This document shows, in pieces, positions 1 through 58,443 of a stretch of DNA of 58,443 bases. Source of the DNA: Myxococcales bacterium (GTDB taxonomy: Bacteria > Myxococcota_A > UBA9042); assembly GCA_023954815.1 (NCBI GenBank), contig JAGSHB010000015.1:1-58443 (forward strand). The letters run 5' to 3'. Numbering within the stretch: the stretch's first letter is position 1; each line of letters starts with the position of its first letter. A program made the position numbers and the translations under genes. A model generated the notes under the pieces. It did no database searches and was not told the origin of the DNA. It saw only the letters and a list, made by a program, of their open reading frames with translations.

Positions 1-98
1 GTGGGTTTAAAGGGTGTGACCATCCAGCCCTTCCCAACGGCACCCCATGCGGTGACAACAAGGCGTGCAACAGCGGTAGTTGCGCGCCAATTGATTGA
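1..98 (+). CDS. C-terminal tail of a Cys-rich secreted protein (partial)
   Basis: An open frame enters from the left edge and stops at TGA 96-98. The last residues read GTPCGDNKACNSGSCAPID, with four cysteines spaced as in the Cys-rich repeat proteins found elsewhere in this window (C-G-D-N-x-x-C, then G-S-C). This is most likely the end of another lipoprotein of that family whose body lies upstream of the window. The fragment is too short to name a function. Function of the family is unknown; the cysteines imply a disulfide-rich, extracytoplasmic location. Confidence 0.6.
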   Translation, partial: GFKGCDHPALPNGTPCGDNKACNSGSCAPID

Positions 99-175
99 GC
101 TTTGTGTGAGTTAAGGACGGTGAGCGACAACACTGGTAACCTGACCAACCGGCGTCCTGCCGCGAGGTTGAGAGC

Positions 176-1186
176 TTGATCATCGACACCCACGACCCAT
201 CCGCTGCGCCCGCACTCGAGGCCATCCAAGTATTGCTGACCGAGCAGAGCCTGCTCATGCAGCAGCGCGTGGCTGGGGTTATCGCCGACGAAGATCAGGT
301 TCACCTGCACCAATTTCGGGTCGCACTGCGCCGCAGCCGCGCGGTGTTGTCGACGTTGCGGCGGGTGTTTCCAGAGCGAGAAGGCCGCCGCTTTCGCAAG
401 CGTCTTCGCTGGATTGGTCGGGTCACTGGGCCGGTTCGCGATCTCGATGTTTGGTTGACGAGTTTGGCGGACTACGCCTTTGAGCACGGGCAAGCCCTCG
501 ATCTAGCGCCGCTGCTCACCCACCTCGCAGACGAGCGGCGGGCGGCGCACACAGAGTTGTTGCGACAGATGCGGCGCAAACGATTTCGCCAGACCATGCG
601 GGATTGGCACACCTTCGTGTCGAAGCCGTGGGATGGGCCCGATCGCCCCTGGGCGGCTGATCTTCCGATCCAGACGGTGGTCAGCGCTCGGATTGCCGCG
701 CTCTACAATGACCTGGTGACCACAGGCGACCTCATCGCGCCTCGCGCGCCAGACTCCGCAGTGCATGCCATGCGGATTCAAGTGAAGAAGCTGCGCTATC
801 TCGTCGCCTTGTTTGGCCCGCTCTACGGCAACGAGACCATCGCGCCGCTGCGTCGGCCTCATCGCCGGTTGCAGAACTGTCTGGGTGACTTCAACGACTA
901 TGCGGTTCAATTGGGCGCGCTCGACAGCCACCTGCACGCCAACCTCAACACGGGCAACATCCCGCCGGTCGCCCTAGTGGCCATGGGGCGCCTGATGGGC
1001 TACCTCATCGCGAAGAAAGATGCGCAAAGAGCCCGGTTTTATAAGCGGTTTGCGGAGTTTTCATCGCCGGATAGCCGCGCCGCATACCTGGCGATTTTTG
1101 GTCCGGTGGTCAGTCTGAGAGCCGGCACCGATGCGCCGGTTGTATCGCTGACAGGACAGCCCGCTGAGCAGTCTCGCGCGCTCTAA
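176..1186 (+). CDS. CHAD domain-containing protein
   Basis: A 336-residue protein with a CHAD (conserved histidine alpha-helical) domain over most of its length. Two diagnostic blocks are visible: LHQFRVALRRSRAVL near residue 43, and HAMRIQVKKLRYLVALF near residue 197. Each is a conserved His followed by basic residues on a helix. CHAD domains are known to bind inorganic polyphosphate and often localise to polyphosphate granules. No CYTH triphosphatase domain is fused here, so this is a stand-alone CHAD protein with a probable structural or targeting role. The start is TTG at 176 with GAGG about 8 nt upstream; no better ATG lies before the domain. It ends 6 bp from the convergent CBS gene. 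Confidence 0.85.
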   Translation: MIIDTHDPSAAPALEAIQVLLTEQSLLMQQRVAGVIADEDQVHLHQFRVALRRSRAVLSTLRRVFPEREGRRFRKRLRWIGRVTGPVRDLDVWLTSLADYAFEHGQALDLAPLLTHLADERRAAHTELLRQMRRKRFRQTMRDWHTFVSKPWDGPDRPWAADLPIQTVVSARIAALYNDLVTTGDLIAPRAPDSAVHAMRIQVKKLRYLVALFGPLYGNETIAPLRRPHRRLQNCLGDFNDYAVQLGALDSHLHANLNTGNIPPVALVAMGRLMGYLIAKKDAQRARFYKRFAEFSSPDSRAAYLAIFGPVVSLRAGTDAPVVSLTGQPAEQSRAL

Positions 1187-1192
1187 TATTGA

Positions 1193-1591
1193 TTACGCTT
1201 CACTGCCAAAGGCGTGCTCCAGAAGATCGACGTAGCTCAGGATGCCGACCAGCGCACCAGAGTCTTCATCCACCACCGGCACAGCGCCGACGCGTTCGTC
1301 GATCATCACGCGTGCTGCTTCAGCCACCGCTGTCTCCGGCTGCACGGCCATCGCCAGCCGCCGCAGCACATCACCGACGGAGAGCCCCAGCAGGCGTTCG
1401 GTGAGATCGGCATCGAGATCCATCACGGGCCGCAGATCGCGATCGCTCACGATGCTCAGCAACATGCCACTGGCGTCGATGACCGGCAGGTGGCGAATAT
1501 CAAACTCATCGAGCGTGGCCAGCGCCTCTCGCACGGGCGTTTCGGGACTCACGAACTTGGGAGAGGGCGTCATCAGCTGGGCAACTTGCAT
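1193..1591 (-). CDS. CBS domain-pair protein
   Basis: A 132-residue protein made of two CBS motifs (about residues 7-60 and 75-128), a Bateman module. Typical features are MTPSPKFVSPETPVREAL at the N-terminus, HLPVID-x-SGMLLSIVSDRDL closing motif one, and VGAVPVVDEDSGALVGILS closing motif two. Such stand-alone pairs bind adenine nucleotides or S-adenosylmethionine and regulate partner proteins; the partner cannot be told from this sequence. The ATG at 1591 has AGGAG 5 nt upstream. It is convergent with the CHAD gene and separated by 89 bp from the dioxygenase gene upstream on the same strand. Confidence 0.9.
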   Translation of the reverse strand: MQVAQLMTPSPKFVSPETPVREALATLDEFDIRHLPVIDASGMLLSIVSDRDLRPVMDLDADLTERLLGLSVGDVLRRLAMAVQPETAVAEAARVMIDERVGAVPVVDEDSGALVGILSYVDLLEHAFGSEA

Positions 1592-1680
1592 GGTGGCTCC
1601 TGGGATTGGTCCGGTGCGTACCGCGTTGGTCTCGACGGATCAACTCATCGCGCGTCCGTCTCGGTGTTGGCAATATAGGG

Positions 1681-2520
1681 TTACGCCGCCTCTTGCGGCT
1701 CATTTCTGGGGGGTACATGCACGCGCTGCCCGGCCCCCTCGCCTGGGTACACGCGCCGATTGGCTCCCGGGCTGGCAAAACCGTTGATCAACACACGGCG
1801 CGGCCCGGTCGACGTGTTGGGGCCGCTGCCGTGGATCATATAGGGGCCGAAAACCACGACATCCCCGGGCTCGAGGGCTGGCGAGATCGCGGTGTTTGGG
1901 TCGATGCTTTCAAGGGTTCCGTTGGAATCCGGCTTCCGCGGCCCCCCTCTGTGGCTACCAGGGACGAAGGACAGCGGGCCGTTGTCAGCCGAGACCGGAT
2001 CGACCGCCAAGACCAGCTGCGCGAAGCTGCCGTCGCCGTCCACATCCGTCCACATCTCTGTGCCATACCGCCTGTGCACGCAATCCTGATGCCACGGAAA
2101 GGTGACCGCATCCCCGGGCAGCTTGAAGTGCGCTTGGTTGATCAGGTGGTCAAACGACGTGTGTGGCAGCACCCCGGCGGCGATCTGCAGCAGCCTCGGA
2201 TCTGTGCCAATGCGTGCGAGCTCCGGCGTGGCAGCGCCGCACCACACCACCCGATGAATCCGGGGGCCCGGCGAGACCACAAATTGTGCGCCCTGGTGCA
2301 TCACAGCTGTGGTGTCCGCATCGGCAGGAAGGGCTGCGGCGAGGGGCCCGGCCAGCTGCTCCAATTCGTCAAATGCGGCGCGCACGGGGATCATCTCGTC
2401 GGACGTGAAGCAGCCGCGAACGATGAGGAAACCGTCGCGCGCGTAGTCTTCACGTTGTGCCGGTGACAGGCCCAGGTTTGCGGGCAATCCCAGGTTTTCA
2501 GGCTGTCCCAATTCGGCCAT
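1681..2520 (-). CDS. Phytanoyl-CoA dioxygenase (PhyH) family protein
   Basis: A 279-residue Fe(II)/2-oxoglutarate-dependent dioxygenase of the PhyH family. The iron-binding triad is visible as H144-x-D146 (in FPWHQDCVH) and H230 (in GPYMIHGSGPN). Arg241/242 (GPRRVLINGF) fits the 2-oxoglutarate carboxylate ligand. FVPGSHRGG is a typical family motif. The substrate cannot be deduced; relatives hydroxylate fatty acyl-CoAs, ectoine or secondary metabolites. The frame is open to 2811, but the start is placed at ATG 2520, where GGAG lies 8 nt upstream; ATG 2526 is the alternative, with only 2 nt spacing. The first 97 residues of the longer frame are arginine-rich and do not resemble the family. Confidence 0.85.
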   Translation of the reverse strand: MAELGQPENLGLPANLGLSPAQREDYARDGFLIVRGCFTSDEMIPVRAAFDELEQLAGPLAAALPADADTTAVMHQGAQFVVSPGPRIHRVVWCGAATPELARIGTDPRLLQIAAGVLPHTSFDHLINQAHFKLPGDAVTFPWHQDCVHRRYGTEMWTDVDGDGSFAQLVLAVDPVSADNGPLSFVPGSHRGGPRKPDSNGTLESIDPNTAISPALEPGDVVVFGPYMIHGSGPNTSTGPRRVLINGFASPGANRRVYPGEGAGQRVHVPPRNEPQEAA

Positions 2521-2782
2521 GGCCATCACTCCTATGAGACGGGCTCCAAATACTACTGTCGCCCAAGGGAACAATCCAAATCGGGCGGCTTCCGTCGCGG
2601 TCCTCGCCAAACCTGGCAACGACGACTGGGGGGCCCTGCTACGCCAAGCTGCGAGCCCGGTGGTCATCGGAGACGGCACTGGAACCCCGCTACCTCGCTC
2701 GGGTTGGCGCCGTGCCGGTCGTGTGAGGTCCGCGCGAGGACTTTTGCCACGAGACGCGGTAGGCAGTGGCCCTGGAGGCCTC

Positions 2783-5700
2783 ATGCTGCGCACACAACAG
2801 AATTGGAACATTCCTCATGGACGCTGGCTCCTAGCTGCATTGCTGGTGACCTCGGCGACGGCGCTCTCTGCGGCCCATGCACGCGCCAAACCGCGCGCCA
2901 AACCAAGCGCGACACCGAGCGTAAAACCGACCTCGAGTGCCAAGAAATCAGCCTCAAAGCGCTGGGACATCACGAAAAAGCGATGGCCGACGCGAGATGT
3001 GACCATCGACGTCACCGAGGGCACGTGGATGAGCGTGACGGTGCACCCCGACGGCTCGAAGGTTGTCTTTGACTTGCTCGGCGACCTCTATGAGCTCCCG
3101 ATCGGAGGCGGCGAGGCCAAGCAGCTCACCTCCGGCATCGCCTGGGACATGCAGCCGGTCTTCAGCCCCAATGGGCGCTACCTCGCGTTTACCTCCGACC
3201 GCGGCGGCGCTGACAACATCTGGGTCATGCCCAGCGGCGGCGGCAAGGCGCGGGCGGTAACCAAAGAGAAGTTTCGCTTGCTCAACAGTCCGAATTGGAG
3301 CGCGGACAGCCGTTTTGTCGTGGCGCGCAAGCACTTCACTGGGCGGCGGAGCCTCGGCGCCGGCGAGATTTGGCTTTACCACGTCAGCGGAGGCCAGGGC
3401 GTGCAGATGACCAAGCGGCCCAATCAGCAAAAAGACGTCGGCGAGCCGGCCCTGAGTCCCGACGGCAGGTTCCTCTACTACTCGCGTGACGCCACGCCCG
3501 GCAAGACCTTCAAATACAACAAGGATCCCAATAAGAGCATCTTCAAGATCTTCCGACTCAACCGTCTCACCGGCAAGACAGAGCGCTTCATCGGCGGCCC
3601 CGGCGGCGCGATTCGGCCGACGCCTTCGCCCGATGGCAAGTGGCTGTCTTACATCCGCAGGATTCGAGGCAAAAGCGTGCTGATCGCCCGGAATCTCAAG
3701 AGCGGCGAGGAAAAGCGGCTGTACGACGAGCTGGACCGAGACCTGCAGGAGACGTGGTCGATTCACGGGGTCTACGCAGCCCTGGCTTGGACGCCTGATA
3801 GCCGCTCGATGGTGGTCTGGGCCAAGGGCAAGCTGTGGCGTATTGGTCTCCATGGACAAGTGAAGCCGCTGCCTTTTCACGTCAAGACCAAGCGCACGCT
3901 GCACCGCGCCCTGCGTCGGCCGGTCAAGGTGGGGGCGCCGACGTTCAAGATCCGCGCTGTGCGTTGGCCGCAGGTCAGCCCCAACGGTAAAAGGGTGGTG
4001 TTCGAGGCATTGGGGCGGCTGTGGATTCGCGATTTGGCAGGAGGTCAGGCCAAGCGACTGACCCGCCAACAGCAAGACCAAGAGCTGACCCCGAGCTGGT
4101 CGCGCGATGGCAAGCGCATCACCTATGCCTCCTGGAATGACGAAGGGCTCGGCGCCATTCGGGTCATCTCGGCCAAGGGCGGCAAGGTAGGTCGCGTCAT
4201 CACCCCTGAGCCTGGGCACTATCGCTCCCCCGTCTTCGATCCCCAGGGCAGGGCGGTGGTTTTTGAGAAGTTGAGCGGCGGCTGGTTGCGATCGGCGCTT
4301 TGGTCGGCCAACCCCGGAATCTACACAGTCAGCGCCAAGGGTGGTGCGATGGTCCGAATCGCGCAGAAGGGGGACAGTCCTCACTTCGCCAACGCGCCCG
4401 ATCGCGTGTTCTTTCACCGGCACCAGGCGGCGAAGAAGCAGCATCAGCTGGTGAGCGTCGGCCTCGGTGACCACGTCGAGCGTGTGCACGTGGTGAGCAA
4501 ATTCGCCAGTGAGATGCGGCTGTCTCCGCTCGGAGATTGGCTGGCCTTTCGCGAGGGCTTTGAAGTGTGGGCGACCCCCTTCGCCTTCGCCGGCCGCCCC
4601 GTCAGCGTCGGACCCAAGGGCAAAGGCCTCCCCATTCGGCGCGCCTCACGCAACGGCGGCTCCTATCTCAGCTGGTCCGGGGAGCGGCTCTCATGGAGTA
4701 CGGGCCCCGTGCTATCGGTCGTCGGCATCGCGTCACTGCAGCGGACAGGCAACGCGAAGCTCCGCGCCAACAACAAGAGCCGTCTCGCCAAGGTCAGGGC
4801 CAAGCTCGGCGCGAAGGGGTCGAAATCCGGGAAGTCGAAATCGGGCGGTAAGGCTGCAATCAAAGCCCAAAAGACCGATCTCAGCTTCTCGGCGGCGACA
4901 GACAAGGGCAGCGGAACCGTCGCGCTGGTCGACGTGCGCATCGTGACCATGGCGGGCCACGGCAAGGACGGCGGGCTCATCGCCGACGGCGTCATCGTCT
5001 GGACAGGTGACCGTATCGTGGCCATTGGGCCGAAAGGTGCCGTGACGATTCCTCCGGGCGCCAAGCGCATCTCTGGCGGCGGCAAGACGGCGGTTCCCGG
5101 CTTCATTGATGTCCATGCCCACGGCGCTCAGGGTCGTCACGGCATCATCCCGCAACGCAACTGGGCGAGTCACTCGCTGCTGTCGTTCGGCGTGACCACC
5201 ATCCACGATCCCTCCAACCACACGGAGACCGTGTTCGCTGCGAGCGAGCAGCAAAAGGCCGGCAAGATCTTGGCGCCACGGCTGTTTTCGACCGGCTCGA
5301 TCCTCTACGGCGCCACCGCTAGGTGGACGGTCAAGATCAACAGCAAGGCCGATGCGCTCCGGCACCTCAAACGCCTCAAGGCCATCGGGGCTTTCTCGGT
5401 CAAGAGCTACAATCAGCCGCGCCGGGAGCAGCGACAGCAGATCTTGGCCGCGGCCCGCGAGCTAAACATGATGGTGGTGCCCGAGGGTGGGGCGCTGTTC
5501 ATGCACAACATGACGCAGGTGGTCGACGGCCACACCGGGGTCGAGCACGCGCTCCCCATCGCCCGTGTCTATGCCGATGTGGTGCAGCTCTGGAGTCAGT
5601 CGCAGGTCGGTCATACACCGACGTTGGGAGTCGCTTACGGTGGGCTCGGCGGCGAGAACTACTGGTACGCCAAGACCCGGGTCGATCAGCATGAGCGTCT

Positions 5701-6220
5701 CGGCCGCTTTGTGCCGCCCTGGGCCATCGATCCCCGGGCTCGCAGGCCCACGAAGGCGCCGGCTGGTAGCTGGAATCACATCGCCGCCGCGCGCTTTGCC
5801 AAGCAGCTCATCGACGCAGGCGGGCGGGTGCAGCTGGGCGCTCACGGGCAGCGCGAGGGTTTGGCTGTGCATTGGGAGCTTTGGAGCTTTGTGCAGGGCG
5901 GCATGACCCCGGTGGAGGCCTTGCGCGCAGGCACGCTCGCTGGCGCGCAGTATCTCGGGCTCGATGGCGATATCGGCTCGCTTCAGAAGGGCAAGCTAGC
6001 GGATATCACGTTGATCGACGGCAAACCCGACCAAGACATTCGCGCCTCCGAGCGTGTTTCCCTCGTGGTGCTGGGTGGGCGCGTCTTTGAAGCGGCGACC
6101 ATGCGCCCGATCTGGCCGGCTGGTCCAAAGCCGAAACCGTGGTTTTGGCAACGAACAGGCCATCCCTCGCACGGGCCGACCAACGCGCACACGCACACTT
6201 GCGGTTGCGGCAAGAACTGA
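2783..6220 (+). CDS. Secreted TolB-like beta-propeller / amidohydrolase fusion
   Basis: A protein of 1145 residues with an N-terminal signal peptide (LLAALLVTSATALSAAHA). About 700 residues of TolB/WD40-like (PD40) repeats follow, with motifs such as FSPNGRYLAFTSDRGG, LSPDGRFLYYSRD and PSPDGKWLSYIRR. The C-terminus is an amidohydrolase domain of the imidazolonepropionase type (PGFIDVHAHG, metal ligands H778 and H780; LGAHGQ H1021; KGKLADITLIDG at the end). This fusion architecture is known among secreted hydrolases in Bacteroidetes and myxobacteria; the substrate is unknown. A lysine-rich linker (GSKSGKSKSGGK) joins the domains. The last 19 residues are rich in His and Cys (HTHTCGCGKN). ATG 2783 is preceded by GGAGG; the upstream extension to 2519 is antisense to the dioxygenase gene and is not used. 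Confidence 0.88.
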   Translation: MLRTQQNWNIPHGRWLLAALLVTSATALSAAHARAKPRAKPSATPSVKPTSSAKKSASKRWDITKKRWPTRDVTIDVTEGTWMSVTVHPDGSKVVFDLLGDLYELPIGGGEAKQLTSGIAWDMQPVFSPNGRYLAFTSDRGGADNIWVMPSGGGKARAVTKEKFRLLNSPNWSADSRFVVARKHFTGRRSLGAGEIWLYHVSGGQGVQMTKRPNQQKDVGEPALSPDGRFLYYSRDATPGKTFKYNKDPNKSIFKIFRLNRLTGKTERFIGGPGGAIRPTPSPDGKWLSYIRRIRGKSVLIARNLKSGEEKRLYDELDRDLQETWSIHGVYAALAWTPDSRSMVVWAKGKLWRIGLHGQVKPLPFHVKTKRTLHRALRRPVKVGAPTFKIRAVRWPQVSPNGKRVVFEALGRLWIRDLAGGQAKRLTRQQQDQELTPSWSRDGKRITYASWNDEGLGAIRVISAKGGKVGRVITPEPGHYRSPVFDPQGRAVVFEKLSGGWLRSALWSANPGIYTVSAKGGAMVRIAQKGDSPHFANAPDRVFFHRHQAAKKQHQLVSVGLGDHVERVHVVSKFASEMRLSPLGDWLAFREGFEVWATPFAFAGRPVSVGPKGKGLPIRRASRNGGSYLSWSGERLSWSTGPVLSVVGIASLQRTGNAKLRANNKSRLAKVRAKLGAKGSKSGKSKSGGKAAIKAQKTDLSFSAATDKGSGTVALVDVRIVTMAGHGKDGGLIADGVIVWTGDRIVAIGPKGAVTIPPGAKRISGGGKTAVPGFIDVHAHGAQGRHGIIPQRNWASHSLLSFGVTTIHDPSNHTETVFAASEQQKAGKILAPRLFSTGSILYGATARWTVKINSKADALRHLKRLKAIGAFSVKSYNQPRREQRQQILAAARELNMMVVPEGGALFMHNMTQVVDGHTGVEHALPIARVYADVVQLWSQSQVGHTPTLGVAYGGLGGENYWYAKTRVDQHERLGRFVPPWAIDPRARRPTKAPAGSWNHIAAARFAKQLIDAGGRVQLGAHGQREGLAVHWELWSFVQGGMTPVEALRAGTLAGAQYLGLDGDIGSLQKGKLADITLIDGKPDQDIRASERVSLVVLGGRVFEAATMRPIWPAGPKPKPWFWQRTGHPSHGPTNAHTHTCGCGKN

Positions 6221-6250
6221 GCGCGACGAGGCAGGTCGCAGAGGTTCGCG

Positions 6251-7492
6251 CTAGCGCTGCTTCGCCTCGACCAACTCATGGGAAAGCTCGGTGACCCGCT
6301 GGGCCAATTGCTGGCTAAATGCCCACAGCATTTTCACGCTAATCGCCTGATCTTTCTGGGAGAGATCGTAAAATCCGCTACGCGACATGCGAAATAGGCG
6401 GGTCTCTTCGGTGGCGACCACACTCGCCGATCGATGCTGCCCACTGACCAACGCAATCTCGCCGAAGTGCTCTCCAGCGGTCAGCTGATTGACCAACACA
6501 CCATCGATGGTCACGTTCGCTGTGCCCGCCACCAACAAGAAGAAGTCGTAGCCTTGCTCGCCCTGGGTCACGATGGTCGCACCCGCCGGCACAATCTCTT
6601 CGTGGATATAGCGCAGCACCTTCATGCGCTCGCTATCGTTGAGGTGCTGGCAGAAAAATAACTGCCCGAGCAGCGTCACCTTTTGGGTGGTTTCCAGCGG
6701 CACCACCGTTGTAATTGTGGCCGCCGTTTCCTCGCTGGTCTCTTCCACTCGCACCACAATCGCCGAGACGTTGTCGCCGCCGCCGTGGTCGTTCGCGGTT
6801 TGAATCAGAGCCTTTGCCGGTTTCGCCGGGTAGCGACGCAGGGTCCGCAGGATTTCCGACTCCACCACAAAGTCCGTCAGCCCGTCGCTGCACAGTAAAA
6901 TCTTGTCGTCGGTACGCAGATCCACATAGAGCAGATCGACCTGCACCGTCGCTTTTTCCCCGATGGCGCGGGCGACGACGTTCTTGTAGCGAAAGGTCGG
7001 CAGCTCCTCGCGGGTCATCCGTCCGGCGCGAATGAGCTCCTCCGCCAGCGTGTGGTCCACCGTGACCAGATCCATGTGATTGTCGCGCACGAGATAGATA
7101 CGAGAGTCGCCGACATGGGCCACATAGGCAGCCGACCGGGCGAGAACGGCCACCGACACGGTCGACATCATCCCGCGCAAGTCTTCGTCCGCTCGGGCGC
7201 TGTTGAAGACCTCGTTGTTGGCGTGCTCCACCACCGCTTGCAGCTTGTCGAATACGGCTCGGCGCGACGCCTCATCGCCTTGGCGATCCGCTTTGTTGGC
7301 CAACTCGCGCAATTGCACCGCCGCGCCACTGATCGACTGCACCGTGATGCGACTCGCCAAGTCACCCGCAGCGTGACCGCCCAAGCCGTCCGCGACTACG
7401 TACACCCCCGCACCATCATCTGCCCAAATCGCATCTTCATTGTTGGCACGGATCAGGCCCACATCTGTCTTCGACCACGATTGTCCGCGCAT
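6251..7492 (-). CDS. PP2C-type Ser/Thr phosphatase with C-terminal cyclic-nucleotide-binding domain
   Basis: A 413-residue fusion protein. The first about 245 residues are a PP2C (PPM) phosphatase with all metal-binding motifs: TDVGLIRANNEDA, VVADGLGGHAAGD, VAHVGDSRIYLVRD, LCSDGLTDFV and GGGDNVSAIVVRV. Residues about 275-390 form a cNMP-binding domain with the phosphate-binding cassette GEHFGEIALVSGQHRSASV, which keeps the Gly-Glu pair and Arg. PP2C enzymes remove phosphate from Ser/Thr and usually oppose eukaryotic-like kinases; none is in this window. The cNMP domain suggests that cAMP, cGMP or a similar ligand controls the activity. Start ATG 7492 has GGAGGG 5-6 nt upstream; the longer frame to 7606 lacks such a site. 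Confidence 0.92.
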   Translation of the reverse strand: MRGQSWSKTDVGLIRANNEDAIWADDGAGVYVVADGLGGHAAGDLASRITVQSISGAAVQLRELANKADRQGDEASRRAVFDKLQAVVEHANNEVFNSARADEDLRGMMSTVSVAVLARSAAYVAHVGDSRIYLVRDNHMDLVTVDHTLAEELIRAGRMTREELPTFRYKNVVARAIGEKATVQVDLLYVDLRTDDKILLCSDGLTDFVVESEILRTLRRYPAKPAKALIQTANDHGGGDNVSAIVVRVEETSEETAATITTVVPLETTQKVTLLGQLFFCQHLNDSERMKVLRYIHEEIVPAGATIVTQGEQGYDFFLLVAGTANVTIDGVLVNQLTAGEHFGEIALVSGQHRSASVVATEETRLFRMSRSGFYDLSQKDQAISVKMLWAFSQQLAQRVTELSHELVEAKQR

Positions 7493-7674
7493 GAGAGCCC
7501 TCCGATTCTGAGTCCTAGCAGCATAGAGGGGTGAGCCATCTGTCGGCAATTGAGCAGACCGCGTTTTTTCTTGTCTCCACCGACCTGTGGTCTTTGCGCT
7601 CGACACGCGTGACGGTCGACGCTCCGATGCGCACCGGCTGACACAAGATCCGCATCAATCAACCCAAAACGTGA

Positions 7675-7707
7675 GGAGGCGCCAGCTCAAGTCGAGCTGG
7701 CGCCTCC
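7675..7707 (-). terminator. Strong stem-loop terminator after the P-domain-like gene
   Basis: A perfect 14-bp inverted repeat (GGAGGCGCCAGCTC at 7675-7688, complement at 7694-7707) with a 5-nt loop. Read on the minus strand the stem is followed by TCACGTTTTGGG, giving a short U-run. It lies 25 bp past the stop at 7732 and separates that gene from the phosphatase gene further along the same strand. A similar stem followed by CGTTTTGG lies at 26886-26923. Confidence 0.8.
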
Positions 7708-7731
7708 GCAACTGGGTCGTCGTGTCAGAAC

Positions 7732-10215
7732 CTACATCTTCACGTGACTGATCTTCAGGCAGAAGTTCTTGATGCCCGTATCGTTGTAGGTGTTGGCGAT
7801 GTAGCCCTCACTGTGATCGGCGTGGGTCCAACTATGCAGGCCGCCGAAGTACAGGCCGCGAACCGCGAGCTGGTAGTAGGCGTGGTTGTTCCAGCCGCGC
7901 ATGGAGTTCCAGGGTAGGTTGATGAACCCACTCGGGCAGCCGCCATCGTAGCGCCGTTGTTGGAGCGTCGCCGTCGGCTTGCCGTTGGTGATCGGCAGCA
8001 TCTTCCAGCACATGTACTTCACGTAGCTGCTGTGGAAGTGGTTCTGACGGTAGCCCGCCGTGTAGCCCCACGTGTGATGGCCACCCATGTACGACGAGTT
8101 GGCTGTGGCTGTGTTGTAGGCCCAGTTGTCGCTACGAGAGAGGTTGGCTGTCTGCGTCAGGTTCCAACCACTCGGGCAGCCTGCGCTGCTGAAGTGCATG
8201 CCGAGGACCACCGGGAACACACCGTTTTGGGTCTCCACGTCGTCCGTCGTGCCGTAGACGCGGAAGCACACACCGCGCACGTCGTCGCTCTGCCAGTACC
8301 GCCTTTGGCAGCCTTCGCCATCCTCGTTGTAGGCCGTGCAGCCGTAGCTCCACGTGTCGACGTATCCCATGTAAAAGCCTGATTTTCCGGCCTGAAAGTA
8401 GGTGTGGTCGTTGTTGCCGCGCATGTTGTTGTGCGAGATGTAGGTGTACTTGGCCGGGCACTTTCCCTGCTGGTAGGGGCCATCGTAGGCCGCGAGAATG
8501 TGCACGTGGGGCTTGCCGGCGGGCGCCTTGAACTCCTTCCAGCACACCGTCGAGCCGCTGCCGCCGTTGTTGCTGACGTTGTAGCCCTGGTAGATGTAGT
8601 GTTGGCTGTGGCCGTTGCTCTGAGCGCCGCCCATGGTGAGGCCGCTCGAGTTGATGTTGATGTAGACGTAGTTGTTGCTGCCGCGAATCTGGTTGGCGTT
8701 CTGGACGTTCCAGCCTTTGGGGCAGTGGGCGGGGTTGCGCACCGAGATGACACCGAAGTAAGCCGACGCGCTCGATGAGACCAGCGGAGCCACGCTCGGT
8801 GCCGTCGACAGGCCCTTCAGGTCGCCCTTGAGCGTCAAGTCGCCGCCGATGGTGGTGTTCTTGGCCACGTTGACGTCGCCGCCGACGTTCGTGCTACCGC
8901 TGGTGTACTGGTCGCCATTGAGCGCGATCTTCTGGTTGCTCAGTGTCTGAATCGTGATCTTCCAGGTCGCGATCCAGCCGTCGCTCTTCGTCGCGATTTT
9001 GCACCACTTCAGGTCGGCGAGAATCTGCGGCTGGCAGAAGGCCGTATCCGTGACCTTCAATGTCCACAGACCCTGCACGTTGGTGCCGACCATCTTGCCA
9101 ATATCGCCGCTCTTCGGCTTGGCAGTGGGGCTGAACGTCTTCTTGTAGACCTTGTCTTTGGTGGCGCCGCACGGGTCGCACAACGTCCAGCCAACCTTTT
9201 TGTCGTTCGGTGGCAACACCACCATGGAGACCTTGGCGAGGTCGGTATTTTCGACGTGCACGTACATCGAGAACTTCTGCGTGATGCCGATGTTCGGGAA
9301 GATGATGTTGCTGACCGCGTCGCTGCCGGTGTTGTCGGGGATCAGCACCATCTTCTGGGCGGTCTCAATCGTATCGGTGAACTGATTGCTCAGCAGGTCG
9401 TTGCTGATCTCGTTGAGACCGTCTTTCGGCAGCGCGTTCGGGTCCATCGCCTTGACGCACTTCAGGCTGCCGTCAGCGTTGATGCCTTTGACTACGTCGC
9501 CAGCGGTCTTGCATTCGCCCGACGGGGTCTTGATGCCGGTCAGCTTGCTACCGTCACCGATGAAGCTCGTCGCCGTGACGGTTGCCGCGGCGACCGCGCC
9601 CGTGAAGGTGCCGTTCTTTGCCTTGAAGCTAAATCCGCCGAGGTCGATGTTGCCGTCGAACTTCAGCTCTTTGACCGACACACAGCCGGTGCAGGCGAGG
9701 TCCTTGGCCGGGCCACCCTTCGTGGTCGAACCCGCGTAATTGAATCCGACTTTGGCGCCGGAAATTGAGCCGTTGGCGACTTGGCCGGCGCTGATGCAGC
9801 CAGTGCATGTCAGCGAGGAGGCCGTTGCCGCGTTGAGGGCGTAGAGCACGCTGTGGAGTGGGCGCCGGGGAAGCTCTGGGTCGCTGCCGATCTTGATTCC
9901 CAGAAAAGGCGTCGACGTGGAGGTGAGCTTCTTGACGTCCAGCGCTGTCTTGCTGCCGAGCGCCCAGTGGAACTGCCCTTTGGTCAGGGTGATGGACACC
10001 GGGCCTTCAGCCCAAAGCGGGGTCGTGGTCGAACTGTTCGCGTAGATCTTGAACGTGACGCTGTACTTGCCGTCAGCCGCCGCGCCGCCGCCCGACGAGG
10101 TTAAAATTCCCTCAAGCGCGACAGTCTTGGGTACCGCCGCGAAGGCCGAGGCCGACAGGGCCAACACAGCCACCATTGCGGTAAAAATCACCGCTCTGTT
10201 GAAACGCATCGTCAT
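7732..10215 (-). CDS. Secreted P-domain-like surface protein with four C-terminal repeats
   Basis: An 827-residue secreted protein of unknown function. It has a signal peptide (FTAMVAVLALSASAFAA) and then a beta-rich N-terminal domain (YSVTFKIYANSSTT, RRPLHSVLYALNA) seen in myxobacterial surface proteins. A TCTGCISAGQV linker motif occurs twice in variant form. About residues 285-420 resemble the P/Homo-B jelly roll of proprotein convertases (IPDNTGSDAVSNI, VLPPNDKKVGW, GLWTLKVTDTAFC). Four C-terminal units of roughly 80-95 residues follow, beginning CPKGWN, CPAKYTY, CPSGWN and CPSGFIN. It is a clear paralogue of the protein at 12159-13874. Start ATG 10215 has GGGAGAGG just upstream; the frame runs on to 10428 without supporting signals. 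Confidence 0.75.
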   Translation of the reverse strand: MTMRFNRAVIFTAMVAVLALSASAFAAVPKTVALEGILTSSGGGAAADGKYSVTFKIYANSSTTTPLWAEGPVSITLTKGQFHWALGSKTALDVKKLTSTSTPFLGIKIGSDPELPRRPLHSVLYALNAATASSLTCTGCISAGQVANGSISGAKVGFNYAGSTTKGGPAKDLACTGCVSVKELKFDGNIDLGGFSFKAKNGTFTGAVAAATVTATSFIGDGSKLTGIKTPSGECKTAGDVVKGINADGSLKCVKAMDPNALPKDGLNEISNDLLSNQFTDTIETAQKMVLIPDNTGSDAVSNIIFPNIGITQKFSMYVHVENTDLAKVSMVVLPPNDKKVGWTLCDPCGATKDKVYKKTFSPTAKPKSGDIGKMVGTNVQGLWTLKVTDTAFCQPQILADLKWCKIATKSDGWIATWKITIQTLSNQKIALNGDQYTSGSTNVGGDVNVAKNTTIGGDLTLKGDLKGLSTAPSVAPLVSSSASAYFGVISVRNPAHCPKGWNVQNANQIRGSNNYVYININSSGLTMGGAQSNGHSQHYIYQGYNVSNNGGSGSTVCWKEFKAPAGKPHVHILAAYDGPYQQGKCPAKYTYISHNNMRGNNDHTYFQAGKSGFYMGYVDTWSYGCTAYNEDGEGCQRRYWQSDDVRGVCFRVYGTTDDVETQNGVFPVVLGMHFSSAGCPSGWNLTQTANLSRSDNWAYNTATANSSYMGGHHTWGYTAGYRQNHFHSSYVKYMCWKMLPITNGKPTATLQQRRYDGGCPSGFINLPWNSMRGWNNHAYYQLAVRGLYFGGLHSWTHADHSEGYIANTYNDTGIKNFCLKISHVKM
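7740..8740 (-). repeat. Four degenerate tandem protein repeats in the surface protein
   Basis: Within the C-terminal 330 residues of the 7732-10215 product, four units each start with a C-P-x-x-(W/Y/F) motif. They continue through N-x-x-R-(G/S)-x-(N/D)-(N/H) to a (L/F/Y)-x-(M/F)-G-G/Y motif and a W-or-H-rich stretch (HHTWGYTAG, LHSWTHADH). Unit starts are near 8725, 8465, 8180 and 7938. Divergence is high, so these are old duplications and not recent DNA repeats. A carbohydrate- or ligand-binding role is only a guess. Confidence 0.6.
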
Positions 10216-10245
10216 ATTCCTCTCCCTTTTCAATCCGACCCTCTC

Positions 10246-10275
10246 AACATACAACAATCCACGACCACGATGCAA
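10246..10275 (-). promoter_or_regulatory. Candidate promoter for the 10215 gene
   Basis: On the minus strand, TTGCAT (10275-10270) and TATGTT (10251-10246) are separated by 18 nt, resembling -35/-10 boxes. Transcription would start about 25 nt before the ATG at 10215. It lies in the 240-bp divergent gap between two surface-protein genes. Pattern matching only. Confidence 0.35.
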
Positions 10276-10406
10276 AGGCGCTTCGTTTGCAGGGATATGC
10301 GGCACGTCTCGCGTCGTCCCCGTGCTATCGACTGGATGGCAGCGGACATGTAGCGATCGGGCGTGACGGATCTGGAGGGGGGATTGCCACCACATCTGAC
10401 ACGCGG

Positions 10407-10435
10407 TTGCGAGTGGTCGAGGTGACACCTATGCT
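10407..10435 (+). promoter_or_regulatory. Candidate promoter for the 10456 gene
   Basis: TTGCGA (10407-10412) and TATGCT (10430-10435) are separated by 17 nt, with the ATG of the lipoprotein gene at 10456 preceded by GGGGG. The boxes resemble those of the opposing candidate promoter at 10246-10275, so the two genes may share sigma-factor use. Pattern matching only. Confidence 0.35.
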
Positions 10436-10455
10436 CAGGGTCATCGGGGGCGCGT

Positions 10456-12141
10456 ATGAGGTTGAGTCGGTTCGGTGTGGTTGCTTTGAGTGTCGCATTC
10501 CTGAGTGGATGTGGTGGCGAAGATCCAAAACCGTCCGGGACGACGGCGGCGGACACTGGGATCTCGTTTGGGTTTGACACAGGCAGTGTCTCAGACGTCG
10601 GAGAGGACACCGACTCCTGCCCGGGCGGCGCAGGGTGCGAGTGCTCCGGCAACGAGGACTGCGATCTTGCGGTTTGTCTAGCAACGAAAGACGGCAGCAA
10701 GTGCGCCGCCGCGTGCACCGACAGCAGCTCGTGTGAGAGCGGGCAGGCTTGCACCACGGTGACCACCGCAGGAGGAGACTCGCCGACCGTGTGCGTCGAC
10801 GCGGCCGTTCATCTTTGTGACCCATGCAAATCCAACAGCAGCTGCGGCGCGCCTGGTGCTGCGGGGGCGAAGTGTGTGCAACGTGGGGACGACGGCAGTT
10901 TTTGCGGCGTCGCTTGCGGAGACGGCGCCTGTCCGAGCGGAACGACCTGCCAAGATGTGAAAGATATCGAAGGCAAGGCGGTTAAACAGTGCATGCCCGC
11001 AGATGGGGCCGCTTGCACCTGCAGCCCACTGGCGATCGCCAACGAATTATCGACGGCGTGCGGTGGCGAAAAAGGCTGCGCTGGCGTTCGCGCCTGTCTG
11101 GCAGACGGAAAGGAAGGCGCTCCAAAGGGCGGCGGATTGTCGAGCTGCCTGGGCGCGAAGTCGTCGGCGAAAGAGTCCTGCAACGGCACGGATGACGACT
11201 GTGACGGCCAAACCGACGAAGACACCACCTGTGACGACGACAACGCTTGCACCATCGACGCGTGCGAGGCTGGCAAGTGCAGTCACACCAAGAATGCGGC
11301 TGCTTGTGATGACGGGGATGCGTGCACCGAGAATGACTCGTGTGCCACCGGAACCTGTGTCGGCACTAAGAAAGCCTGCGACGACAACAACACTTGCACG
11401 ACGGATGCCTGTGACATGAAGACTGGGTGTAGCCACGCGCCAGCGCAGACCGGCAGCTGCGATGACGGCGATGTCTGCACCTCGGACGACAAATGCACCG
11501 CTGGCAAGTGCGCCGGTACGGCTAAAGATTGTGACGACAACAATGCCTGCACGGCCGATAGCTGTGCAGCTGGAACATGTACCAACAAGGCCTCAACTGG
11601 CTCCTGCGACGATGGCAATCCGTGTACGGAGGGCGATTTGTGCGGCACAGACAGCGGCAGTGGCCAGGTCGCCTGCCTGCCTGGCAAGACCAAATCCTGC
11701 GACGACAGCAATCCCTGTACCAAGGATACGTGCGATAAGGTCTTGGGCTGTGTGGGGACGGTAGATGTGAGCATCACCCAGCCTTGCTACACCGCCGCAC
11801 CCAAAACCAAGGGCGTCGGTGAATGCACCAGTGGCACTCAGGCCTGTAAGACCGGTGGTGGCTTTGGCGCCTGCACCGGGGAGGTCGTGCCGGCGCTCAA
11901 AGAGATCTGCAACACCCTAGACGACGACTGCAACGGCAAAACGGACGACAACTGCACCGGTGGCGGCGCGCCCGTTTTGGTCTGGCGCCTCGGATCTTCA
12001 ACGATTTCTGGCGGAAATGGCTCGGGCGTACAAGCGCGCATCTTCCTCGGCGGCGATGGGTTTGGGAGCGGGCCAGTGGCGGGTGCAAGTACCACGGTGG
12101 AGATCGGTTTTTATGCATGGCTGGCGTCATGGCTGAAGTGA
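10456..12141 (+). CDS. Cys-rich lipoprotein with MopE motifs and alternating A/B repeats
   Basis: A 561-residue lipoprotein (lipobox FLSGC, lipidated Cys19), predicted to be exported and membrane-anchored. Residues about 50-185 form a Cys-rich module shared with the lipoprotein at 37050 (C-x-P-C then GxxCGxAC, CPxGxxC, KQCxP). A MopE-type motif ESCNGTDDDCDGQTDED lies near 241, and a variant, ICNTLDDDCNGKTDDNC, near 485. Between them are seven DDxNxCT repeats strictly alternating between C-x5-C-x4-C and C-x5-C-x5-C spacing. About 60 cysteine-free residues end the protein. MopE motifs are known from metal-binding surface proteins; the function here is unknown. It is followed after 17 bp by the P-domain paralogue, so the two are probably co-transcribed. 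Confidence 0.8.
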   Translation: MRLSRFGVVALSVAFLSGCGGEDPKPSGTTAADTGISFGFDTGSVSDVGEDTDSCPGGAGCECSGNEDCDLAVCLATKDGSKCAAACTDSSSCESGQACTTVTTAGGDSPTVCVDAAVHLCDPCKSNSSCGAPGAAGAKCVQRGDDGSFCGVACGDGACPSGTTCQDVKDIEGKAVKQCMPADGAACTCSPLAIANELSTACGGEKGCAGVRACLADGKEGAPKGGGLSSCLGAKSSAKESCNGTDDDCDGQTDEDTTCDDDNACTIDACEAGKCSHTKNAAACDDGDACTENDSCATGTCVGTKKACDDNNTCTTDACDMKTGCSHAPAQTGSCDDGDVCTSDDKCTAGKCAGTAKDCDDNNACTADSCAAGTCTNKASTGSCDDGNPCTEGDLCGTDSGSGQVACLPGKTKSCDDSNPCTKDTCDKVLGCVGTVDVSITQPCYTAAPKTKGVGECTSGTQACKTGGGFGACTGEVVPALKEICNTLDDDCNGKTDDNCTGGGAPVLVWRLGSSTISGGNGSGVQARIFLGGDGFGSGPVAGASTTVEIGFYAWLASWLK

Positions 12142-12158
12142 CACTGGTCGGAGGATTT

Positions 12159-13874
12159 ATGCCTAAGAAGATCGCGATATTGGTTCTGGTTGGTTTCGTG
12201 CTGGGCGCCGTTCCGGCGTACGCTGGCGCACCGTCGACGCTGCTCTATGAGGGCGCGCTAACGACGGCGACGGGGGCGGCGGCTCCCTCTGGCAACTACA
12301 ACATCACCTTCAAGTTGTACGCCACGGAGGCCGGGCAAACACCGTTTTATACGGAAGCTGCCAAGGTGGCGGTGGCGGGTGGGCGCTTGAGTCACACGCT
12401 CGGTGCGAGCACGGCGCTCAATCTGCAGACGCTCGCTGGCGCGTCGCAGGTGTGGGTCGGCGTGACCGTCGGCAACAATAAGGAGCAGAAACGTCGGCAG
12501 CTGCACTCGGTCGCCTACGCACTGCACGCCAAGCAGGCCGAGCTGGCGCTGGGCCTGGCTTGCACCGGTTGCGTCAAAGCCTCCTCATTGAAGTGGGATA
12601 GCAACATCGACCTCGCTGGCAATAGCATCAAGGCGCAGCAGCTCACAGCCAAGAACGTCACCAGCCAGACAGTGGTTGCCCAAGAGTTCATCGGCGATGG
12701 CAGCAAGTTGACGGGCATTAAAACGCCAGCCGGCTCGTGCCCAAGCGGGCAATTTGTCACCGGTATCGACCAGGGAGGCAACCTGGTCTGCAAAGCCTCC
12801 GGCGTCTCTGGCGGAGCGCTAGCGCAGGTCTCCAATGGCGCGTTGAGCAACGAGTTTTCCGAAGTATTCAACGCGCCGACGAAGAACATCCCTATCCCTG
12901 ACAATACCGGCCTCGATGCTTTGAGCACCATCAAGATGCCCAGCGTCGGCACCGCCCAGAAGTTGACGTTGAAGATCGAGTTAACCAACTCCGACCTGAG
13001 CAACCTATCGATTGTCCTGCTGCCGCCCAATGACAAAAAGGTCGGCTACGTCGTCTGTGATCCGTGTGGCCCGAACGACAGTGTGAAGACCTTCAGCAAG
13101 AGCTACAGCGCCAAGCTGCACAAGGGTGATTTGAGCGTTTGGGCTGGAAAGAATCCGCAGGGGTTCTGGAATCTCAAGGTGAAGGACACCGCCCTGTGCG
13201 CCATCAATAAGCAGGGCAACCAGGCGCTGTGTGATGCGAAGAAGTCGACCGACGGCCTGCTGAAGAACTGGAGCCTGTCCGTCAATACAGTCAGCAACAC
13301 CGATGTGCTGGTCGCCGGCACCTTGGTGGCTCAGGGTGGCGTCCAGGTCGGTGCGACCTCGGCTCCCTGCACCGCCAAGCGCAAAGGCGCGCTGCGCTAT
13401 CTCGACGGCGATGGCCTGCAGGTCTGCAACGGCACGTCTTGGTCGAGCGCGGTGGGCTCCAAGGTCATCCACTTTCTGGGTACGTGTACCTCATCTGGCA
13501 GCTCCAGCACGCGCACGTTCTGCCTCAACAAGACCCTCGCCAACACCGCCAGCGCCTACCTCACCGTGTCCAAGACCAACTCGGGCAGCGCCACGGACTT
13601 CAACACGGGGCGGGTGGTGTTCAAGAAGAAGGGGTACTACCGCGTGACCTTCAACCAACGCAGCCGCGGCAGTATGCAGGCTTGGATGTACAAGAACGGC
13701 AGCCAGATTCAGTACTTCTATCACCAGAACTACAGCAGCTACTACGGCAGTATGAGTCACAGCCGGATCATCTGGTTCGATGTGAACAACTACTTCAACA
13801 TCAAGTTCTACAGCAACTACAACGCCTGGTACGCCAACGACACGACGCTCGAAGTGGAGTTCTTGGGCTTATAG
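12159..13874 (+). CDS. Secreted P-domain-like surface protein, paralogue with C1q-like C-terminus
   Basis: A 571-residue secreted protein. A signal peptide (ILVLVGFVLGAVPAYA) is followed by the same N-terminal domain as the 7732-10215 product (YNITFKLYATEAG, RRQLHSVAYALHA), the LACTGCVKASSLKWD linker, and EFIGDGSKLTGIKTP, which is nearly identical in both. The P/Homo-B-like domain is at about 243-350 (IPDNTGLDALSTI, LPPNDKKVGY, GFWNLKVKDTALC). The last 130 residues (GRVVFKKKGYYRVTFNQR, many aromatic residues) look like a C1q/TNF-type jelly roll instead of the fourfold repeats of its paralogue. Function is unknown; surface display or adhesion is likely. Start ATG 12159 has GGAGGA 3-4 nt upstream. 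Confidence 0.75.
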   Translation: MPKKIAILVLVGFVLGAVPAYAGAPSTLLYEGALTTATGAAAPSGNYNITFKLYATEAGQTPFYTEAAKVAVAGGRLSHTLGASTALNLQTLAGASQVWVGVTVGNNKEQKRRQLHSVAYALHAKQAELALGLACTGCVKASSLKWDSNIDLAGNSIKAQQLTAKNVTSQTVVAQEFIGDGSKLTGIKTPAGSCPSGQFVTGIDQGGNLVCKASGVSGGALAQVSNGALSNEFSEVFNAPTKNIPIPDNTGLDALSTIKMPSVGTAQKLTLKIELTNSDLSNLSIVLLPPNDKKVGYVVCDPCGPNDSVKTFSKSYSAKLHKGDLSVWAGKNPQGFWNLKVKDTALCAINKQGNQALCDAKKSTDGLLKNWSLSVNTVSNTDVLVAGTLVAQGGVQVGATSAPCTAKRKGALRYLDGDGLQVCNGTSWSSAVGSKVIHFLGTCTSSGSSSTRTFCLNKTLANTASAYLTVSKTNSGSATDFNTGRVVFKKKGYYRVTFNQRSRGSMQAWMYKNGSQIQYFYHQNYSSYYGSMSHSRIIWFDVNNYFNIKFYSNYNAWYANDTTLEVEFLGL

Positions 13875-14027
13875 CTTGAATTTACGACGTTTTCGCTGTG
13901 GTTGGGCTGCCGGTTATCTCAGTTGTAGGCGTACGTGCCGGCGGGATGCACGCGGTGGGGCAGTGTGCTATCCGTTCCCTCAGCGATGTCAGCTGACCTG
14001 TCGGCTGCAGTTCGCGGAGGAGCGCAC

Positions 14028-15299
14028 GTGGAATCGACTGACTATCTCATCGTTGGCGCCGGCGTCTCGGGGCTCAGCGTCGCAAACTTTCTGCCCAAAG
14101 GCGCGGATTGGCGCTGCGTGGAGCAGCTGCACGAGGCCGGCGGATATTGCCGCACCATCAAGCAAGACGGCTTTGTCTGGGACTTCAGCGGTCACTTCTT
14201 TCACTTTCGTCACCCTGACATCGAGCAGTTTCTCAGAGACCGCATGCCGTCAGACGAGGTGTTCCGGGTCGACAAGTCGAGTTCGATTCTGTTTAAGGGT
14301 CGGCGGGTCGACTTTCCGTTCCAGAAGAACATCCACCAGCTGCCGCAAGACGACTTCATCGAGTGTCTGCACGACCTCTACTTTCGCGAGGGCGACCCAG
14401 ATACAGCCGAGACTTTTGAGCAGATGCTCTACGCCAAGCTGGGCCGCGGCATCACGGAGAAGTTTCTCAAGCCCTACAACGAAAAGCTCTACGCCTGCGA
14501 TCTGTCGACGCTCGACAAAGACGCCATGGGCCGGTTTTTCCCCCACGCGGACATCGAAGACATCATTCGGAATATGCGGTTTCCAGACAACAGCAGCTAC
14601 AACGCGCACTTCACCTATCCAAAGGGCGGCGCCATGGAGTATGTGCGCGCGCTGCTCCACGACCTCGACGATGAGCGCATCGCCTACAATGAGCGGCTGA
14701 TTTCCGTCGATCTACAGACCAAGACCGCCCGCACCACCGAGCGCGAGATTCGCTTTAAGCACCTCGTGAGCGCCGTGCCCTTCCCGAAGATGCTGGACCT
14801 GTGCGGGGTCGAGTACGACGAGGATCTGTACACCTGGAATAAAGTGCTGGTCTACAATCTGGGCTTCGACAAGAAGGGCCAGACGCAAGATCATTGGGTC
14901 TACATTCCTGAGCGCGACAAGGTGTTTTACCGGGTCGGTTTTTACGACAACATCTTCCAGACGCCGCGGATGAGCCTGTACATCGAGATTGGTCTGGAGC
15001 CGAACGCCGAAGTCGATATCGAGGGTACGCTGCCGCGGGTTTTGGCCGATTTGGAGCGCGCCGGCATCACGGACGGCCATCAGCTGGTGAGTCATCACTC
15101 CATCGTGCTCGACCCGGCGTATGTGCACGTCAACGGCCCGAGTCAGGCGGATTTCCGGGTAAAGCACGCGGAGCTGACGGCGCAGGGCGTTCACTGCATC
15201 GGTCGGTACGGTGGATGGAAATACTGCAGCATTGAGGACAATATCCTCGAAGCGCGCGCACTGGCGACGCAGTTTACCCCCGCCTCGGATGACATCTGA
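14028..15299 (+). CDS. FAD-dependent oxidoreductase (UDP-galactopyranose mutase / protoporphyrinogen oxidase-like)
   Basis: A 423-residue flavoprotein with an N-terminal dinucleotide-binding motif ([18 protein letters not shown], residues 6-23) and an amine-oxidase-type fold. Motifs such as [29 protein letters not shown] and the C-terminal [16 protein letters not shown] are typical of the UDP-galactopyranose-mutase-like/NAD(P)-binding family linked to cell-envelope sugars. The exact reaction is unknown. Start GTG 14028 is chosen because GGAGGAG lies 5 nt before it; the frame extends to 13935 with no support. Its stop overlaps the thyA start by one base (TGATG), so translation is coupled to thyA, an unusual partner. 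Confidence 0.8.
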
Positions 15300-16093
15300 T
15301 GAAGACCTATCTCGATCTCATGGCGCGCGTGCTCGAAGAAGGTACCGCCAAGTCAGACCGCACTGGTACGGGGACGCTCAGCCTGTTCGGCGCGCAGTGT
15401 CGCTACGATTTGAGCGCCGGTTTTCCCCTGGTGACCACCAAGAAAGTCCACCTCAAGAGCATCTTGTACGAGCTGCTGTGGTTCTTGCGTGGTGAGACGA
15501 ACGCGCGCTGGCTCAATGAGCGCGGTGTGTCGATTTGGGATGAGTGGGCAGCGCCCGACGGTGACCTCGGTCCCGTGTATGGCGCTCAGTGGCGCTCCTG
15601 GCGCGGCGCCGACGGGCAGGTCGTCGACCAGATCCAGCAACTCGTCGACCAGATTGGCACCAACCCGGACTCTCGCCGTCTCATCGTCAGCGCGTGGAAC
15701 GTCGCCGAGCTGCCGAAGATGGCGCTGCCGCCGTGCCACCTGCTGTTTCAATTTTACGTGGCTGAGGGTCGCTTGAGCTGCCAGCTCTACCAGCGCAGTG
15801 CGGATCTGTTCCTGGGCGTGCCCTTCAACATCGCCAGCTATGCCGCGCTGACCTTGATGGTGGCGCAGGTCTGTGGGCTGGAGCCAGGCGACTTTGTTCA
15901 TACGTTCGGCGACGTGCACCTGTACAACAACCATCTGCCCCAGGCGCGCTTGCAGCTGAGCCGAAAGCCTCAAGCCCTACCGACGTTGCACCTCGACCCA
16001 TCTGTGACCCGCCTGGACGATTTCACGTACGAGCATTTCCGCCTCGACGGCTACAAACCCCATCCGCGCATTCGTGCCGCCGTGGCGGTCTGA
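15299..16093 (+). CDS. thyA: Thymidylate synthase ThyA
   Basis: A 264-residue thymidylate synthase, the same length as the E. coli enzyme. It methylates dUMP to dTMP using 5,10-methylene-tetrahydrofolate, producing dihydrofolate. Seen motifs are [16 protein letters not shown] and [20 protein letters not shown] followed by [10 protein letters not shown] with the catalytic cysteine, then [20 protein letters not shown] and [11 protein letters not shown]. The conserved C-terminal end (IRAAVAV) is intact. It sits between the flavoprotein (1-nt overlap) and folA (8 bp gap), forming a dTMP/folate operon in which FolA recycles the dihydrofolate. Confidence 0.98.
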
Positions 16094-16101
16094 GGTGAGC
16101 C

Positions 16102-16650
16102 ATGTTTGACGGCATCCGGGTCTCAGCCATCGCCGCAGTCGCTGAAAACGGGGTCATCGGCGTGAACGGTGACCTGCCTTGGCATCTGCCCGAAGACTTG
16201 CGCTGGTTCAAGCGGGTGACGCGCAAACATGCCGTTATTATGGGTAGAAAGACGTGGGATAGCTTGCGAAAGCCGCTGCCCAAACGCCTCAACATCGTCT
16301 TGAGCCGGTCCCTGGAGCTCGATATTCCTGGTGTCGCGGTCGCGCGAACCGTGAACGAGGCGCTGGCCTTGGCAGAGGCGTGGGAGACGGCGGCCCTGGA
16401 GGCTGGGCGCATCGATGAACGGGAGATCATGATTGTCGGCGGCGGCGGGATCTACGCTGCCTGTTGGCCCTGGGTCGACCGCTTCTATCGGACGGAAGTC
16501 TCCGCATCTCCAGCGGGCGACGCCAGATTCCCCGAAGTCGATCTCACGTCTTTCGTCCTGACCAAGACCATCGCGGGTGACGACGGCGCGGCGCTGGTCT
16601 ATCGATTTCAGATTTTGGACCGAGCGGTCTCAGGGTCTGGACAGGCCTGA
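16102..16650 (+). CDS. folA: Dihydrofolate reductase FolA
   Basis: A 182-residue dihydrofolate reductase that reduces the dihydrofolate made by ThyA to tetrahydrofolate with NADPH. Typical motifs: ISAIAAVAENGVIGVNGDLP, WHLPEDLRWFKRVTRKHAV (active-site acid in the L-P-E-D segment), IMGRKTWDSL, and IMIVGGGGIYAACWPWVDRFY. The C-terminus is ordinary. GAGGTGA lies 5 nt before ATG 16102. It is the last gene of the flavoprotein-thyA-folA operon. Confidence 0.97.
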   Translation: MFDGIRVSAIAAVAENGVIGVNGDLPWHLPEDLRWFKRVTRKHAVIMGRKTWDSLRKPLPKRLNIVLSRSLELDIPGVAVARTVNEALALAEAWETAALEAGRIDEREIMIVGGGGIYAACWPWVDRFYRTEVSASPAGDARFPEVDLTSFVLTKTIAGDDGAALVYRFQILDRAVSGSGQA

Positions 16651-16724
16651 CCGAGCACGGCCCAAAGTCGGACCCTCGTGCCATGCAGTGCACGCCCCCC
16701 CCAAAAAAAAAGCGCCACGACCAA

Positions 16725-16756
16725 CGCTTCGCATTTCCCCCCGAAAATACGAAGCG
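16725..16756 (-). terminator. Candidate stem-loop terminator
   Basis: CGCTTCGCATTT (16725-16736) pairs with AAATACGAAGCG (16745-16756) in a 12-bp stem with one mismatch and an 8-nt C-rich loop. On the minus strand the A9 tract at 16703-16711 gives a U9 run about 13 nt after the stem. That is further than in a textbook terminator but would suit transcripts arriving from the ferritin-like gene, 410 bp upstream. Confidence 0.4.
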
Positions 16757-17051
16757 CCGGACCGCAGCGTTTCCGTTCGCCGTTGTGCACGGGGCACAAC
16801 TGCGCGTGTCTTCCCACGGAGAGACCGGCGGAACTTCCTCCGATTCTCGAAGACTCATGCTGTTCGCGTGAGCGCTCGGCGCGAGGCCAAGCTAGACGAC
16901 CCCGTAATGAGCAAAGGACGTGCCAACTGGCGTCCTCGCTTGGTTCTGGCGACAATCGCGTCCTAACCTTTTGTCACGATGGCCGAAAAATCAGCCTTTG
17001 CGTCGGACTGGATGCTGGACGCACAGGCACCTCTGGATAATGGCGACTTTG

Positions 17052-17156
17052 TGAGACAGGTTTGAGACATTGGTGTCTCGATAGTGTCTCATATGTTGCA
17101 TTTTGTTGGCGCAAGTTACAGGATAACCTGTAATCCCAGACAGTTCAGTTGTCTCA
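17052..17156. repeat. Cluster of TGAGACA/TGTCTCA inverted elements
   Basis: TGAGACA occurs at 17052-17058 and 17063-17069, TGTCTC at 17074-17079, and TGTCTCA at 17085-17091 and 17150-17156. They form nested inverted repeats such as GAGACA-TTGG-TGTCTC. AGACA/TGTCT also pair at 17138-17154. Such spacing is typical of transcription-factor operators or a small structured RNA; nothing more can be said from sequence. Confidence 0.5.
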
Positions 17157-17167
17157 GATGGGTTCGG

Positions 17168-17995
17168 TCAGTCAAGTGTGGTGACGGCATCGTCGTCGAA
17201 GACCCTGGCGACCGCCCTGGGCACGTTCGTGCGGATTGCCTCTCGGTACGCCGCCTTAAACTGCCGTGGGTCTGGAATTCCGACGGCGCTGAGCTGTTGA
17301 GCGGCCTCAGGATCTTCAAAGAGGTCGAGTGTTGCCGACTCCACCACATCGCGAACGCGCAGATCGGCTTGGGCTTGGGCAACCCACGCCTGGATTGCCT
17401 CACGGCCAGGGAACTTTGCCCACGTAGATTCGGGGTTGTCTCGAAGGCGCCGCAATAGCATCGGGCCAATTCGTGCGTGCAGCGCTTCGTCGCGGGCAAT
17501 CTCTCGGAGTGTCGCTGTATATCCCGACGGTGGCAGCGACCGGATGCCGTGAGTGAGCAGTCCGAGCGCCGTCACTTCGCCGACCATGAAGGTCGTAGCC
17601 AGCATCTTCAGCAACTGCACGTCCACTGGCTCCTGCGTGCGTGCCTGCTGAAGTTGCGCGAGCGGTAGCGCCACACGGCCATCGCTGCCCAGGCTGCGGG
17701 CTGCCGCCATGCACAACGCGGTGTGTTGTTGTTCCTGAACCAGCATGATGAGGGCGAGCTCTTGAAGGTCGAGCGGCGCATTGAGGTCGACCAGCAGCCC
17801 GTGGAACCGACGGACGATCATGACGCCCACATATTCGGCGCCAGCACGGTCTTCCCACTCGCGTTGCGCGACCTCGCGTACGTCCGATCGTAGCTGCGGC
17901 GGTGAAAGTACCGGCTTTTTCCGCAGATAGCGCCCTAGGCCGGGCAGCTCGGCGATACCGTCTTCATCGAGGCTCAGGACAATCGGTTGGTGCAT
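17168..17995 (-). CDS. Ferritin-like diiron-carboxylate protein
   Basis: A 275-residue, mainly helical protein carrying the four-helix diiron ligand pattern: Glu in AGAEYVGVM, EQQH in LVQEQQHTALC (ExxH), Glu in FMVGEVTALG, and EALH in ARDEALHARIG (ExxH). This E-ExxH-E-ExxH arrangement is that of ferritin-like oxidases, oxygenases and reductases. The exact family could not be fixed; AurF-like N-oxygenases or tRNA-hydroxylase-like enzymes are possibilities. Start ATG 17995 has GAGG 6 nt upstream. It stands alone, convergent with folA across a long non-coding gap. Confidence 0.7.
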   Translation of the reverse strand: MHQPIVLSLDEDGIAELPGLGRYLRKKPVLSPPQLRSDVREVAQREWEDRAGAEYVGVMIVRRFHGLLVDLNAPLDLQELALIMLVQEQQHTALCMAAARSLGSDGRVALPLAQLQQARTQEPVDVQLLKMLATTFMVGEVTALGLLTHGIRSLPPSGYTATLREIARDEALHARIGPMLLRRLRDNPESTWAKFPGREAIQAWVAQAQADLRVRDVVESATLDLFEDPEAAQQLSAVGIPDPRQFKAAYREAIRTNVPRAVARVFDDDAVTTLD

Positions 17996-18119
17996 CGTTG
18001 TCCTCGTGGTCGGTCGTCATGAAATGGTGCGCGAGGCTGCTGGTCGTCGGCTGTTGTCCTCGGCATGCTAGCCGGGCCTGCACGTGTCGACTAGCGGCAC
18101 CTTCTTGTGGGGAGGGCTC

Positions 18120-18788
18120 GTGGCTGGCTGCCCTCACTTCGTCGCCGCTGAAGGCCGTTCACCTCGCCGCGGTGGTCTGACGTTCCTGCACGTCGCCGCG
18201 CCGCTCGTCGCTGGGCTACCTTGGGCTACCGGCGCTTTGGCGGCTCGGCCCTTCGAACCCGACCAAGCGACGAGAGTATTGCCAGTTGGCATCGAAAAGA
18301 CCGTAGAAGCGGGTTTTTTGCGGGCCGCGCCCTCCTGGCGACTCGACAGCGACAAGATCGACAGGGTGACGGTCGCAGCCAAGGTGTGCGACAGCACGGG
18401 CGTCTGCCATGAGCTGGCGTTGTCGGACCCATTGCGTGCCTGCAAGGGTCAAAAAGCGGGCGCTTGGTGTGTGGTGTGGAAGGCAGCCGCGCCAGCTGCC
18501 GCCTCCGCACTCGATGCGGTACTGGGACAGGACGCTCCTGGCGCCGTGTGCCACACCATCGTCGCGCGCCCCAAACAGCCCGATGTGGTTCACTCAGAAG
18601 AGTCAGCCCCGCCCCAGGCAAGCGGCGGGGAGCACTACACCGACGAGGAGAGGCCAACATTGACCCTGATCGCGGGGCTGGTCGCTGCGGCTGTCGCAAT
18701 GTTCGCCTTGTTTCGGGTGACCGATGACGACGATGAAGGCGAGCAGAGCGACCCGGCAGGGCGCAATCACCTGGCAGTCCCCGGGTGA
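18120..18788 (+). CDS. Hypothetical exported protein with C-terminal membrane helix
   Basis: A predicted 222-residue protein with no recognised domain. GTG 18120 is chosen because GGAGGG ends 3 nt before it; a GTG at 18084 is possible. An arginine-containing start leads into a hydrophobic segment (FLHVAAPLVAGLPWATGALA) that reads like a signal peptide. A central region with paired cysteines follows (KVCDSTGVCHEL, LRACKGQKAGAWCVVW). A membrane helix near the end (TLIAGLVAAAVAMFALF) is followed by an acidic tail (VTDDDDEGE). It is probably an envelope protein. It ends directly against the patatin gene with no spacer. Confidence 0.5.
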   Translation: MAGCPHFVAAEGRSPRRGGLTFLHVAAPLVAGLPWATGALAARPFEPDQATRVLPVGIEKTVEAGFLRAAPSWRLDSDKIDRVTVAAKVCDSTGVCHELALSDPLRACKGQKAGAWCVVWKAAAPAAASALDAVLGQDAPGAVCHTIVARPKQPDVVHSEESAPPQASGGEHYTDEERPTLTLIAGLVAAAVAMFALFRVTDDDDEGEQSDPAGRNHLAVPG

Positions 18789-19475
18789 TTACCGCAGCTG
18801 AGCGAGGGCGAGCACGCGCGCTTGTTCAACCTGGGATTGGAAGTCGCCCAAACTCAGGAAATTGGCGCCGCTGCGCGGGGTCTCGATGAGCACAACGCCT
18901 GTCATATCCGCCGCTACGTCGGCGCCGGCGGTGCGGTTGACCTGATGGGCAATCGCCTGCTCCCCAGGACGCCAACCCCGCCACGCATCCATCCCCAGTC
19001 GGTCGGTTGTGCCGCCATCTTGGTACGTCTCACCGCCCAACTCAATCGCGCGGAACACCCACGGCATGGCGCAGGAAGCCGCCACAGCGGGCGCAAGCGG
19101 TCCCGAGTGGAGCAAGTGATGGGCGCCGCCCGGGCGGATCACACCGACCGCGAACGGGCGGGGGAGCTCCTCGAAGGTCGCGGGAAGCAGGGTGTGTAGA
19201 TAGGCGATCATGCGATCGAGATGGAAGACGCCGCGCCACGGTGGAAAGTGAGGACGCATGAAGGCCATGGGGCGGCGTTTGCTCAGCTCCTCACCGATGT
19301 CAGCGGCCGACATTCCGGCTGACCACAAGGCTCCGGTGAGCGCGCCGGAGGAGGTCCCCATCACCGCATCGATGGGTTGCCCCGTCTCTTCGATGGCCTT
19401 GAGGACCCCAACATGACGGGCGAAAGCGAGAAATCCACTCGATAAAACCAGGTCTTTTGCGCCGTTTGGGCTCAC
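18789..19475 (-). CDS. Patatin-like phospholipase
   Basis: A 228-residue patatin-family serine hydrolase with the catalytic dyad visible: nucleophile Ser42 in VMGTSSGALTGAL (GxSxG) and Asp153 in TYQDGG (DGG). The anion-hole glycine region is LVLSSGFLAFARHVGVL. The family hydrolyses acyl chains from membrane lipids; both cytoplasmic and secreted members exist, and no signal peptide is seen here. GTG 19475 has GGGAG 6 nt upstream and is preferred over GTG 19526, which would overlap the symporter gene. It is the last gene in the minus-strand nagZ-symporter-patatin group. Confidence 0.85.
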   Translation of the reverse strand: MSPNGAKDLVLSSGFLAFARHVGVLKAIEETGQPIDAVMGTSSGALTGALWSAGMSAADIGEELSKRRPMAFMRPHFPPWRGVFHLDRMIAYLHTLLPATFEELPRPFAVGVIRPGGAHHLLHSGPLAPAVAASCAMPWVFRAIELGGETYQDGGTTDRLGMDAWRGWRPGEQAIAHQVNRTAGADVAADMTGVVLIETPRSGANFLSLGDFQSQVEQARVLALAQLR

Positions 19476-19515
19476 TGTTGTCTCCCTAGATGGTGCGCGA
19501 TTGCCACGCTGAAGA

Positions 19516-21279
19516 TCATGCGACACCGAAGTCGTACCGCCGCAGCACGCGCCAGAGGAGCCCTCCGGTCAGCACCGCCAGGGCGCAACCCGCCGTGCCA
19601 ATCAAAGGCTGGCCCAACAAGATCTCGCCCACGCCAAACAGGGCTGCGTAGATGGAGATGACCGTCAGTAGCCAGCCGACCACAGCCTTGCGACCGACTT
19701 CGGGTACCTGCACGTCGGGGTTGCGCTGAGCGACAGGGCGCCACCACCCCCAGGGCCGCACGCGCTTGTAAAATGCATCCAGGGTGGCATCCGGCGTGGG
19801 GCGGGTGCTCAGCGAGGTCACCAACCCGGCAGCCGTGCCGAGCGCGAGCACGATACCGAAACGAATCGGGTAGGCGTTATCTCCCTCGAGCCAGGGCACA
19901 AGTCGCAGCAGGTTTGCCGCCAGTAGAGACGTGATCAGCGCTGCAACCTCCCCCCAGGCGTTGATGCGCCACCACAGCCAGCGGCTGAGCCCAATCAACG
20001 CCGCACCGGCGCCCAACTCGGCGAGGTAGAACCACGCGCTCAAGATGGAATCCATCTGCCAGGCGACCGCTCCGGCTAGCGCGGCCATGGCGATGACGCT
20101 CATCCGGGCCCAGGAGATGGCCGCCTCATCCGTGGCGTCAGGCCGGAAGAACCTGCGCCAGAGATCATTGACGAGGTAGCTCGCGCCCCAGTTGAGATGG
20201 GTCGATACCGTCGACAGGAACGCCGCGAGCAGGGACGCCACCATCAGCCCCAGCAGCCCGTGGGGCAGGTAGCGAACCATCATGATTGGATAGGCCAACT
20301 CCGGATCGGCGAGCTGCGGCAGCACCACGACACTGGCGATTCCGACGATCAGCCACGGCCAGGTGCGCAACACAAAGTGCGCCACCGTAAACCAGAGCAG
20401 GGCCAAAGCTGCGTGCCGTTCGTCTCGGGTGGCAAATAGGCGCTGCACTAAGAACCCACCGCCCTCGGCGCCGCCCCACCACTGCACTAAGACGTAAAAT
20501 CCAAACGTGGCCAAGGCGACGTCGCCGCTTGGTAACCACGAGAGCAATCGCTCCGATCCAGCCAACCCCGGCCCATCGGCTGCGGCGGTCGCCTTGGCGG
20601 CAAGCGCAGCGGGGCCGCCGAGGTCGTGGAGCACGATGGCTGCGAGGGCGACGGAGCCAATCATGGCCAGGGTAAATTGCAGCAGGTCCGTGACCACAAC
20701 CCCCCAAAGTCCGGCACTCCAGGTGTAGATCAGCGCGAGAATCACCAGCGCCACGATGGTCCAGGTCGGTGGCCAGCCGAAGACCGCGTCGGCGATTTTG
20801 CGCATGCCCAGGAGCACCCAGCCCATGGTGACACCGTTGGCGATGATGGCGCGGTAGCTGCCCTGCAGGCCTCGCAGTGTCGCGGCGGGGCGGCCTGCGT
20901 AGCGCAACTCGAGCAGTTCGGCGTCGGTCAGCAGACGGGAGCGTTGCCACAGCGGCGCGAAGAAGAACATGCAAGCAGCGAAGGCGATGGCGCCGCTCCA
21001 CCAATACCAGTTGCCGCTTAGCCCGCGGGTGCGAACGATGCGCGCGATGGCCAAGGGGGTGTCAGCCGCGAAAGAGGTGGCGACGATACTGGTGCCAGCC
21101 AACCACCACGGCAGCTTGCGACCGGCGACGAGGTAGTTGCTGAGACTGCTGGTGCCGCGGCGACCCATGGCCAGGCCGACAGTCAGTGATGCGAGCAGCG
21201 TCACCCCGATGATCACGGCATCGAGGGTATTCAGTGCGCCGGCAGCGATGCCAGCAGCGGCGGCAGCCGGGTCGCTCAC
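19516..21279 (-). CDS. Sodium:solute symporter family protein
   Basis: A 587-residue integral membrane protein of the SSS family (SGLT/PutP type), with roughly 13 hydrophobic segments. Motifs include NYLVAGRKLPWWLAGTSIVA and TSFAADTPLAIARIVRTRGL after the first helices, and LLTDAELLELRYAGRPA, typical of sodium-linked sugar and other solute carriers. The substrate cannot be told from sequence. Its GTG start overlaps the stop of the glycoside hydrolase gene (GTGA), so import may be coupled with cleavage of amino sugars by that enzyme. Confidence 0.9.
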   Translation of the reverse strand: MSDPAAAAAGIAAGALNTLDAVIIGVTLLASLTVGLAMGRRGTSSLSNYLVAGRKLPWWLAGTSIVATSFAADTPLAIARIVRTRGLSGNWYWWSGAIAFAACMFFFAPLWQRSRLLTDAELLELRYAGRPAATLRGLQGSYRAIIANGVTMGWVLLGMRKIADAVFGWPPTWTIVALVILALIYTWSAGLWGVVVTDLLQFTLAMIGSVALAAIVLHDLGGPAALAAKATAAADGPGLAGSERLLSWLPSGDVALATFGFYVLVQWWGGAEGGGFLVQRLFATRDERHAALALLWFTVAHFVLRTWPWLIVGIASVVVLPQLADPELAYPIMMVRYLPHGLLGLMVASLLAAFLSTVSTHLNWGASYLVNDLWRRFFRPDATDEAAISWARMSVIAMAALAGAVAWQMDSILSAWFYLAELGAGAALIGLSRWLWWRINAWGEVAALITSLLAANLLRLVPWLEGDNAYPIRFGIVLALGTAAGLVTSLSTRPTPDATLDAFYKRVRPWGWWRPVAQRNPDVQVPEVGRKAVVGWLLTVISIYAALFGVGEILLGQPLIGTAGCALAVLTGGLLWRVLRRYDFGVA

Positions 21280-22283
21280 TGAGCAATAAGCCCCAGCCGA
21301 CGCTTTGCCGCATGGACCCGCTGCACGCTCTCCAAGACCCGGTCACGATTGAGCTGGCCGCTGTGCCACGCGCGCTCAAGTCCGGCGAGCAGCGCGGGGT
21401 GGGCGTCATGCTCAGTACAGGACAAGAGCACATCACAGCCGGCGTTGATGGCGCGCACACTGACATCGACCAAGTCTTCGTTTCCGTCTCGGATTCCGCG
21501 CATCGCGAGGTCGTCTGTGAACAATAAGCCTTTAAAACCAAGCTCATGGCGCAAAAGCTGCGTGCAGATCCGGTGGGAAGTTGTCGCTGGCTGGCCGGGG
21601 TCCAAGGCGGGATAGACCACATGGGCCGTCATCAGCGTGGGGATCTGGGCAGCGATGGCCGCGCGAAACGGCGCCAACTCTACCGCGTCTAGCCGCTGCC
21701 GATCGACATCGACGATTGGCAGCTCGAGGTGGGAGTCGCGGGCTGTATCGCCATGACCCGGAAAGTGCTTGCCGCATCCCAGAACGCCCGCGTCTTGCAG
21801 CCCCGCAGTCCAGGCGAGCGCCAGCTTGGCGGCAATCGTTGGATCCGCTGAAAATGAGCGGTCACCGATGATGGGATTGCTCTCGCAGGTGTCGACATCC
21901 AGAACTGGGGCGAAGTCGACGTTGACACCGAGATCAGCTAACTGCCCGCCCATCCACTTGCCGTGAGCTCGCAGCGCGTTGAGGGAGAGGTCGCGCTCGA
22001 AACGCTGACCGAGGTCTCGCGCCGACGGCAGAATCGGTCCGTGAGGCGGCCCCCATTGCTGGACGCGGCCACCTTCTTGATCCATCGCCACCAGCATGGG
22101 GGTCGGGGCCCGCCGCTGGAGGTCGGCGATCAGCTGTCGCACTTGCGCGTGCGTCTCGATGTTGGGGCCAAAGAGAAAGACGCCGCTGATGTCGTAGTGT
22201 TCGATCAGCTCCGCAAGGGCGGGCAGCACCTGCAGACCGGGGAACCCAAGCATCACCAACTGACCGACCGGAGAGATGTTCAT
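21276..22283 (-). CDS. nagZ: Glycoside hydrolase family 3 beta-N-acetylhexosaminidase (NagZ-like)
   Basis: A 335-residue GH3 enzyme of the NagZ type, which removes N-acetylglucosamine from muropeptides in cell-wall recycling. Motifs: AMDQEGGRVQQW, DFAPVLDVDT, GCGKHFPGHGDTARDSHLEL (the loop with the general acid/base His-Asp pair) and LLFTDDLAM with the nucleophile Asp. A frame extends to TTG 22361, but ATG 22283 matches the usual family start (SPVGQLVMLGFPG) and leaves 114 bp for divergent promoters with the amidase gene. Lying next to a cell-wall amidase and a symporter, it suggests peptidoglycan turnover or feeding on other cells' walls. Confidence 0.9.
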   Translation of the reverse strand: MNISPVGQLVMLGFPGLQVLPALAELIEHYDISGVFLFGPNIETHAQVRQLIADLQRRAPTPMLVAMDQEGGRVQQWGPPHGPILPSARDLGQRFERDLSLNALRAHGKWMGGQLADLGVNVDFAPVLDVDTCESNPIIGDRSFSADPTIAAKLALAWTAGLQDAGVLGCGKHFPGHGDTARDSHLELPIVDVDRQRLDAVELAPFRAAIAAQIPTLMTAHVVYPALDPGQPATTSHRICTQLLRHELGFKGLLFTDDLAMRGIRDGNEDLVDVSVRAINAGCDVLLSCTEHDAHPALLAGLERAWHSGQLNRDRVLESVQRVHAAKRRLGLIAQ

Positions 22284-22397
22284 GTCGCCAGCCTGCAAGT
22301 AGCCACGGAAATTCGCAATGCTGTGGCCAGGGAACAAAACAGACCGCAAATTCGGGTCCAAAGCTGCTATCCTCCGCGCGCGATCGGAGGTCAGTAC

Positions 22398-24443
22398 GTG
22401 CTTATGCCCACTTATCAGCTGCTATCACGCGCCAGCCGACCGCTTCCCTCTCGTTCTTTGCTCCGTTTGGGGTTGTTGCTGACCCTGCTCCTTATCGCGA
22501 GCGGTTGTATGGACGACCACGCGGGTCATCACCACATCCCTCCTGAGGTCGAGGCGGCTGCCCAACTGCAGGTGTTTAACCATCACCTCGGTGGGGCTGA
22601 GTACGGGCCGGCGAGCTGGGTCAAGAGTCCGAACTACTCCACGGCGTACCGCGGCAAGGGCAAGATCACGACGGTCGTTGTGCACACCGTTCAAGGCTCG
22701 TACAAGGGCTGTATCTCGTGGTTTCAGAACACCAAATCGAAGGTGTCCGCGCATTATGTCGTGAGCAAGACCGGCCAGATCACGCAGATGGTCAAAGAGA
22801 AGGACATCGGCTGGCACGTGGGTTCGCACAATGGCTACACGGTGGGTATCGAGCACGAAGGTTGGGTCTCCGATCCCAAGTGGGCGACGCCGAAGATGGT
22901 GGCCGCTAGCGCCAAGCTGACTTGCTACCTGGTGAAGAAGTACGGACTCAGCGCGACCAAGACCCACATCAAAGGGCACGTCGAGCTACCCAATCAGACT
23001 CATTCTGACCCCGGCAAACATTGGCCGTGGGCCTCCTACCTCTCCCAGGTCAAGAAGTGCGTCGGCGGCGGTGGCGGCGGTCCGGTCTGCCCGAGCAGCT
23101 GTGACGACGGCAAGGTGTGCACCAATGACGCGTGCGTGTCCGGCAAGTGCAGCTACTCCTGGGCCAACGGTAAGGTCTGCTGGGACGGAGACGCCTGCAC
23201 AGCGGGCGAAAAGTGCAGCTACGGCAAGTGCGTCGGCGGCAAAATCGTCAAGAACTGCACCGACAACAACCCGTGCACCAACGATGGCTGCAAGGCTGGC
23301 AAATGCACCCACTACGCCAATAGCAACAGCTGTAGCGACGGCAATTCATGCACCACGGGGGACAAATGCAAGTCCGGCAGCTGCATCGGCGGCAGCGGCG
23401 GAAAGTGCAACGATGGCAACCCGTGCACCACCGATAGCTGCGGCACTGGTGGCTGCAAGCACACCCCCAATTCGAAGTCATGTTCGGACAATAACCCTTG
23501 TACGACGGGCGATAAGTGCCAAAACGGCTCCTGCAAAGCGGGCGCGCTGAAGTCCTGCAGCGACGGCAATCCGTGCACCACCGGGGACGTCTGCAACAAG
23601 AAGACGGGCCAGTGCGATGCGGGCGTTCAGAAGAACTGCGGCGGCAGCGACCCCTGCTCCTCTGGCGTTTGCGACCCGAAAAATGGCGGCTGCAAGTCGG
23701 CCAATGAAGGCGCTGCCTGCGACGACAAGAACCCGTGCACCACGGCCACCGTCTGCAAATCCGGCGTGTGCAAGGCTGGCTCGGCTCAGGGTTGCGATGA
23801 CAACAACCCCTGCACCGACGATTCGTGCACCACCGGCGGCTGCTCGCACAGCAACAACAAGATGTTCTGCGATGACGGCGAGTCTTGCACCCTGGGGGAC
23901 GCCTGCAAGGACGGTATCTGCCGCGGCACGCTCATCAGCTGTGACGATGGCAACCCCTGCACGACAGGTCAGCAGTGCGTCTTTGGAAAATGCTCGAAGG
24001 GCAAGCTGGTCTGCGATGACGGCAACGACTGCACGGCGGATAGCTGTGATGCTGGCAAATGCAGCCACGGCGCCATCGTGGTGGACTGCGACGACGGCGA
24101 TAACTGCACCGTGAAGGAGTACTGCGACACCGGCGTGTGCAAGGGCGGTCAGGCCAAGCTCTGCGATGACGGCGACCCGTGCACCGAAGACCGTTGCGTG
24201 TCTCAGCAGGGTTGCGTCTTCCCCAACATCTGCGGTGGCGGCGGTGGTGGTGCAGCGGACGGGCAGGGCCTCGGCGCGGATGCAGGCGGCACCTCAGGCC
24301 CACAGCCCGGATTCGTGCCCAACGCTTCGCCTTCTAGCGGTTGTTCAACGAGCCACAGCGGAACAACCGGCGGCCTATGGCTCATGCTCTTGGCCGCGAT
24401 GGCCATTGTCTGGCGCCGCCGTCAGTCCATCACGTGCAGCTAA
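22398..24443 (+). CDS. N-acetylmuramoyl-L-alanine amidase lipoprotein with 15 Cys-rich repeats and MYXO-CTERM-like tail
   Basis: A 681-residue protein. The N-terminus has a type II signal peptide (lipobox LIASGC, Cys37). Residues about 75-230 are an Amidase_2 domain cleaving the amide bond between N-acetylmuramate and L-alanine; Zn ligands fit His in TTVVVHTVQG, His in KGHVELP and Asp in HSDPGKHWPW. Then come 15 units of C-x-D-G-N-x-C-T type, in forms A and B. A glycine-rich spacer leads to SSGC, a hydrophobic helix (LWLMLLAAMAIVW) and RRR, the layout of MYXO-CTERM sorting signals. GTG 22398 is preferred over ATG 22404 because GGAGG lies 7 nt before it. It overlaps the next gene by 10 nt. Confidence 0.88.
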   Translation: MLMPTYQLLSRASRPLPSRSLLRLGLLLTLLLIASGCMDDHAGHHHIPPEVEAAAQLQVFNHHLGGAEYGPASWVKSPNYSTAYRGKGKITTVVVHTVQGSYKGCISWFQNTKSKVSAHYVVSKTGQITQMVKEKDIGWHVGSHNGYTVGIEHEGWVSDPKWATPKMVAASAKLTCYLVKKYGLSATKTHIKGHVELPNQTHSDPGKHWPWASYLSQVKKCVGGGGGGPVCPSSCDDGKVCTNDACVSGKCSYSWANGKVCWDGDACTAGEKCSYGKCVGGKIVKNCTDNNPCTNDGCKAGKCTHYANSNSCSDGNSCTTGDKCKSGSCIGGSGGKCNDGNPCTTDSCGTGGCKHTPNSKSCSDNNPCTTGDKCQNGSCKAGALKSCSDGNPCTTGDVCNKKTGQCDAGVQKNCGGSDPCSSGVCDPKNGGCKSANEGAACDDKNPCTTATVCKSGVCKAGSAQGCDDNNPCTDDSCTTGGCSHSNNKMFCDDGESCTLGDACKDGICRGTLISCDDGNPCTTGQQCVFGKCSKGKLVCDDGNDCTADSCDAGKCSHGAIVVDCDDGDNCTVKEYCDTGVCKGGQAKLCDDGDPCTEDRCVSQQGCVFPNICGGGGGGAADGQGLGADAGGTSGPQPGFVPNASPSSGCSTSHSGTTGGLWLMLLAAMAIVWRRRQSITCS

Positions 24444-25633
24444 TCGCCCTGCCGGGGCTGGCTCGTGTTCCTGCCGCTGCCTGGGATGCGCTGTCGCCCG
24501 ACGGTAGCCCGTTCTTAGAGCATCGCTTTCTGCATGGCCTGCACGAGAGCCAATGCACCGGCGAGGGCACCGGCTGGCTGCCGCTACACCTGTTGGTGGT
24601 CGATCCCTTCGATGAGGGGCCCACAGACGGGCCCTTGCCCGACAACATCAAAATCCACGGCGCCGCGCCGGCCTACGTGAAGCAACACAGCTACGGCGAG
24701 TTCATCTTCGACTTTCGATGGGCCGAGGCGGCTTACTCGCAGGGTGTGGCCTACTATCCAAAGCTCGTGGTGGCCGTGCCGTTCACGCCGGCGACGGGTC
24801 AGCGGCTCTTGATTTCGCCGACGACCCCCAACCCCGACAAGGTCCAGACCATGCTCGGCGAGGGGCTCATCGCCCTGGCGCAGCAGATTGGGGCGTCATC
24901 GGTTCACTGGCTTTTCACCCAGAAATCCGAGGCAGAAGCGCTCAGTCAGCTTGGTTATGGGCATCGCTTGAGTCACCAGCACCACTGGACGGACGAAGGC
25001 TATGGCGACTTTGCCGGCTTTCTCGCGTCCATGCGTTCGCGCCCCCGCAAGCAGATTCGCCGGGAGCGTCGCAAGGGGCAGCGTCACGGGTTGGAGCTCA
25101 TGGTCTTGCGCGGCACTGAGATGGACGACGACGCCTGGGCAGCGATCCGTCGTTTCTACCGCAGCGGGTGTCATCGCTACGGCTCACAGGGCTACCTCAC
25201 CGACGCGTTCTTCTCCTACCTGCAAAGGCACCTGCCTGAACGCGTGGTCTGCAGTCTCGCCAGGGATCCAGCTCGCCAAGGCACGGACGCCTGGGTCGCC
25301 GGGACGCTGAATTTTGAAAAGGCCGGTCGGCTCTATGGTCGCTACTGGGGTTGCGATAGAGAGTATGACCACCTGCACTTTGAACTCGCCTTCTATCTGC
25401 TCATCGAGACGTGCCTGCAACGTGGCTGGACGCGATTTGAGGCAGGTGCTGGCGGCGACCACAAAGTTCGCCGTGGATTGACGCCGCGGCTGTGCCACAG
25501 CAGCCATTGGATCGCGGAGCCGCAGCTGAGTTCCGCGATCGACAGTTGGCTGGTTCGCGAGCGCGAGCACGTGACTTCATGGCTGGACGACCTCGCCCAC
25601 AGCGGCACCGGTCGGCGCGGCGACAAGCAGTGA
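24434..25633 (+). CDS. FemAB-like / DUF482 GNAT-fold acyltransferase
   Basis: A 399-residue protein of the PF04339-type FemAB-like family (GNAT fold). Typical parts are KQHSYGEFIFDFRWAEAA, FLASMRSRPRKQIRRERRK, the FYRSGCHRYGSQGYL block, and RFEAGAGGDHKVRRGL near the C-terminus. FemAB proteins transfer aminoacyl groups to peptidoglycan precursors; the role of this subfamily is not established. The GTG start at 24434 lies inside the end of the amidase gene (10-nt overlap), so the two are translationally linked. This context supports a cell-wall role. No clear ribosome-binding site is seen. Confidence 0.75.
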   Translation: MQLIALPGLARVPAAAWDALSPDGSPFLEHRFLHGLHESQCTGEGTGWLPLHLLVVDPFDEGPTDGPLPDNIKIHGAAPAYVKQHSYGEFIFDFRWAEAAYSQGVAYYPKLVVAVPFTPATGQRLLISPTTPNPDKVQTMLGEGLIALAQQIGASSVHWLFTQKSEAEALSQLGYGHRLSHQHHWTDEGYGDFAGFLASMRSRPRKQIRRERRKGQRHGLELMVLRGTEMDDDAWAAIRRFYRSGCHRYGSQGYLTDAFFSYLQRHLPERVVCSLARDPARQGTDAWVAGTLNFEKAGRLYGRYWGCDREYDHLHFELAFYLLIETCLQRGWTRFEAGAGGDHKVRRGLTPRLCHSSHWIAEPQLSSAIDSWLVREREHVTSWLDDLAHSGTGRRGDKQ

Positions 25634-25819
25634 CAAGCAGTGTCGCGAATACTGAGCTCCATCATCCAGACCTGTAACGACATCGAACGTTCGCCGTCTC
25701 TCCTGAGCGGGATGTACTCGAAAGGGTCGTCACCGCGGATTGGCGAGGGGGCCGCTTGTGCTTGAGCGACCCGTGCGGGATGATCGCAGCGAACGCGAAC
25801 CTGCTTGCCGGAGGGCCCT

Positions 25820-26455
25820 TTGTTTGGATGGCTGACCCTGACTCTATTTGGCGTGCTGACCACGCAGCGAGCGAATGAGCGCGAGCTGATCGAGGCGTTG
25901 CAGCGCGGTGATGGGCGCGCGTGGCGTCAGGTGATGGAGGATTACGGACCGATGCTTGTCGCCTACGCAACACGTCTGCTCAAGAGCCGCGCCGCGGCCG
26001 AAGAGGCTGTGCAGGAGGCCGTCGTGTCCGTTCACGGCGGCATTGAGCGATTTGAGGGGCGGTGCTCGCTCAAGAGTTGGCTGTTTCGTGCGGTCCACAA
26101 CAAGTCCATCGACGAGCTGCGCCGCAACAAGCGCTTCGCCACGCCAAACCGCGATGAGGACGCCGAGTGGGAGCGCCGCTTTGGCCCGCGCATGTGGGCC
26201 GATCCGCCAAAGCAATGGGCTGGAACGGTGGACGCGAAGATCGACGCCAAACGAGTCCTCGATGTGGTTCGCTCGGAGGTTGAGAACCTGCCGCACACCC
26301 ACAGGCAGGTGCTCCTGATGAAAGAGGTCCACGGCCTCAGCTCGAAAGAGGTCTGCGACGTCCTCGAAATCTCGCCCGCGAACCTGCGTGTCTCGCTCCA
26401 CCGTGCCCGCCGCGCCCTGCGCAATGCGGTCTCGCAGCAGCTTGGGGAGGCATAA
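25820..26455 (+). CDS. ECF-type RNA polymerase sigma factor
   Basis: A 211-residue sigma-70 family factor of ECF size. Region 2 is at about residues 38-98 (LLKSRAAAEEAVQEAV, CSLKSWLFRAVHNKSIDELR) and region 4 is the C-terminal third (LPHTHRQVLLMKEVHGLSSK, VCDVLEISPANLRVSLHRAR, a helix-turn-helix). It is followed after 2 bp by a zinc-finger anti-sigma gene, a standard autoregulated pair; target genes are unknown. The start is uncertain: TTG 25820 has GGAGGG 4 nt before it, while GTG 25853 and TTG 25805 are alternatives with weaker signals. Confidence 0.9.
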   Translation: MFGWLTLTLFGVLTTQRANERELIEALQRGDGRAWRQVMEDYGPMLVAYATRLLKSRAAAEEAVQEAVVSVHGGIERFEGRCSLKSWLFRAVHNKSIDELRRNKRFATPNRDEDAEWERRFGPRMWADPPKQWAGTVDAKIDAKRVLDVVRSEVENLPHTHRQVLLMKEVHGLSSKEVCDVLEISPANLRVSLHRARRALRNAVSQQLGEA

Positions 26456-26457
26456 CC

Positions 26458-26727
26458 ATGGGCATGCGCAAGTGCATCACGGTGATGGAAGAGATCGATC
26501 GCATCGTCGACGGGGAGGTGACGCGTATGGAGCGTCTGCGTTTCGCCGTGCACCTCGCGATGTGCGAGGACTGTAACCGCTATTTCAAGCAGTACGTATC
26601 CGTTCGGACCGCCCTCGGCAAAGTTGAGCCGTCCGACCTGCCCGCTGACTTCAGCGACGTGATGGGGCGTATTTTAAAGGGCGCCAACATCGCCTTTGAC
26701 GACAGTGAGCAGGCGAGCGAGACATAG
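26458..26727 (+). CDS. Zinc-finger anti-sigma factor (ZAS type)
   Basis: An 89-residue soluble protein with H32-x3-C36-x2-C39 (HLAMCEDC) and Cys6 as a plausible fourth ligand, the pattern of ZAS anti-sigma factors that hold an ECF sigma inactive until a redox or other signal releases it. No membrane helix is present, so sensing would be cytoplasmic. ATG 26458 has GGAGG 7 nt upstream, inside the sigma gene's end, showing coupling. The acidic tail is short. Confidence 0.88.
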   Translation: MGMRKCITVMEEIDRIVDGEVTRMERLRFAVHLAMCEDCNRYFKQYVSVRTALGKVEPSDLPADFSDVMGRILKGANIAFDDSEQASET

Positions 26728-26885
26728 GGCTCGTCACGTAGATTCAGCTGCCAGCGCGCCGCTTACGACTTGGCCCAATTCCGCTAGACCCTGCCCAGAT
26801 GGTGCAGCCCAAAACGTGCGATATGCCCGAGATTATCGGGATCTCCGTGCCTGACCCGCTTACGAATCGACAGCATTCCAAAACG

Positions 26886-26923
26886 ACTCAGGGCCACGCG
26901 GACGTGTCCGCGTGGCCCTGAGT
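26886..26923 (-). terminator. 18-bp stem-loop terminator after the large Cys-rich lipoprotein gene
   Basis: ACTCAGGGCCACGCGGAC (26886-26903) pairs perfectly with 26906-26923 around a GT centre (in practice a CGTG tetraloop). On the minus strand the stem is followed by CGTTTTGGAA. It lies 19 bp beyond the stop at 26942 and may also stop transcripts from the plus-strand anti-sigma gene. Confidence 0.85.
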
Positions 26924-26941
26924 GCGTCATCCATTGGCAGA

Positions 26942-29900
26942 CTAGGGCGCGGGGGTCTTGCCGCCATCGCCGATCGGGCCACTGACTTTCACGCTCTTAC
27001 AGGAGGTGATGCCTGTACTTGTCGACTGCACAGTGTAGCTCTGATTGCCCTGGGTCGTTTGGCCAACCATTGTGTAGTACCCGGTCGATGCGTTGTCCTC
27101 GATACCGTAGAAATACGTGTGGTAGGACGGGTGACCGAAGTAGTACGTGCCAGCAGCCGTTCCGGTGTATCCCGTTCTCACCACGTAGCCGCGGTAGCGA
27201 TTCGACTTCGGATCGCGGTAGGCGCCGGCGAGCACTGTTCCACTGCCGTAGTTGTCGATGCCGCGGAAGTAGTCCGAGCCCGTGCTGCCGAACTTCCGGT
27301 CGTAGATCTTATTCGGGACGTGATAGTACCCCTTCACCAGCCATGCATCGTAGCCATTGGTCGTGACCGATGTGTTCTGAGATTGACCGGCGAGCCACAG
27401 GTATGAGCTGTAGGGCTTGACTGCGTAGAACACGTCGTAGCCCTTGCCGCCGTACCACCAAGTGCTCACGTTGGAGCCTGAACTCGACCAACGGGTGACA
27501 ACGCCATCGTACGCGCCGTACTTGGGCTGATTGGTCCGACCAACCGCATAAATGTAGCCCTTCGAGTAGGTGATCGCATAGAACTCATAATTGTACGACG
27601 CGGTCAGAACCTTGCCGATCTTGTATTTGCCCCAGACGTAGCCACCGTTGTTGTTCAAGCGAACAACCCAACCCGAGGCGCGGCCAGGATTGACGCCGTA
27701 CGTGGTGCCGGAGACGTACATGTTGCCCGCTCCGTCGTGAACGATGCCGGAGAACCTGTCTGTCGTCTTCGATGCGATGCGGTACGTGTTGTAGAGAATC
27801 TTACCGTTGATATCGAAGCGGATGATCCAGCCAACATAGCCGTAGGTGCTGTTGAGGTACCGGTATCCGACTGCAATGAACGTGTTCGCAGTCTTCGTCG
27901 CTGTGACGCCCAGCAACTGGTCTGTGGTGGTGCTCGCTGCGACGGTCTTGGCCCAAATGACCTTGCCCGACTTGTCACGGCGAACGATGTAGCCCTCGTA
28001 GCCCTTGCCACTGACGTATGTGGTACCGACTGCGACGGTGCCGAGATCCGATGCACGCGCGACACTGAACAGGTAGTCCGTGCTGCTGCCGCCGTACGTG
28101 CTCGTCCATACCCGGCACTTGCAGCTACCACTTGTGCAGATGCTGTAGCTACCCGCTTCGCACGTGTAGTTCTCGTACGCAGGCGAGTGCGTGCAGGCGC
28201 CCGTCTTGGCGTTGCAGCCGTCGGTTGAGCACTTGGTGCTGTCAGCGCAGTTCTTCTTCACACCTGGCTTGCACAGACCCTTGTAGCAGGTGTCTTTCAG
28301 GGTGCAGGCGTTGCCGTCCGAGCACGGCGCCGTGTTGATGAGGTACTGGCACTTGCCGGTGCTCGCGTTGCAGCTATCGGTCGTGCAGACTTTGCCGTCA
28401 TTGCAGACTGTGGTCTTGCCCACGCAGGTGCCCTTGGACGTGCATGTGTCGCTGGTGGTGCACAGCTTGCCGTCGGAGCAGGGGAAGCCACTCAAGATCT
28501 TGTAGACACAGGCGCCAGTGGTCTTGCTGCAGCTGTCGGCCGTACAGGCCTTCTTGTCATTGCAGAGCACGGGCTTGCCGACGCAAATACCGCTGGTGTT
28601 GCAGACGTCTGGCTTGGTGCACAGGTTGCCATCACTGCATGACGTGCCGGCCGTGATCTTGTTGTAGCACTTACCACTGACGCAAGTGTCAGCGGTGCAA
28701 GAGTTCTTGTCGTTGCAGTCTGTGTGGATCTTGCACTGGCAGGTCCATGGCCCACCCAAACACTTGCCCGTCTTGCAGACATCCGGCTTGGTGCAAGCTT
28801 GCCCGTCCGAGCAAAGTGTCCCGTCTTTCTTGGGTTTCAACCCACAATTTGCAGTCTTCGGGTCACACACACCCAAGCTGCATGCCGTGCCTTTGCAGAG
28901 TTTCGGGTTGGTGCCCTTGCATGCGCCGGACTGGCAGGTATCCGTCTGCGTACAGAGGTTGGCATCGTTGCATTTGAGACCGTTCGCTTTGGGCTTCTTA
29001 CCGCACGCGCCGCTCTTGGGATCGCAGATGCCTGTGTTGCACTGGTCACTGGCGCAGCTTTTGGGGTTCGTCCCTTTGCAGACGCCGGCGGTATCGCACT
29101 TGTCCGTTTGAGTGCACAGGTTGGCGTCGTTGCAGGAGGTGCCAGATGGCGCCGCTTTCAAGGCGCACTTATTGCCCTTTTCGTCGCAGTAGCCAGCCTT
29201 GCACGCGTTCAGATTGCTCTGGCAGATCCGGGCCTTGCCCGAGCCACAGGTGCCCTTGCCGTTGCAGATTTCGTTTGTGGTGCAGTATTGGCCATCGTTG
29301 CATTTGGTGCCCGACGCCTTGGGTTTCTTGACGCATTGATTCTTCGTCTCGTCGCAGATACCGGTGTTGCACGTGTCAGCTGCGGAGCCGCAGTTCTTCG
29401 CAGGTCCGGCGGTGCACTTACCGGCGCTATCGCACTTGTCGTTATCCGTGCAGAATTTACCGTCGTCACAGGTCTCGCCCGCTTTCTTTGGCTTCTTGCC
29501 GCACTTGCCAGTGCTGGCCGTGCAAATGGCGAAGTTGCACGCATCATTGAAGCTGCTGCAGTCCTTCTGTGTACCAGCGATGCACGTACCCTTCTTGCAG
29601 CTGTCTTTCTGGGTGCAGAGGCTCTTGTCAGCGTCGCAGACTGTGCCATCGGCCTTGGCGGTGGTGCCGCACTTGCCGGTCTTGGCGCTACATGCGTCGT
29701 TTGTGCATGGGTTGTTGTCATTGCAGACCTTGGCGGTGCCGCCGCTGCATGAACCCTTGTTGCACTTCATGTTCAAGACGCAGAGGTTGCCACCCTGACA
29801 CGCCTTGCCATCCTGCGGCGCGGCGTCGAACTTGCAGTCGCCCTTCACGCAGGAATCCGTCGTGCATGGGTTATTGTCGTTGCACTCTTTGTTGCTCGTG

Positions 29901-31558
29901 CAGCCGCAGCCCTCAACTGTCTTGTCGATGGCCGTGGTCACGCACTTGCCCGACTTGCACGCTGTGATGGTGCATTTGTCGTCGTCTTCGCACTTGGCCT
30001 TGTCGTCCACGTTGTTCTTGCAGCCCGTCTTGGGGTCACAGGATTCGACGGTGCACGGGTTGTTGTCGTTGCAGGTCTTGATGCCGGGCGTGTTGATGCA
30101 CTTGCCCGTCTTTGGGTCGCAGGAATCAAACGTACAGCCGACGCCGTCGTCGCAGGGCTTCTTTTGGCCGACGCAGCCGCCGTTTTCACAGGTGTCCTCT
30201 TCGGTGCAGGTCTTGCCGTCGTCGCAATCGCCGGGAGCCGCGGGGTGCACACAACCCTTGAGTGGGTCACAGTTGTCGGCGGTGCAGGGGTTGCCATCAT
30301 CGCACTTCTTGTCCACTTCGCCGACGCAGGCCGCTTCTTTACAGGCGGACTTGCTGGTGCAGGTGCTGCCGTCGTCGCAGACTTTGCCTTCCTTCAGCGC
30401 GACCATCCCGCACTGCCCCGTCTTCACGTCGCAAGTGTTGACGCCGCACTCGCTGTCGCCGCCTTTGTCGCAAACAACCTTCTTGTCGAGGTCGACGACG
30501 CACTCCTCCAACTTCACATCGCAGAAGTAGGGCTGACAGATAGTGCTTTCCTTGCAGTCTTTGTCCTCTTTGCACTTGCAGATATTCGACGTCGCCACGC
30601 ACTCGCCCTTGGGATTACATTTTTCTCCCTCAGTGCACTTGTCGTCATCGTCACAGGCGCTGCCATTCCGAATCGTCGTCGCGGTGCAGCCAACGGCCAG
30701 ATCGCAAGCCATGTCGAAGCAGGATCCGTCCTCCTCGCAGACGGTATCCTTCGCCTTGTGCACACAGCCCGTCTTCGGGTCGCAGCTATCGTCGGTACAA
30801 GCGATCCCGTCATTGCAGGACTCATTGCCGGAGGTCTTGCACTTGCCCTCTTTGCAGGTGCCGTCGCCGGTGCAGGGGTTGCCGTCGTCACAGTCGACTG
30901 CGGCCGTGATCGGGTCGTGCTTGATCTCCGTATTCTGGTCGCAGTAGTCCTTCGTGCAAGGGTCCCCATCGTCGTAGGCGGTGTCTGGCGCAGCGCCGCA
31001 CTTGCCTTCCTGGCACCAGTTGCCGCAGACGCCGATGCCGCACGCGGTCTCGTCTGCTTTCGCTGTCACAGAGCATTCTTTCGCGAGGTCGCACGCGGCG
31101 ATTTCGCACTCGCCGATGCTCTTGCCAGCGTCACACGGCGTGCCGACGGGTTTGGCCATCAGGTTGCAGCCACCCTTGTCGTCGCATCTCGCCACTTCGC
31201 ACGCGCTCTCGGTCAGTGTCGGGTCGTTGCAGGTCGAGCCGGTCGCCTTGAAATCCCACGCGCAGATGCCCTCGTTGCAACGCGGCAAACTGCACGGCGT
31301 CTTTCCGAGCTCGTTGTTGCAGTCGAAGTCCGTCGTGCACTTGGTGCCGGTCGGCACGTCCGGCTTCACCGCCGTATCCACGCCGACACTCGTGTCCGTT
31401 TTTCCGCCGGTATCCACGCCGGTACTGGTGTCCATCAGCGGGCCATCGATCGACTCTTCGATCGGTTGGCCGCATGCGGCGGACATGACTGCGATGGTGG
31501 CCAGGGCGGCCAGCAATCCACGGTTGGTGGGAATAATTCGGGAAAGTCGAATGTTCAC
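26942..31558 (-). CDS. Giant Cys-rich repeat lipoprotein with C-terminal seven-repeat beta-propeller
   Basis: A 1538-residue predicted lipoprotein. The signal peptide ends at SAAC (Cys29), a slightly unusual lipobox, followed by a Thr/Asp-rich linker (TDTSVGVDTAVKPDV). Residues about 60-1148 are an estimated forty Cys-rich units, such as CDDGNPCTADNCDPLKGCVH and CNDANLCTQTDTC. The last about 390 residues have few cysteines and contain seven repeats of the form (T/S/Y)D-x-(F/L)-x-x-(V/I), then AVG-x-T, then G-(Y/W)-(I/V)-V-R, as in SBBP-like beta-propellers. Function is unknown; a long disulfide-stapled stalk with a binding head is inferred. GTG 31558 has GGAG 6 nt upstream and directly precedes the signal peptide. 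Confidence 0.85.
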   Translation of the reverse strand: MNIRLSRIIPTNRGLLAALATIAVMSAACGQPIEESIDGPLMDTSTGVDTGGKTDTSVGVDTAVKPDVPTGTKCTTDFDCNNELGKTPCSLPRCNEGICAWDFKATGSTCNDPTLTESACEVARCDDKGGCNLMAKPVGTPCDAGKSIGECEIAACDLAKECSVTAKADETACGIGVCGNWCQEGKCGAAPDTAYDDGDPCTKDYCDQNTEIKHDPITAAVDCDDGNPCTGDGTCKEGKCKTSGNESCNDGIACTDDSCDPKTGCVHKAKDTVCEEDGSCFDMACDLAVGCTATTIRNGSACDDDDKCTEGEKCNPKGECVATSNICKCKEDKDCKESTICQPYFCDVKLEECVVDLDKKVVCDKGGDSECGVNTCDVKTGQCGMVALKEGKVCDDGSTCTSKSACKEAACVGEVDKKCDDGNPCTADNCDPLKGCVHPAAPGDCDDGKTCTEEDTCENGGCVGQKKPCDDGVGCTFDSCDPKTGKCINTPGIKTCNDNNPCTVESCDPKTGCKNNVDDKAKCEDDDKCTITACKSGKCVTTAIDKTVEGCGCTSNKECNDNNPCTTDSCVKGDCKFDAAPQDGKACQGGNLCVLNMKCNKGSCSGGTAKVCNDNNPCTNDACSAKTGKCGTTAKADGTVCDADKSLCTQKDSCKKGTCIAGTQKDCSSFNDACNFAICTASTGKCGKKPKKAGETCDDGKFCTDNDKCDSAGKCTAGPAKNCGSAADTCNTGICDETKNQCVKKPKASGTKCNDGQYCTTNEICNGKGTCGSGKARICQSNLNACKAGYCDEKGNKCALKAAPSGTSCNDANLCTQTDKCDTAGVCKGTNPKSCASDQCNTGICDPKSGACGKKPKANGLKCNDANLCTQTDTCQSGACKGTNPKLCKGTACSLGVCDPKTANCGLKPKKDGTLCSDGQACTKPDVCKTGKCLGGPWTCQCKIHTDCNDKNSCTADTCVSGKCYNKITAGTSCSDGNLCTKPDVCNTSGICVGKPVLCNDKKACTADSCSKTTGACVYKILSGFPCSDGKLCTTSDTCTSKGTCVGKTTVCNDGKVCTTDSCNASTGKCQYLINTAPCSDGNACTLKDTCYKGLCKPGVKKNCADSTKCSTDGCNAKTGACTHSPAYENYTCEAGSYSICTSGSCKCRVWTSTYGGSSTDYLFSVARASDLGTVAVGTTYVSGKGYEGYIVRRDKSGKVIWAKTVAASTTTDQLLGVTATKTANTFIAVGYRYLNSTYGYVGWIIRFDINGKILYNTYRIASKTTDRFSGIVHDGAGNMYVSGTTYGVNPGRASGWVVRLNNNGGYVWGKYKIGKVLTASYNYEFYAITYSKGYIYAVGRTNQPKYGAYDGVVTRWSSSGSNVSTWWYGGKGYDVFYAVKPYSSYLWLAGQSQNTSVTTNGYDAWLVKGYYHVPNKIYDRKFGSTGSDYFRGIDNYGSGTVLAGAYRDPKSNRYRGYVVRTGYTGTAAGTYYFGHPSYHTYFYGIEDNASTGYYTMVGQTTQGNQSYTVQSTSTGITSCKSVKVSGPIGDGGKTPAP

Positions 31559-31639
31559 GACGTGCTCCGTGGCCCGCGATGTGGGCGCGCGTCGGCAAAA
31601 AGCCGTTCCAGTAGGCCCAAGGCGGGCAGGGTCCGCGGT

Positions 31640-31669
31640 ATCGTACTGAGGCCCTGGCCACCCTGTCAA
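31640..31669 (-). promoter_or_regulatory. Candidate sigma-70 promoter for the giant lipoprotein gene
   Basis: On the minus strand TTGACA (31669-31664), a perfect -35 consensus, and TACGAT (31645-31640) are spaced 18 nt apart. Transcription would start near 31633, giving a leader of about 75 nt before GTG 31558. It falls in the gap after the CPBP protease gene. Confidence 0.5.
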
Positions 31670-31760
31670 AGAACTGTGAGTGCCATTCGCAGGTGCGGCG
31701 GGCCTGTGGGGTGACGATGAGTCCGCGTTGGGTGTGCGAAAAGCCGTGGCGACCCCAAAA

Positions 31761-32570
31761 TCAGCGCGCGATGACGATCAGAATCCAAACGTCGTACAGG
31801 GCGTGCGTCCAGGCAGCGACAGCAAACCCTCGGGCTAGGTACAGCGACGCGAAAACCAGGCCCGCCACCGTGCGAAACACCATCGCACCCCAAGAAAATG
31901 GCTCTGCGAGGTGGTGCACGCCTGCGAATACCAGCGACGACACCAGCGCGAGCATGACCACCGGTCCCGCCCGATGTCGCCAATCCGGGCCCAGGGATGC
32001 GCGGGCGATCAGGCCGATGCAGCCCAGTCGAAAGACCAACTCTTCATGTAGGCCCGCACCGGCGCTGATCACGAGGCCAGTAATTGGCGGTACGTGCGGA
32101 GACGGATCTGCGGTCGCTCCGAGCACCGTCAGCCATGGCGAGATCGCGCTCGCCGGCACGCGGGCGAACTCGAGCAATTGGTCCGTCATCCATGTCGATG
32201 CGATGCCGGTCAACAAGGCGTAGAGACTGCATTCGACCAGGAGCGGCGGCAGCATTTTCCAAGACACCCGCTCGCGACGTCTCAGAACGATCAGCACGCC
32301 GACGTTGATCGCCAGCAACGCGCCGTAAAACGCTCCCCACGGTCGCCATCCCACCCAACCCGCCGTCGCAAAGGCCATGGACAACGTACTCGTGAGCAGG
32401 TCGGCGCCATTGCGGGCTTCTGGCAGCACGAGGCTCCCGAGCCCATAGAGCACCAGCAACGGCAGCGTCAGCGCGGCGGCGGTCAATGGCGTGCGGGTCT
32501 CGTGTAGGTAGACTCGGAGTGCACTCGGCGCGGTCGCGCCGCCTTTACGTCTGTTTTTCGGGGAGGCCAT
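31761..32570 (-). CDS. CPBP family intramembrane metalloprotease
   Basis: A 269-residue multi-helix membrane protein with the CPBP (Abi/Rce1-like) active-site motifs: E176-E177-x3-R181 in LHEELVFR, H219-H220 in FAGVHH, and H256-x3-D260 in WTHALYD. The superfamily includes CAAX proteases, bacteriocin-immunity proteins and the myxosortases that process MYXO-CTERM tails. Which role applies here cannot be decided from this sequence alone, but a MYXO-CTERM-like substrate lies 7 kb away. It starts 6 bp after the metallophosphoesterase gene, in one operon with it and the aminotransferase. Confidence 0.85.
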   Translation of the reverse strand: MASPKNRRKGGATAPSALRVYLHETRTPLTAAALTLPLLVLYGLGSLVLPEARNGADLLTSTLSMAFATAGWVGWRPWGAFYGALLAINVGVLIVLRRRERVSWKMLPPLLVECSLYALLTGIASTWMTDQLLEFARVPASAISPWLTVLGATADPSPHVPPITGLVISAGAGLHEELVFRLGCIGLIARASLGPDWRHRAGPVVMLALVSSLVFAGVHHLAEPFSWGAMVFRTVAGLVFASLYLARGFAVAAWTHALYDVWILIVIAR

Positions 32571-32576
32571 GGGGCG

Positions 32577-33554
32577 CTAGTGGCTCAACGGCCGCTGGGT
32601 CGCCGACTGCATCAGGTCACTGCGGTCCCGTTCAAAGATCCCAGCTGTGTCGTTCCACTTGTACGATTGGACCTCACGCAGGCCACGGTCATCACCGAGC
32701 GTCAGTACGTTGAAATGAGCCACGTGGTCGTGTGCTGGCTTGTACCAAGTCGATGACCCGCAGCCGAGTATCCATGTCGAGCCATCCCCGGCGAGGGTGT
32801 GCTGCTGCGGCGGATGGGTGTGGCCATGCAGCAAGACCGTGGCGTCGATGTCTCGCAGCGTTGTCTTCAGAGCATCTCGGTCACGCAACAGTGAGGTGCG
32901 TTCCGACAACCCACTGCGCGTGTGCAGGTTGTGGTGCACGAGCACGATCCGGGTATGAATCTCAGGCGGTTCAGCGGCGACAAGCCCGCGAAGTCGGGAC
33001 AATTGCTCAGATCCGACTTCACCCCAGGCGAAGATCGGCGGTGCCGGAATGGCGCTCGACAAGCCATAGACGACGATGCCCGGGGCGATGGTTTTGGCGA
33101 ATGGATAGTGCTGGCGGCCTGCCTTTCGCACGCGCTCAAGGTCGGCAGGATCCACCGGGGTCGGCATCATCCACTGACCAAAGAACGACTCAAATCGTGA
33201 CGAGCGAAGCGCCCCTTGGGTGTACACATCGTGGTTGCCCGGAATGACCGTGACCCGCTCAGGGCCGCCCAGGGACGTCACCACTTGTTTGGCGCGGGCA
33301 AATTCCGACTCCAGCGCCAGATTGCTGAGATCACCCGTGATGACGACGTGATCCACATCCAGCCCCTGCGGTCCCAGCGCTGTCGGAAGTGCTTCCGCGA
33401 TGCGAATCGGGTGGGCATCGCGGCGCGCTCCCAGCAGGTTGGCGACACCGGTCACCCGCTTGTTCAGAAAGCGCGCCGGCGCTGTGCCGGTCAGATCCAG
33501 CACGTGCAAGTCGCTCAGGTGGGCGATGCGAATGGACTGCGGACGCTCGTGCAT
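32577..33554 (-). CDS. Metallophosphoesterase
   Basis: A 325-residue calcineurin-type phosphoesterase. The five metal-binding motifs are present: HLSDLH (D15-x-H17), ITGDLSN, VIPGNHDVYT, LVHHNLH and LLHGHTHPP. Relatives include cyclic-nucleotide phosphodiesterases, Ser/Thr phosphatases and UDP-diacylglucosamine hydrolases; the substrate is not evident. No signal peptide is seen. ATG 33554 directly follows the stop of the aminotransferase (TAG-ATG), with GGAGG 8 nt upstream. Confidence 0.93.
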   Translation of the reverse strand: MHERPQSIRIAHLSDLHVLDLTGTAPARFLNKRVTGVANLLGARRDAHPIRIAEALPTALGPQGLDVDHVVITGDLSNLALESEFARAKQVVTSLGGPERVTVIPGNHDVYTQGALRSSRFESFFGQWMMPTPVDPADLERVRKAGRQHYPFAKTIAPGIVVYGLSSAIPAPPIFAWGEVGSEQLSRLRGLVAAEPPEIHTRIVLVHHNLHTRSGLSERTSLLRDRDALKTTLRDIDATVLLHGHTHPPQQHTLAGDGSTWILGCGSSTWYKPAHDHVAHFNVLTLGDDRGLREVQSYKWNDTAGIFERDRSDLMQSATQRPLSH

Positions 33555-34778
33555 CTAGCTGCCTCCCAGATCGAGTTCGAGCCGTGGGCCATCGTAGACC
33601 AACTCGCCCCCGCTGCGCAGCCGATTGAGTGATCGATTCAAACGCTCGATGGCTACTGCAAGCTCGGGGACTGGCAGTGACATATAGCAGACACGAACCC
33701 ACTGGTCGTAGTGCGCGCCGAAGGCGACGCCGGGCGCTATCGACACGCCCTCATGCAGCAGCTCGGCGAGCCAGGTCAGCGTGGGCTTGCCGTTTAACTC
33801 CGCGCTGACATCGCAGAACACGTACCCGCCGCCCTGGGCCGGATGAAAGGTCGCCTCGAGGTGGCGATGGACGTGATCAGCCGCCGCCGCATACTTGTCC
33901 CGCGCCTCGGCCAGCCAAGCGTCACCTTCGTCGATGGCGGCCTTCGCAGCGCGCTGGCAGATCAGCGGTAGATTGTAGATCTGGTGGGTACTAACTCGTC
34001 GCGCCCGCTCCAACCAGCCCGGATCTCCGGCCAAAAAGCCGATTCTGATGCCCGCTAGCGCATAGCTCTTTGATGCCGTGTAGATCGACGCTGTGCGCTC
34101 GGCCATGCCGGGGAGATTGGCGATGAAACGGTGCTTGTGGGGCGCGAAAGCGTGATCGCAATAGGCCTCATCACTGATCAGCCACAGATCATGGCGCTGG
34201 CAAAATTGCGCCACCTCCAGCTGCTGCGCGGCGGTGAGTACGGTGCCATCAGGGTTGTTGGGCGAGCATAGATAGACGGTCGTGGTTTGGTCTGTGAGCG
34301 CTCCCTCCAACGATGCGGTGACGTCAGCGCCGGCCCGCAAACGATCATAGAAGGGCACCTGCACCGGATTCGCGCCGCAGGACAGCGTGATGCCGCGCAC
34401 GAGCGGCCAAAAAGGGGCGAGGAGCATGACGTCGTCGCCTGCGCCCGCAAACGTACGAATGGCAGCTTGCACCGCGCCAGTCGCGCCCGGAGTGACGTGA
34501 ACGCGATCCACGTCGAGCCCCTGAAGGCCGAGGTCGGTCCACCGCTGGCAGAACGACGATCGCAGCCCAACATCTCCCGCCGGGCTGCTGTAGGGATAGA
34601 GCTCGCGGCCACTGGCGACGCGATCGAGCATGGCGGCTGCAGGCGGTTTGAGCCACGTATCACCGATATGCAGCGGCAAAGCCGGCTCGGGGAGACTTCG
34701 CATGAGCGGTAGCAAACGCGTAAATACAGCAGGCTGCAGGGAGTTGGAGGCAGATGAGAGCGCAGGAAAGCGGGGCAT
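33555..34778 (-). CDS. Class I/II PLP-dependent aminotransferase
   Basis: A 407-residue fold-type I aminotransferase. The PLP-binding lysine is in SKSYALAGIRIGF (about residue 236), with PNNPDGT, WLISDEAYCDHAF and VHVTPGATGAVQ marking the coenzyme site. It is closest in look to aspartate/tyrosine-type transaminases; the amino acid is unknown. ATG 34778 has GGAG 3-4 nt upstream. First gene of the aminotransferase-metallophosphoesterase-CPBP operon, divergent from the YfgM-like gene across 221 bp. Confidence 0.92.
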   Translation of the reverse strand: MPRFPALSSASNSLQPAVFTRLLPLMRSLPEPALPLHIGDTWLKPPAAAMLDRVASGRELYPYSSPAGDVGLRSSFCQRWTDLGLQGLDVDRVHVTPGATGAVQAAIRTFAGAGDDVMLLAPFWPLVRGITLSCGANPVQVPFYDRLRAGADVTASLEGALTDQTTTVYLCSPNNPDGTVLTAAQQLEVAQFCQRHDLWLISDEAYCDHAFAPHKHRFIANLPGMAERTASIYTASKSYALAGIRIGFLAGDPGWLERARRVSTHQIYNLPLICQRAAKAAIDEGDAWLAEARDKYAAAADHVHRHLEATFHPAQGGGYVFCDVSAELNGKPTLTWLAELLHEGVSIAPGVAFGAHYDQWVRVCYMSLPVPELAVAIERLNRSLNRLRSGGELVYDGPRLELDLGGS

Positions 34779-34999
34779 GGACTCCTCTTTTTAATTCGGC
34801 TGATCACCACGATCGCAGGTTTTAGCGGTCGATCGATAAGAAAGCGGGCATGTTCTTAGCTACTTGGCGAGACAGGTGTCGCGCGCTCTTGGCGGCCTTA
34901 TCGCCAGGGAACGCGGCGGCGATCCGGGCGGCATGGGTTGACAGGGACCCAGGTTTCGCACTATCGCCCCCTGCCCGCAACCGCACGAGGGAGTGATCT

Positions 35000-35782
35000 A
35001 TGGCCCGCCGGCGAATTAAGAAGACGTACAAGCAACAGCAGCGCGAAATCGAAGAGACCCCAGAGTATGTTGAAGAACAGCTCTGGTCGATGAGCGACTG
35101 GATGGAAGAGAATTGGCGCCCTGTGGTGGCCGTTCTCGGCGCAGTGACCCTGCTCTGGGGCGGCGCTGGCCTGTACCAGACGTTCTCTGCGTCCTCAGGT
35201 GAGAGCGCTGCAGCTGCAAGCGCACCTGTGTTTGTCGCAGCAAATCAGACCGTTTACGCTCCTCCTGCCGACCAGCAGGGCGAAGATCCGAACAAGCCGT
35301 TCGGGCCGTCGTACGCGTCTGAGGCCGAGCGCTCAGCCGCTGTGATCGCGACGGAGGGTTCGGCGGACACGCCAGCTACCGCGCTGATCGTTGGCGCTGC
35401 GAAGGGCCGCAAGGGTGACTGGGCTGGTCAGCTGAAGACCGTAGATGCGGCGCTGGCCGCTTACGGCGACAACGCTGTCGCGACGGCACTTCACGGCCAG
35501 CGCGCTGCCGCCTTGACCGGCCTCGGCAAGCATGCCGAAGCCGCAAAGGCTTGGGCGACCGTCGCCGCAGCGACCTCGACGAAGGTCGGCAAGGGTTTGG
35601 CTCAGGTGCGCATCGGTGATCTGCACAACGCAGGTGCTGGCGGCAAGGCCGCAGATGCCGGCAAGGCAAAGGCTGCCTACGCAGCTGCCATGAAGGTGCT
35701 CGCCGTCGACGGCAAGGCACCGACCTCGGGCGCCGCAGCGTTCTTGTACGCTGACGCTCGCATCAAGAGCGCCCAGCTCTGA
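35000..35782 (+). CDS. YfgM-like membrane-anchored TPR protein
   Basis: A 260-residue protein with a cytoplasmic N-terminus (RRRIKKTYKQQQREIEE), a single membrane helix (PVVAVLGAVTLLWGGAGLY, about 41-60) and Ala-rich TPR-like helices from about 120 to 245 (ALIVGAAKGRKGDWAGQL, AALTGLGKHAEAAKAWATVA). The same layout is found in YfgM, a periplasmic chaperone partner of the Sec translocon, whose gene lies next to bamB in E. coli. The next gene here is BamB-like, supporting the assignment. ATG 35000 has AGGGAG about 6 nt upstream. Confidence 0.7.
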   Translation: MARRRIKKTYKQQQREIEETPEYVEEQLWSMSDWMEENWRPVVAVLGAVTLLWGGAGLYQTFSASSGESAAAASAPVFVAANQTVYAPPADQQGEDPNKPFGPSYASEAERSAAVIATEGSADTPATALIVGAAKGRKGDWAGQLKTVDAALAAYGDNAVATALHGQRAAALTGLGKHAEAAKAWATVAAATSTKVGKGLAQVRIGDLHNAGAGGKAADAGKAKAAYAAAMKVLAVDGKAPTSGAAAFLYADARIKSAQL

Positions 35783-35834
35783 TCGGGCACCGGTCGCCCG
35801 CCAATTGGGCGCCAAAAGCCCACAGGATCGGACC

Positions 35835-36992
35835 ATGAGCCGCCGATATCGCTTGCATCGTACCCTGTCTCAACTCCTAGCGACGCTGGCTTTGGTAAGC
35901 CTCATCGGTCCGGTTGTTCAGGTTGCAAACGCGGCCGACATTCACCCTGTCAGTCCTAGCCAACAGCCCACGCTTTCGGTGCATTGGCGCACGCGTCTCA
36001 GCACGCTGCCGGTCATGGCCTGGAAGCCTCGGGTGACGGCGAAGCCACAGCTCACACGCGATGGCACTGGGGTCCTGTTCGCAGGTCGTCACGGTGTGTC
36101 CTTGCTGTCGACCGCTTCTGGGAAGCTCGTCTGGGAGCACAAGACCTCGGACGCCGTCGAAGGTGCGGTCGTGGAGCGTGCTGGTCGGCTGTATGCTGTG
36201 ACTGCCGATGGCCAAGTGTTGACCCTTGATCGCAAGACGGGCAAGGCGGTTCGCCCATCGACGCGGCTGCGGGCGGCCGTGCACGCTGGCGTCGTCCTCG
36301 GACTGAAGAACGCCTATGTCGTCGCCGATCCTGGGACTGTGCACGCCATCTCCTTGGCCACAGGCAAAGTGGTCTGGCGTCGGGCAGCGAGCACCTCCCG
36401 TGAGTTTCTAGTCGAGGGCCACGGCGCCGCGCTTGTCGTAGGCAATCTAGCGATGGCGGGCACAGCGGCTGGTCGCATGCTGGCGTTGTCTGTCCGAGAC
36501 GGCGCAATTGCTTGGCAAACCAAGCTTGGCGGACAACAAACAGCCTACACAGACGTCGATGCCACGCCGAGGCGGCTCGGCGCACGCAAGATCGTCACGA
36601 GCGCCTACAATACCGGGCTATTTGCGCTGGCGACCGGCGATGGTTCTATCCGCTGGCGGCGCAGACTCACGGGCGCACGGCAGCCTTTTGTGCACCAGAG
36701 CCGCGTGTACGTTTTTGATGGCGCTGGCGCGTTGCATGTGGTCGACGAAAATGGCCGGCCCGTGTGGGCTCGCAAGGTCTCTGGTGATCCGTCTGGGGCG
36801 CTGGCTTTTGCTGGCAAAATGCTGCTCATTCCGACAGAGGGAGGCCTCGTCTTGGCCCGCGGCGCCGACGGCTCATCGCTGGCACGTTTTTCCGACGGAT
36901 TCGGATTCGCAGCAGCGCCGCTGGTTGTGGGACGGCGTATTTTTGCCATGTCCAACGCCGGAGTGGCCTACAGTTTGGTGCTCAATCGCTGA
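35835..36992 (+). CDS. BamB-like PQQ-type beta-propeller protein
   Basis: A 385-residue exported protein with a signal peptide (ATLALVSLIGPVVQVANA) and PQQ-like beta-propeller repeats: STASGKLVWEHKTSDAVEG, LDRKTGKAVRP, SLATGKVVWRRAASTS, VRDGAIAWQTKLGGQ, GDGSIRWRRRLTGA and VDENGRPVWARKV. BamB is the propeller lipoprotein of the outer-membrane beta-barrel assembly machine, but no lipobox is seen here, so this could instead be a soluble PQQ-repeat protein. Adjacency to a YfgM-like gene matches the E. coli order. ATG 35835 starts just before the signal peptide. Confidence 0.7.
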   Translation: MSRRYRLHRTLSQLLATLALVSLIGPVVQVANAADIHPVSPSQQPTLSVHWRTRLSTLPVMAWKPRVTAKPQLTRDGTGVLFAGRHGVSLLSTASGKLVWEHKTSDAVEGAVVERAGRLYAVTADGQVLTLDRKTGKAVRPSTRLRAAVHAGVVLGLKNAYVVADPGTVHAISLATGKVVWRRAASTSREFLVEGHGAALVVGNLAMAGTAAGRMLALSVRDGAIAWQTKLGGQQTAYTDVDATPRRLGARKIVTSAYNTGLFALATGDGSIRWRRRLTGARQPFVHQSRVYVFDGAGALHVVDENGRPVWARKVSGDPSGALAFAGKMLLIPTEGGLVLARGADGSSLARFSDGFGFAAAPLVVGRRIFAMSNAGVAYSLVLNR

Positions 36993-37049
36993 GCGCCGCA
37001 CCGCGGGACCGTGCCGCCAGCCGGCGCCCTGCATCTTGATGGAGCGACC

Positions 37050-38273
37050 ATGCGCACGACTCTTACGCCTTTGTTCACCGCTTTGCTGATCGTTGCGGTT
37101 GCGGCAGGTTGCTCGGAATCAAAGACCAATAGTGCAGGTGGGGGGCAGGGGGCCTCCGACGTGACCGCAGGGCAGGGCGATAGCACACAGGGCGATCCCG
37201 ATAGCACGGGCGCCACCGGTGACGCGCAGGCGTCGGGTGACGGCACAACTGGCGGCGATGGCAGCATCGCGGCGCAAGAATGCCTCGCTCCTGGCAAAGG
37301 TGACTGCGACGACAACAGCGAGTGCGGCAGTGACTTCTACTGCGACCCGTGCACACGCAAATGCCTCACGCCACGCAAGGCCTGCGAGCCCTGTTCGGTA
37401 AGCTCTCAATGCGCAAACGCTGAGCTTGGATCGGCCTGCTTGCCCTTTTTGAGCGGCGGCACCCACTGCGGCGCCGCGTGCCTCGGCGACGCGGGTTGCC
37501 CTCAGGGATATGCCTGCAAGACGATCAAAGGGGTGACGGCAAAGCAGTGCGTTCCCAAGTCAGGGGACTGCGCTCCGGCTGCGGGTCAGTGCAAGAAGGA
37601 TTCGGACTGCCCCTACACCACGATTTGCAACGCCGAGTACGGCCAGTGCTTGAAAGGCTGCACGAACGACAAGAACTGCCCCGGCGGCAAAGTATGCTCT
37701 CTGTTTCGCTGTGTTGCGCCCTGCGCGGACGACGCTGCGTGTGTGAAGCTCTCGGCGGAAGCGAAATGTGTCGACAAGCACTGCAAGATCCCGGGCGGCT
37801 GTCTCGCCGCGAATGAGTGCCCCGAAAAGGAGACGTACTGCGACTTGAACGATCACAAGTGCAAGCCGGGTTGCTTGACGGACTTTGACTGCAAGGAGTT
37901 CGGCAAGAAGTGCGAGGCGAGCAAGTGCATCGAAAAGGGCTGCAAGGAAAACTGGGAATGCGGCTTCGGTCAGGTCTGCAAGCCAGCCACCGGCAAATGC
38001 GAGAAGGCGAAAGGACCGTACTGCGGCAAGTGCGACGCGCAGGACGACAAGGCAACCGCATGCGGCGGTGCACCGCATAAGTGCCTGTCGTTCCAGGATG
38101 AGAACAAGAAGAAGGTCGGCGATTTTTGCTTGCTCGCCTGCGGCAGCGATCCGGCGGGTCCTTGCCCGCAGGGGTACCAGTGCCAAGACCTGAAGGATCA
38201 GGACGGCAAGAGCCAGGGCAAAGTGTGCGTCCGGCAGTGCTGGATCGACCCATTTGAAGAGACGAAACCGTAG
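37050..38273 (+). CDS. Cys-rich lipoprotein (C-x5-C type units)
   Basis: A 407-residue lipoprotein (lipobox VAAGC, Cys21) with a Gly/Asp/Thr-rich linker. It carries about seven units of C-x5-C-x5/6-C-x5-C spacing (CDDNSECGSDFYC, CKKDSDCPYTTIC, CTNDKNCPGGKVC, CLTDFDCKEFGKKC), different from the DDGNxCT repeats elsewhere. Its segment ACEPCSVSSQC through KQCVPKSG matches a segment of the 10456 product, so the two share a module. Function unknown; secreted and disulfide-rich. ATG 37050 has GGAG 5 nt upstream. It follows the bamB-like gene by 57 bp and may belong to that operon. Confidence 0.75.
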   Translation: MRTTLTPLFTALLIVAVAAGCSESKTNSAGGGQGASDVTAGQGDSTQGDPDSTGATGDAQASGDGTTGGDGSIAAQECLAPGKGDCDDNSECGSDFYCDPCTRKCLTPRKACEPCSVSSQCANAELGSACLPFLSGGTHCGAACLGDAGCPQGYACKTIKGVTAKQCVPKSGDCAPAAGQCKKDSDCPYTTICNAEYGQCLKGCTNDKNCPGGKVCSLFRCVAPCADDAACVKLSAEAKCVDKHCKIPGGCLAANECPEKETYCDLNDHKCKPGCLTDFDCKEFGKKCEASKCIEKGCKENWECGFGQVCKPATGKCEKAKGPYCGKCDAQDDKATACGGAPHKCLSFQDENKKKVGDFCLLACGSDPAGPCPQGYQCQDLKDQDGKSQGKVCVRQCWIDPFEETKP

Positions 38274-38312
38274 CTCCTGCTTACTCCGCCGAGCTAGGTA
38301 GCTAGCCGAATT

Positions 38313-38373
38313 GCCTTGAAATGTCTGATTTTTCAAGGCTAATGGCGCGATTTTCGCTTGCGCCACGTTAGCC
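38313..38373 (+). promoter_or_regulatory. Two overlapping hairpins upstream of hemE
   Basis: Hairpin 1: GCCTTGAAA (38313-38321) pairs with TTTCAAGGC (38331-38339). Hairpin 2: GGCTAATGGCGC (38337-38348) pairs with GCGCCA-CG-TTAGCC (38360-38373). They share GGC at 38337-38339, so they cannot both form fully. This could be an attenuator-like leader for the haem genes or a compound terminator of the preceding lipoprotein gene; no U-run follows either stem. Confidence 0.4.
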
Positions 38374-38453
38374 GTGACAGGACCGTGACAAGCCGGACGA
38401 CCTCGGTCGCACAATACCTCTCGACGCCTGATGACCTGGCGCGGAGGATGGCG

Positions 38454-39503
38454 ATGAGCACGAACGAGATGAGCGCCCGCGAGCGGATGATTGCGGCCCT
38501 GCGCGGCGAACCGACCGATAGACCGCCGGTGTGGCTGATGCGTCAGGCCGGTCGCCATCTGCCCGAGTACCGCGCAGTTCGTGCTGGCCGGACCTTCATG
38601 GAAGTGGTGCGCAACCCGGACTTGGCCGCGGAAGTGACCTTGCAGCCGGTGACGCGCTACGGCCTCGATGCGGCCATCTTGTTCTCCGACATCCTGACGA
38701 TCCCTGAAGCCATGGGCATCGACGTGACCTTTCCGAAAGGGATTGGTCCCAGGCTAAATCCGACCGTGCGTACCGCCGAAGAGGTCGCTGCGCTGCCGCC
38801 GGGAGATGTGCGAGGCACACTGGACTACGTCGCTGGTGCGGTGCGTGAGACGCGTCGGCGGCTGGGTGAAGACACCGCGCTGCTGGGCTTTTCTGGTGCG
38901 CCGTGGACCCTCGCTTGCTACATGATCGAGGGCGGTAGCTCGAAGTCGTACTCGCTGATTCGGTCCATGGTTTACCGAGAGCCAGAGACCCTGCGCAGCC
39001 TGCTGGATCGCCTCGCCGACTTGGTCATCGACTACTTGCGCATGCAGGTCGAGGCGGGCGTTGACGCGGTGCAGCTATTCGATACGTGGGCCGGCGAGCT
39101 ACGCCGTGAGGACTACGAACGCATCGTGCTGCCGTCGACCAAGCGCATCATCAAGACGCTGCGTGACGACGGCATCAACGTCGTGCTGTTCGCCAAGCAT
39201 CCAGGCCATCTGCTCGAGAGTTGCATTTCGGCGCAGCCCACGGCCATCGGTGTCGATTGGCGAGTCGGGATGTCCCATGCCGTCGACCGGGCGGCCCCCC
39301 ACGGCATCAGCGTGCAGGGCAACTTGGATCCGGCGGAGCTCTTTGCGAGCCCGGAGTGGATTACCCGGCGCGTGCAGGAGATTCACGCAGGGGTTGGGGG
39401 GCGCACGGGCCACGTGTTCAACCTCGGCCATGGGGTTTGGCCGTCGACGCCGATCTCGGGCGTTGAGGCCTTCGTTGCAGCAGTGAAGGGACTCGCGGGA
39501 TAG
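38454..39503 (+). CDS. hemE: Uroporphyrinogen decarboxylase HemE
   Basis: A 349-residue uroporphyrinogen III decarboxylase, which removes four carboxyl groups to make coproporphyrinogen III in haem synthesis. Motifs: PPVWLMRQAGRHLPEYRAVR at the N-terminus, AILFSDILTIPEAMGIDVTF, GFSGAPWTLACYMIEGG, DAVQLFDTWAGEL and VFNLGHGV near the end. Start ATG 38454 is preferred, since GGAGG ends 6 nt before it; ATG 38448 abuts the GGAGG and is unlikely. First gene of hemE-hemG-hemA. Confidence 0.97.
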   Translation: MSTNEMSARERMIAALRGEPTDRPPVWLMRQAGRHLPEYRAVRAGRTFMEVVRNPDLAAEVTLQPVTRYGLDAAILFSDILTIPEAMGIDVTFPKGIGPRLNPTVRTAEEVAALPPGDVRGTLDYVAGAVRETRRRLGEDTALLGFSGAPWTLACYMIEGGSSKSYSLIRSMVYREPETLRSLLDRLADLVIDYLRMQVEAGVDAVQLFDTWAGELRREDYERIVLPSTKRIIKTLRDDGINVVLFAKHPGHLLESCISAQPTAIGVDWRVGMSHAVDRAAPHGISVQGNLDPAELFASPEWITRRVQEIHAGVGGRTGHVFNLGHGVWPSTPISGVEAFVAAVKGLAG

Positions 39504-39508
39504 CCACC

Positions 39509-40960
39509 ATGTCATCGCCCAGCTCGTCATCGCCCAGCTCGTCATCGTCACTGGACATCGCTGTTATCGGGGGCGGCATCGCCGGTCTCTCCGCCGCGTG
39601 GACGGCCCACAAGCGCGGCGACGACGTGCGCCTTTTTGAAGCGGGCGCGACGGTGGGCGGCAAGATTCAGAGCGAACGCACGGACGGTTATCTCATCGAG
39701 CATGGGCCTCACTCGTTCCTTGGCAGTGCCGATACCCTGTGGCAGCTCCTGGAGGACATGGGGCTGTCTGAGGCTGCCATGAAAGGCCGGCCACCCAACT
39801 GGCGCTACGTCTATCGCGGTGGCAAGGCGCGTAGGCTGCCTGTGGGCTTGTGGTCCGCAATCTCGGGCGATTGGCTGTCTTTCAGCGGTAAAATACGGGC
39901 CCTAGTCGAGCCATTCATCGGTGGCGCCGCTGAGCTGGACGATGACCTGCTGACCTTCATGACGCGACGCTTTGGCGCCGACGTGGCACAGCATCTTGTC
40001 AGCCCCATGGTCACGGGAATCTATGCCGGCGATGCCGCTGTGTTGGGGGCCCGTGATGCCTTCCCAAAGCTTTGGCGATTTGAACACGAGTCCGGTTCGG
40101 TGATCCGCGGGGCAGTAGCGAGTCGTCGAGCGGCCAAGAAGGCGGCAGCCGAGGGTGCGGACTCCGCATCGCAGCAGACGCCCAAACGGCGCGGCTTGTT
40201 CAGTCTCCAAGACGGCATGGCGCAACTGCCGCGTGCCATGGCGGCGAAGCTGGGTGGCCGGGTGACCACGTCAGCGAACGTCACACAGCTCACCAGGCAG
40301 GACGGCGGATGGCTGCTCAGCGTGACGCGGGCCGACGGCGCAACGGAGTCCGTCCACGCGCGCCGCGTGATTATCGCGGCGCCGCCAGCTGCCACGCTCG
40401 GGTTGCTGACCGACATTTTGGGCCCAGACGCGGCGCCGCTGGCACGCGCGAAGACCTGCGCCATGGCGATGGTCCACATCGGCGGACCGACGACGGCTGC
40501 CGCTCCGCAGGGCTTTGGCGCCTTGGTGGCCAGCGGAGAGGATGTGCGAGCCTTGGGGATCTTGTTGCCAACGCGGCTGTTCCCGGGACGAGCGCCAGCA
40601 GACCATGGCAGCGCCGCCGTCTTTTTCGGTGGGGCTCGCGATCCGGAAGCGGTTCATTTGAGCGACGAGACCCTGGTGGAGCTAGCGACGAAAGCCAGAG
40701 CGAAGGTTTTTGGGCCCATCGCCGATACCAGCGGCGCCATTACCTTCAGCCGCGTGATTCGCTGGCCGAGCGCCATCGTGCAATATGAGGTGGGCCACCG
40801 CGCGCGGATGGCGGCTGTTGTGGAGACGCTGGCGGAGCGCGCGCCGACCCTGAGACTCGCTGGCGCCCACCTCGATGGCGTGAGCATGAACGACGCGGCA
40901 GCTTCTGGCGTCGCCGCAGCGATGGAACTGGCAGACGACTTGTCGGCGGGGGCAGCGTGA
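39509..40960 (+). CDS. hemG: Protoporphyrinogen oxidase (FAD, HemY/HemG type)
   Basis: A 483-residue FAD-dependent protoporphyrinogen/coproporphyrinogen oxidase. The N-terminal FAD motif is DIAVIGGGIAGLSAAW, with LFEAGATVGGKIQSERTDG and LIEHGPHSFLGS after it, and the C-terminal GVSMNDAAASGVAAAMELA closes the FAD site. It oxidises porphyrinogen to porphyrin in the late haem pathway. The first 14 residues are almost all Ser/Pro and are encoded by a 15-bp tandem repeat. It starts 5 bp after hemE and overlaps hemA by GTGA. Confidence 0.95.
   Translation: MSSPSSSSPSSSSSLDIAVIGGGIAGLSAAWTAHKRGDDVRLFEAGATVGGKIQSERTDGYLIEHGPHSFLGSADTLWQLLEDMGLSEAAMKGRPPNWRYVYRGGKARRLPVGLWSAISGDWLSFSGKIRALVEPFIGGAAELDDDLLTFMTRRFGADVAQHLVSPMVTGIYAGDAAVLGARDAFPKLWRFEHESGSVIRGAVASRRAAKKAAAEGADSASQQTPKRRGLFSLQDGMAQLPRAMAAKLGGRVTTSANVTQLTRQDGGWLLSVTRADGATESVHARRVIIAAPPAATLGLLTDILGPDAAPLARAKTCAMAMVHIGGPTTAAAPQGFGALVASGEDVRALGILLPTRLFPGRAPADHGSAAVFFGGARDPEAVHLSDETLVELATKARAKVFGPIADTSGAITFSRVIRWPSAIVQYEVGHRARMAAVVETLAERAPTLRLAGAHLDGVSMNDAAASGVAAAMELADDLSAGAA
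39512..39541 (+). repeat. 15-bp tandem repeat at the 5' end of hemG
   Basis: TCATCGCCCAGCTCG occurs twice in direct succession (39512-39526, 39527-39541), followed by a partial third copy (TCATCG). It encodes SSPSS-SSPSS and keeps frame, so copy-number change by slippage would lengthen or shorten only the protein's N-terminal tail. Confidence 0.85.
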
Positions 40961-42147
40961 ACGGCGACCGTGTCATCGACGACTCAATCCCCTTGGCGGT
41001 CATCGGCTGCGACTTTCGGGTTGCGTCGACCGCCTGGCGGAACGCGCTGCTGCTCGATACCACCGAACGCCGGACCATGGCCGATGCGCTGCGCAAGGCC
41101 AGTGGCGCCCACGGATTGGTCGTGTTGGAGACCTGCAATCGGGTCGAGTGGATCGTCGACGCGGACCAGCCGGGCTGGGCAGCGGAGCTGGCGCGGGCGC
41201 AGATGATTCAGCGCTGGCAGACCGTATCTACGGGCCCTGGGCGGCCAGTGCCCTATGTCCATGTGGGCGAAGACGCCGCCCGGCACCTGTTGCGCGTGGC
41301 CCTGGGCATGGAGTCCTTTGTGCTCGGTGAGCGCGAGATCGCTGGCCAACTCAATCGCGCCATGAGCGCTGCCCGGCGCCTGGGTTTGGCCTCAGCTCAC
41401 CTCGGTGCGCTGCAGACCTCCCTCGGCCGTGCAGTCAAACGCGTGCATCGGCTGACCCGCTTCGGAGCCGCATCGCGCGGCGTCCATGGGCTGGCGGTGG
41501 ACCTGCTACGCCGCGAGTTGGGAGCAAATCAGACGGCTCGCGTCGCCGTGGTTGGGATGGGCGAGATCGGGCGCAAGGCTGCCATGCTGGCCGAGCGGGA
41601 GCCGACGTGGAACGTCGTGCGCGCCAACCGCACCACACACGGCACCAAATACCGACCCATGGCAGCCGTGTGGGACAACATCGGCGAGTTCGATGCGGTC
41701 ATCGTGGCCACCGGTGCCAGGGAAGTCCTCATCACGCCTGAGATGCTGAACCTGGAGCGCGAGCGGCCGCTGGTGGTGACCGATCTTGGCGCGCCAGCCC
41801 AGGTTTCCATCGATGTCGACCCGGCTTCTGCCCGGATTTTTGGCCTAGACGCGCTGCTGGACATTCGTCGGCGCCCATTTGAGGACGCTGACCTCAACCG
41901 CGCCGCCGAGATGGTCGAAGACGCCGTCGCTGAGTTTGGTGCGGCCTGCCGCAAGCAAGGTGTTGCGCCACTGCTGCGCGGTATTTGGGACAACTACGAC
42001 ACCCTGATCACAGATGATTTGCCGGGGCTGCTCAGTGAGCACGTACCCGAAGCGGATAGGGCGCGGCTGCAGTTGGCGTTGCGTGATGCGATTCGCGGCT
42101 ACACACGACAGGTTATCGACGGGATTGAGCGGGCCCTGGACGAGTAG
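40957..42147 (+). CDS. hemA: Glutamyl-tRNA reductase HemA
   Basis: A 396-residue glutamyl-tRNA reductase, the first enzyme of the C5 pathway to 5-aminolevulinate. The catalytic Cys is in LVVLETCNRVEW, followed by the family motif MESFVLGEREIAGQLNRA, GRAVKRVHRLTRFG, and the NADPH-binding region RVAVVGMGEIGRKAAM. It is slightly short for the family, with a reduced C-terminal dimerisation region. GTG start overlaps the hemG stop. Having hemA after hemE and hemG is an uncommon order, but all three belong to tetrapyrrole synthesis. Confidence 0.95.
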   Translation: MNGDRVIDDSIPLAVIGCDFRVASTAWRNALLLDTTERRTMADALRKASGAHGLVVLETCNRVEWIVDADQPGWAAELARAQMIQRWQTVSTGPGRPVPYVHVGEDAARHLLRVALGMESFVLGEREIAGQLNRAMSAARRLGLASAHLGALQTSLGRAVKRVHRLTRFGAASRGVHGLAVDLLRRELGANQTARVAVVGMGEIGRKAAMLAEREPTWNVVRANRTTHGTKYRPMAAVWDNIGEFDAVIVATGAREVLITPEMLNLERERPLVVTDLGAPAQVSIDVDPASARIFGLDALLDIRRRPFEDADLNRAAEMVEDAVAEFGAACRKQGVAPLLRGIWDNYDTLITDDLPGLLSEHVPEADRARLQLALRDAIRGYTRQVIDGIERALDE

Positions 42148-42230
42148 GGCCTAGGCGCGCCAAACTGCCGATGTCACCAGCGTCCTGGGTACGTCTCAAT
42201 TCTCCTGGGTCGCAACATTGGAGCGTCAAG

Positions 42231-43490
42231 ATGGGGATCAATGCTCGCCGCTGGTCGTTCGCCAAGCGCGCCGCTGTCGCCGCTACATTCATCTGCGCAG
42301 CCACCTCACTGGTCTGGCTCCCTGGCGCCAATCAGGCCCGCGCCGCGGCCCCGTCGCCGCCTCCAATCGCAGGCAAATTGGCGCCAGAACCCCCAATTGC
42401 TGCACCACAAGGGCTCATGGCGGCTTGGCAGGCGCTCGGTATCGACTTGATGGCCAGGTCTTGGCGCAGCCTGTGGAACGCTCCCAGGCCCGGCGAGCTA
42501 GGGGGCCCGTCCACGGCTGCGCCTTGGCGTCTGCTGCTCGACTTTTATGACGGGCGCACCGCCTTTGAGCACGTGTTTACCGAAGCAGAGGGCCTCGGGC
42601 CCACCTATAACGACAACTCCTGCGCAGCCTGCCACCTCCACCCAACTATTGGCGGCGGCGGCGCTGATATGAAGCAGGGCATCTTCGTCCACGGCCCCAA
42701 ATGGACCGGCGGCGATGCCATGGGCTTACGCAAGCACGCGATCGCGGGATTCGCCAAAGAGCAAGCAGCTGGCAAGGTTGGACGTTTGCGGACGCCGCCC
42801 CTCTTTGGCCTGGGGTTGCTGGATCTGGTCCCCGAGTCCGCTCGTGCGGCACTGGAAGATCCCAACGACAAAAACGGCGACGGTATCAAGGGGGTTCGTG
42901 CCTATCGTCATGGCGGCGGGGAGCGGCGACCGTCCCGGTTTGGGCAGAAGGCCAACGACTGGGATCTGCGTCACTTCGCCGCGGGCGCGATGGTCGACGA
43001 GATGGGCCTGACGAACACCGTTCGCCGAGACCCGCGCGCCGACCGGGACAAGCACAAGGACCCAGAGGTTCCGCGCGCGTTCGTGATGCGCATCGAGGCG
43101 TTCGTGCGCAATCTGGCGCCACCTGCCCGTGGCCCCATCACGCCACAAGTCACGCGCGGTGCGGCGGTGTTCGCCAGGCTGAACTGCACAGGGTGCCACC
43201 GCCCGCAGCTGGGCAAGGTCTCTGGTGCCTACACGGACCTCCTGATCCACGACATGGGCCCCGGGCTCGACAGTGGCCTGAAAGACGGCGTGGCGACGGG
43301 TGCGCAATGGCGAACTGCGCCCTTGTGGGGGCTGCGCCACCGCGCGCGCTACTTGCACGACGAACGCGCGCCCACCATCGACGCGGCCCTCGCGATGCAT
43401 CAAGGCGAAGCGACAGCTCCGGCGACGGCCTATCGGCAGCTTAACAAGGCCGACAAAGCCGCGCTGCTGGGCTTCTTGCGCTCGCTGTAG
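42231..43490 (+). CDS. Di-haem oxidoreductase (DUF1111, cytochrome c type)
   Basis: A 419-residue exported di-haem protein. Signal sequence: AAVAATFICAATSLVWLP. Two CxxCH haem-attachment motifs are visible: CAACH (in NDNSCAACHLHPTIGGG) and CTGCH (in LNCTGCHRP). The layout with HDMGPGLDSGLKDGVATG, WRTAPLWGLRHRARYLHD and AALAMHQGEA is that of the DUF1111/thiol oxidoreductase-like family. Its substrate is unknown. It follows the hem genes by 83 bp on the same strand, with GGAG 7 nt before ATG 42231, so it may profit from local haem supply. Confidence 0.88.
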   Translation: MGINARRWSFAKRAAVAATFICAATSLVWLPGANQARAAAPSPPPIAGKLAPEPPIAAPQGLMAAWQALGIDLMARSWRSLWNAPRPGELGGPSTAAPWRLLLDFYDGRTAFEHVFTEAEGLGPTYNDNSCAACHLHPTIGGGGADMKQGIFVHGPKWTGGDAMGLRKHAIAGFAKEQAAGKVGRLRTPPLFGLGLLDLVPESARAALEDPNDKNGDGIKGVRAYRHGGGERRPSRFGQKANDWDLRHFAAGAMVDEMGLTNTVRRDPRADRDKHKDPEVPRAFVMRIEAFVRNLAPPARGPITPQVTRGAAVFARLNCTGCHRPQLGKVSGAYTDLLIHDMGPGLDSGLKDGVATGAQWRTAPLWGLRHRARYLHDERAPTIDAALAMHQGEATAPATAYRQLNKADKAALLGFLRSL

Positions 43491-43661
43491 CACGCCGTTC
43501 GAGGCGCATCTACGGCGCCCGCAATCTCCGCTGCAGGCCCATGAAATCACCGTCGACGCGCTCGGGGAGCCATGCTACGTTCCGCGCCCCTCACCTGAGC
43601 GACGAGTCTGCAGACTGGTCGCCCCTCGCGCCCCACACAGCGCCAAGAGAGAGTCACGCCC

Positions 43662-45338
43662 ATGGGTTCCGACGCCGTCACTGCGCCTGTTCACTTCGAG
43701 AGACACCCCGACACCTACAAGCATTGGACGCTGTCGGTGGACGGAGCGGTCGCCAAATTGACCCTGGAAGTCGCCCTCGATGGCGGCCTCAATCCGGGCT
43801 ACGAACTGAAGCTCAATTCCTACGATTTAGGCGTCGACATCGAGTTGGCGGACGCGATTCGGCGGCTGCGTTTTGAGCACCCCCAGGTGCGCGCCGTCGT
43901 CGTCGGCAGCGGCCTGCCTCGGGTATTTTGTGCGGGTGCCAACATCCGCATGCTGGCCAGCAGCGCTCACGGATTTAAGGTCAACTTCTGCAAGTTCACG
44001 AACGAAACCCGCTGTGAGATCGAAGACGTCAGCGCGTTCTCCGACAAGCACTTCATCGCGGCCGTCAACGGGGCCTGCGCCGGCGGCGGTTACGAGCTGG
44101 CCTTGGCATGCGACGAGATCTACCTCATCGACGATGGCTCCTCGACGGTATCCTTGCCGGAAGTGCCCTTGCTCGGCGTGCTGCCCGGCACCGGCGGGCT
44201 GACCCGCGTGGTCGACAAGCGCAAGGTCCGCCGCGACTACGCCGACTTGTTCTGCACCAAGGCCGAGGGCTTCCGTTTGCGGGACGCCAAGCGCATGAAC
44301 CTCGTCGACGGCGGATTCACCCGCTCCAAGTGGGAGGACAACATCGCCGCGAAGACCGCATCTGCTGTCACCGCGCGCGGTGGCGAAGGAACGGAGCGGG
44401 GCATCACCTTGGCCCCGATCGAGCGCACCTGGGCGGACGGCGACAGCCAAGTCGCGCGCTTGTCCTACAGCCACGTGGAGCTCGAAATCGATCGGGGTCA
44501 GCGCGTCGCTACTTTGGTCATCAAGGGCCCAGAAAACCAGCCTCCAAGCGACGCAGCGGCTTTGCATGCGGCCGCCAATGAGAGCTGGGCGCTGCGCGCG
44601 TTTCGCCAGCTAGACGATGCGCTCCTTGAACTACGCTTCAACCACCCGACCGTCGGTCTCGTGCTGCTCAAGACCGAGGGCGACTTGGCCAACGTCGCTG
44701 CGTGGGACGACGCCATCGTTGCATGGCGGTCTGAAGGCGATTGGTTGGCGCGCGAGATTCAACTGCACCAAGGTCGCGTCCTGCGCCGTTTGGACAACAT
44801 GGCGCGCTCCATGTACGCGCTCATCGAGCCGGGCTCCTGTTTCGGTGGCGTGCTCTACGAAGTCGCGCTCGCTGCCGACCGTTCCTACATGCTCGACGAC
44901 CCCGACGCGGACAACTTCCTGGCGCTGCACACGGTCAACTTCGGTGCCTTCCCGACCCACAACAAGCGCACCCGGCTCGAGATTCGCTACCTCGGCGCGC
45001 CGGACGACTTGGTCGACCTGAAAAACCAGACAGAGCCGATCGATCCCATCGAGGCTCAAGATCTCGGGTTGGTGACGCTGTCGCCGGATGACCTCGACTG
45101 GGAAGACGAGATTCGCATCGAGATCGAGGAGCGTGCGTCGCTTTCGCCCGACGGCCTCACCGGCATGGAGCAGAACTTGCGCTTCGCCGGCGCCGAGACC
45201 TGCGAGACCAAGATCTTCGGTCGGTTGACCGCCTGGCAGAACTGGATCTTCCAGCGGCCCAATGCGGTCGGTGAGCGCGGTGCGCTGAGTATGTACGGCC
45301 ATCCCGAAAAGCCGATCTTCGACTGGAAACGCACGTAG
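43662..45338 (+). CDS. boxC: 2,3-epoxybenzoyl-CoA dihydrolase BoxC
   Basis: A 558-residue crotonase-superfamily protein made of two enoyl-CoA-hydratase-like halves, the size and layout of BoxC. BoxC opens the ring of 2,3-epoxybenzoyl-CoA in the aerobic box pathway of benzoate degradation, giving dehydroadipyl-CoA semialdehyde and formate. Motifs: RVFCAGANIRML, NGACAGGGYELALACDEIYL, LPEVPLLGVLPGTGGLTRV in the first half and GSCFGGVLYEVALAADRSYML in the second. ATG 43662 has AGAGAG upstream. It precedes boxB by 83 bp. Confidence 0.95.
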   Translation: MGSDAVTAPVHFERHPDTYKHWTLSVDGAVAKLTLEVALDGGLNPGYELKLNSYDLGVDIELADAIRRLRFEHPQVRAVVVGSGLPRVFCAGANIRMLASSAHGFKVNFCKFTNETRCEIEDVSAFSDKHFIAAVNGACAGGGYELALACDEIYLIDDGSSTVSLPEVPLLGVLPGTGGLTRVVDKRKVRRDYADLFCTKAEGFRLRDAKRMNLVDGGFTRSKWEDNIAAKTASAVTARGGEGTERGITLAPIERTWADGDSQVARLSYSHVELEIDRGQRVATLVIKGPENQPPSDAAALHAAANESWALRAFRQLDDALLELRFNHPTVGLVLLKTEGDLANVAAWDDAIVAWRSEGDWLAREIQLHQGRVLRRLDNMARSMYALIEPGSCFGGVLYEVALAADRSYMLDDPDADNFLALHTVNFGAFPTHNKRTRLEIRYLGAPDDLVDLKNQTEPIDPIEAQDLGLVTLSPDDLDWEDEIRIEIEERASLSPDGLTGMEQNLRFAGAETCETKIFGRLTAWQNWIFQRPNAVGERGALSMYGHPEKPIFDWKRT

Positions 45339-45421
45339 GTTCGACAAAAAGCTGGGATCGGGCTGCAGATGACGCCTATCCTGAGCCCGAGTATCCGCAG
45401 ACGCATCATTGAGGAGTCCCC

Positions 45422-46837
45422 ATGGGCGCGATCGACTACCAGAGCCTGATTCCCAACAACGTCAATCTCAAAGACGACCGGCGCCTTCAGCGGGCCCTGG
45501 AGCGTTGGCAGCCCAACTACCTCAACTGGTGGAACGAGATGGGCCCCGACAACTTCCAGACCAAGGATGTCTACCTGCGCACGGCCATCAGCGCCGACCG
45601 CTCGGGCTGGGCGCATTTTGACTACGTGAAGATGCCGGACTACCGCTGGGGCATCTTCCTGGCTGAGCCGGAGCCCGATCGCAAGATCCACTTCGGCGAC
45701 CACATGGGTCAGGACGCTTGGCAGACCGTGCCGGGCGAGTACCGCAACGTGCTGCGGCGCATCATCGTCACCCAGGGGGACACGGAGCCAGCCAGCGTTG
45801 AGCAGCAGCGCGCGTTGGGCAACACGGCGCCGAGTCTGTACGACCTGCGGAACCTCTTTCAGGTCAACGTCGAGGAAGGCCGCCACCTCTGGGCGATGGT
45901 CTACCTGCTGCACAGCTACTTCGGCCGGGAAGGGCGCGAAGAGGCTGAGGAGCTGCTGGCTCGCCGGTCGGGTGACGTGGACAAGCCGCGGATCCTCGAT
46001 GCGTTCAATCAGCCCTGCGACGACTGGCTGAGTTTCTTCTGTTTCACCATGTTTGCGGACCGTGATGGCAAATATCAGCTTGCCGCGTTGGCCGAATCCG
46101 CCTTCGATCCCCTGGCGCGGACGTGCAAATTCATGCTGACCGAAGAGGCGCACCACCTCTTCGTCGGCGACACGGGGCTGGAGCGCATCATTCGCCGCGG
46201 TGCTGAGTTGACGTTGGCCGATCCCAACGGCGACGCCCGGGCCCAGGGCGGCATCGACCTGCCAACCATTCAGCGCTTCATCAACTACTGGTTTTCCTAC
46301 TGCCTCGATCTGTTCGGCTCGGAGATCAGCACCAACGCGGCGGATTACTTCGGTAACAGCCTCAAGGGCCGGTTCCAGGAAAAACGCTACAGCGAGCACA
46401 CGGGGCTCGGTCAGGGCAAGAGCTTCGAGGTCTACAAGAACGGCGCGTTCTCCAATGAAGAGGTGCCGCTGCGCAACGCCATGAACGAGGTCCTGCGCGA
46501 CGACTACATCGATGAGTGCGGCAACGCCGTGCGCCGGTGGAACAAGGCCATCGCCAAGATCGGTGCCGACTTCGAGCTGAAACTGCCTCACCGCCGCTTC
46601 CATCGGCACCAGGGCTTGTACGGCGACAACTTCTTCAACCCGGAAGGGGAGCCCATCAGCGAGGCGGAGTTCGAAGCGAACCGCGATAAATGGCTGAAAT
46701 CCGATGCTGATCTGGCCTTTGTGCGTCAGCTCATGCAGCCCTGCTACGAGCCCGGCAAGATGGCCAACTGGATCGCCCCACCCAAGCGCGGCATTGACGG
46801 CAAAGGGCAAGACTTCGAGTACGTCCGGTTCGCCTGA
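45422..46837 (+). CDS. boxB: Benzoyl-CoA 2,3-epoxidase oxygenase subunit BoxB
   Basis: A 471-residue diiron oxygenase component that epoxidises benzoyl-CoA at C2-C3. The ligand-bearing helices include TQGDTEPASVEQQRALG, LFQVNVEEGRHLWAMVYLL, and MLTEEAHHLFVGDTGL with a Glu-x-x-His motif. It normally needs the FAD/iron-sulfur reductase BoxA, which is not in this window and must be encoded elsewhere. GAGGAG lies 5 nt before ATG 45422. Placed between boxC and beta-oxidation genes. Confidence 0.96.
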   Translation: MGAIDYQSLIPNNVNLKDDRRLQRALERWQPNYLNWWNEMGPDNFQTKDVYLRTAISADRSGWAHFDYVKMPDYRWGIFLAEPEPDRKIHFGDHMGQDAWQTVPGEYRNVLRRIIVTQGDTEPASVEQQRALGNTAPSLYDLRNLFQVNVEEGRHLWAMVYLLHSYFGREGREEAEELLARRSGDVDKPRILDAFNQPCDDWLSFFCFTMFADRDGKYQLAALAESAFDPLARTCKFMLTEEAHHLFVGDTGLERIIRRGAELTLADPNGDARAQGGIDLPTIQRFINYWFSYCLDLFGSEISTNAADYFGNSLKGRFQEKRYSEHTGLGQGKSFEVYKNGAFSNEEVPLRNAMNEVLRDDYIDECGNAVRRWNKAIAKIGADFELKLPHRRFHRHQGLYGDNFFNPEGEPISEAEFEANRDKWLKSDADLAFVRQLMQPCYEPGKMANWIAPPKRGIDGKGQDFEYVRFA

Positions 46838-46935
46838 GCAGCCGAGTTGGGCTGCGTTCATTACCTGACAATCTTCAACGGGATGAGCTGGGCGATCGCT
46901 TGTTCGCTTGTGGTTCAATCTCCCTGGAGGCGACC

Positions 46936-47730
46936 GTGACCGACGCACCTCTCGTACTCAGAGATAGGCAGGACGGCGTTGAGACGTGGACGCTGAACCG
47001 TCCCCGCAAGCTCAACAGTCTCGATCAAGCCATGGTCGACGCCCTTCATGGCGCCCTGGATGCCGTCTGGGATGACCAGGCGCTGCGCTGCGTGATTGTC
47101 ACAGGGGCAGGCGACCGCGCTTTCGTGGCGGGCGCCGACATCGCCCAACTTCGTGAGCGACGGCACGCGGACGCCTTGCTCGCCATCAACGCGACGCTTT
47201 TTGACCGGTTGGCGCGGCTTCCTGTGCCGACCATCGCGGCGGTCAACGGTTTTGCCCTGGGGGGCGGCTGCGAGCTGGCTATGGCCTGTGATCTGCGCAT
47301 CGCAGCGGATAACGCGAAGTTCGGTCAACCAGAGGTCGGGCTCGGCATCATGGCTGCGGCTGGGGGAACCTACCGTCTGCCCGCGCTGGTTGGTTTGGGC
47401 ATGGCCCGCGAGCTGCTCTTCACCGGGCGCATCATCGATGCCGAAACCGCCCACGCGATAGGCCTCGTCAATCGCGTCGTTCCGGCTGCTGAGCTCGCTG
47501 ACACGGCGATGAAGCTGGCGCAAGAGATCGCTAGGGCGGACTCCATGGCGGTGCGCATGAGTAAGGCCGCGTTGGCCCAGCACACGGATGGCGGTCCAGA
47601 CCTGATGGCCTTCGAGTCGACCGCCCAGGCCGTACTCTTCGAATCACCTGAGAAATTCCGCCGTATGGACGCGTTCTTGGCGCGAAAAGCCCGGCGCGCC
47701 GCCGAAAAAGCGGAAAAGGAGCTTTCATGA
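46936..47730 (+). CDS. Enoyl-CoA hydratase
   Basis: A 264-residue crotonase-type enoyl-CoA hydratase with both catalytic glutamates: GGGCELAMACDLRIA and FGQPEVGLGI. The oxyanion-hole motif is AFVAGADIAQL. It likely hydrates the dehydroadipyl-CoA produced downstream of BoxC, or serves general beta-oxidation. GTG 46936 is chosen because GGAGG lies 5 nt before it. The following dehydrogenase overlaps it (ATGA), forming a two-step hydration-oxidation pair. Confidence 0.93.
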   Translation: MTDAPLVLRDRQDGVETWTLNRPRKLNSLDQAMVDALHGALDAVWDDQALRCVIVTGAGDRAFVAGADIAQLRERRHADALLAINATLFDRLARLPVPTIAAVNGFALGGGCELAMACDLRIAADNAKFGQPEVGLGIMAAAGGTYRLPALVGLGMARELLFTGRIIDAETAHAIGLVNRVVPAAELADTAMKLAQEIARADSMAVRMSKAALAQHTDGGPDLMAFESTAQAVLFESPEKFRRMDAFLARKARRAAEKAEKELS

Positions 47731-48596
47731 GCCTGTTCACGCCCGCCGATTGGCAGGTCTGCGTCATCGGCGCCGGCACCATGGGTCATGGCATCGCTCA
47801 GGTCATCGCCATGACGGGCGCGCGCACCTGTCTGCATGACGTCAGCGGTGAAGCCATCGACCGTGGCCTGGCCAAGGTGCGCGCCAACCTCGACAAGGGA
47901 GTCGCCCGCGGCAAGGTCGACGAGGCTGTGCTCAAGACGACGCTGCAGGCCCTGCGCGGCGACGTGGACTTAGCCGCCGCTGTGGGCAACGCCGACCTCA
48001 TCATCGAGGCGGTACCTGAGCTGCCTGACCTGAAAAAGCGCATCTTTCGCAGTGTGGCAGCACACAGCAAGCCCGGCGCCATCTTCGCCTCCAATACCAG
48101 CTCCATCCCCTTGGCACGTTTAGCTGAAGCCGTGCCTGATCCGGCCAGATTCATCGGCATGCACTTCTTCAATCCAGTGCATATTCAGCCCCTGCTCGAG
48201 TTGGTCCGCGCCACGACCACTAGTGACGAGACCCTCGACGCCATCGTCTCCTTGGCGAAAGCCATGGGCAAAGATCCGATTGTCGTCGCTGATTCGCCTG
48301 GTTTCGCCAGCAGCCGTCTGGGCCTCGCGCTGGGGCTCGAAGCCATTCGCATGTTGGAAGAAGGTGTTGCGAGCGCTGCTGATATCGACAAGGCCATGCA
48401 GCTTGGCTATCGGCACCCAATGGGGCCGCTGAAGCTGACCGATCTCATTGGTCTGGATGTGCGCTTGGCCATCGCCGAGACTTTGGCTGCAGAGATCGAT
48501 GCCACCCGTTTTGCGCCGCCGCCCTTACTGCGGAAGCTGGTCGCTGAAGGCAAGCTCGGCAAGAAGTCAGGCGAAGGGTTCTATCGCTACGACTAG
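47727..48596 (+). CDS. 3-hydroxyacyl-CoA dehydrogenase
   Basis: A 289-residue 3-hydroxybutyryl-CoA dehydrogenase-type enzyme. NAD-binding motif VCVIGAGTMGHGIAQVIA, catalytic-site HFFNPVHIQPLLELV and the C-terminal domain motif PMGPLKLTDLIGLD are clear. It oxidises 3-hydroxyacyl-CoA, here probably 3-hydroxyadipyl-CoA, after the hydratase encoded just upstream. Overlap ATGA shows tight coupling. The C-terminal GKKSGEGFYRYD is a full-length end. Confidence 0.95.
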   Translation: MSLFTPADWQVCVIGAGTMGHGIAQVIAMTGARTCLHDVSGEAIDRGLAKVRANLDKGVARGKVDEAVLKTTLQALRGDVDLAAAVGNADLIIEAVPELPDLKKRIFRSVAAHSKPGAIFASNTSSIPLARLAEAVPDPARFIGMHFFNPVHIQPLLELVRATTTSDETLDAIVSLAKAMGKDPIVVADSPGFASSRLGLALGLEAIRMLEEGVASAADIDKAMQLGYRHPMGPLKLTDLIGLDVRLAIAETLAAEIDATRFAPPPLLRKLVAEGKLGKKSGEGFYRYD

Positions 48597-48623
48597 CCGA
48601 CGCAGCCACAGCAGGAGCGACAC

Positions 48624-49586
48624 ATGAAAGTCCTCATCGTGGGTGCCGGCGCTGTCGGGCAGGCCTATGGCTACCATCTACAACGTGGCGGGGCCGAGGT
48701 GGGCTTCTTCATTCGCGAGAAGTATCGGGACGAACTCGCCGGCGGCGTGGTGGTCTACCCGCTCAATCGCAAGACAGCGTGGGAGCCCGAGCCATTCGCC
48801 AACTACTCACTACACAGCGATTGGCAGACCGTCAGCGAAACGCAGTGGGATCAGGTCTGGTTGGCCGTGCCGTCCACCGCGATCCGCATGGGTTGGTTGG
48901 GCGACATGATGGCTGCCGTTGGCGATGCGACCATCGTCTCGTTGCAGCCAGGTCTCGATGACCAGGACGTGCTGCTCGCCCATGTGCCAGCCGAACGTTT
49001 GGTGCAGGGCGTCATCACGCTGCAGAGCTTTCACGCGCCCCTGCCGGGGGACGCGGACGTAGAACCCGGGATTGCGTGGTGGTTTCCGCCGCTGAGTCCC
49101 TTGCCGTTGGGTGGGCCCGCCGCTGCGGTCACGTCCGTCGCTGCGGTATTGAAGAAGGGAGGTTGCCCCGCTTCACCCAAGCCAGGCAAGCAAGTGACCG
49201 CGGTGGGCGCCTCGGCTCTCATGATGCCGATTATCGGCGCGCTGGAGACCGCCAACTGGTCGTTTCGCACCCTGCGGACGACCGGTGCGCTGGCTATGGG
49301 GTGCGATGCCGCCAGACAGTGTGCGGCCATTGTCGCGAAAGCCCAAAACAAGCGAAAACCCTTGATTGTCGGCCTGATTCGTCCGTGGCTGCTAGGAGTC
49401 GTCCTGCGCGTGGCGCCACGATTCACGCCCTTCGATCTCGAGAAGTTCTTGGCCTACCACTTCACCAAGGTCGGTCCGCAGACGCGCTTGATGCTGGACA
49501 CCTACATCGACAGAGGCCATGCGATGAAGATGCCGACGGACGGCGTCAAGCGCCTCAAGATGGGGCTATCGACCCCGCCGGCCTAG
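48624..49586 (+). CDS. Ketopantoate reductase / ApbA-like family protein
   Basis: A 320-residue protein with the ApbA/PanE N-terminal dinucleotide fold (KVLIVGAGAVGQAYGYHLQ). Beyond the Rossmann part, canonical PanE catalytic motifs are weak, so this is a reductase-like family member of unknown substrate, not a safe PanE call. It lies 27 bp after the dehydrogenase and ends with a stop that overlaps the opposite Cys-rich gene's stop in the palindrome CTAG. AGGAG precedes ATG 48624. Confidence 0.7.
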   Translation: MKVLIVGAGAVGQAYGYHLQRGGAEVGFFIREKYRDELAGGVVVYPLNRKTAWEPEPFANYSLHSDWQTVSETQWDQVWLAVPSTAIRMGWLGDMMAAVGDATIVSLQPGLDDQDVLLAHVPAERLVQGVITLQSFHAPLPGDADVEPGIAWWFPPLSPLPLGGPAAAVTSVAAVLKKGGCPASPKPGKQVTAVGASALMMPIIGALETANWSFRTLRTTGALAMGCDAARQCAAIVAKAQNKRKPLIVGLIRPWLLGVVLRVAPRFTPFDLEKFLAYHFTKVGPQTRLMLDTYIDRGHAMKMPTDGVKRLKMGLSTPPA

Positions 49587-52500
49587 AAGCAGCTGGTGCC
49601 GAGCTTAGGTTTGAAGACGCAGCCCACCTTGGCGTCGCAGCTGTCGGACGTGCAGTCCTTGTCGTCGTCACAATCCAAACTGTCGTGCTCACAATCTTTG
49701 TCCCCGCTGTCGCATTTGTCTTTCGTGCAGGGCTTGCCGTCATCGCACCTCAGGACCGTCGCCTTGCACTGGCCGAGGCCATTGCACGCCGCTGTCTTCG
49801 CGCACCAACCGGCGCTGCACGGCGTGCCCTTTGGCTTGGGCGTCTCTTCGCAAGTCGCCTTGCCGCCAACGTTGACACAGTTGCGGAACTCGCAGGCGTT
49901 GTTGCTGCAGCTCATGATGCTGCCGCCGGCGCACTTGCCCTGGGAGTCGCACTTGGTGTTGGAGGTGCATGGATCGCCGTCGCTGCACGAATTGCCCTCG
50001 TTCGATTTGGCTTCGCACTTGCCGTTGTTGCAGACATCCGTGGTGCAGGGGTTGCCGTCGTTGCAGTGACTGTCCTTCCCGCAGCCGCAGCCGGCGCCAG
50101 GTTTGAAACTGCCCATACAGATCCCTGTTGCGTCACACTGGTCCTTGTTCGTGCACTTGTTTCCGTCATCACAGCCCGCGCCTGCTGTGACCGGTTTGTA
50201 GGCACACTTGTCTTCCGATGCGCTGCAGTACGCCGTGTAGCACGGCCCAGGCGGCGTGCAGGTGATGGCCACGGACCCTTGGCAGCCGCCCGTACCATCG
50301 CATTTGTCGCCGGAGGTGCACTTGGTGCCGTCGCTGCAGGACTTGCTGCTAGGCGCAGGTTTGGTGGTGCAGTTGCCAGTCGTTGGGTCGCAAGCCCCGA
50401 TCGCGCACGTCGTCGCGTCTGGGCACTTCTTCGTGCCACTTGCGATGCACTTTCCGGTCTTGCAGTACGTGCCCGCCGTGCACTTGCTCCCGTCGCTACA
50501 GGTCGTGCCATCTGCCTTGTTCGTGGACTTGCAGCTGTCGGTTGACTCGTCGCAGCTGCTGGTCGCACAGGCCGTCCCCAGACAGGTACGCGGCTCCAAC
50601 ATCACGCACGCGCCCTTGCCGTCACAGTTGTCACCAGCGGTGCAGTACTTTCCGTCATTGCACTTCGTTCCCTTGGTGAACGGCACCGCGATGCAGGAGT
50701 ACGAGCTCGCTGAGTCGGAATGACAGGTGCCCTTCGCACACATGGTGTGTTTGCCCGTGCAGTCCGGCGGCGCGCCCTTTTGGCAGGTACCCGACTTGCA
50801 GAAGTCGTTGGTTGTGCAGCCATTGCCGTCCGCGTCGCAGCCGGTGCCGTTGGGTTTCGTCGTCAAGCCGCACTGGCCGGTCTTGGGGTCGCACACGCCC
50901 TTCTTGCAGGCGCCGTCGATCCCTGAGCAGTCCTTTGGCTTGTTACCTGCCTTACAGGCGCCCGCGTCGCAAATCCCGCTGCCAGCGACCTGACATTTGT
51001 CTCCCGTATCGCACGCGACCTTCTTGCTGGCTGCGATGGCTGTGTTTTGGCACTTGCCGCTGGCGCACTTGTCAGCCGTGCAGCCGTTGCCGTCGCTACA
51101 GTCGCCGTCAGCCTTACACTCGCACGTGAACGTCGACTTGCATTGGCCGAGGCCGCACTTCCAGGTCGTGCACGAGTCCCCGTCTTTGCACTTGCCACCC
51201 TCATTGGCCACGGTCTGCAAACAGCCCGCCGAGGGTGAGCAGGCGCCGGTTGTGCACGGGTTGCCGTCATCGCACGTCTGGTCAGCGGCCTTGAATTTGC
51301 AGTCGCCCGTGGACTTGTCGCAGCTGTCGACGGTACAGGCGATCTTGTCGTCGCAGGCCTTCGGTGTGCCGACGCAGCCACCCTTGCTGCAGACGTCACT
51401 GGTCGTGCAGGCCGAGCCATCATCACATTTAACGCCTTCCTGAGCGCCATAAGTGCAGCCGCCGCTCGCATTGCAGCTGTCCTTGGTACAGGCATTATTG
51501 TCATTGCAATCGACGTCCTTACCCGCCGCGCATTCGCCCTTAGTGCAAGTCGTGCCTTTCGTGCAAGCGTTGCCATCGAAGCACGTTTTGCCCTCATTTT
51601 TAGGCTCATCAACGCACTTTCCGCTGGTCGGATCGCAGACGCTCTGGCTGCAGGTCGAGCCGCTGGTCGTACACGAGACAACCGACTTCGGATCCACGAC
51701 ACAGCTGCCTTTTTCGCACTTCATCGCGCCGAGGCAGAGGTTGGCCGACTTGCAGTCGGCTTCGCTTTGACAGCTGCAGGTCGACGTGCCGGTGCACGCG
51801 CCCTTGCCGTCGCAGTGGTCGTCCTTGGTGCACGTGTTGCCATCGTTGCAGGTGAGCGTCACCGAGGACGCACCCATCACAGCGCAGCCGACCTTTGCAT
51901 CGCAGCCATCCTCGGTACACGGGTCGCCATCGTCGCAGACGCCATCGTTGGCCGTGTGGGCGCAGCCCTTGTCCTTGATGCAGGAGTCCGTCGTGCAGGT
52001 CACGCCGTCACTGCAGTCGAGCGCAGTTGCTGCGCATTTACCCTTGTCGCAGTGACCCTCGCCGGTGCAGGCGTCCCCGTCATCGCACTTCTTCGTGAGG
52101 TCGGTGATGGGATCATGGCGCACGGCCTGGCCGTTGTCGCAGTAGTCCTGCGTGCACGGGTCGCCATCGTCGTAGGCGGACTGTGGCGTGTCGGAGCATT
52201 TGCCGCTGATGCACTGCTTGCCACAAGCGAAAAAGCCACAATTGGTGCCATCTTTGGCAGGCGACCCGACGCACTCGGCCTTGGCATTGCACGTGAACGC
52301 TTGGCACTGATCGCCGCCGCCGTCATCGGGCTTACAGGTTGAATCTACCGGCCGTTCAGTCAATTGGCAGCTTCCGTTGACGCAATCGGCGACCTTGCAT
52401 GGGGTCAACCCGAGGACCTTGCCGGCGCAGTCTCCCTTGGTCAGGCACTGCACCGCGTCAGCTGGCTTGTTCGCGTCCTCTTTGGGGGTGTCAGTGTCTT

Positions 52501-52744
52501 TGTCATCGGCGCCGGTGTCAGACTGTTGCCCACCGTCGGCGATGACGTCGGTGACTTGGCCGGTATCAGCGAGCTTGTCGAGGTGTGCCTTGACCTCCTG
52601 TTCTGATGCGATGTCTGGCAGACAGCCCAAGGGCGCCATCAGCAGGATGAGCAGCACCCAACGCGATAGCTGCCAGCGTTCGGCCACGACTTGACCTCGA
52701 CCTGCGACCCTGAGGTGCTGGTCCATATTCCTTGTCGTCTTCAT
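49583..52744 (-). CDS. Giant Cys-rich repeat lipoprotein, no C-terminal head domain
   Basis: A 1053-residue predicted lipoprotein: signal sequence WVLLILLMAPLGC (lipidated Cys41 when started at ATG 52744), an Asp/Lys-rich linker (GADDKDTDTPKEDANK), then Cys-rich units to the very end (CDDGDACTGEGHC, CDDKIACTVDSC, CNDGNPCTTDVC, CTSDSCDAKVGCVF). Unlike its relatives it has no propeller, enzyme or sorting tail; it stops at KLGTSCF, where a further unit would begin. Function unknown. Its start overlaps the TPR gene stop (TGATG), so they form a pair. ATG 52726 is a possible alternative start. Confidence 0.8.
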   Translation of the reverse strand: MKTTRNMDQHLRVAGRGQVVAERWQLSRWVLLILLMAPLGCLPDIASEQEVKAHLDKLADTGQVTDVIADGGQQSDTGADDKDTDTPKEDANKPADAVQCLTKGDCAGKVLGLTPCKVADCVNGSCQLTERPVDSTCKPDDGGGDQCQAFTCNAKAECVGSPAKDGTNCGFFACGKQCISGKCSDTPQSAYDDGDPCTQDYCDNGQAVRHDPITDLTKKCDDGDACTGEGHCDKGKCAATALDCSDGVTCTTDSCIKDKGCAHTANDGVCDDGDPCTEDGCDAKVGCAVMGASSVTLTCNDGNTCTKDDHCDGKGACTGTSTCSCQSEADCKSANLCLGAMKCEKGSCVVDPKSVVSCTTSGSTCSQSVCDPTSGKCVDEPKNEGKTCFDGNACTKGTTCTKGECAAGKDVDCNDNNACTKDSCNASGGCTYGAQEGVKCDDGSACTTSDVCSKGGCVGTPKACDDKIACTVDSCDKSTGDCKFKAADQTCDDGNPCTTGACSPSAGCLQTVANEGGKCKDGDSCTTWKCGLGQCKSTFTCECKADGDCSDGNGCTADKCASGKCQNTAIAASKKVACDTGDKCQVAGSGICDAGACKAGNKPKDCSGIDGACKKGVCDPKTGQCGLTTKPNGTGCDADGNGCTTNDFCKSGTCQKGAPPDCTGKHTMCAKGTCHSDSASSYSCIAVPFTKGTKCNDGKYCTAGDNCDGKGACVMLEPRTCLGTACATSSCDESTDSCKSTNKADGTTCSDGSKCTAGTYCKTGKCIASGTKKCPDATTCAIGACDPTTGNCTTKPAPSSKSCSDGTKCTSGDKCDGTGGCQGSVAITCTPPGPCYTAYCSASEDKCAYKPVTAGAGCDDGNKCTNKDQCDATGICMGSFKPGAGCGCGKDSHCNDGNPCTTDVCNNGKCEAKSNEGNSCSDGDPCTSNTKCDSQGKCAGGSIMSCSNNACEFRNCVNVGGKATCEETPKPKGTPCSAGWCAKTAACNGLGQCKATVLRCDDGKPCTKDKCDSGDKDCEHDSLDCDDDKDCTSDSCDAKVGCVFKPKLGTSCF

Positions 52745-53532
52745 CAAAACCGCCCGGTGAGAGTCCACCCCATGGTGTGAGGCGAGAGGGTAGGTTGCAG
52801 CTGCCAGGCCGTCTTTTTGGGCTTGTCTTTCAACCAGAGCCAGCCGGTCCAAGCGAGAAAGCCCACACCGATGGCGGTGCTGCCGATGGCTACTTTCTGC
52901 CAAGCGCGCGCAGACGCAGCCGATTCCTTGTGGCTGTCCGCTTGGGCCTGGTTCTGCACAGTCTTGTTGAGCTGATCGGCACTCAGATCTGACGCGATAG
53001 AGCGAGCGACCAGCCACGAGACTGCGCCGCCCAGCACCAATCCACCGCCCGTTGCTGCCTGCCAAATCGGGAAGCTCGACCCCGTCACCGCGCCTTTCTT
53101 TGCGCCGGATGTCTTAGGCTCGCTCTTCATGTGTTTGTCGAGCTTGAGCACCTTTTTTTCGGCGTAGGTGCGGTTTTCGCCGGGAATATCAGGGAGCTCC
53201 AGGTACATCGAGTACAAAGCGTAGGCCCGGCGGTGCTGGCCGGCTTTCTCGCGGGCAGTGGCTGCTGCGTAGAGAAGTTGCGGCCGCTTGATGATGGCGT
53301 ACGCGTCCATGAATGCCGCGGCAGCTTCCTTGTAGAGCGAACTCTGAAAATAGGCGCGCGCTTCGGTCGCCCGCGCTTCGGCCCGAGAGAGCTGAGTCTT
53401 CGTCGGTTTGGCCTGTGCTTCTGGGCTAGTCAAAAGGGGGGCTGCCGTGGCGAACAACACCACGAGCGAGCATCGGATACCGAATACGCCGTTGCGTCGT
53501 ACCACCGTGCCGGTTCGACTCCGTTCCTTCAT
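52744..53532 (-). CDS. Exported TPR protein with C-terminal membrane helices
   Basis: A 262-residue protein: signal peptide (SLVVLFATAAPLLTSPEAQA), TPR-like helices at about 45-130 (RATEARAYFQSSLYKEAAAA, AATAREKAGQHRRAYALYSM), a Lys/Ser linker, then two hydrophobic segments (GGGLVLGGAVSWLVA and VAIGSTAIGVGFLAWTGWLW). Such TPR-plus-membrane proteins are common in myxobacterial envelopes, with unknown partners. Overlap with the Cys-rich lipoprotein start suggests the pair work together, perhaps in its assembly or export. ATG 53532 has GAGG 7 nt upstream. Confidence 0.7.
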   Translation of the reverse strand: MKERSRTGTVVRRNGVFGIRCSLVVLFATAAPLLTSPEAQAKPTKTQLSRAEARATEARAYFQSSLYKEAAAAFMDAYAIIKRPQLLYAAATAREKAGQHRRAYALYSMYLELPDIPGENRTYAEKKVLKLDKHMKSEPKTSGAKKGAVTGSSFPIWQAATGGGLVLGGAVSWLVARSIASDLSADQLNKTVQNQAQADSHKESAASARAWQKVAIGSTAIGVGFLAWTGWLWLKDKPKKTAWQLQPTLSPHTMGWTLTGRF

Positions 53533-53723
53533 CGTCTACCTCGAAGCCTGACGGCCGCTGTGTGTGGTCATCCCGACCGGGGGCAACTCACATTTTCACA
53601 CACGCACACGGTATCGCACCACCTATGGCATCTTCAAATTTTCGTCGAGATCTTGACTCGGTGGCATGCCGTCAACTGCCCCTGTCTGGACGACTCATTG
53701 GGCAGACTCTGACAGCGGACGTT
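53533..53723. other. Intergenic stretch upstream of the TPR gene
   Basis: No recognisable gene or RNA. It should hold the promoter of the minus-strand TPR gene; no confident -35/-10 pair could be picked. Confidence 0.4.
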
Positions 53724-53939
53724 GCATGCTCTGGTGTCGAGGCGTGTACCTACGCCATGCAGACGCCGTCGTCCCGCGATGACGCCGACCCTTGCACGGC
53801 TGAGCTATGTGACGGCTAGTCCGGTAAGTGCTTGCATTGCAAGCGGTCTGGCGCGGCGTGCTCCGATGGCAACACGTGCACTGGACCGGACAGCTCCACT
53901 GCTGGAAAATGTGTCGGCAAGCCCGTTGTCGGTTGCTGA
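53724..53939 (+). pseudogene. Decayed fragment of a Cys-rich repeat gene
   Basis: In one frame this reads ACSGVEACTYAMQTPSS, then DDADPCTAELCDG, an in-frame TAG (53817-53819), then SGKCLHCKRSGAACSDGNTC, TGPDSSTAGKCVGKPVVGC and a TGA stop (53937-53939). This is an A-type unit followed by a B-type unit of the Cys-rich family, with the third Cys of the B unit replaced by Ser. No start or signal peptide precedes it. It is best seen as a relict left by rearrangement, filling most of the 429-bp gap before the hydrolase gene. Confidence 0.7.
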
Positions 53940-53961
53940 GCCTTGTCACACTGGAGATCGC

Positions 53962-54675
53962 ATGCCCACAGACCGCCCTGAGGCGACGCTCGCCCCTTTG
54001 ACCGTCACAGTAGAGCGAACGGCCATCGTCGCCCAGCATGGCCCTGTCGGCGCTCGCCACGGTTGGATGGTGCTTCACGGATTGGATCAGCGCGCGGCAG
54101 CGTTCCTTGCGCCATGGACGCGAATTTCCGGCCAGAAAGCGCGCAGGGTGCTGGCGCCGGAGGGGCTGTCGCGGCACATCCTCGATACCAAGACCGACGC
54201 CACCGGCGCCTGTTGGACGACCATCCCGGATAGGCCCATCGACATGGAAGACACCTACCGCTGGCTCGATGCGGCCGCGGAGCGACTCGATGCGGAGGCG
54301 GGCGATGGTGCGCGGGTGCTGTTGGGGTTTTCCCAGGGCAGCATCATGGCCGCGAGGTGGGTGATCCAGCGGGACCGGGTGTGGGATGCGGTCCTCATCT
54401 GGGGCGGCGCGATCCCGCGGGGGGTCGATCCACACGCCCTGGCGGCCCGCTCGAAGACGGGCAGGGTCGAGCTGGTGGTGGGCGATCGCGACCAATTCGC
54501 GACCCCGGAGCGTCGGGCTCAGATGAAAGCCGCGCTGAGCGCCGCGGGTGTGCCGGTCAATGTCCGTACGTTTCCTGGTGGCCACCGCTTGGACGACGGC
54601 ACCCTGGAGGCCCTGGCGGCTGAGCTTGAAGGGGCAGCCGAGTTTGAAGGGGCGGCTGATACGATTCGCCGATGA
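53962..54675 (+). CDS. Alpha/beta hydrolase (phospholipase/carboxylesterase type)
   Basis: A 237-residue alpha/beta hydrolase. Nucleophile Ser in LLGFSQGSIMAA (GFSQG), Asp in VVGDRDQF and His in FPGGHRLDD make the catalytic triad; WMVLHGLDQRA is the oxyanion-loop region. Family members cleave carboxyl esters or lysophospholipids; the substrate is unknown. The frame opens at 53722, antisense-like and outside the family, so ATG 53962 with GGAG 5-6 nt upstream is chosen. A short repeat (EGAAEFEGAA) sits near the C-terminus. Confidence 0.85.
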   Translation: MPTDRPEATLAPLTVTVERTAIVAQHGPVGARHGWMVLHGLDQRAAAFLAPWTRISGQKARRVLAPEGLSRHILDTKTDATGACWTTIPDRPIDMEDTYRWLDAAAERLDAEAGDGARVLLGFSQGSIMAARWVIQRDRVWDAVLIWGGAIPRGVDPHALAARSKTGRVELVVGDRDQFATPERRAQMKAALSAAGVPVNVRTFPGGHRLDDGTLEALAAELEGAAEFEGAADTIRR

Positions 54676-54714
54676 TTCGGCTCGTCTCTCGCCCCGAACG
54701 TCTGATGCGGCGGC

Positions 54715-55518
54715 TCAGTCTTTGATGCGCACTTTCTTCAGACTCAACGCGAACCAAACAAACAGCAGGGTCACAGCCAGCCCGTACCATGTCGCGGCGT
54801 ACTCGACGTGCTTGCTCGGCGCCATCCGCTGCGGATGCACAAAGCCGTCGTAGGGCAGGCGTTCGATGTCCATCGGCTTGCCCACCGCCATCTCGCCGGC
54901 TTGTAGCAGCAGGCGCGGCTCCAGATCGTTCACGGTCTTGGCGATGCCCAGGGGATAGGCCCGCAGCCACGTGGGCCGTTCGGCGAAGGTGCCCGTCGGC
55001 CGTTGCACCGGCTTGGACGGCGTGATGTGCAGCCTGCCCGTGATGGTGCGGGTCGGTTTTGCAGCGACCGACGCGATGTATCCCTTGACCTTGTCGTCCG
55101 GCATCCACCCGAGATGCACCAAGATGCGCGCGTGCGGCCCCTTCTGGCCCTTCATCGGCATCATGATGCCGTAGCCGCGCTTGCCGAGGATGTACCGCGC
55201 CGTGAGCAGCTGCGCCTTGTCGGGCTCGAGTTCGCCGGTGAGTTTGGCCCGCCGATATTGCAGCGCCGCCAGTCGTTCGGTCGCGCCGTCAGCGCCCTTG
55301 ATCTCACCGAGGTCCGTCACCGCCGGTTTTTCTTCGAACTGCAGCCGGTGATAGCCGATTCGCTCCAAGGCCTCGTAGTAACGATTGCGCTGCCAGTTGC
55401 CGAGCATGATCAGCACGACCAGCATGCCAATGGCGATCGCCGTCAGGATGAGATTGGGGCGTAGCACGCGCTTGTGCTGACCCTCGTCGCCGTCCGTCTC
55501 TGGAGTCGGGTTGTCCAT
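54715..55518 (-). CDS. SURF1-family cytochrome oxidase assembly protein
   Basis: A 267-residue SURF1-like protein with two membrane helices: LILTAIAIGMLVVLIMLGNW near the N-terminus and ATWYGLAVTLLFVWFALSLK at the C-terminus. Family signs are LGNWQRNRYYEALERI, RARLTGEL-like RRAKLTGEL, ILVHLGWMPDD and the conserved HVEYAATWYGLA. SURF1 helps insert haem a into cytochrome oxidase. ATG 55518 has GAGG 6 nt upstream; ATG 55530 is the alternative. Last gene of the oxidase-assembly operon. Confidence 0.92.
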   Translation of the reverse strand: MDNPTPETDGDEGQHKRVLRPNLILTAIAIGMLVVLIMLGNWQRNRYYEALERIGYHRLQFEEKPAVTDLGEIKGADGATERLAALQYRRAKLTGELEPDKAQLLTARYILGKRGYGIMMPMKGQKGPHARILVHLGWMPDDKVKGYIASVAAKPTRTITGRLHITPSKPVQRPTGTFAERPTWLRAYPLGIAKTVNDLEPRLLLQAGEMAVGKPMDIERLPYDGFVHPQRMAPSKHVEYAATWYGLAVTLLFVWFALSLKKVRIKD

Positions 55519-55539
55519 TGGAGTCCTCATTCGCAGTGA

Positions 55540-56175
55540 TTACTTGCCGGGGTGCTCGCTGAGCCAGCGCAATCCAGCGTCGAGTTTGGCCAGGGAAGCG
55601 TCGTCTTTTTCGTACAGCGCGCGCATGCGGCCCTGACCGTCGACGAGCACAAAACGTAGGCCGTGGGCCGTGTCGATAGGGGTAGGCTTGTCGGCGATCT
55701 CTTCCACTTTCATCCCGAGTTTCCGGTCTTTTCGGATGATGGGCTGGTAGAAACCACGCACCACCAAATTCTCCATGGCCTTGTAGTCCGAGCGCGCGAA
55801 ATTCCAGATCTTGGGGTCAGCTTTATACTTGCGCCCGAAGGTTCGCAGCGCCTCTGGCGTGTCCGACGCTGGATCGACCGAGATGCTGACGATTTTGGGC
55901 CCGCCAGCTCTCCGCCACAGCTGCACTTTCGACTGCAGGCGGGCGGTGGCCTTGGCCAAGGGCGGGCAGGAGCTCGGGCAGGACGTAAACAGAAAGTTGG
56001 CCGCGAAGGGCTGACCGCTGAGTTGCTCGCTGCCGATGGGCCGGCCCTTTTCGTTGACGAAGCTCCAGGTGGGCAGCGTGCCTAGGGGTGGCTCGGCGAG
56101 CTCGGGGGGGGGCGTGTCGGCACAACCCACACTGGCGAGCATCAAAGTCACCAATAACCAAGTGCGAATCCACAT
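55540..56175 (-). CDS. SCO1/SenC-family copper chaperone lipoprotein
   Basis: A 211-residue lipoprotein (lipobox ASVGC, Cys18) with a thioredoxin-like SCO domain. The copper ligands Cys66 and Cys70 are in FTSCPSSCPP, and the conserved His is in PIDTAHGLRFVLVDGQGR. SCO proteins deliver copper to the CuA site of cytochrome c oxidase. ATG 56175 overlaps the stop of the peroxidase gene, with GGAGG 6 nt upstream; ATG 56178 is only 3 nt away from GGAGG. Next gene is SURF1. Confidence 0.94.
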   Translation of the reverse strand: MWIRTWLLVTLMLASVGCADTPPPELAEPPLGTLPTWSFVNEKGRPIGSEQLSGQPFAANFLFTSCPSSCPPLAKATARLQSKVQLWRRAGGPKIVSISVDPASDTPEALRTFGRKYKADPKIWNFARSDYKAMENLVVRGFYQPIIRKDRKLGMKVEEIADKPTPIDTAHGLRFVLVDGQGRMRALYEKDDASLAKLDAGLRWLSEHPGK

Positions 56176-57455
56176 CATTTGCCTCCAGCGGGGGCCGAGA
56201 GCCACTTCGCGGGCGGCAAGGGACCGGTCAGCGTCTTGAGAAAGGCGATCAGCTCACTGGACGGTACTTCCGGGTCGATCTGTTTGAGCACCAGGTCGCG
56301 GTGACCAATCTGCGGTTTGGTCGGCAGCGTCTTGTAGAAGGTCATCACCTCGGCGAGGGTCTGAAATTGGCCGCCGTGCATGTAGGGCCCTGTTTTTTCG
56401 ACGTTGCGCAGGGTCGGTGTCTTGAACGCGCCCAGGAAGTCCTCGAAGCGGGGGTCCAAGAAGCGCAGCTCATCGCAGACTTTCTGGTCACTAAACGCCC
56501 CACCACACGAAAACGGGTCCTTCTTTACTTCGTCGGCACCGTCGGTGCGGCCCATGTCGATGCCGCTCTTACCTTTGGTCTTCGGCAGGCCGATGTTGTG
56601 AAAGCCGCGATCAGTTAGCAGTGGCCCGTTGTGACAGTTGATGCATTGGGCGCGGCCGACAAAGGCACGCAAGCCGCGGCGGGCGTCGTCGCTGAGATGA
56701 CCACCACCTCTGGCATCTCCCGCCTTGAGAGCAGCGACGTAGGCGTCAAACGGGGCAGGGCGGGGCAGCAGCTTGCGTTCGTACGCTTCGATGGCCTTAC
56801 CGAAGTTGGCAAACGCGCGATTGACGCCCACGCGGTCGACCGGCGCCATGGCCATCCATGCCTTGTGGTCCGGGTGTGCGTCGTTGAAGCGGTGGGGGCG
56901 CGCGCGCTTGGGATAGCGCTTTGCAGGCTTCATCGCAGGCAGCTTGCCAAAAATGGCTTCGTACTCAGCCCGATAGTGCTTGGCGAGGTGGTGCACGACG
57001 CCAGCGCGGGTGAAGTCGTGCTCCACATCGCTCTCGATGGGCCCCAAGGCCTGCGACCAGAGGCTGTCCTTGCGTCCGTCCCAGAACTGAAACGGCGACC
57101 ACTGGCTGCCGACAACCGTTGGGGCGTGCCGACCGGTGGTGCCAACGCCTTTGGCGAGCACCTTGCCGTCGGTGAAGTAGCGGCCAGGCGTGTGGCAGGT
57201 CTGGCAGGCGACCTTCCCGTTGCTGCTCATGCGTTTGTCGAAAAACAGCTTATGACCCAACGCAGCGGCGCGCGGATCGTCGGCGAAGCGGTTGCCGGGG
57301 CTCGCGTGGGGCTTGGGCAACGGCGACAGGCTCTCGATCAGTTGCAGCTCGTCCTGGCTCCACGGTCGGTCGGGATCCAGCTTGGGGGTGCATCCCCAGG
57401 CGATCGCCACGACCAGCATGGCGGCGAGCGTTCGCATGACGCGGCGTTTGCTCAC
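56175..57455 (-). CDS. Di-haem cytochrome c peroxidase / MauG-family lipoprotein
   Basis: A 426-residue di-haem protein with a lipobox (AIAWGC, Cys22) and two CxxCH motifs: CQTCH (C84-C87-H88) and CINCH near residue 270. PTVVGSQWSPFQFWDGRKD and TPTLRNVEKTGPYMHGGQ are family hallmarks. These enzymes reduce hydrogen peroxide with electrons from cytochromes, or oxidise protein residues in MauG. It lies inside the oxidase assembly operon, between the YtkA-like lipoprotein and SCO. GTG 57455 follows the upstream stop directly, with GAGG 8 nt before. Confidence 0.92.
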   Translation of the reverse strand: MSKRRVMRTLAAMLVVAIAWGCTPKLDPDRPWSQDELQLIESLSPLPKPHASPGNRFADDPRAAALGHKLFFDKRMSSNGKVACQTCHTPGRYFTDGKVLAKGVGTTGRHAPTVVGSQWSPFQFWDGRKDSLWSQALGPIESDVEHDFTRAGVVHHLAKHYRAEYEAIFGKLPAMKPAKRYPKRARPHRFNDAHPDHKAWMAMAPVDRVGVNRAFANFGKAIEAYERKLLPRPAPFDAYVAALKAGDARGGGHLSDDARRGLRAFVGRAQCINCHNGPLLTDRGFHNIGLPKTKGKSGIDMGRTDGADEVKKDPFSCGGAFSDQKVCDELRFLDPRFEDFLGAFKTPTLRNVEKTGPYMHGGQFQTLAEVMTFYKTLPTKPQIGHRDLVLKQIDPEVPSSELIAFLKTLTGPLPPAKWLSAPAGGK

Positions 57456-57974
57456 CTAGAGCGCCTCGGGCGGCTGGTCGAAGGGCAGCTTGATGGTCTC
57501 CGTCTTGCCGGCCGCCGTGACCGCAATCTCAAACTGCCACTTGCCGTGCATGTGCAGCTTCATTCCCTCGGTCAGCCACGCGCCGCTTGGGCGAGGTGCG
57601 TGCTGCGGCTTGGTCATCATGCCGTGACCGTGAGCAGGCATGGTCGCGTCGACAGCCACGTCGGTGGGCTTGACGGCCTTGCCGTCCAAGGTGGTGACCA
57701 CAGTGCGTACGGTAAAGAGCTGCGAGACTTTAGGGGTTTTGGGGTCAAAGTGCAGGGCCACTGCGAACTGCTTACCTTTGCCTTGCAGTGCAGCCGATTT
57801 GCCGCTCGCAGGCTGTTTCTTGGCGCTGGCAGTGGCTTTTTCAGCTGCTGGATCAGCCTTCTTCGTGGCCGCACCTTCCGCACCCGCGGGGGCTGCGACT
57901 GCAGTTGGCGCTTTCTTACTGCAGGCCGCGAGCGAGACCATGACCACTAGGCCAACAAAGAACATGCGAATCAT
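57456..57974 (-). CDS. YtkA/FixH-like lipoprotein
   Basis: A 172-residue lipoprotein (lipobox SLAAC, Cys18) with an Ala/Lys linker and a C-terminal immunoglobulin-like YtkA/FixH-type domain (SQLFTVRTVVTTLDGKAV, VDATMPAHGHGMMTKPQ, GMKLHMHGKWQFEI). The MPAHGHGMM stretch, dense in His and Met, fits copper binding, which is in keeping with the oxidase-assembly genes on both sides. Family assignment is by motif and is moderately certain. AGGAG lies 7 nt before ATG 57974. Confidence 0.75.
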   Translation of the reverse strand: MIRMFFVGLVVMVSLAACSKKAPTAVAAPAGAEGAATKKADPAAEKATASAKKQPASGKSAALQGKGKQFAVALHFDPKTPKVSQLFTVRTVVTTLDGKAVKPTDVAVDATMPAHGHGMMTKPQHAPRPSGAWLTEGMKLHMHGKWQFEIAVTAAGKTETIKLPFDQPPEAL

Positions 57975-58443
57975 TTAGGACTCCTGCGCGGCTCGGCGTC
58001 GGTCGATGCTGTCGATGCCGGTTGTGCCGCGCTTGGGCGTACCTTTGAGCGCCCACTGAGCAAATACGTAACCCAGCCCACCCCAGAGGATGAGGCCGCC
58101 CGGTAGCCACATGAAGATGCCGCCGATCTGCTGGTCTGAGATGGCCGTGAGCCCCCAGACGCGCGGGGCCTTCAAGTAGAACGTGTAGATCACTTCGTTT
58201 TGCATGCTGATGAACACACCGAGGGACTTCATCGCCGCCATGTTGAAGAACACGTACATCATGAGCGCACCGTGAGTTGGCCGCGGCAGCTCTTTGAGTG
58301 GGCTCAGGATGGGGAAATAGAAGATGACAGCGGTGCTCATGAAGAGCAGGTGCTCGACGATGTGCCACTCGTGGGCTTCCAACGCGAGGTTGTACATCGC
58401 TGGGAAGTGCCACAGCCAAGTGACACCGTTGAAGATGAAAAAC
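57975..58443 (-). CDS. ctaG: Cytochrome c oxidase assembly protein CtaG (caa3 type), partial
   Basis: The C-terminal part of a CtaG membrane protein, running off the right edge. Visible motifs: WLWHFPAMYNLALEAHEWHI then VEHLLFM (conserved histidines on helices), and TAISDQQIGGIFMWLPGG, the family signature, with hydrophobic helices between. CtaG inserts copper into the CuB site of the oxidase. The frame stays open upstream of the internal Met at 58397, so the true start lies outside. First visible gene of the ctaG-YtkA-peroxidase-SCO-SURF1 set. Confidence 0.92.
   Translation of the reverse strand, partial: FFIFNGVTWLWHFPAMYNLALEAHEWHIVEHLLFMSTAVIFYFPILSPLKELPRPTHGALMMYVFFNMAAMKSLGVFISMQNEVIYTFYLKAPRVWGLTAISDQQIGGIFMWLPGGLILWGGLGYVFAQWALKGTPKRGTTGIDSIDRRRAAQES

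What the first reader, a model, noticed from the sequence alone, without database searches (positions are those of the whole stretch)
10456..12141. Strictly alternating A/B disulfide repeat
In the 561-aa lipoprotein, seven DDxNxCT units alternate ABABABA. A units have C-x5-C-x4-C spacing (e.g. CDDNNTCTTDAC) and mostly end C-x-H or C-x-N. B units have C-x5-C-x5-C (e.g. CDDGDVCTSDDKC) and mostly end C-x-G. The amidase at 22398 and the giant proteins show mixed but related A/B order. A two-unit super-repeat implies a regular fold in which neighbouring units pair differently. I do not know of a description of this dyad.
Basis: seen in the sequence. Interest (0 to 1): 0.75.

Follow-up and report, generated by a model that had tools for sequence, protein, structure and literature searches.

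The report
Alternating two-type disulfide-stapled repeat rods
An uncultured Myxococcota-type bacterium builds over a thousand copies of a small cysteine-rich "slime-mould" repeat into long surface rods in which two repeat types alternate almost without exception, and patterns of lost cysteines show how neighbouring repeats are probably bolted together by disulfide bonds.

Summary
In detail: the 561-aa lipoprotein has seven four-cysteine units in order ABABABA. They are Pfam Dicty_CTDC repeats (PF00526), a known kind. The alternation is a grammar that extends well beyond this protein. Of 351 arrays with at least 6 units, 220 alternate strictly (4.4 expected by shuffling), 53 are pure A, and B-B neighbours are nearly absent (2 of 2347 joints in the GTDB loci, 479 expected). 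Adjacent same-type units are hardly more alike than units from other arrays, so recent dyad duplication is not the cause.

The idea that neighbouring units pair differently is not supported. Cysteine co-loss indicates one scheme: C1-C4 within a unit, and C2 of unit i to C3 of unit i+1 as a staple between units. The C1-C4 evidence comes from A units only. AlphaFold2 gives beta-hairpins for both types, with the first strand one residue longer in B. The all-A model resembles the Entamoeba Gal/GalNAc lectin heavy chain, whose 2026 paper reports the same scheme, though its wording implies the opposite staple direction. An a/b module dyad was already described in eggshell-membrane CREMP. Verdict: new variant of a known repeat kind, probably a rigid surface spacer. 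The purpose of alternation is inferred.

The parts
10456..12141 (+). 561-aa predicted lipoprotein carrying the CTDC array
   Evidence: translation; Pfam PF00526 E 3.4e-12, 46.4 bits against cut-off 27
10456..10512 (+). signal peptide with lipobox-like LSGC (Cys 19)
   Evidence: read from sequence; no signal-peptide predictor was run
11179..11220 (+). CNGTDDDCDGQTDE motif (MopE-like by eye) just before the array; its second Cys could serve as N-cap Cys (inference)
   Evidence: sequence; Pfam gave no match for it
11230..11304 (+). unit 1, type A
11305..11376 (+). unit 2, type B
11377..11457 (+). unit 3, type A
11458..11529 (+). unit 4, type B
11530..11604 (+). unit 5, type A
11605..11697 (+). 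unit 6, type B (long C3-C4 loop)
11698..11751 (+). unit 7, type A, C1 to C4
11224..11589 (+). ABABA segment modelled with AlphaFold2
   Evidence: mean pLDDT 94.9
21966..24440 (+). Amidase_2 protein with an A/B array
26945..31669 (-). 1575-aa protein with CTDC arrays, alternating stretches and C-x-C N-caps
49586..53065 (-). 1160-aa protein with CTDC arrays

Best explanation
The array is an extended rod of four-cysteine beta-hairpins of the Dicty_CTDC kind on a secreted lipoprotein. Each hairpin is closed by C1-C4. Each neighbour pair is stapled by C2 of unit i to C3 of unit i+1. An extra Cys six residues before C1 (C0) supplies the partner for the first C3 at array starts or after a broken joint, and some last units drop C2 (shown by sequence statistics, not by experiment). 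B is a variant hairpin with one more residue between its two staple cysteines and a linker about two residues longer in front of it. Five against six residues should put the two staples of a unit on opposite faces of the strand in A and on the same face in B, so (AB)n and (A)n would be rods of different twist or curvature, and two B units in a row would misplace the chain unless the linker lengthens (inferred). Likely role: a stiff, protease-resistant spacer or stalk that holds domains such as the amidase away from the surface (inferred). Oxidation is probably done by the genome's DsbA and VKOR-DsbA proteins (presence shown, link inferred).
For: C1-C4: lost together in 19 units (all type A, some orthologous) against 0.09 expected; C1 alone 3, C4 alone 1. 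Staple: when C2(i) is lost and C3(i+1) kept, exactly one linker Cys in 15 of 15 joints; both lost, none in 6 of 6; both kept, 0/2/4 linker Cys in 5759 joints and odd in 24. The opposite pairing, C3(i)-C2(i+1), has no co-loss. Four B-type last units lack C2. C0 occurs in 314 of 736 array-starting A units and 9 of 444 B units. AlphaFold2: C2 lies just before and C3 inside one extended strand, so a C2-C3 bond within a unit is unlikely. Linker before A is 6-7, before B 8-10. B-B: 0 of 397 joints in held relatives and 2 of 2347 in GTDB loci. Fold match of the all-A model to Entamoeba lectin heavy chain, E 6e-4, prob 1.00, whose published scheme is C1-C4 within and C2/C3 between domains (PMC12948311). 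33 DsbA-family and 3 VKOR matches in the genome.
Against: No experimental structure or disulfide map exists for these proteins. The co-loss cases come mainly from all-A arrays; direct cases in A-B joints are few, and B's C1-C4 is by analogy. PMC12948311 as worded gives the opposite staple direction. The fold match has low TM-score (0.30-0.34) and only the all-A model reaches significance; the ABABA model does not (E 0.72). B-B joints do exist in the own genus (23 own, 13 in G002). Rod shape and function are untested.
Confidence: 0.72

Rival explanations
1. Alternation is only history: the dyad is the unit that was copied, and arrays keep its order without any structural need.
For: Two pure modes, (AB)n and (A)n, follow genome families, as lineage-specific amplification would give.
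Against: Same-type neighbours are 50%/45% identical (A/B), against 47%/43% between arrays, and under 1% of neighbours exceed 80%. Order survived wide divergence, and B-B is depleted while A-A is tolerated. Linker length tracks the type of the next unit.
Confidence: 0.2
2. A and B differ in disulfide pairing, for example C1-C3/C2-C4 in B.
For: Different C2-C3 and C3-C4 spacing; the apparent C2-C4 co-loss in B in a first pass.
Against: Those cases proved to be misaligned Myxococcus-type disulfide repeats (CDDGN..GDGC). Terminal B units lack C2 exactly as the staple model predicts. The N-cap Cys precedes A units followed by A or B equally often, 101 and 103.
Confidence: 0.1
3. The acidic CDDxN loops bind calcium and the arrays are calcium-dependent adhesins rather than passive spacers.
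For: Asp at C1+2 is invariant in both alignments; acidic loops are typical of extracellular calcium sites (general knowledge).
Against: No calcium-binding family was matched. The Asp and Asn could simply cap turns. Not tested.
Confidence: 0.15
4. Parser artefact: alternation arises from how units were called.
For: Early regular expressions double-counted B units and misread C-x5-CNDGNPCT as B.
Against: The corrected caller scores units without regard to neighbours; P0001 and window proteins were checked by eye; pure-A arrays are recovered as such.
Confidence: 0.02

Closest known systems
Pfam PF00526 Dicty_CTDC (Dictyostelium slime-mold repeat)
   Same: Family score above the curated cut-off; four Cys per roughly 24-aa unit, CDDGNPCTxDxC core; A units are this repeat.
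   Different: B units have one more residue between C2 and C3 and alternate with A; here over a thousand candidate copies in one bacterial genome.
[quoted passage not shown]
   Same: Related to slime-mould SP75; C-X4-C-X5-C-X8-C modules; arrays (a)n, (a-b)n and (a-b-b)n; fully oxidised and well folded by NMR; connectivity called a future goal in 2011.
   Different: CREMP a and b differ in the trailing spacer (X6 or X11), not in C2-C3 spacing, and b-b is allowed. Homology to the bacterial units was not tested here, because no CREMP sequence was at hand.
Entamoeba Gal/GalNAc lectin heavy chain pseudo-domains (PMC12948311, PDB 9gja-9gjg)
   Same: Four-Cys small beta pseudo-domains in a chain; C1-C4 within, C2 and C3 to the two neighbours; Foldseek match of the all-A model.
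   Different: No detectable sequence match; described as three-stranded and forming an arc; staple direction as worded is the opposite of ours; A/B alternation is not mentioned in the passages read.

Membership tests
Pfam PF00526 Dicty_CTDC | Profile score above the curated gathering cut-off | tested here: met
   46.4 bits against 27, six stretches
Pfam PF00526 Dicty_CTDC | Tandem units of about 24 aa with four conserved Cys | tested here: met
   24-31 aa units, four Cys each
Pfam PF00526 Dicty_CTDC | C2-x4-C3 spacing | tested here: inconclusive
   Met in A units, not in B units (x5)
CREMP a/b module dyad | Two module types of one repeat family in strict alternation | tested here: met
   220 of 351 arrays strictly alternating
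CREMP a/b module dyad | a and b share Cys spacing and differ in trailing spacer X6/X11; b-b occurs | tested here: not met
   A and B differ in C2-C3 spacing, and B-B is almost absent
Entamoeba Hgl pseudo-domain chain | C1-C4 bond within the domain | tested here: met
   By co-loss in type A units, 19 against 0.09 expected; not by experiment, not shown for B
Entamoeba Hgl pseudo-domain chain | C2 and C3 bonded to the two neighbouring domains | tested here: met
   Parity and co-loss
Entamoeba Hgl pseudo-domain chain | C2 to the previous and C3 to the next domain, as worded in PMC12948311 | tested here: not met
   Here C2(i)-C3(i+1): 6 co-losses against 0 for the reverse
Entamoeba Hgl pseudo-domain chain | Similar fold | tested here: inconclusive
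   All-A model E 6e-4, prob 1.00, TMq 0.30-0.34; ABABA model E 0.72
NCBIfam curated families, including Myxococcus disulfide repeats | Any model match | tested here: not met
   No family at E up to 10

The most novel reading that the evidence does not exclude
B is a phase-flip unit. The one extra residue between its staple cysteines reverses the face from which the next staple leaves, so that unit order encodes rod geometry: (A)n and (AB)n are two rod forms and B-B is sterically forbidden at normal linker length. This would be a sequence code for the shape of a covalently stapled protein rod.
Probability: 0.35. Interest if true: 0.75.

Novelty: new variant of a known kind. Interest (0 to 1): 0.56.

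Why it matters
The disulfide connectivity of CTDC-type repeats was stated as an open goal for CREMP in 2011 (PMC3068167), and no solved structure was matched by sequence here. Natural cysteine losses in thousands of bacterial units now give a testable connectivity that fits the scheme reported by cryo-EM for an amoebal lectin, and suggest a common architecture for repeats in slime moulds, bacteria and perhaps eggshells. The near-forbidden B-B joint is a simple rule that could be tested in engineered stapled rods. The class holds natural arrays of 50-76 alternating units as starting material.

Tried and rejected
First regular expressions inflated B-A and B-B counts and were replaced. Apparent B C2-C4 co-loss came from misaligned CDDGN-type disulfide repeats and was dropped. 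Raw intra-unit loss tables were noisy because C1 is often shifted by one residue (C-x6-C) and were replaced by counts of Cys in intervals. A general 3-Cys C-terminal cap was considered, but the regular expression also caught degenerate ordinary units, so only the four clean C2-less last units are used. Profile search of the PDB gave only chance hits (fibrillin, RNase 7). Search of viral structures gave nothing. No plasmid match.

Full report
What is there. The ORF at 10456-12141 (+) encodes a 561-aa protein with a lipobox-like LSGC near its N-terminus and a seven-unit array, ABABABA, at aa 259-432. Pfam places it in Dicty_CTDC (E 3.4e-12, 46.4 bits, cut-off 27). NCBIfam has no model for it and no PDB chain matches by sequence. 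Three further window proteins carry such arrays: an Amidase_2 protein and two large proteins. The first-look filter of the family search found 1616 candidates in the own genome; 150 were scored and all exceeded the cut-off. All 52 genomes tested from the class, and 167 of 284 from the phylum sample, have matches at E <= 0.001.

Is the alternation real. With a caller that scores each unit without regard to its neighbours, and labels shuffled within runs as the null, alternating joints were 830 of 923 in the own genome (518 expected), 335 of 397 in held relatives (197) and 2263 of 2347 in loci from GTDB genomes (1279). B-B joints were 23 (164 expected), 0 (68) and 2 (479). Among 351 arrays of at least six units, 220 alternate strictly (4.4 expected), 53 are pure A and 78 are mixed; the longest strictly alternating array has 76 units. 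The GTDB loci were found with an A-B-A-B-A query, so they favour alternating arrays; the own-genome and relatives sets were found with the Pfam family and show the same. By genome, the own family alternates at 90-95% and f6, f9 and f11 similarly, while f5, f7 and f10 hold nearly pure A arrays. A tolerates A or B beside it; B almost always needs A. The exceptions lie mostly in the own genus, and many B-B joints have linkers of 10-11 residues.

Not recent copying. In 124 strict arrays of ten or more units, the next unit of the same type is 50% (A) or 45% (B) identical outside Cys, against 47% and 43% between arrays; under 1% of neighbours exceed 80%. Order has outlasted sequence similarity. This does not exclude old dyad amplification.

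How A and B differ. A: C2-x4-C3, C3-C4 spacing mostly 5-6, linker before A 6-7. B: C2-x5-C3, C3-C4 spacing 4 in 91%, linker before B 8-10. The linker follows the type of the next unit: A to A 6, A to B 8-10.

Disulfide connectivity from natural losses. C1-C4: in units whose neighbours are intact, both were lost in 19 cases, C1 alone in 3, C4 alone in 1, both kept in 4883 (expected both lost 0.09). All 19 are type A and several are orthologous pairs, so independent events are fewer. Staple: for consecutive units I counted Cys in the linker. C2(i) lost and C3(i+1) kept: exactly one linker Cys in 15 of 15. Both lost: none in 6 of 6. Both kept: even number in 5759, odd in 24. So C3(i+1) takes one partner from its N-terminal side, normally C2(i), otherwise an extra Cys (C0), usually six residues before C1. 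The pairing C3(i)-C2(i+1) shows no co-loss. Four last units of arrays, all type B, lack C2 (L075, L107, L161, L233). C0 marks 314 of 736 array-starting A units and 9 of 444 B units, and is followed by A or B equally often (101 and 103). Most joint cases are in all-A arrays; for A-B arrays the scheme rests on the N-caps, the terminal B units and one B-to-A joint (L173).

Structure. AlphaFold2 on the window ABABA segment with 90 natural sequences gave mean pLDDT 94.9, and on an all-A segment with 74 rows 97.3. Each unit is a beta-hairpin; A strands have 6+6 residues, B 7+6. The ABABA model has no significant PDB match (best E 0.72). The all-A model matches the heavy chain of the Entamoeba Gal/GalNAc lectin (E 6e-4, prob 1.00, TMq 0.30-0.34). 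The paper on that structure (PMC12948311) describes pseudo-domains with four Cys, C1-C4 within and C2 and C3 to neighbours. Our connectivity was inferred before that paper was read. Its wording assigns C2 to the previous and C3 to the next domain, the reverse of ours; whether this is a real difference or wording I could not check.

Precedent. CREMP in eggshell membrane (PMC3068167) has a and b modules in (a)n, (a-b)n and (a-b-b)n arrays, is related to slime-mould SP75, and folds well with all Cys oxidised; its disulfide connectivity was a stated goal. So alternation of two module types in a CTDC-like repeat is not a new idea. The bacterial dyad differs in what distinguishes the types and in the B-B ban.

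Likely working. A lipoprotein-anchored or secreted rod of stapled hairpins used as a spacer. The domain partners, such as Amidase_2 in the window, and the rich disulfide machinery (33 DsbA-family and 3 VKOR matches, no DsbB) fit this, but no function was tested. The phase-flip meaning of B is inference from residue parity.

Noticed in passing
own genome G000, contigs C58, C113, C231, C273, C291: 33 DsbA-family matches, several ORFs with two or more DsbA copies in one frame; three VKOR matches lie in ORFs that also hold a DsbA match; no DsbB.
   Followed up: partly
L189:6597-10193 (+), classmate genome G023: A long all-A array of many near-identical 24-aa repeats (CNDENACTNDSCDPASGCKYTEVN type), suggesting recent amplification, unlike the diverged A-B arrays.
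   Followed up: no
window 7732-10428 (-) and 12117-13874 (+): The genes on either side of the lipoprotein encode related-looking secreted proteins (shared 'FIGDGSKLTGIKTP' and 'VVLPPNDKKVG..CDPCG' segments); the downstream one has a weak P_proprotein match below cut-off and overlaps the lipoprotein gene by 25 bases.
   Followed up: partly
window 26945-31669 (-) and 49586-53065 (-): Degenerate A units without the CTxD core but with four Cys sit between B units at 53-56 aa spacing.
   Followed up: partly
L127 ORF and several other loci: A B-like variant with a longer C2-C3 stretch (CDDGDACTGAGGSDVCSAGTC) recurs.
   Followed up: no
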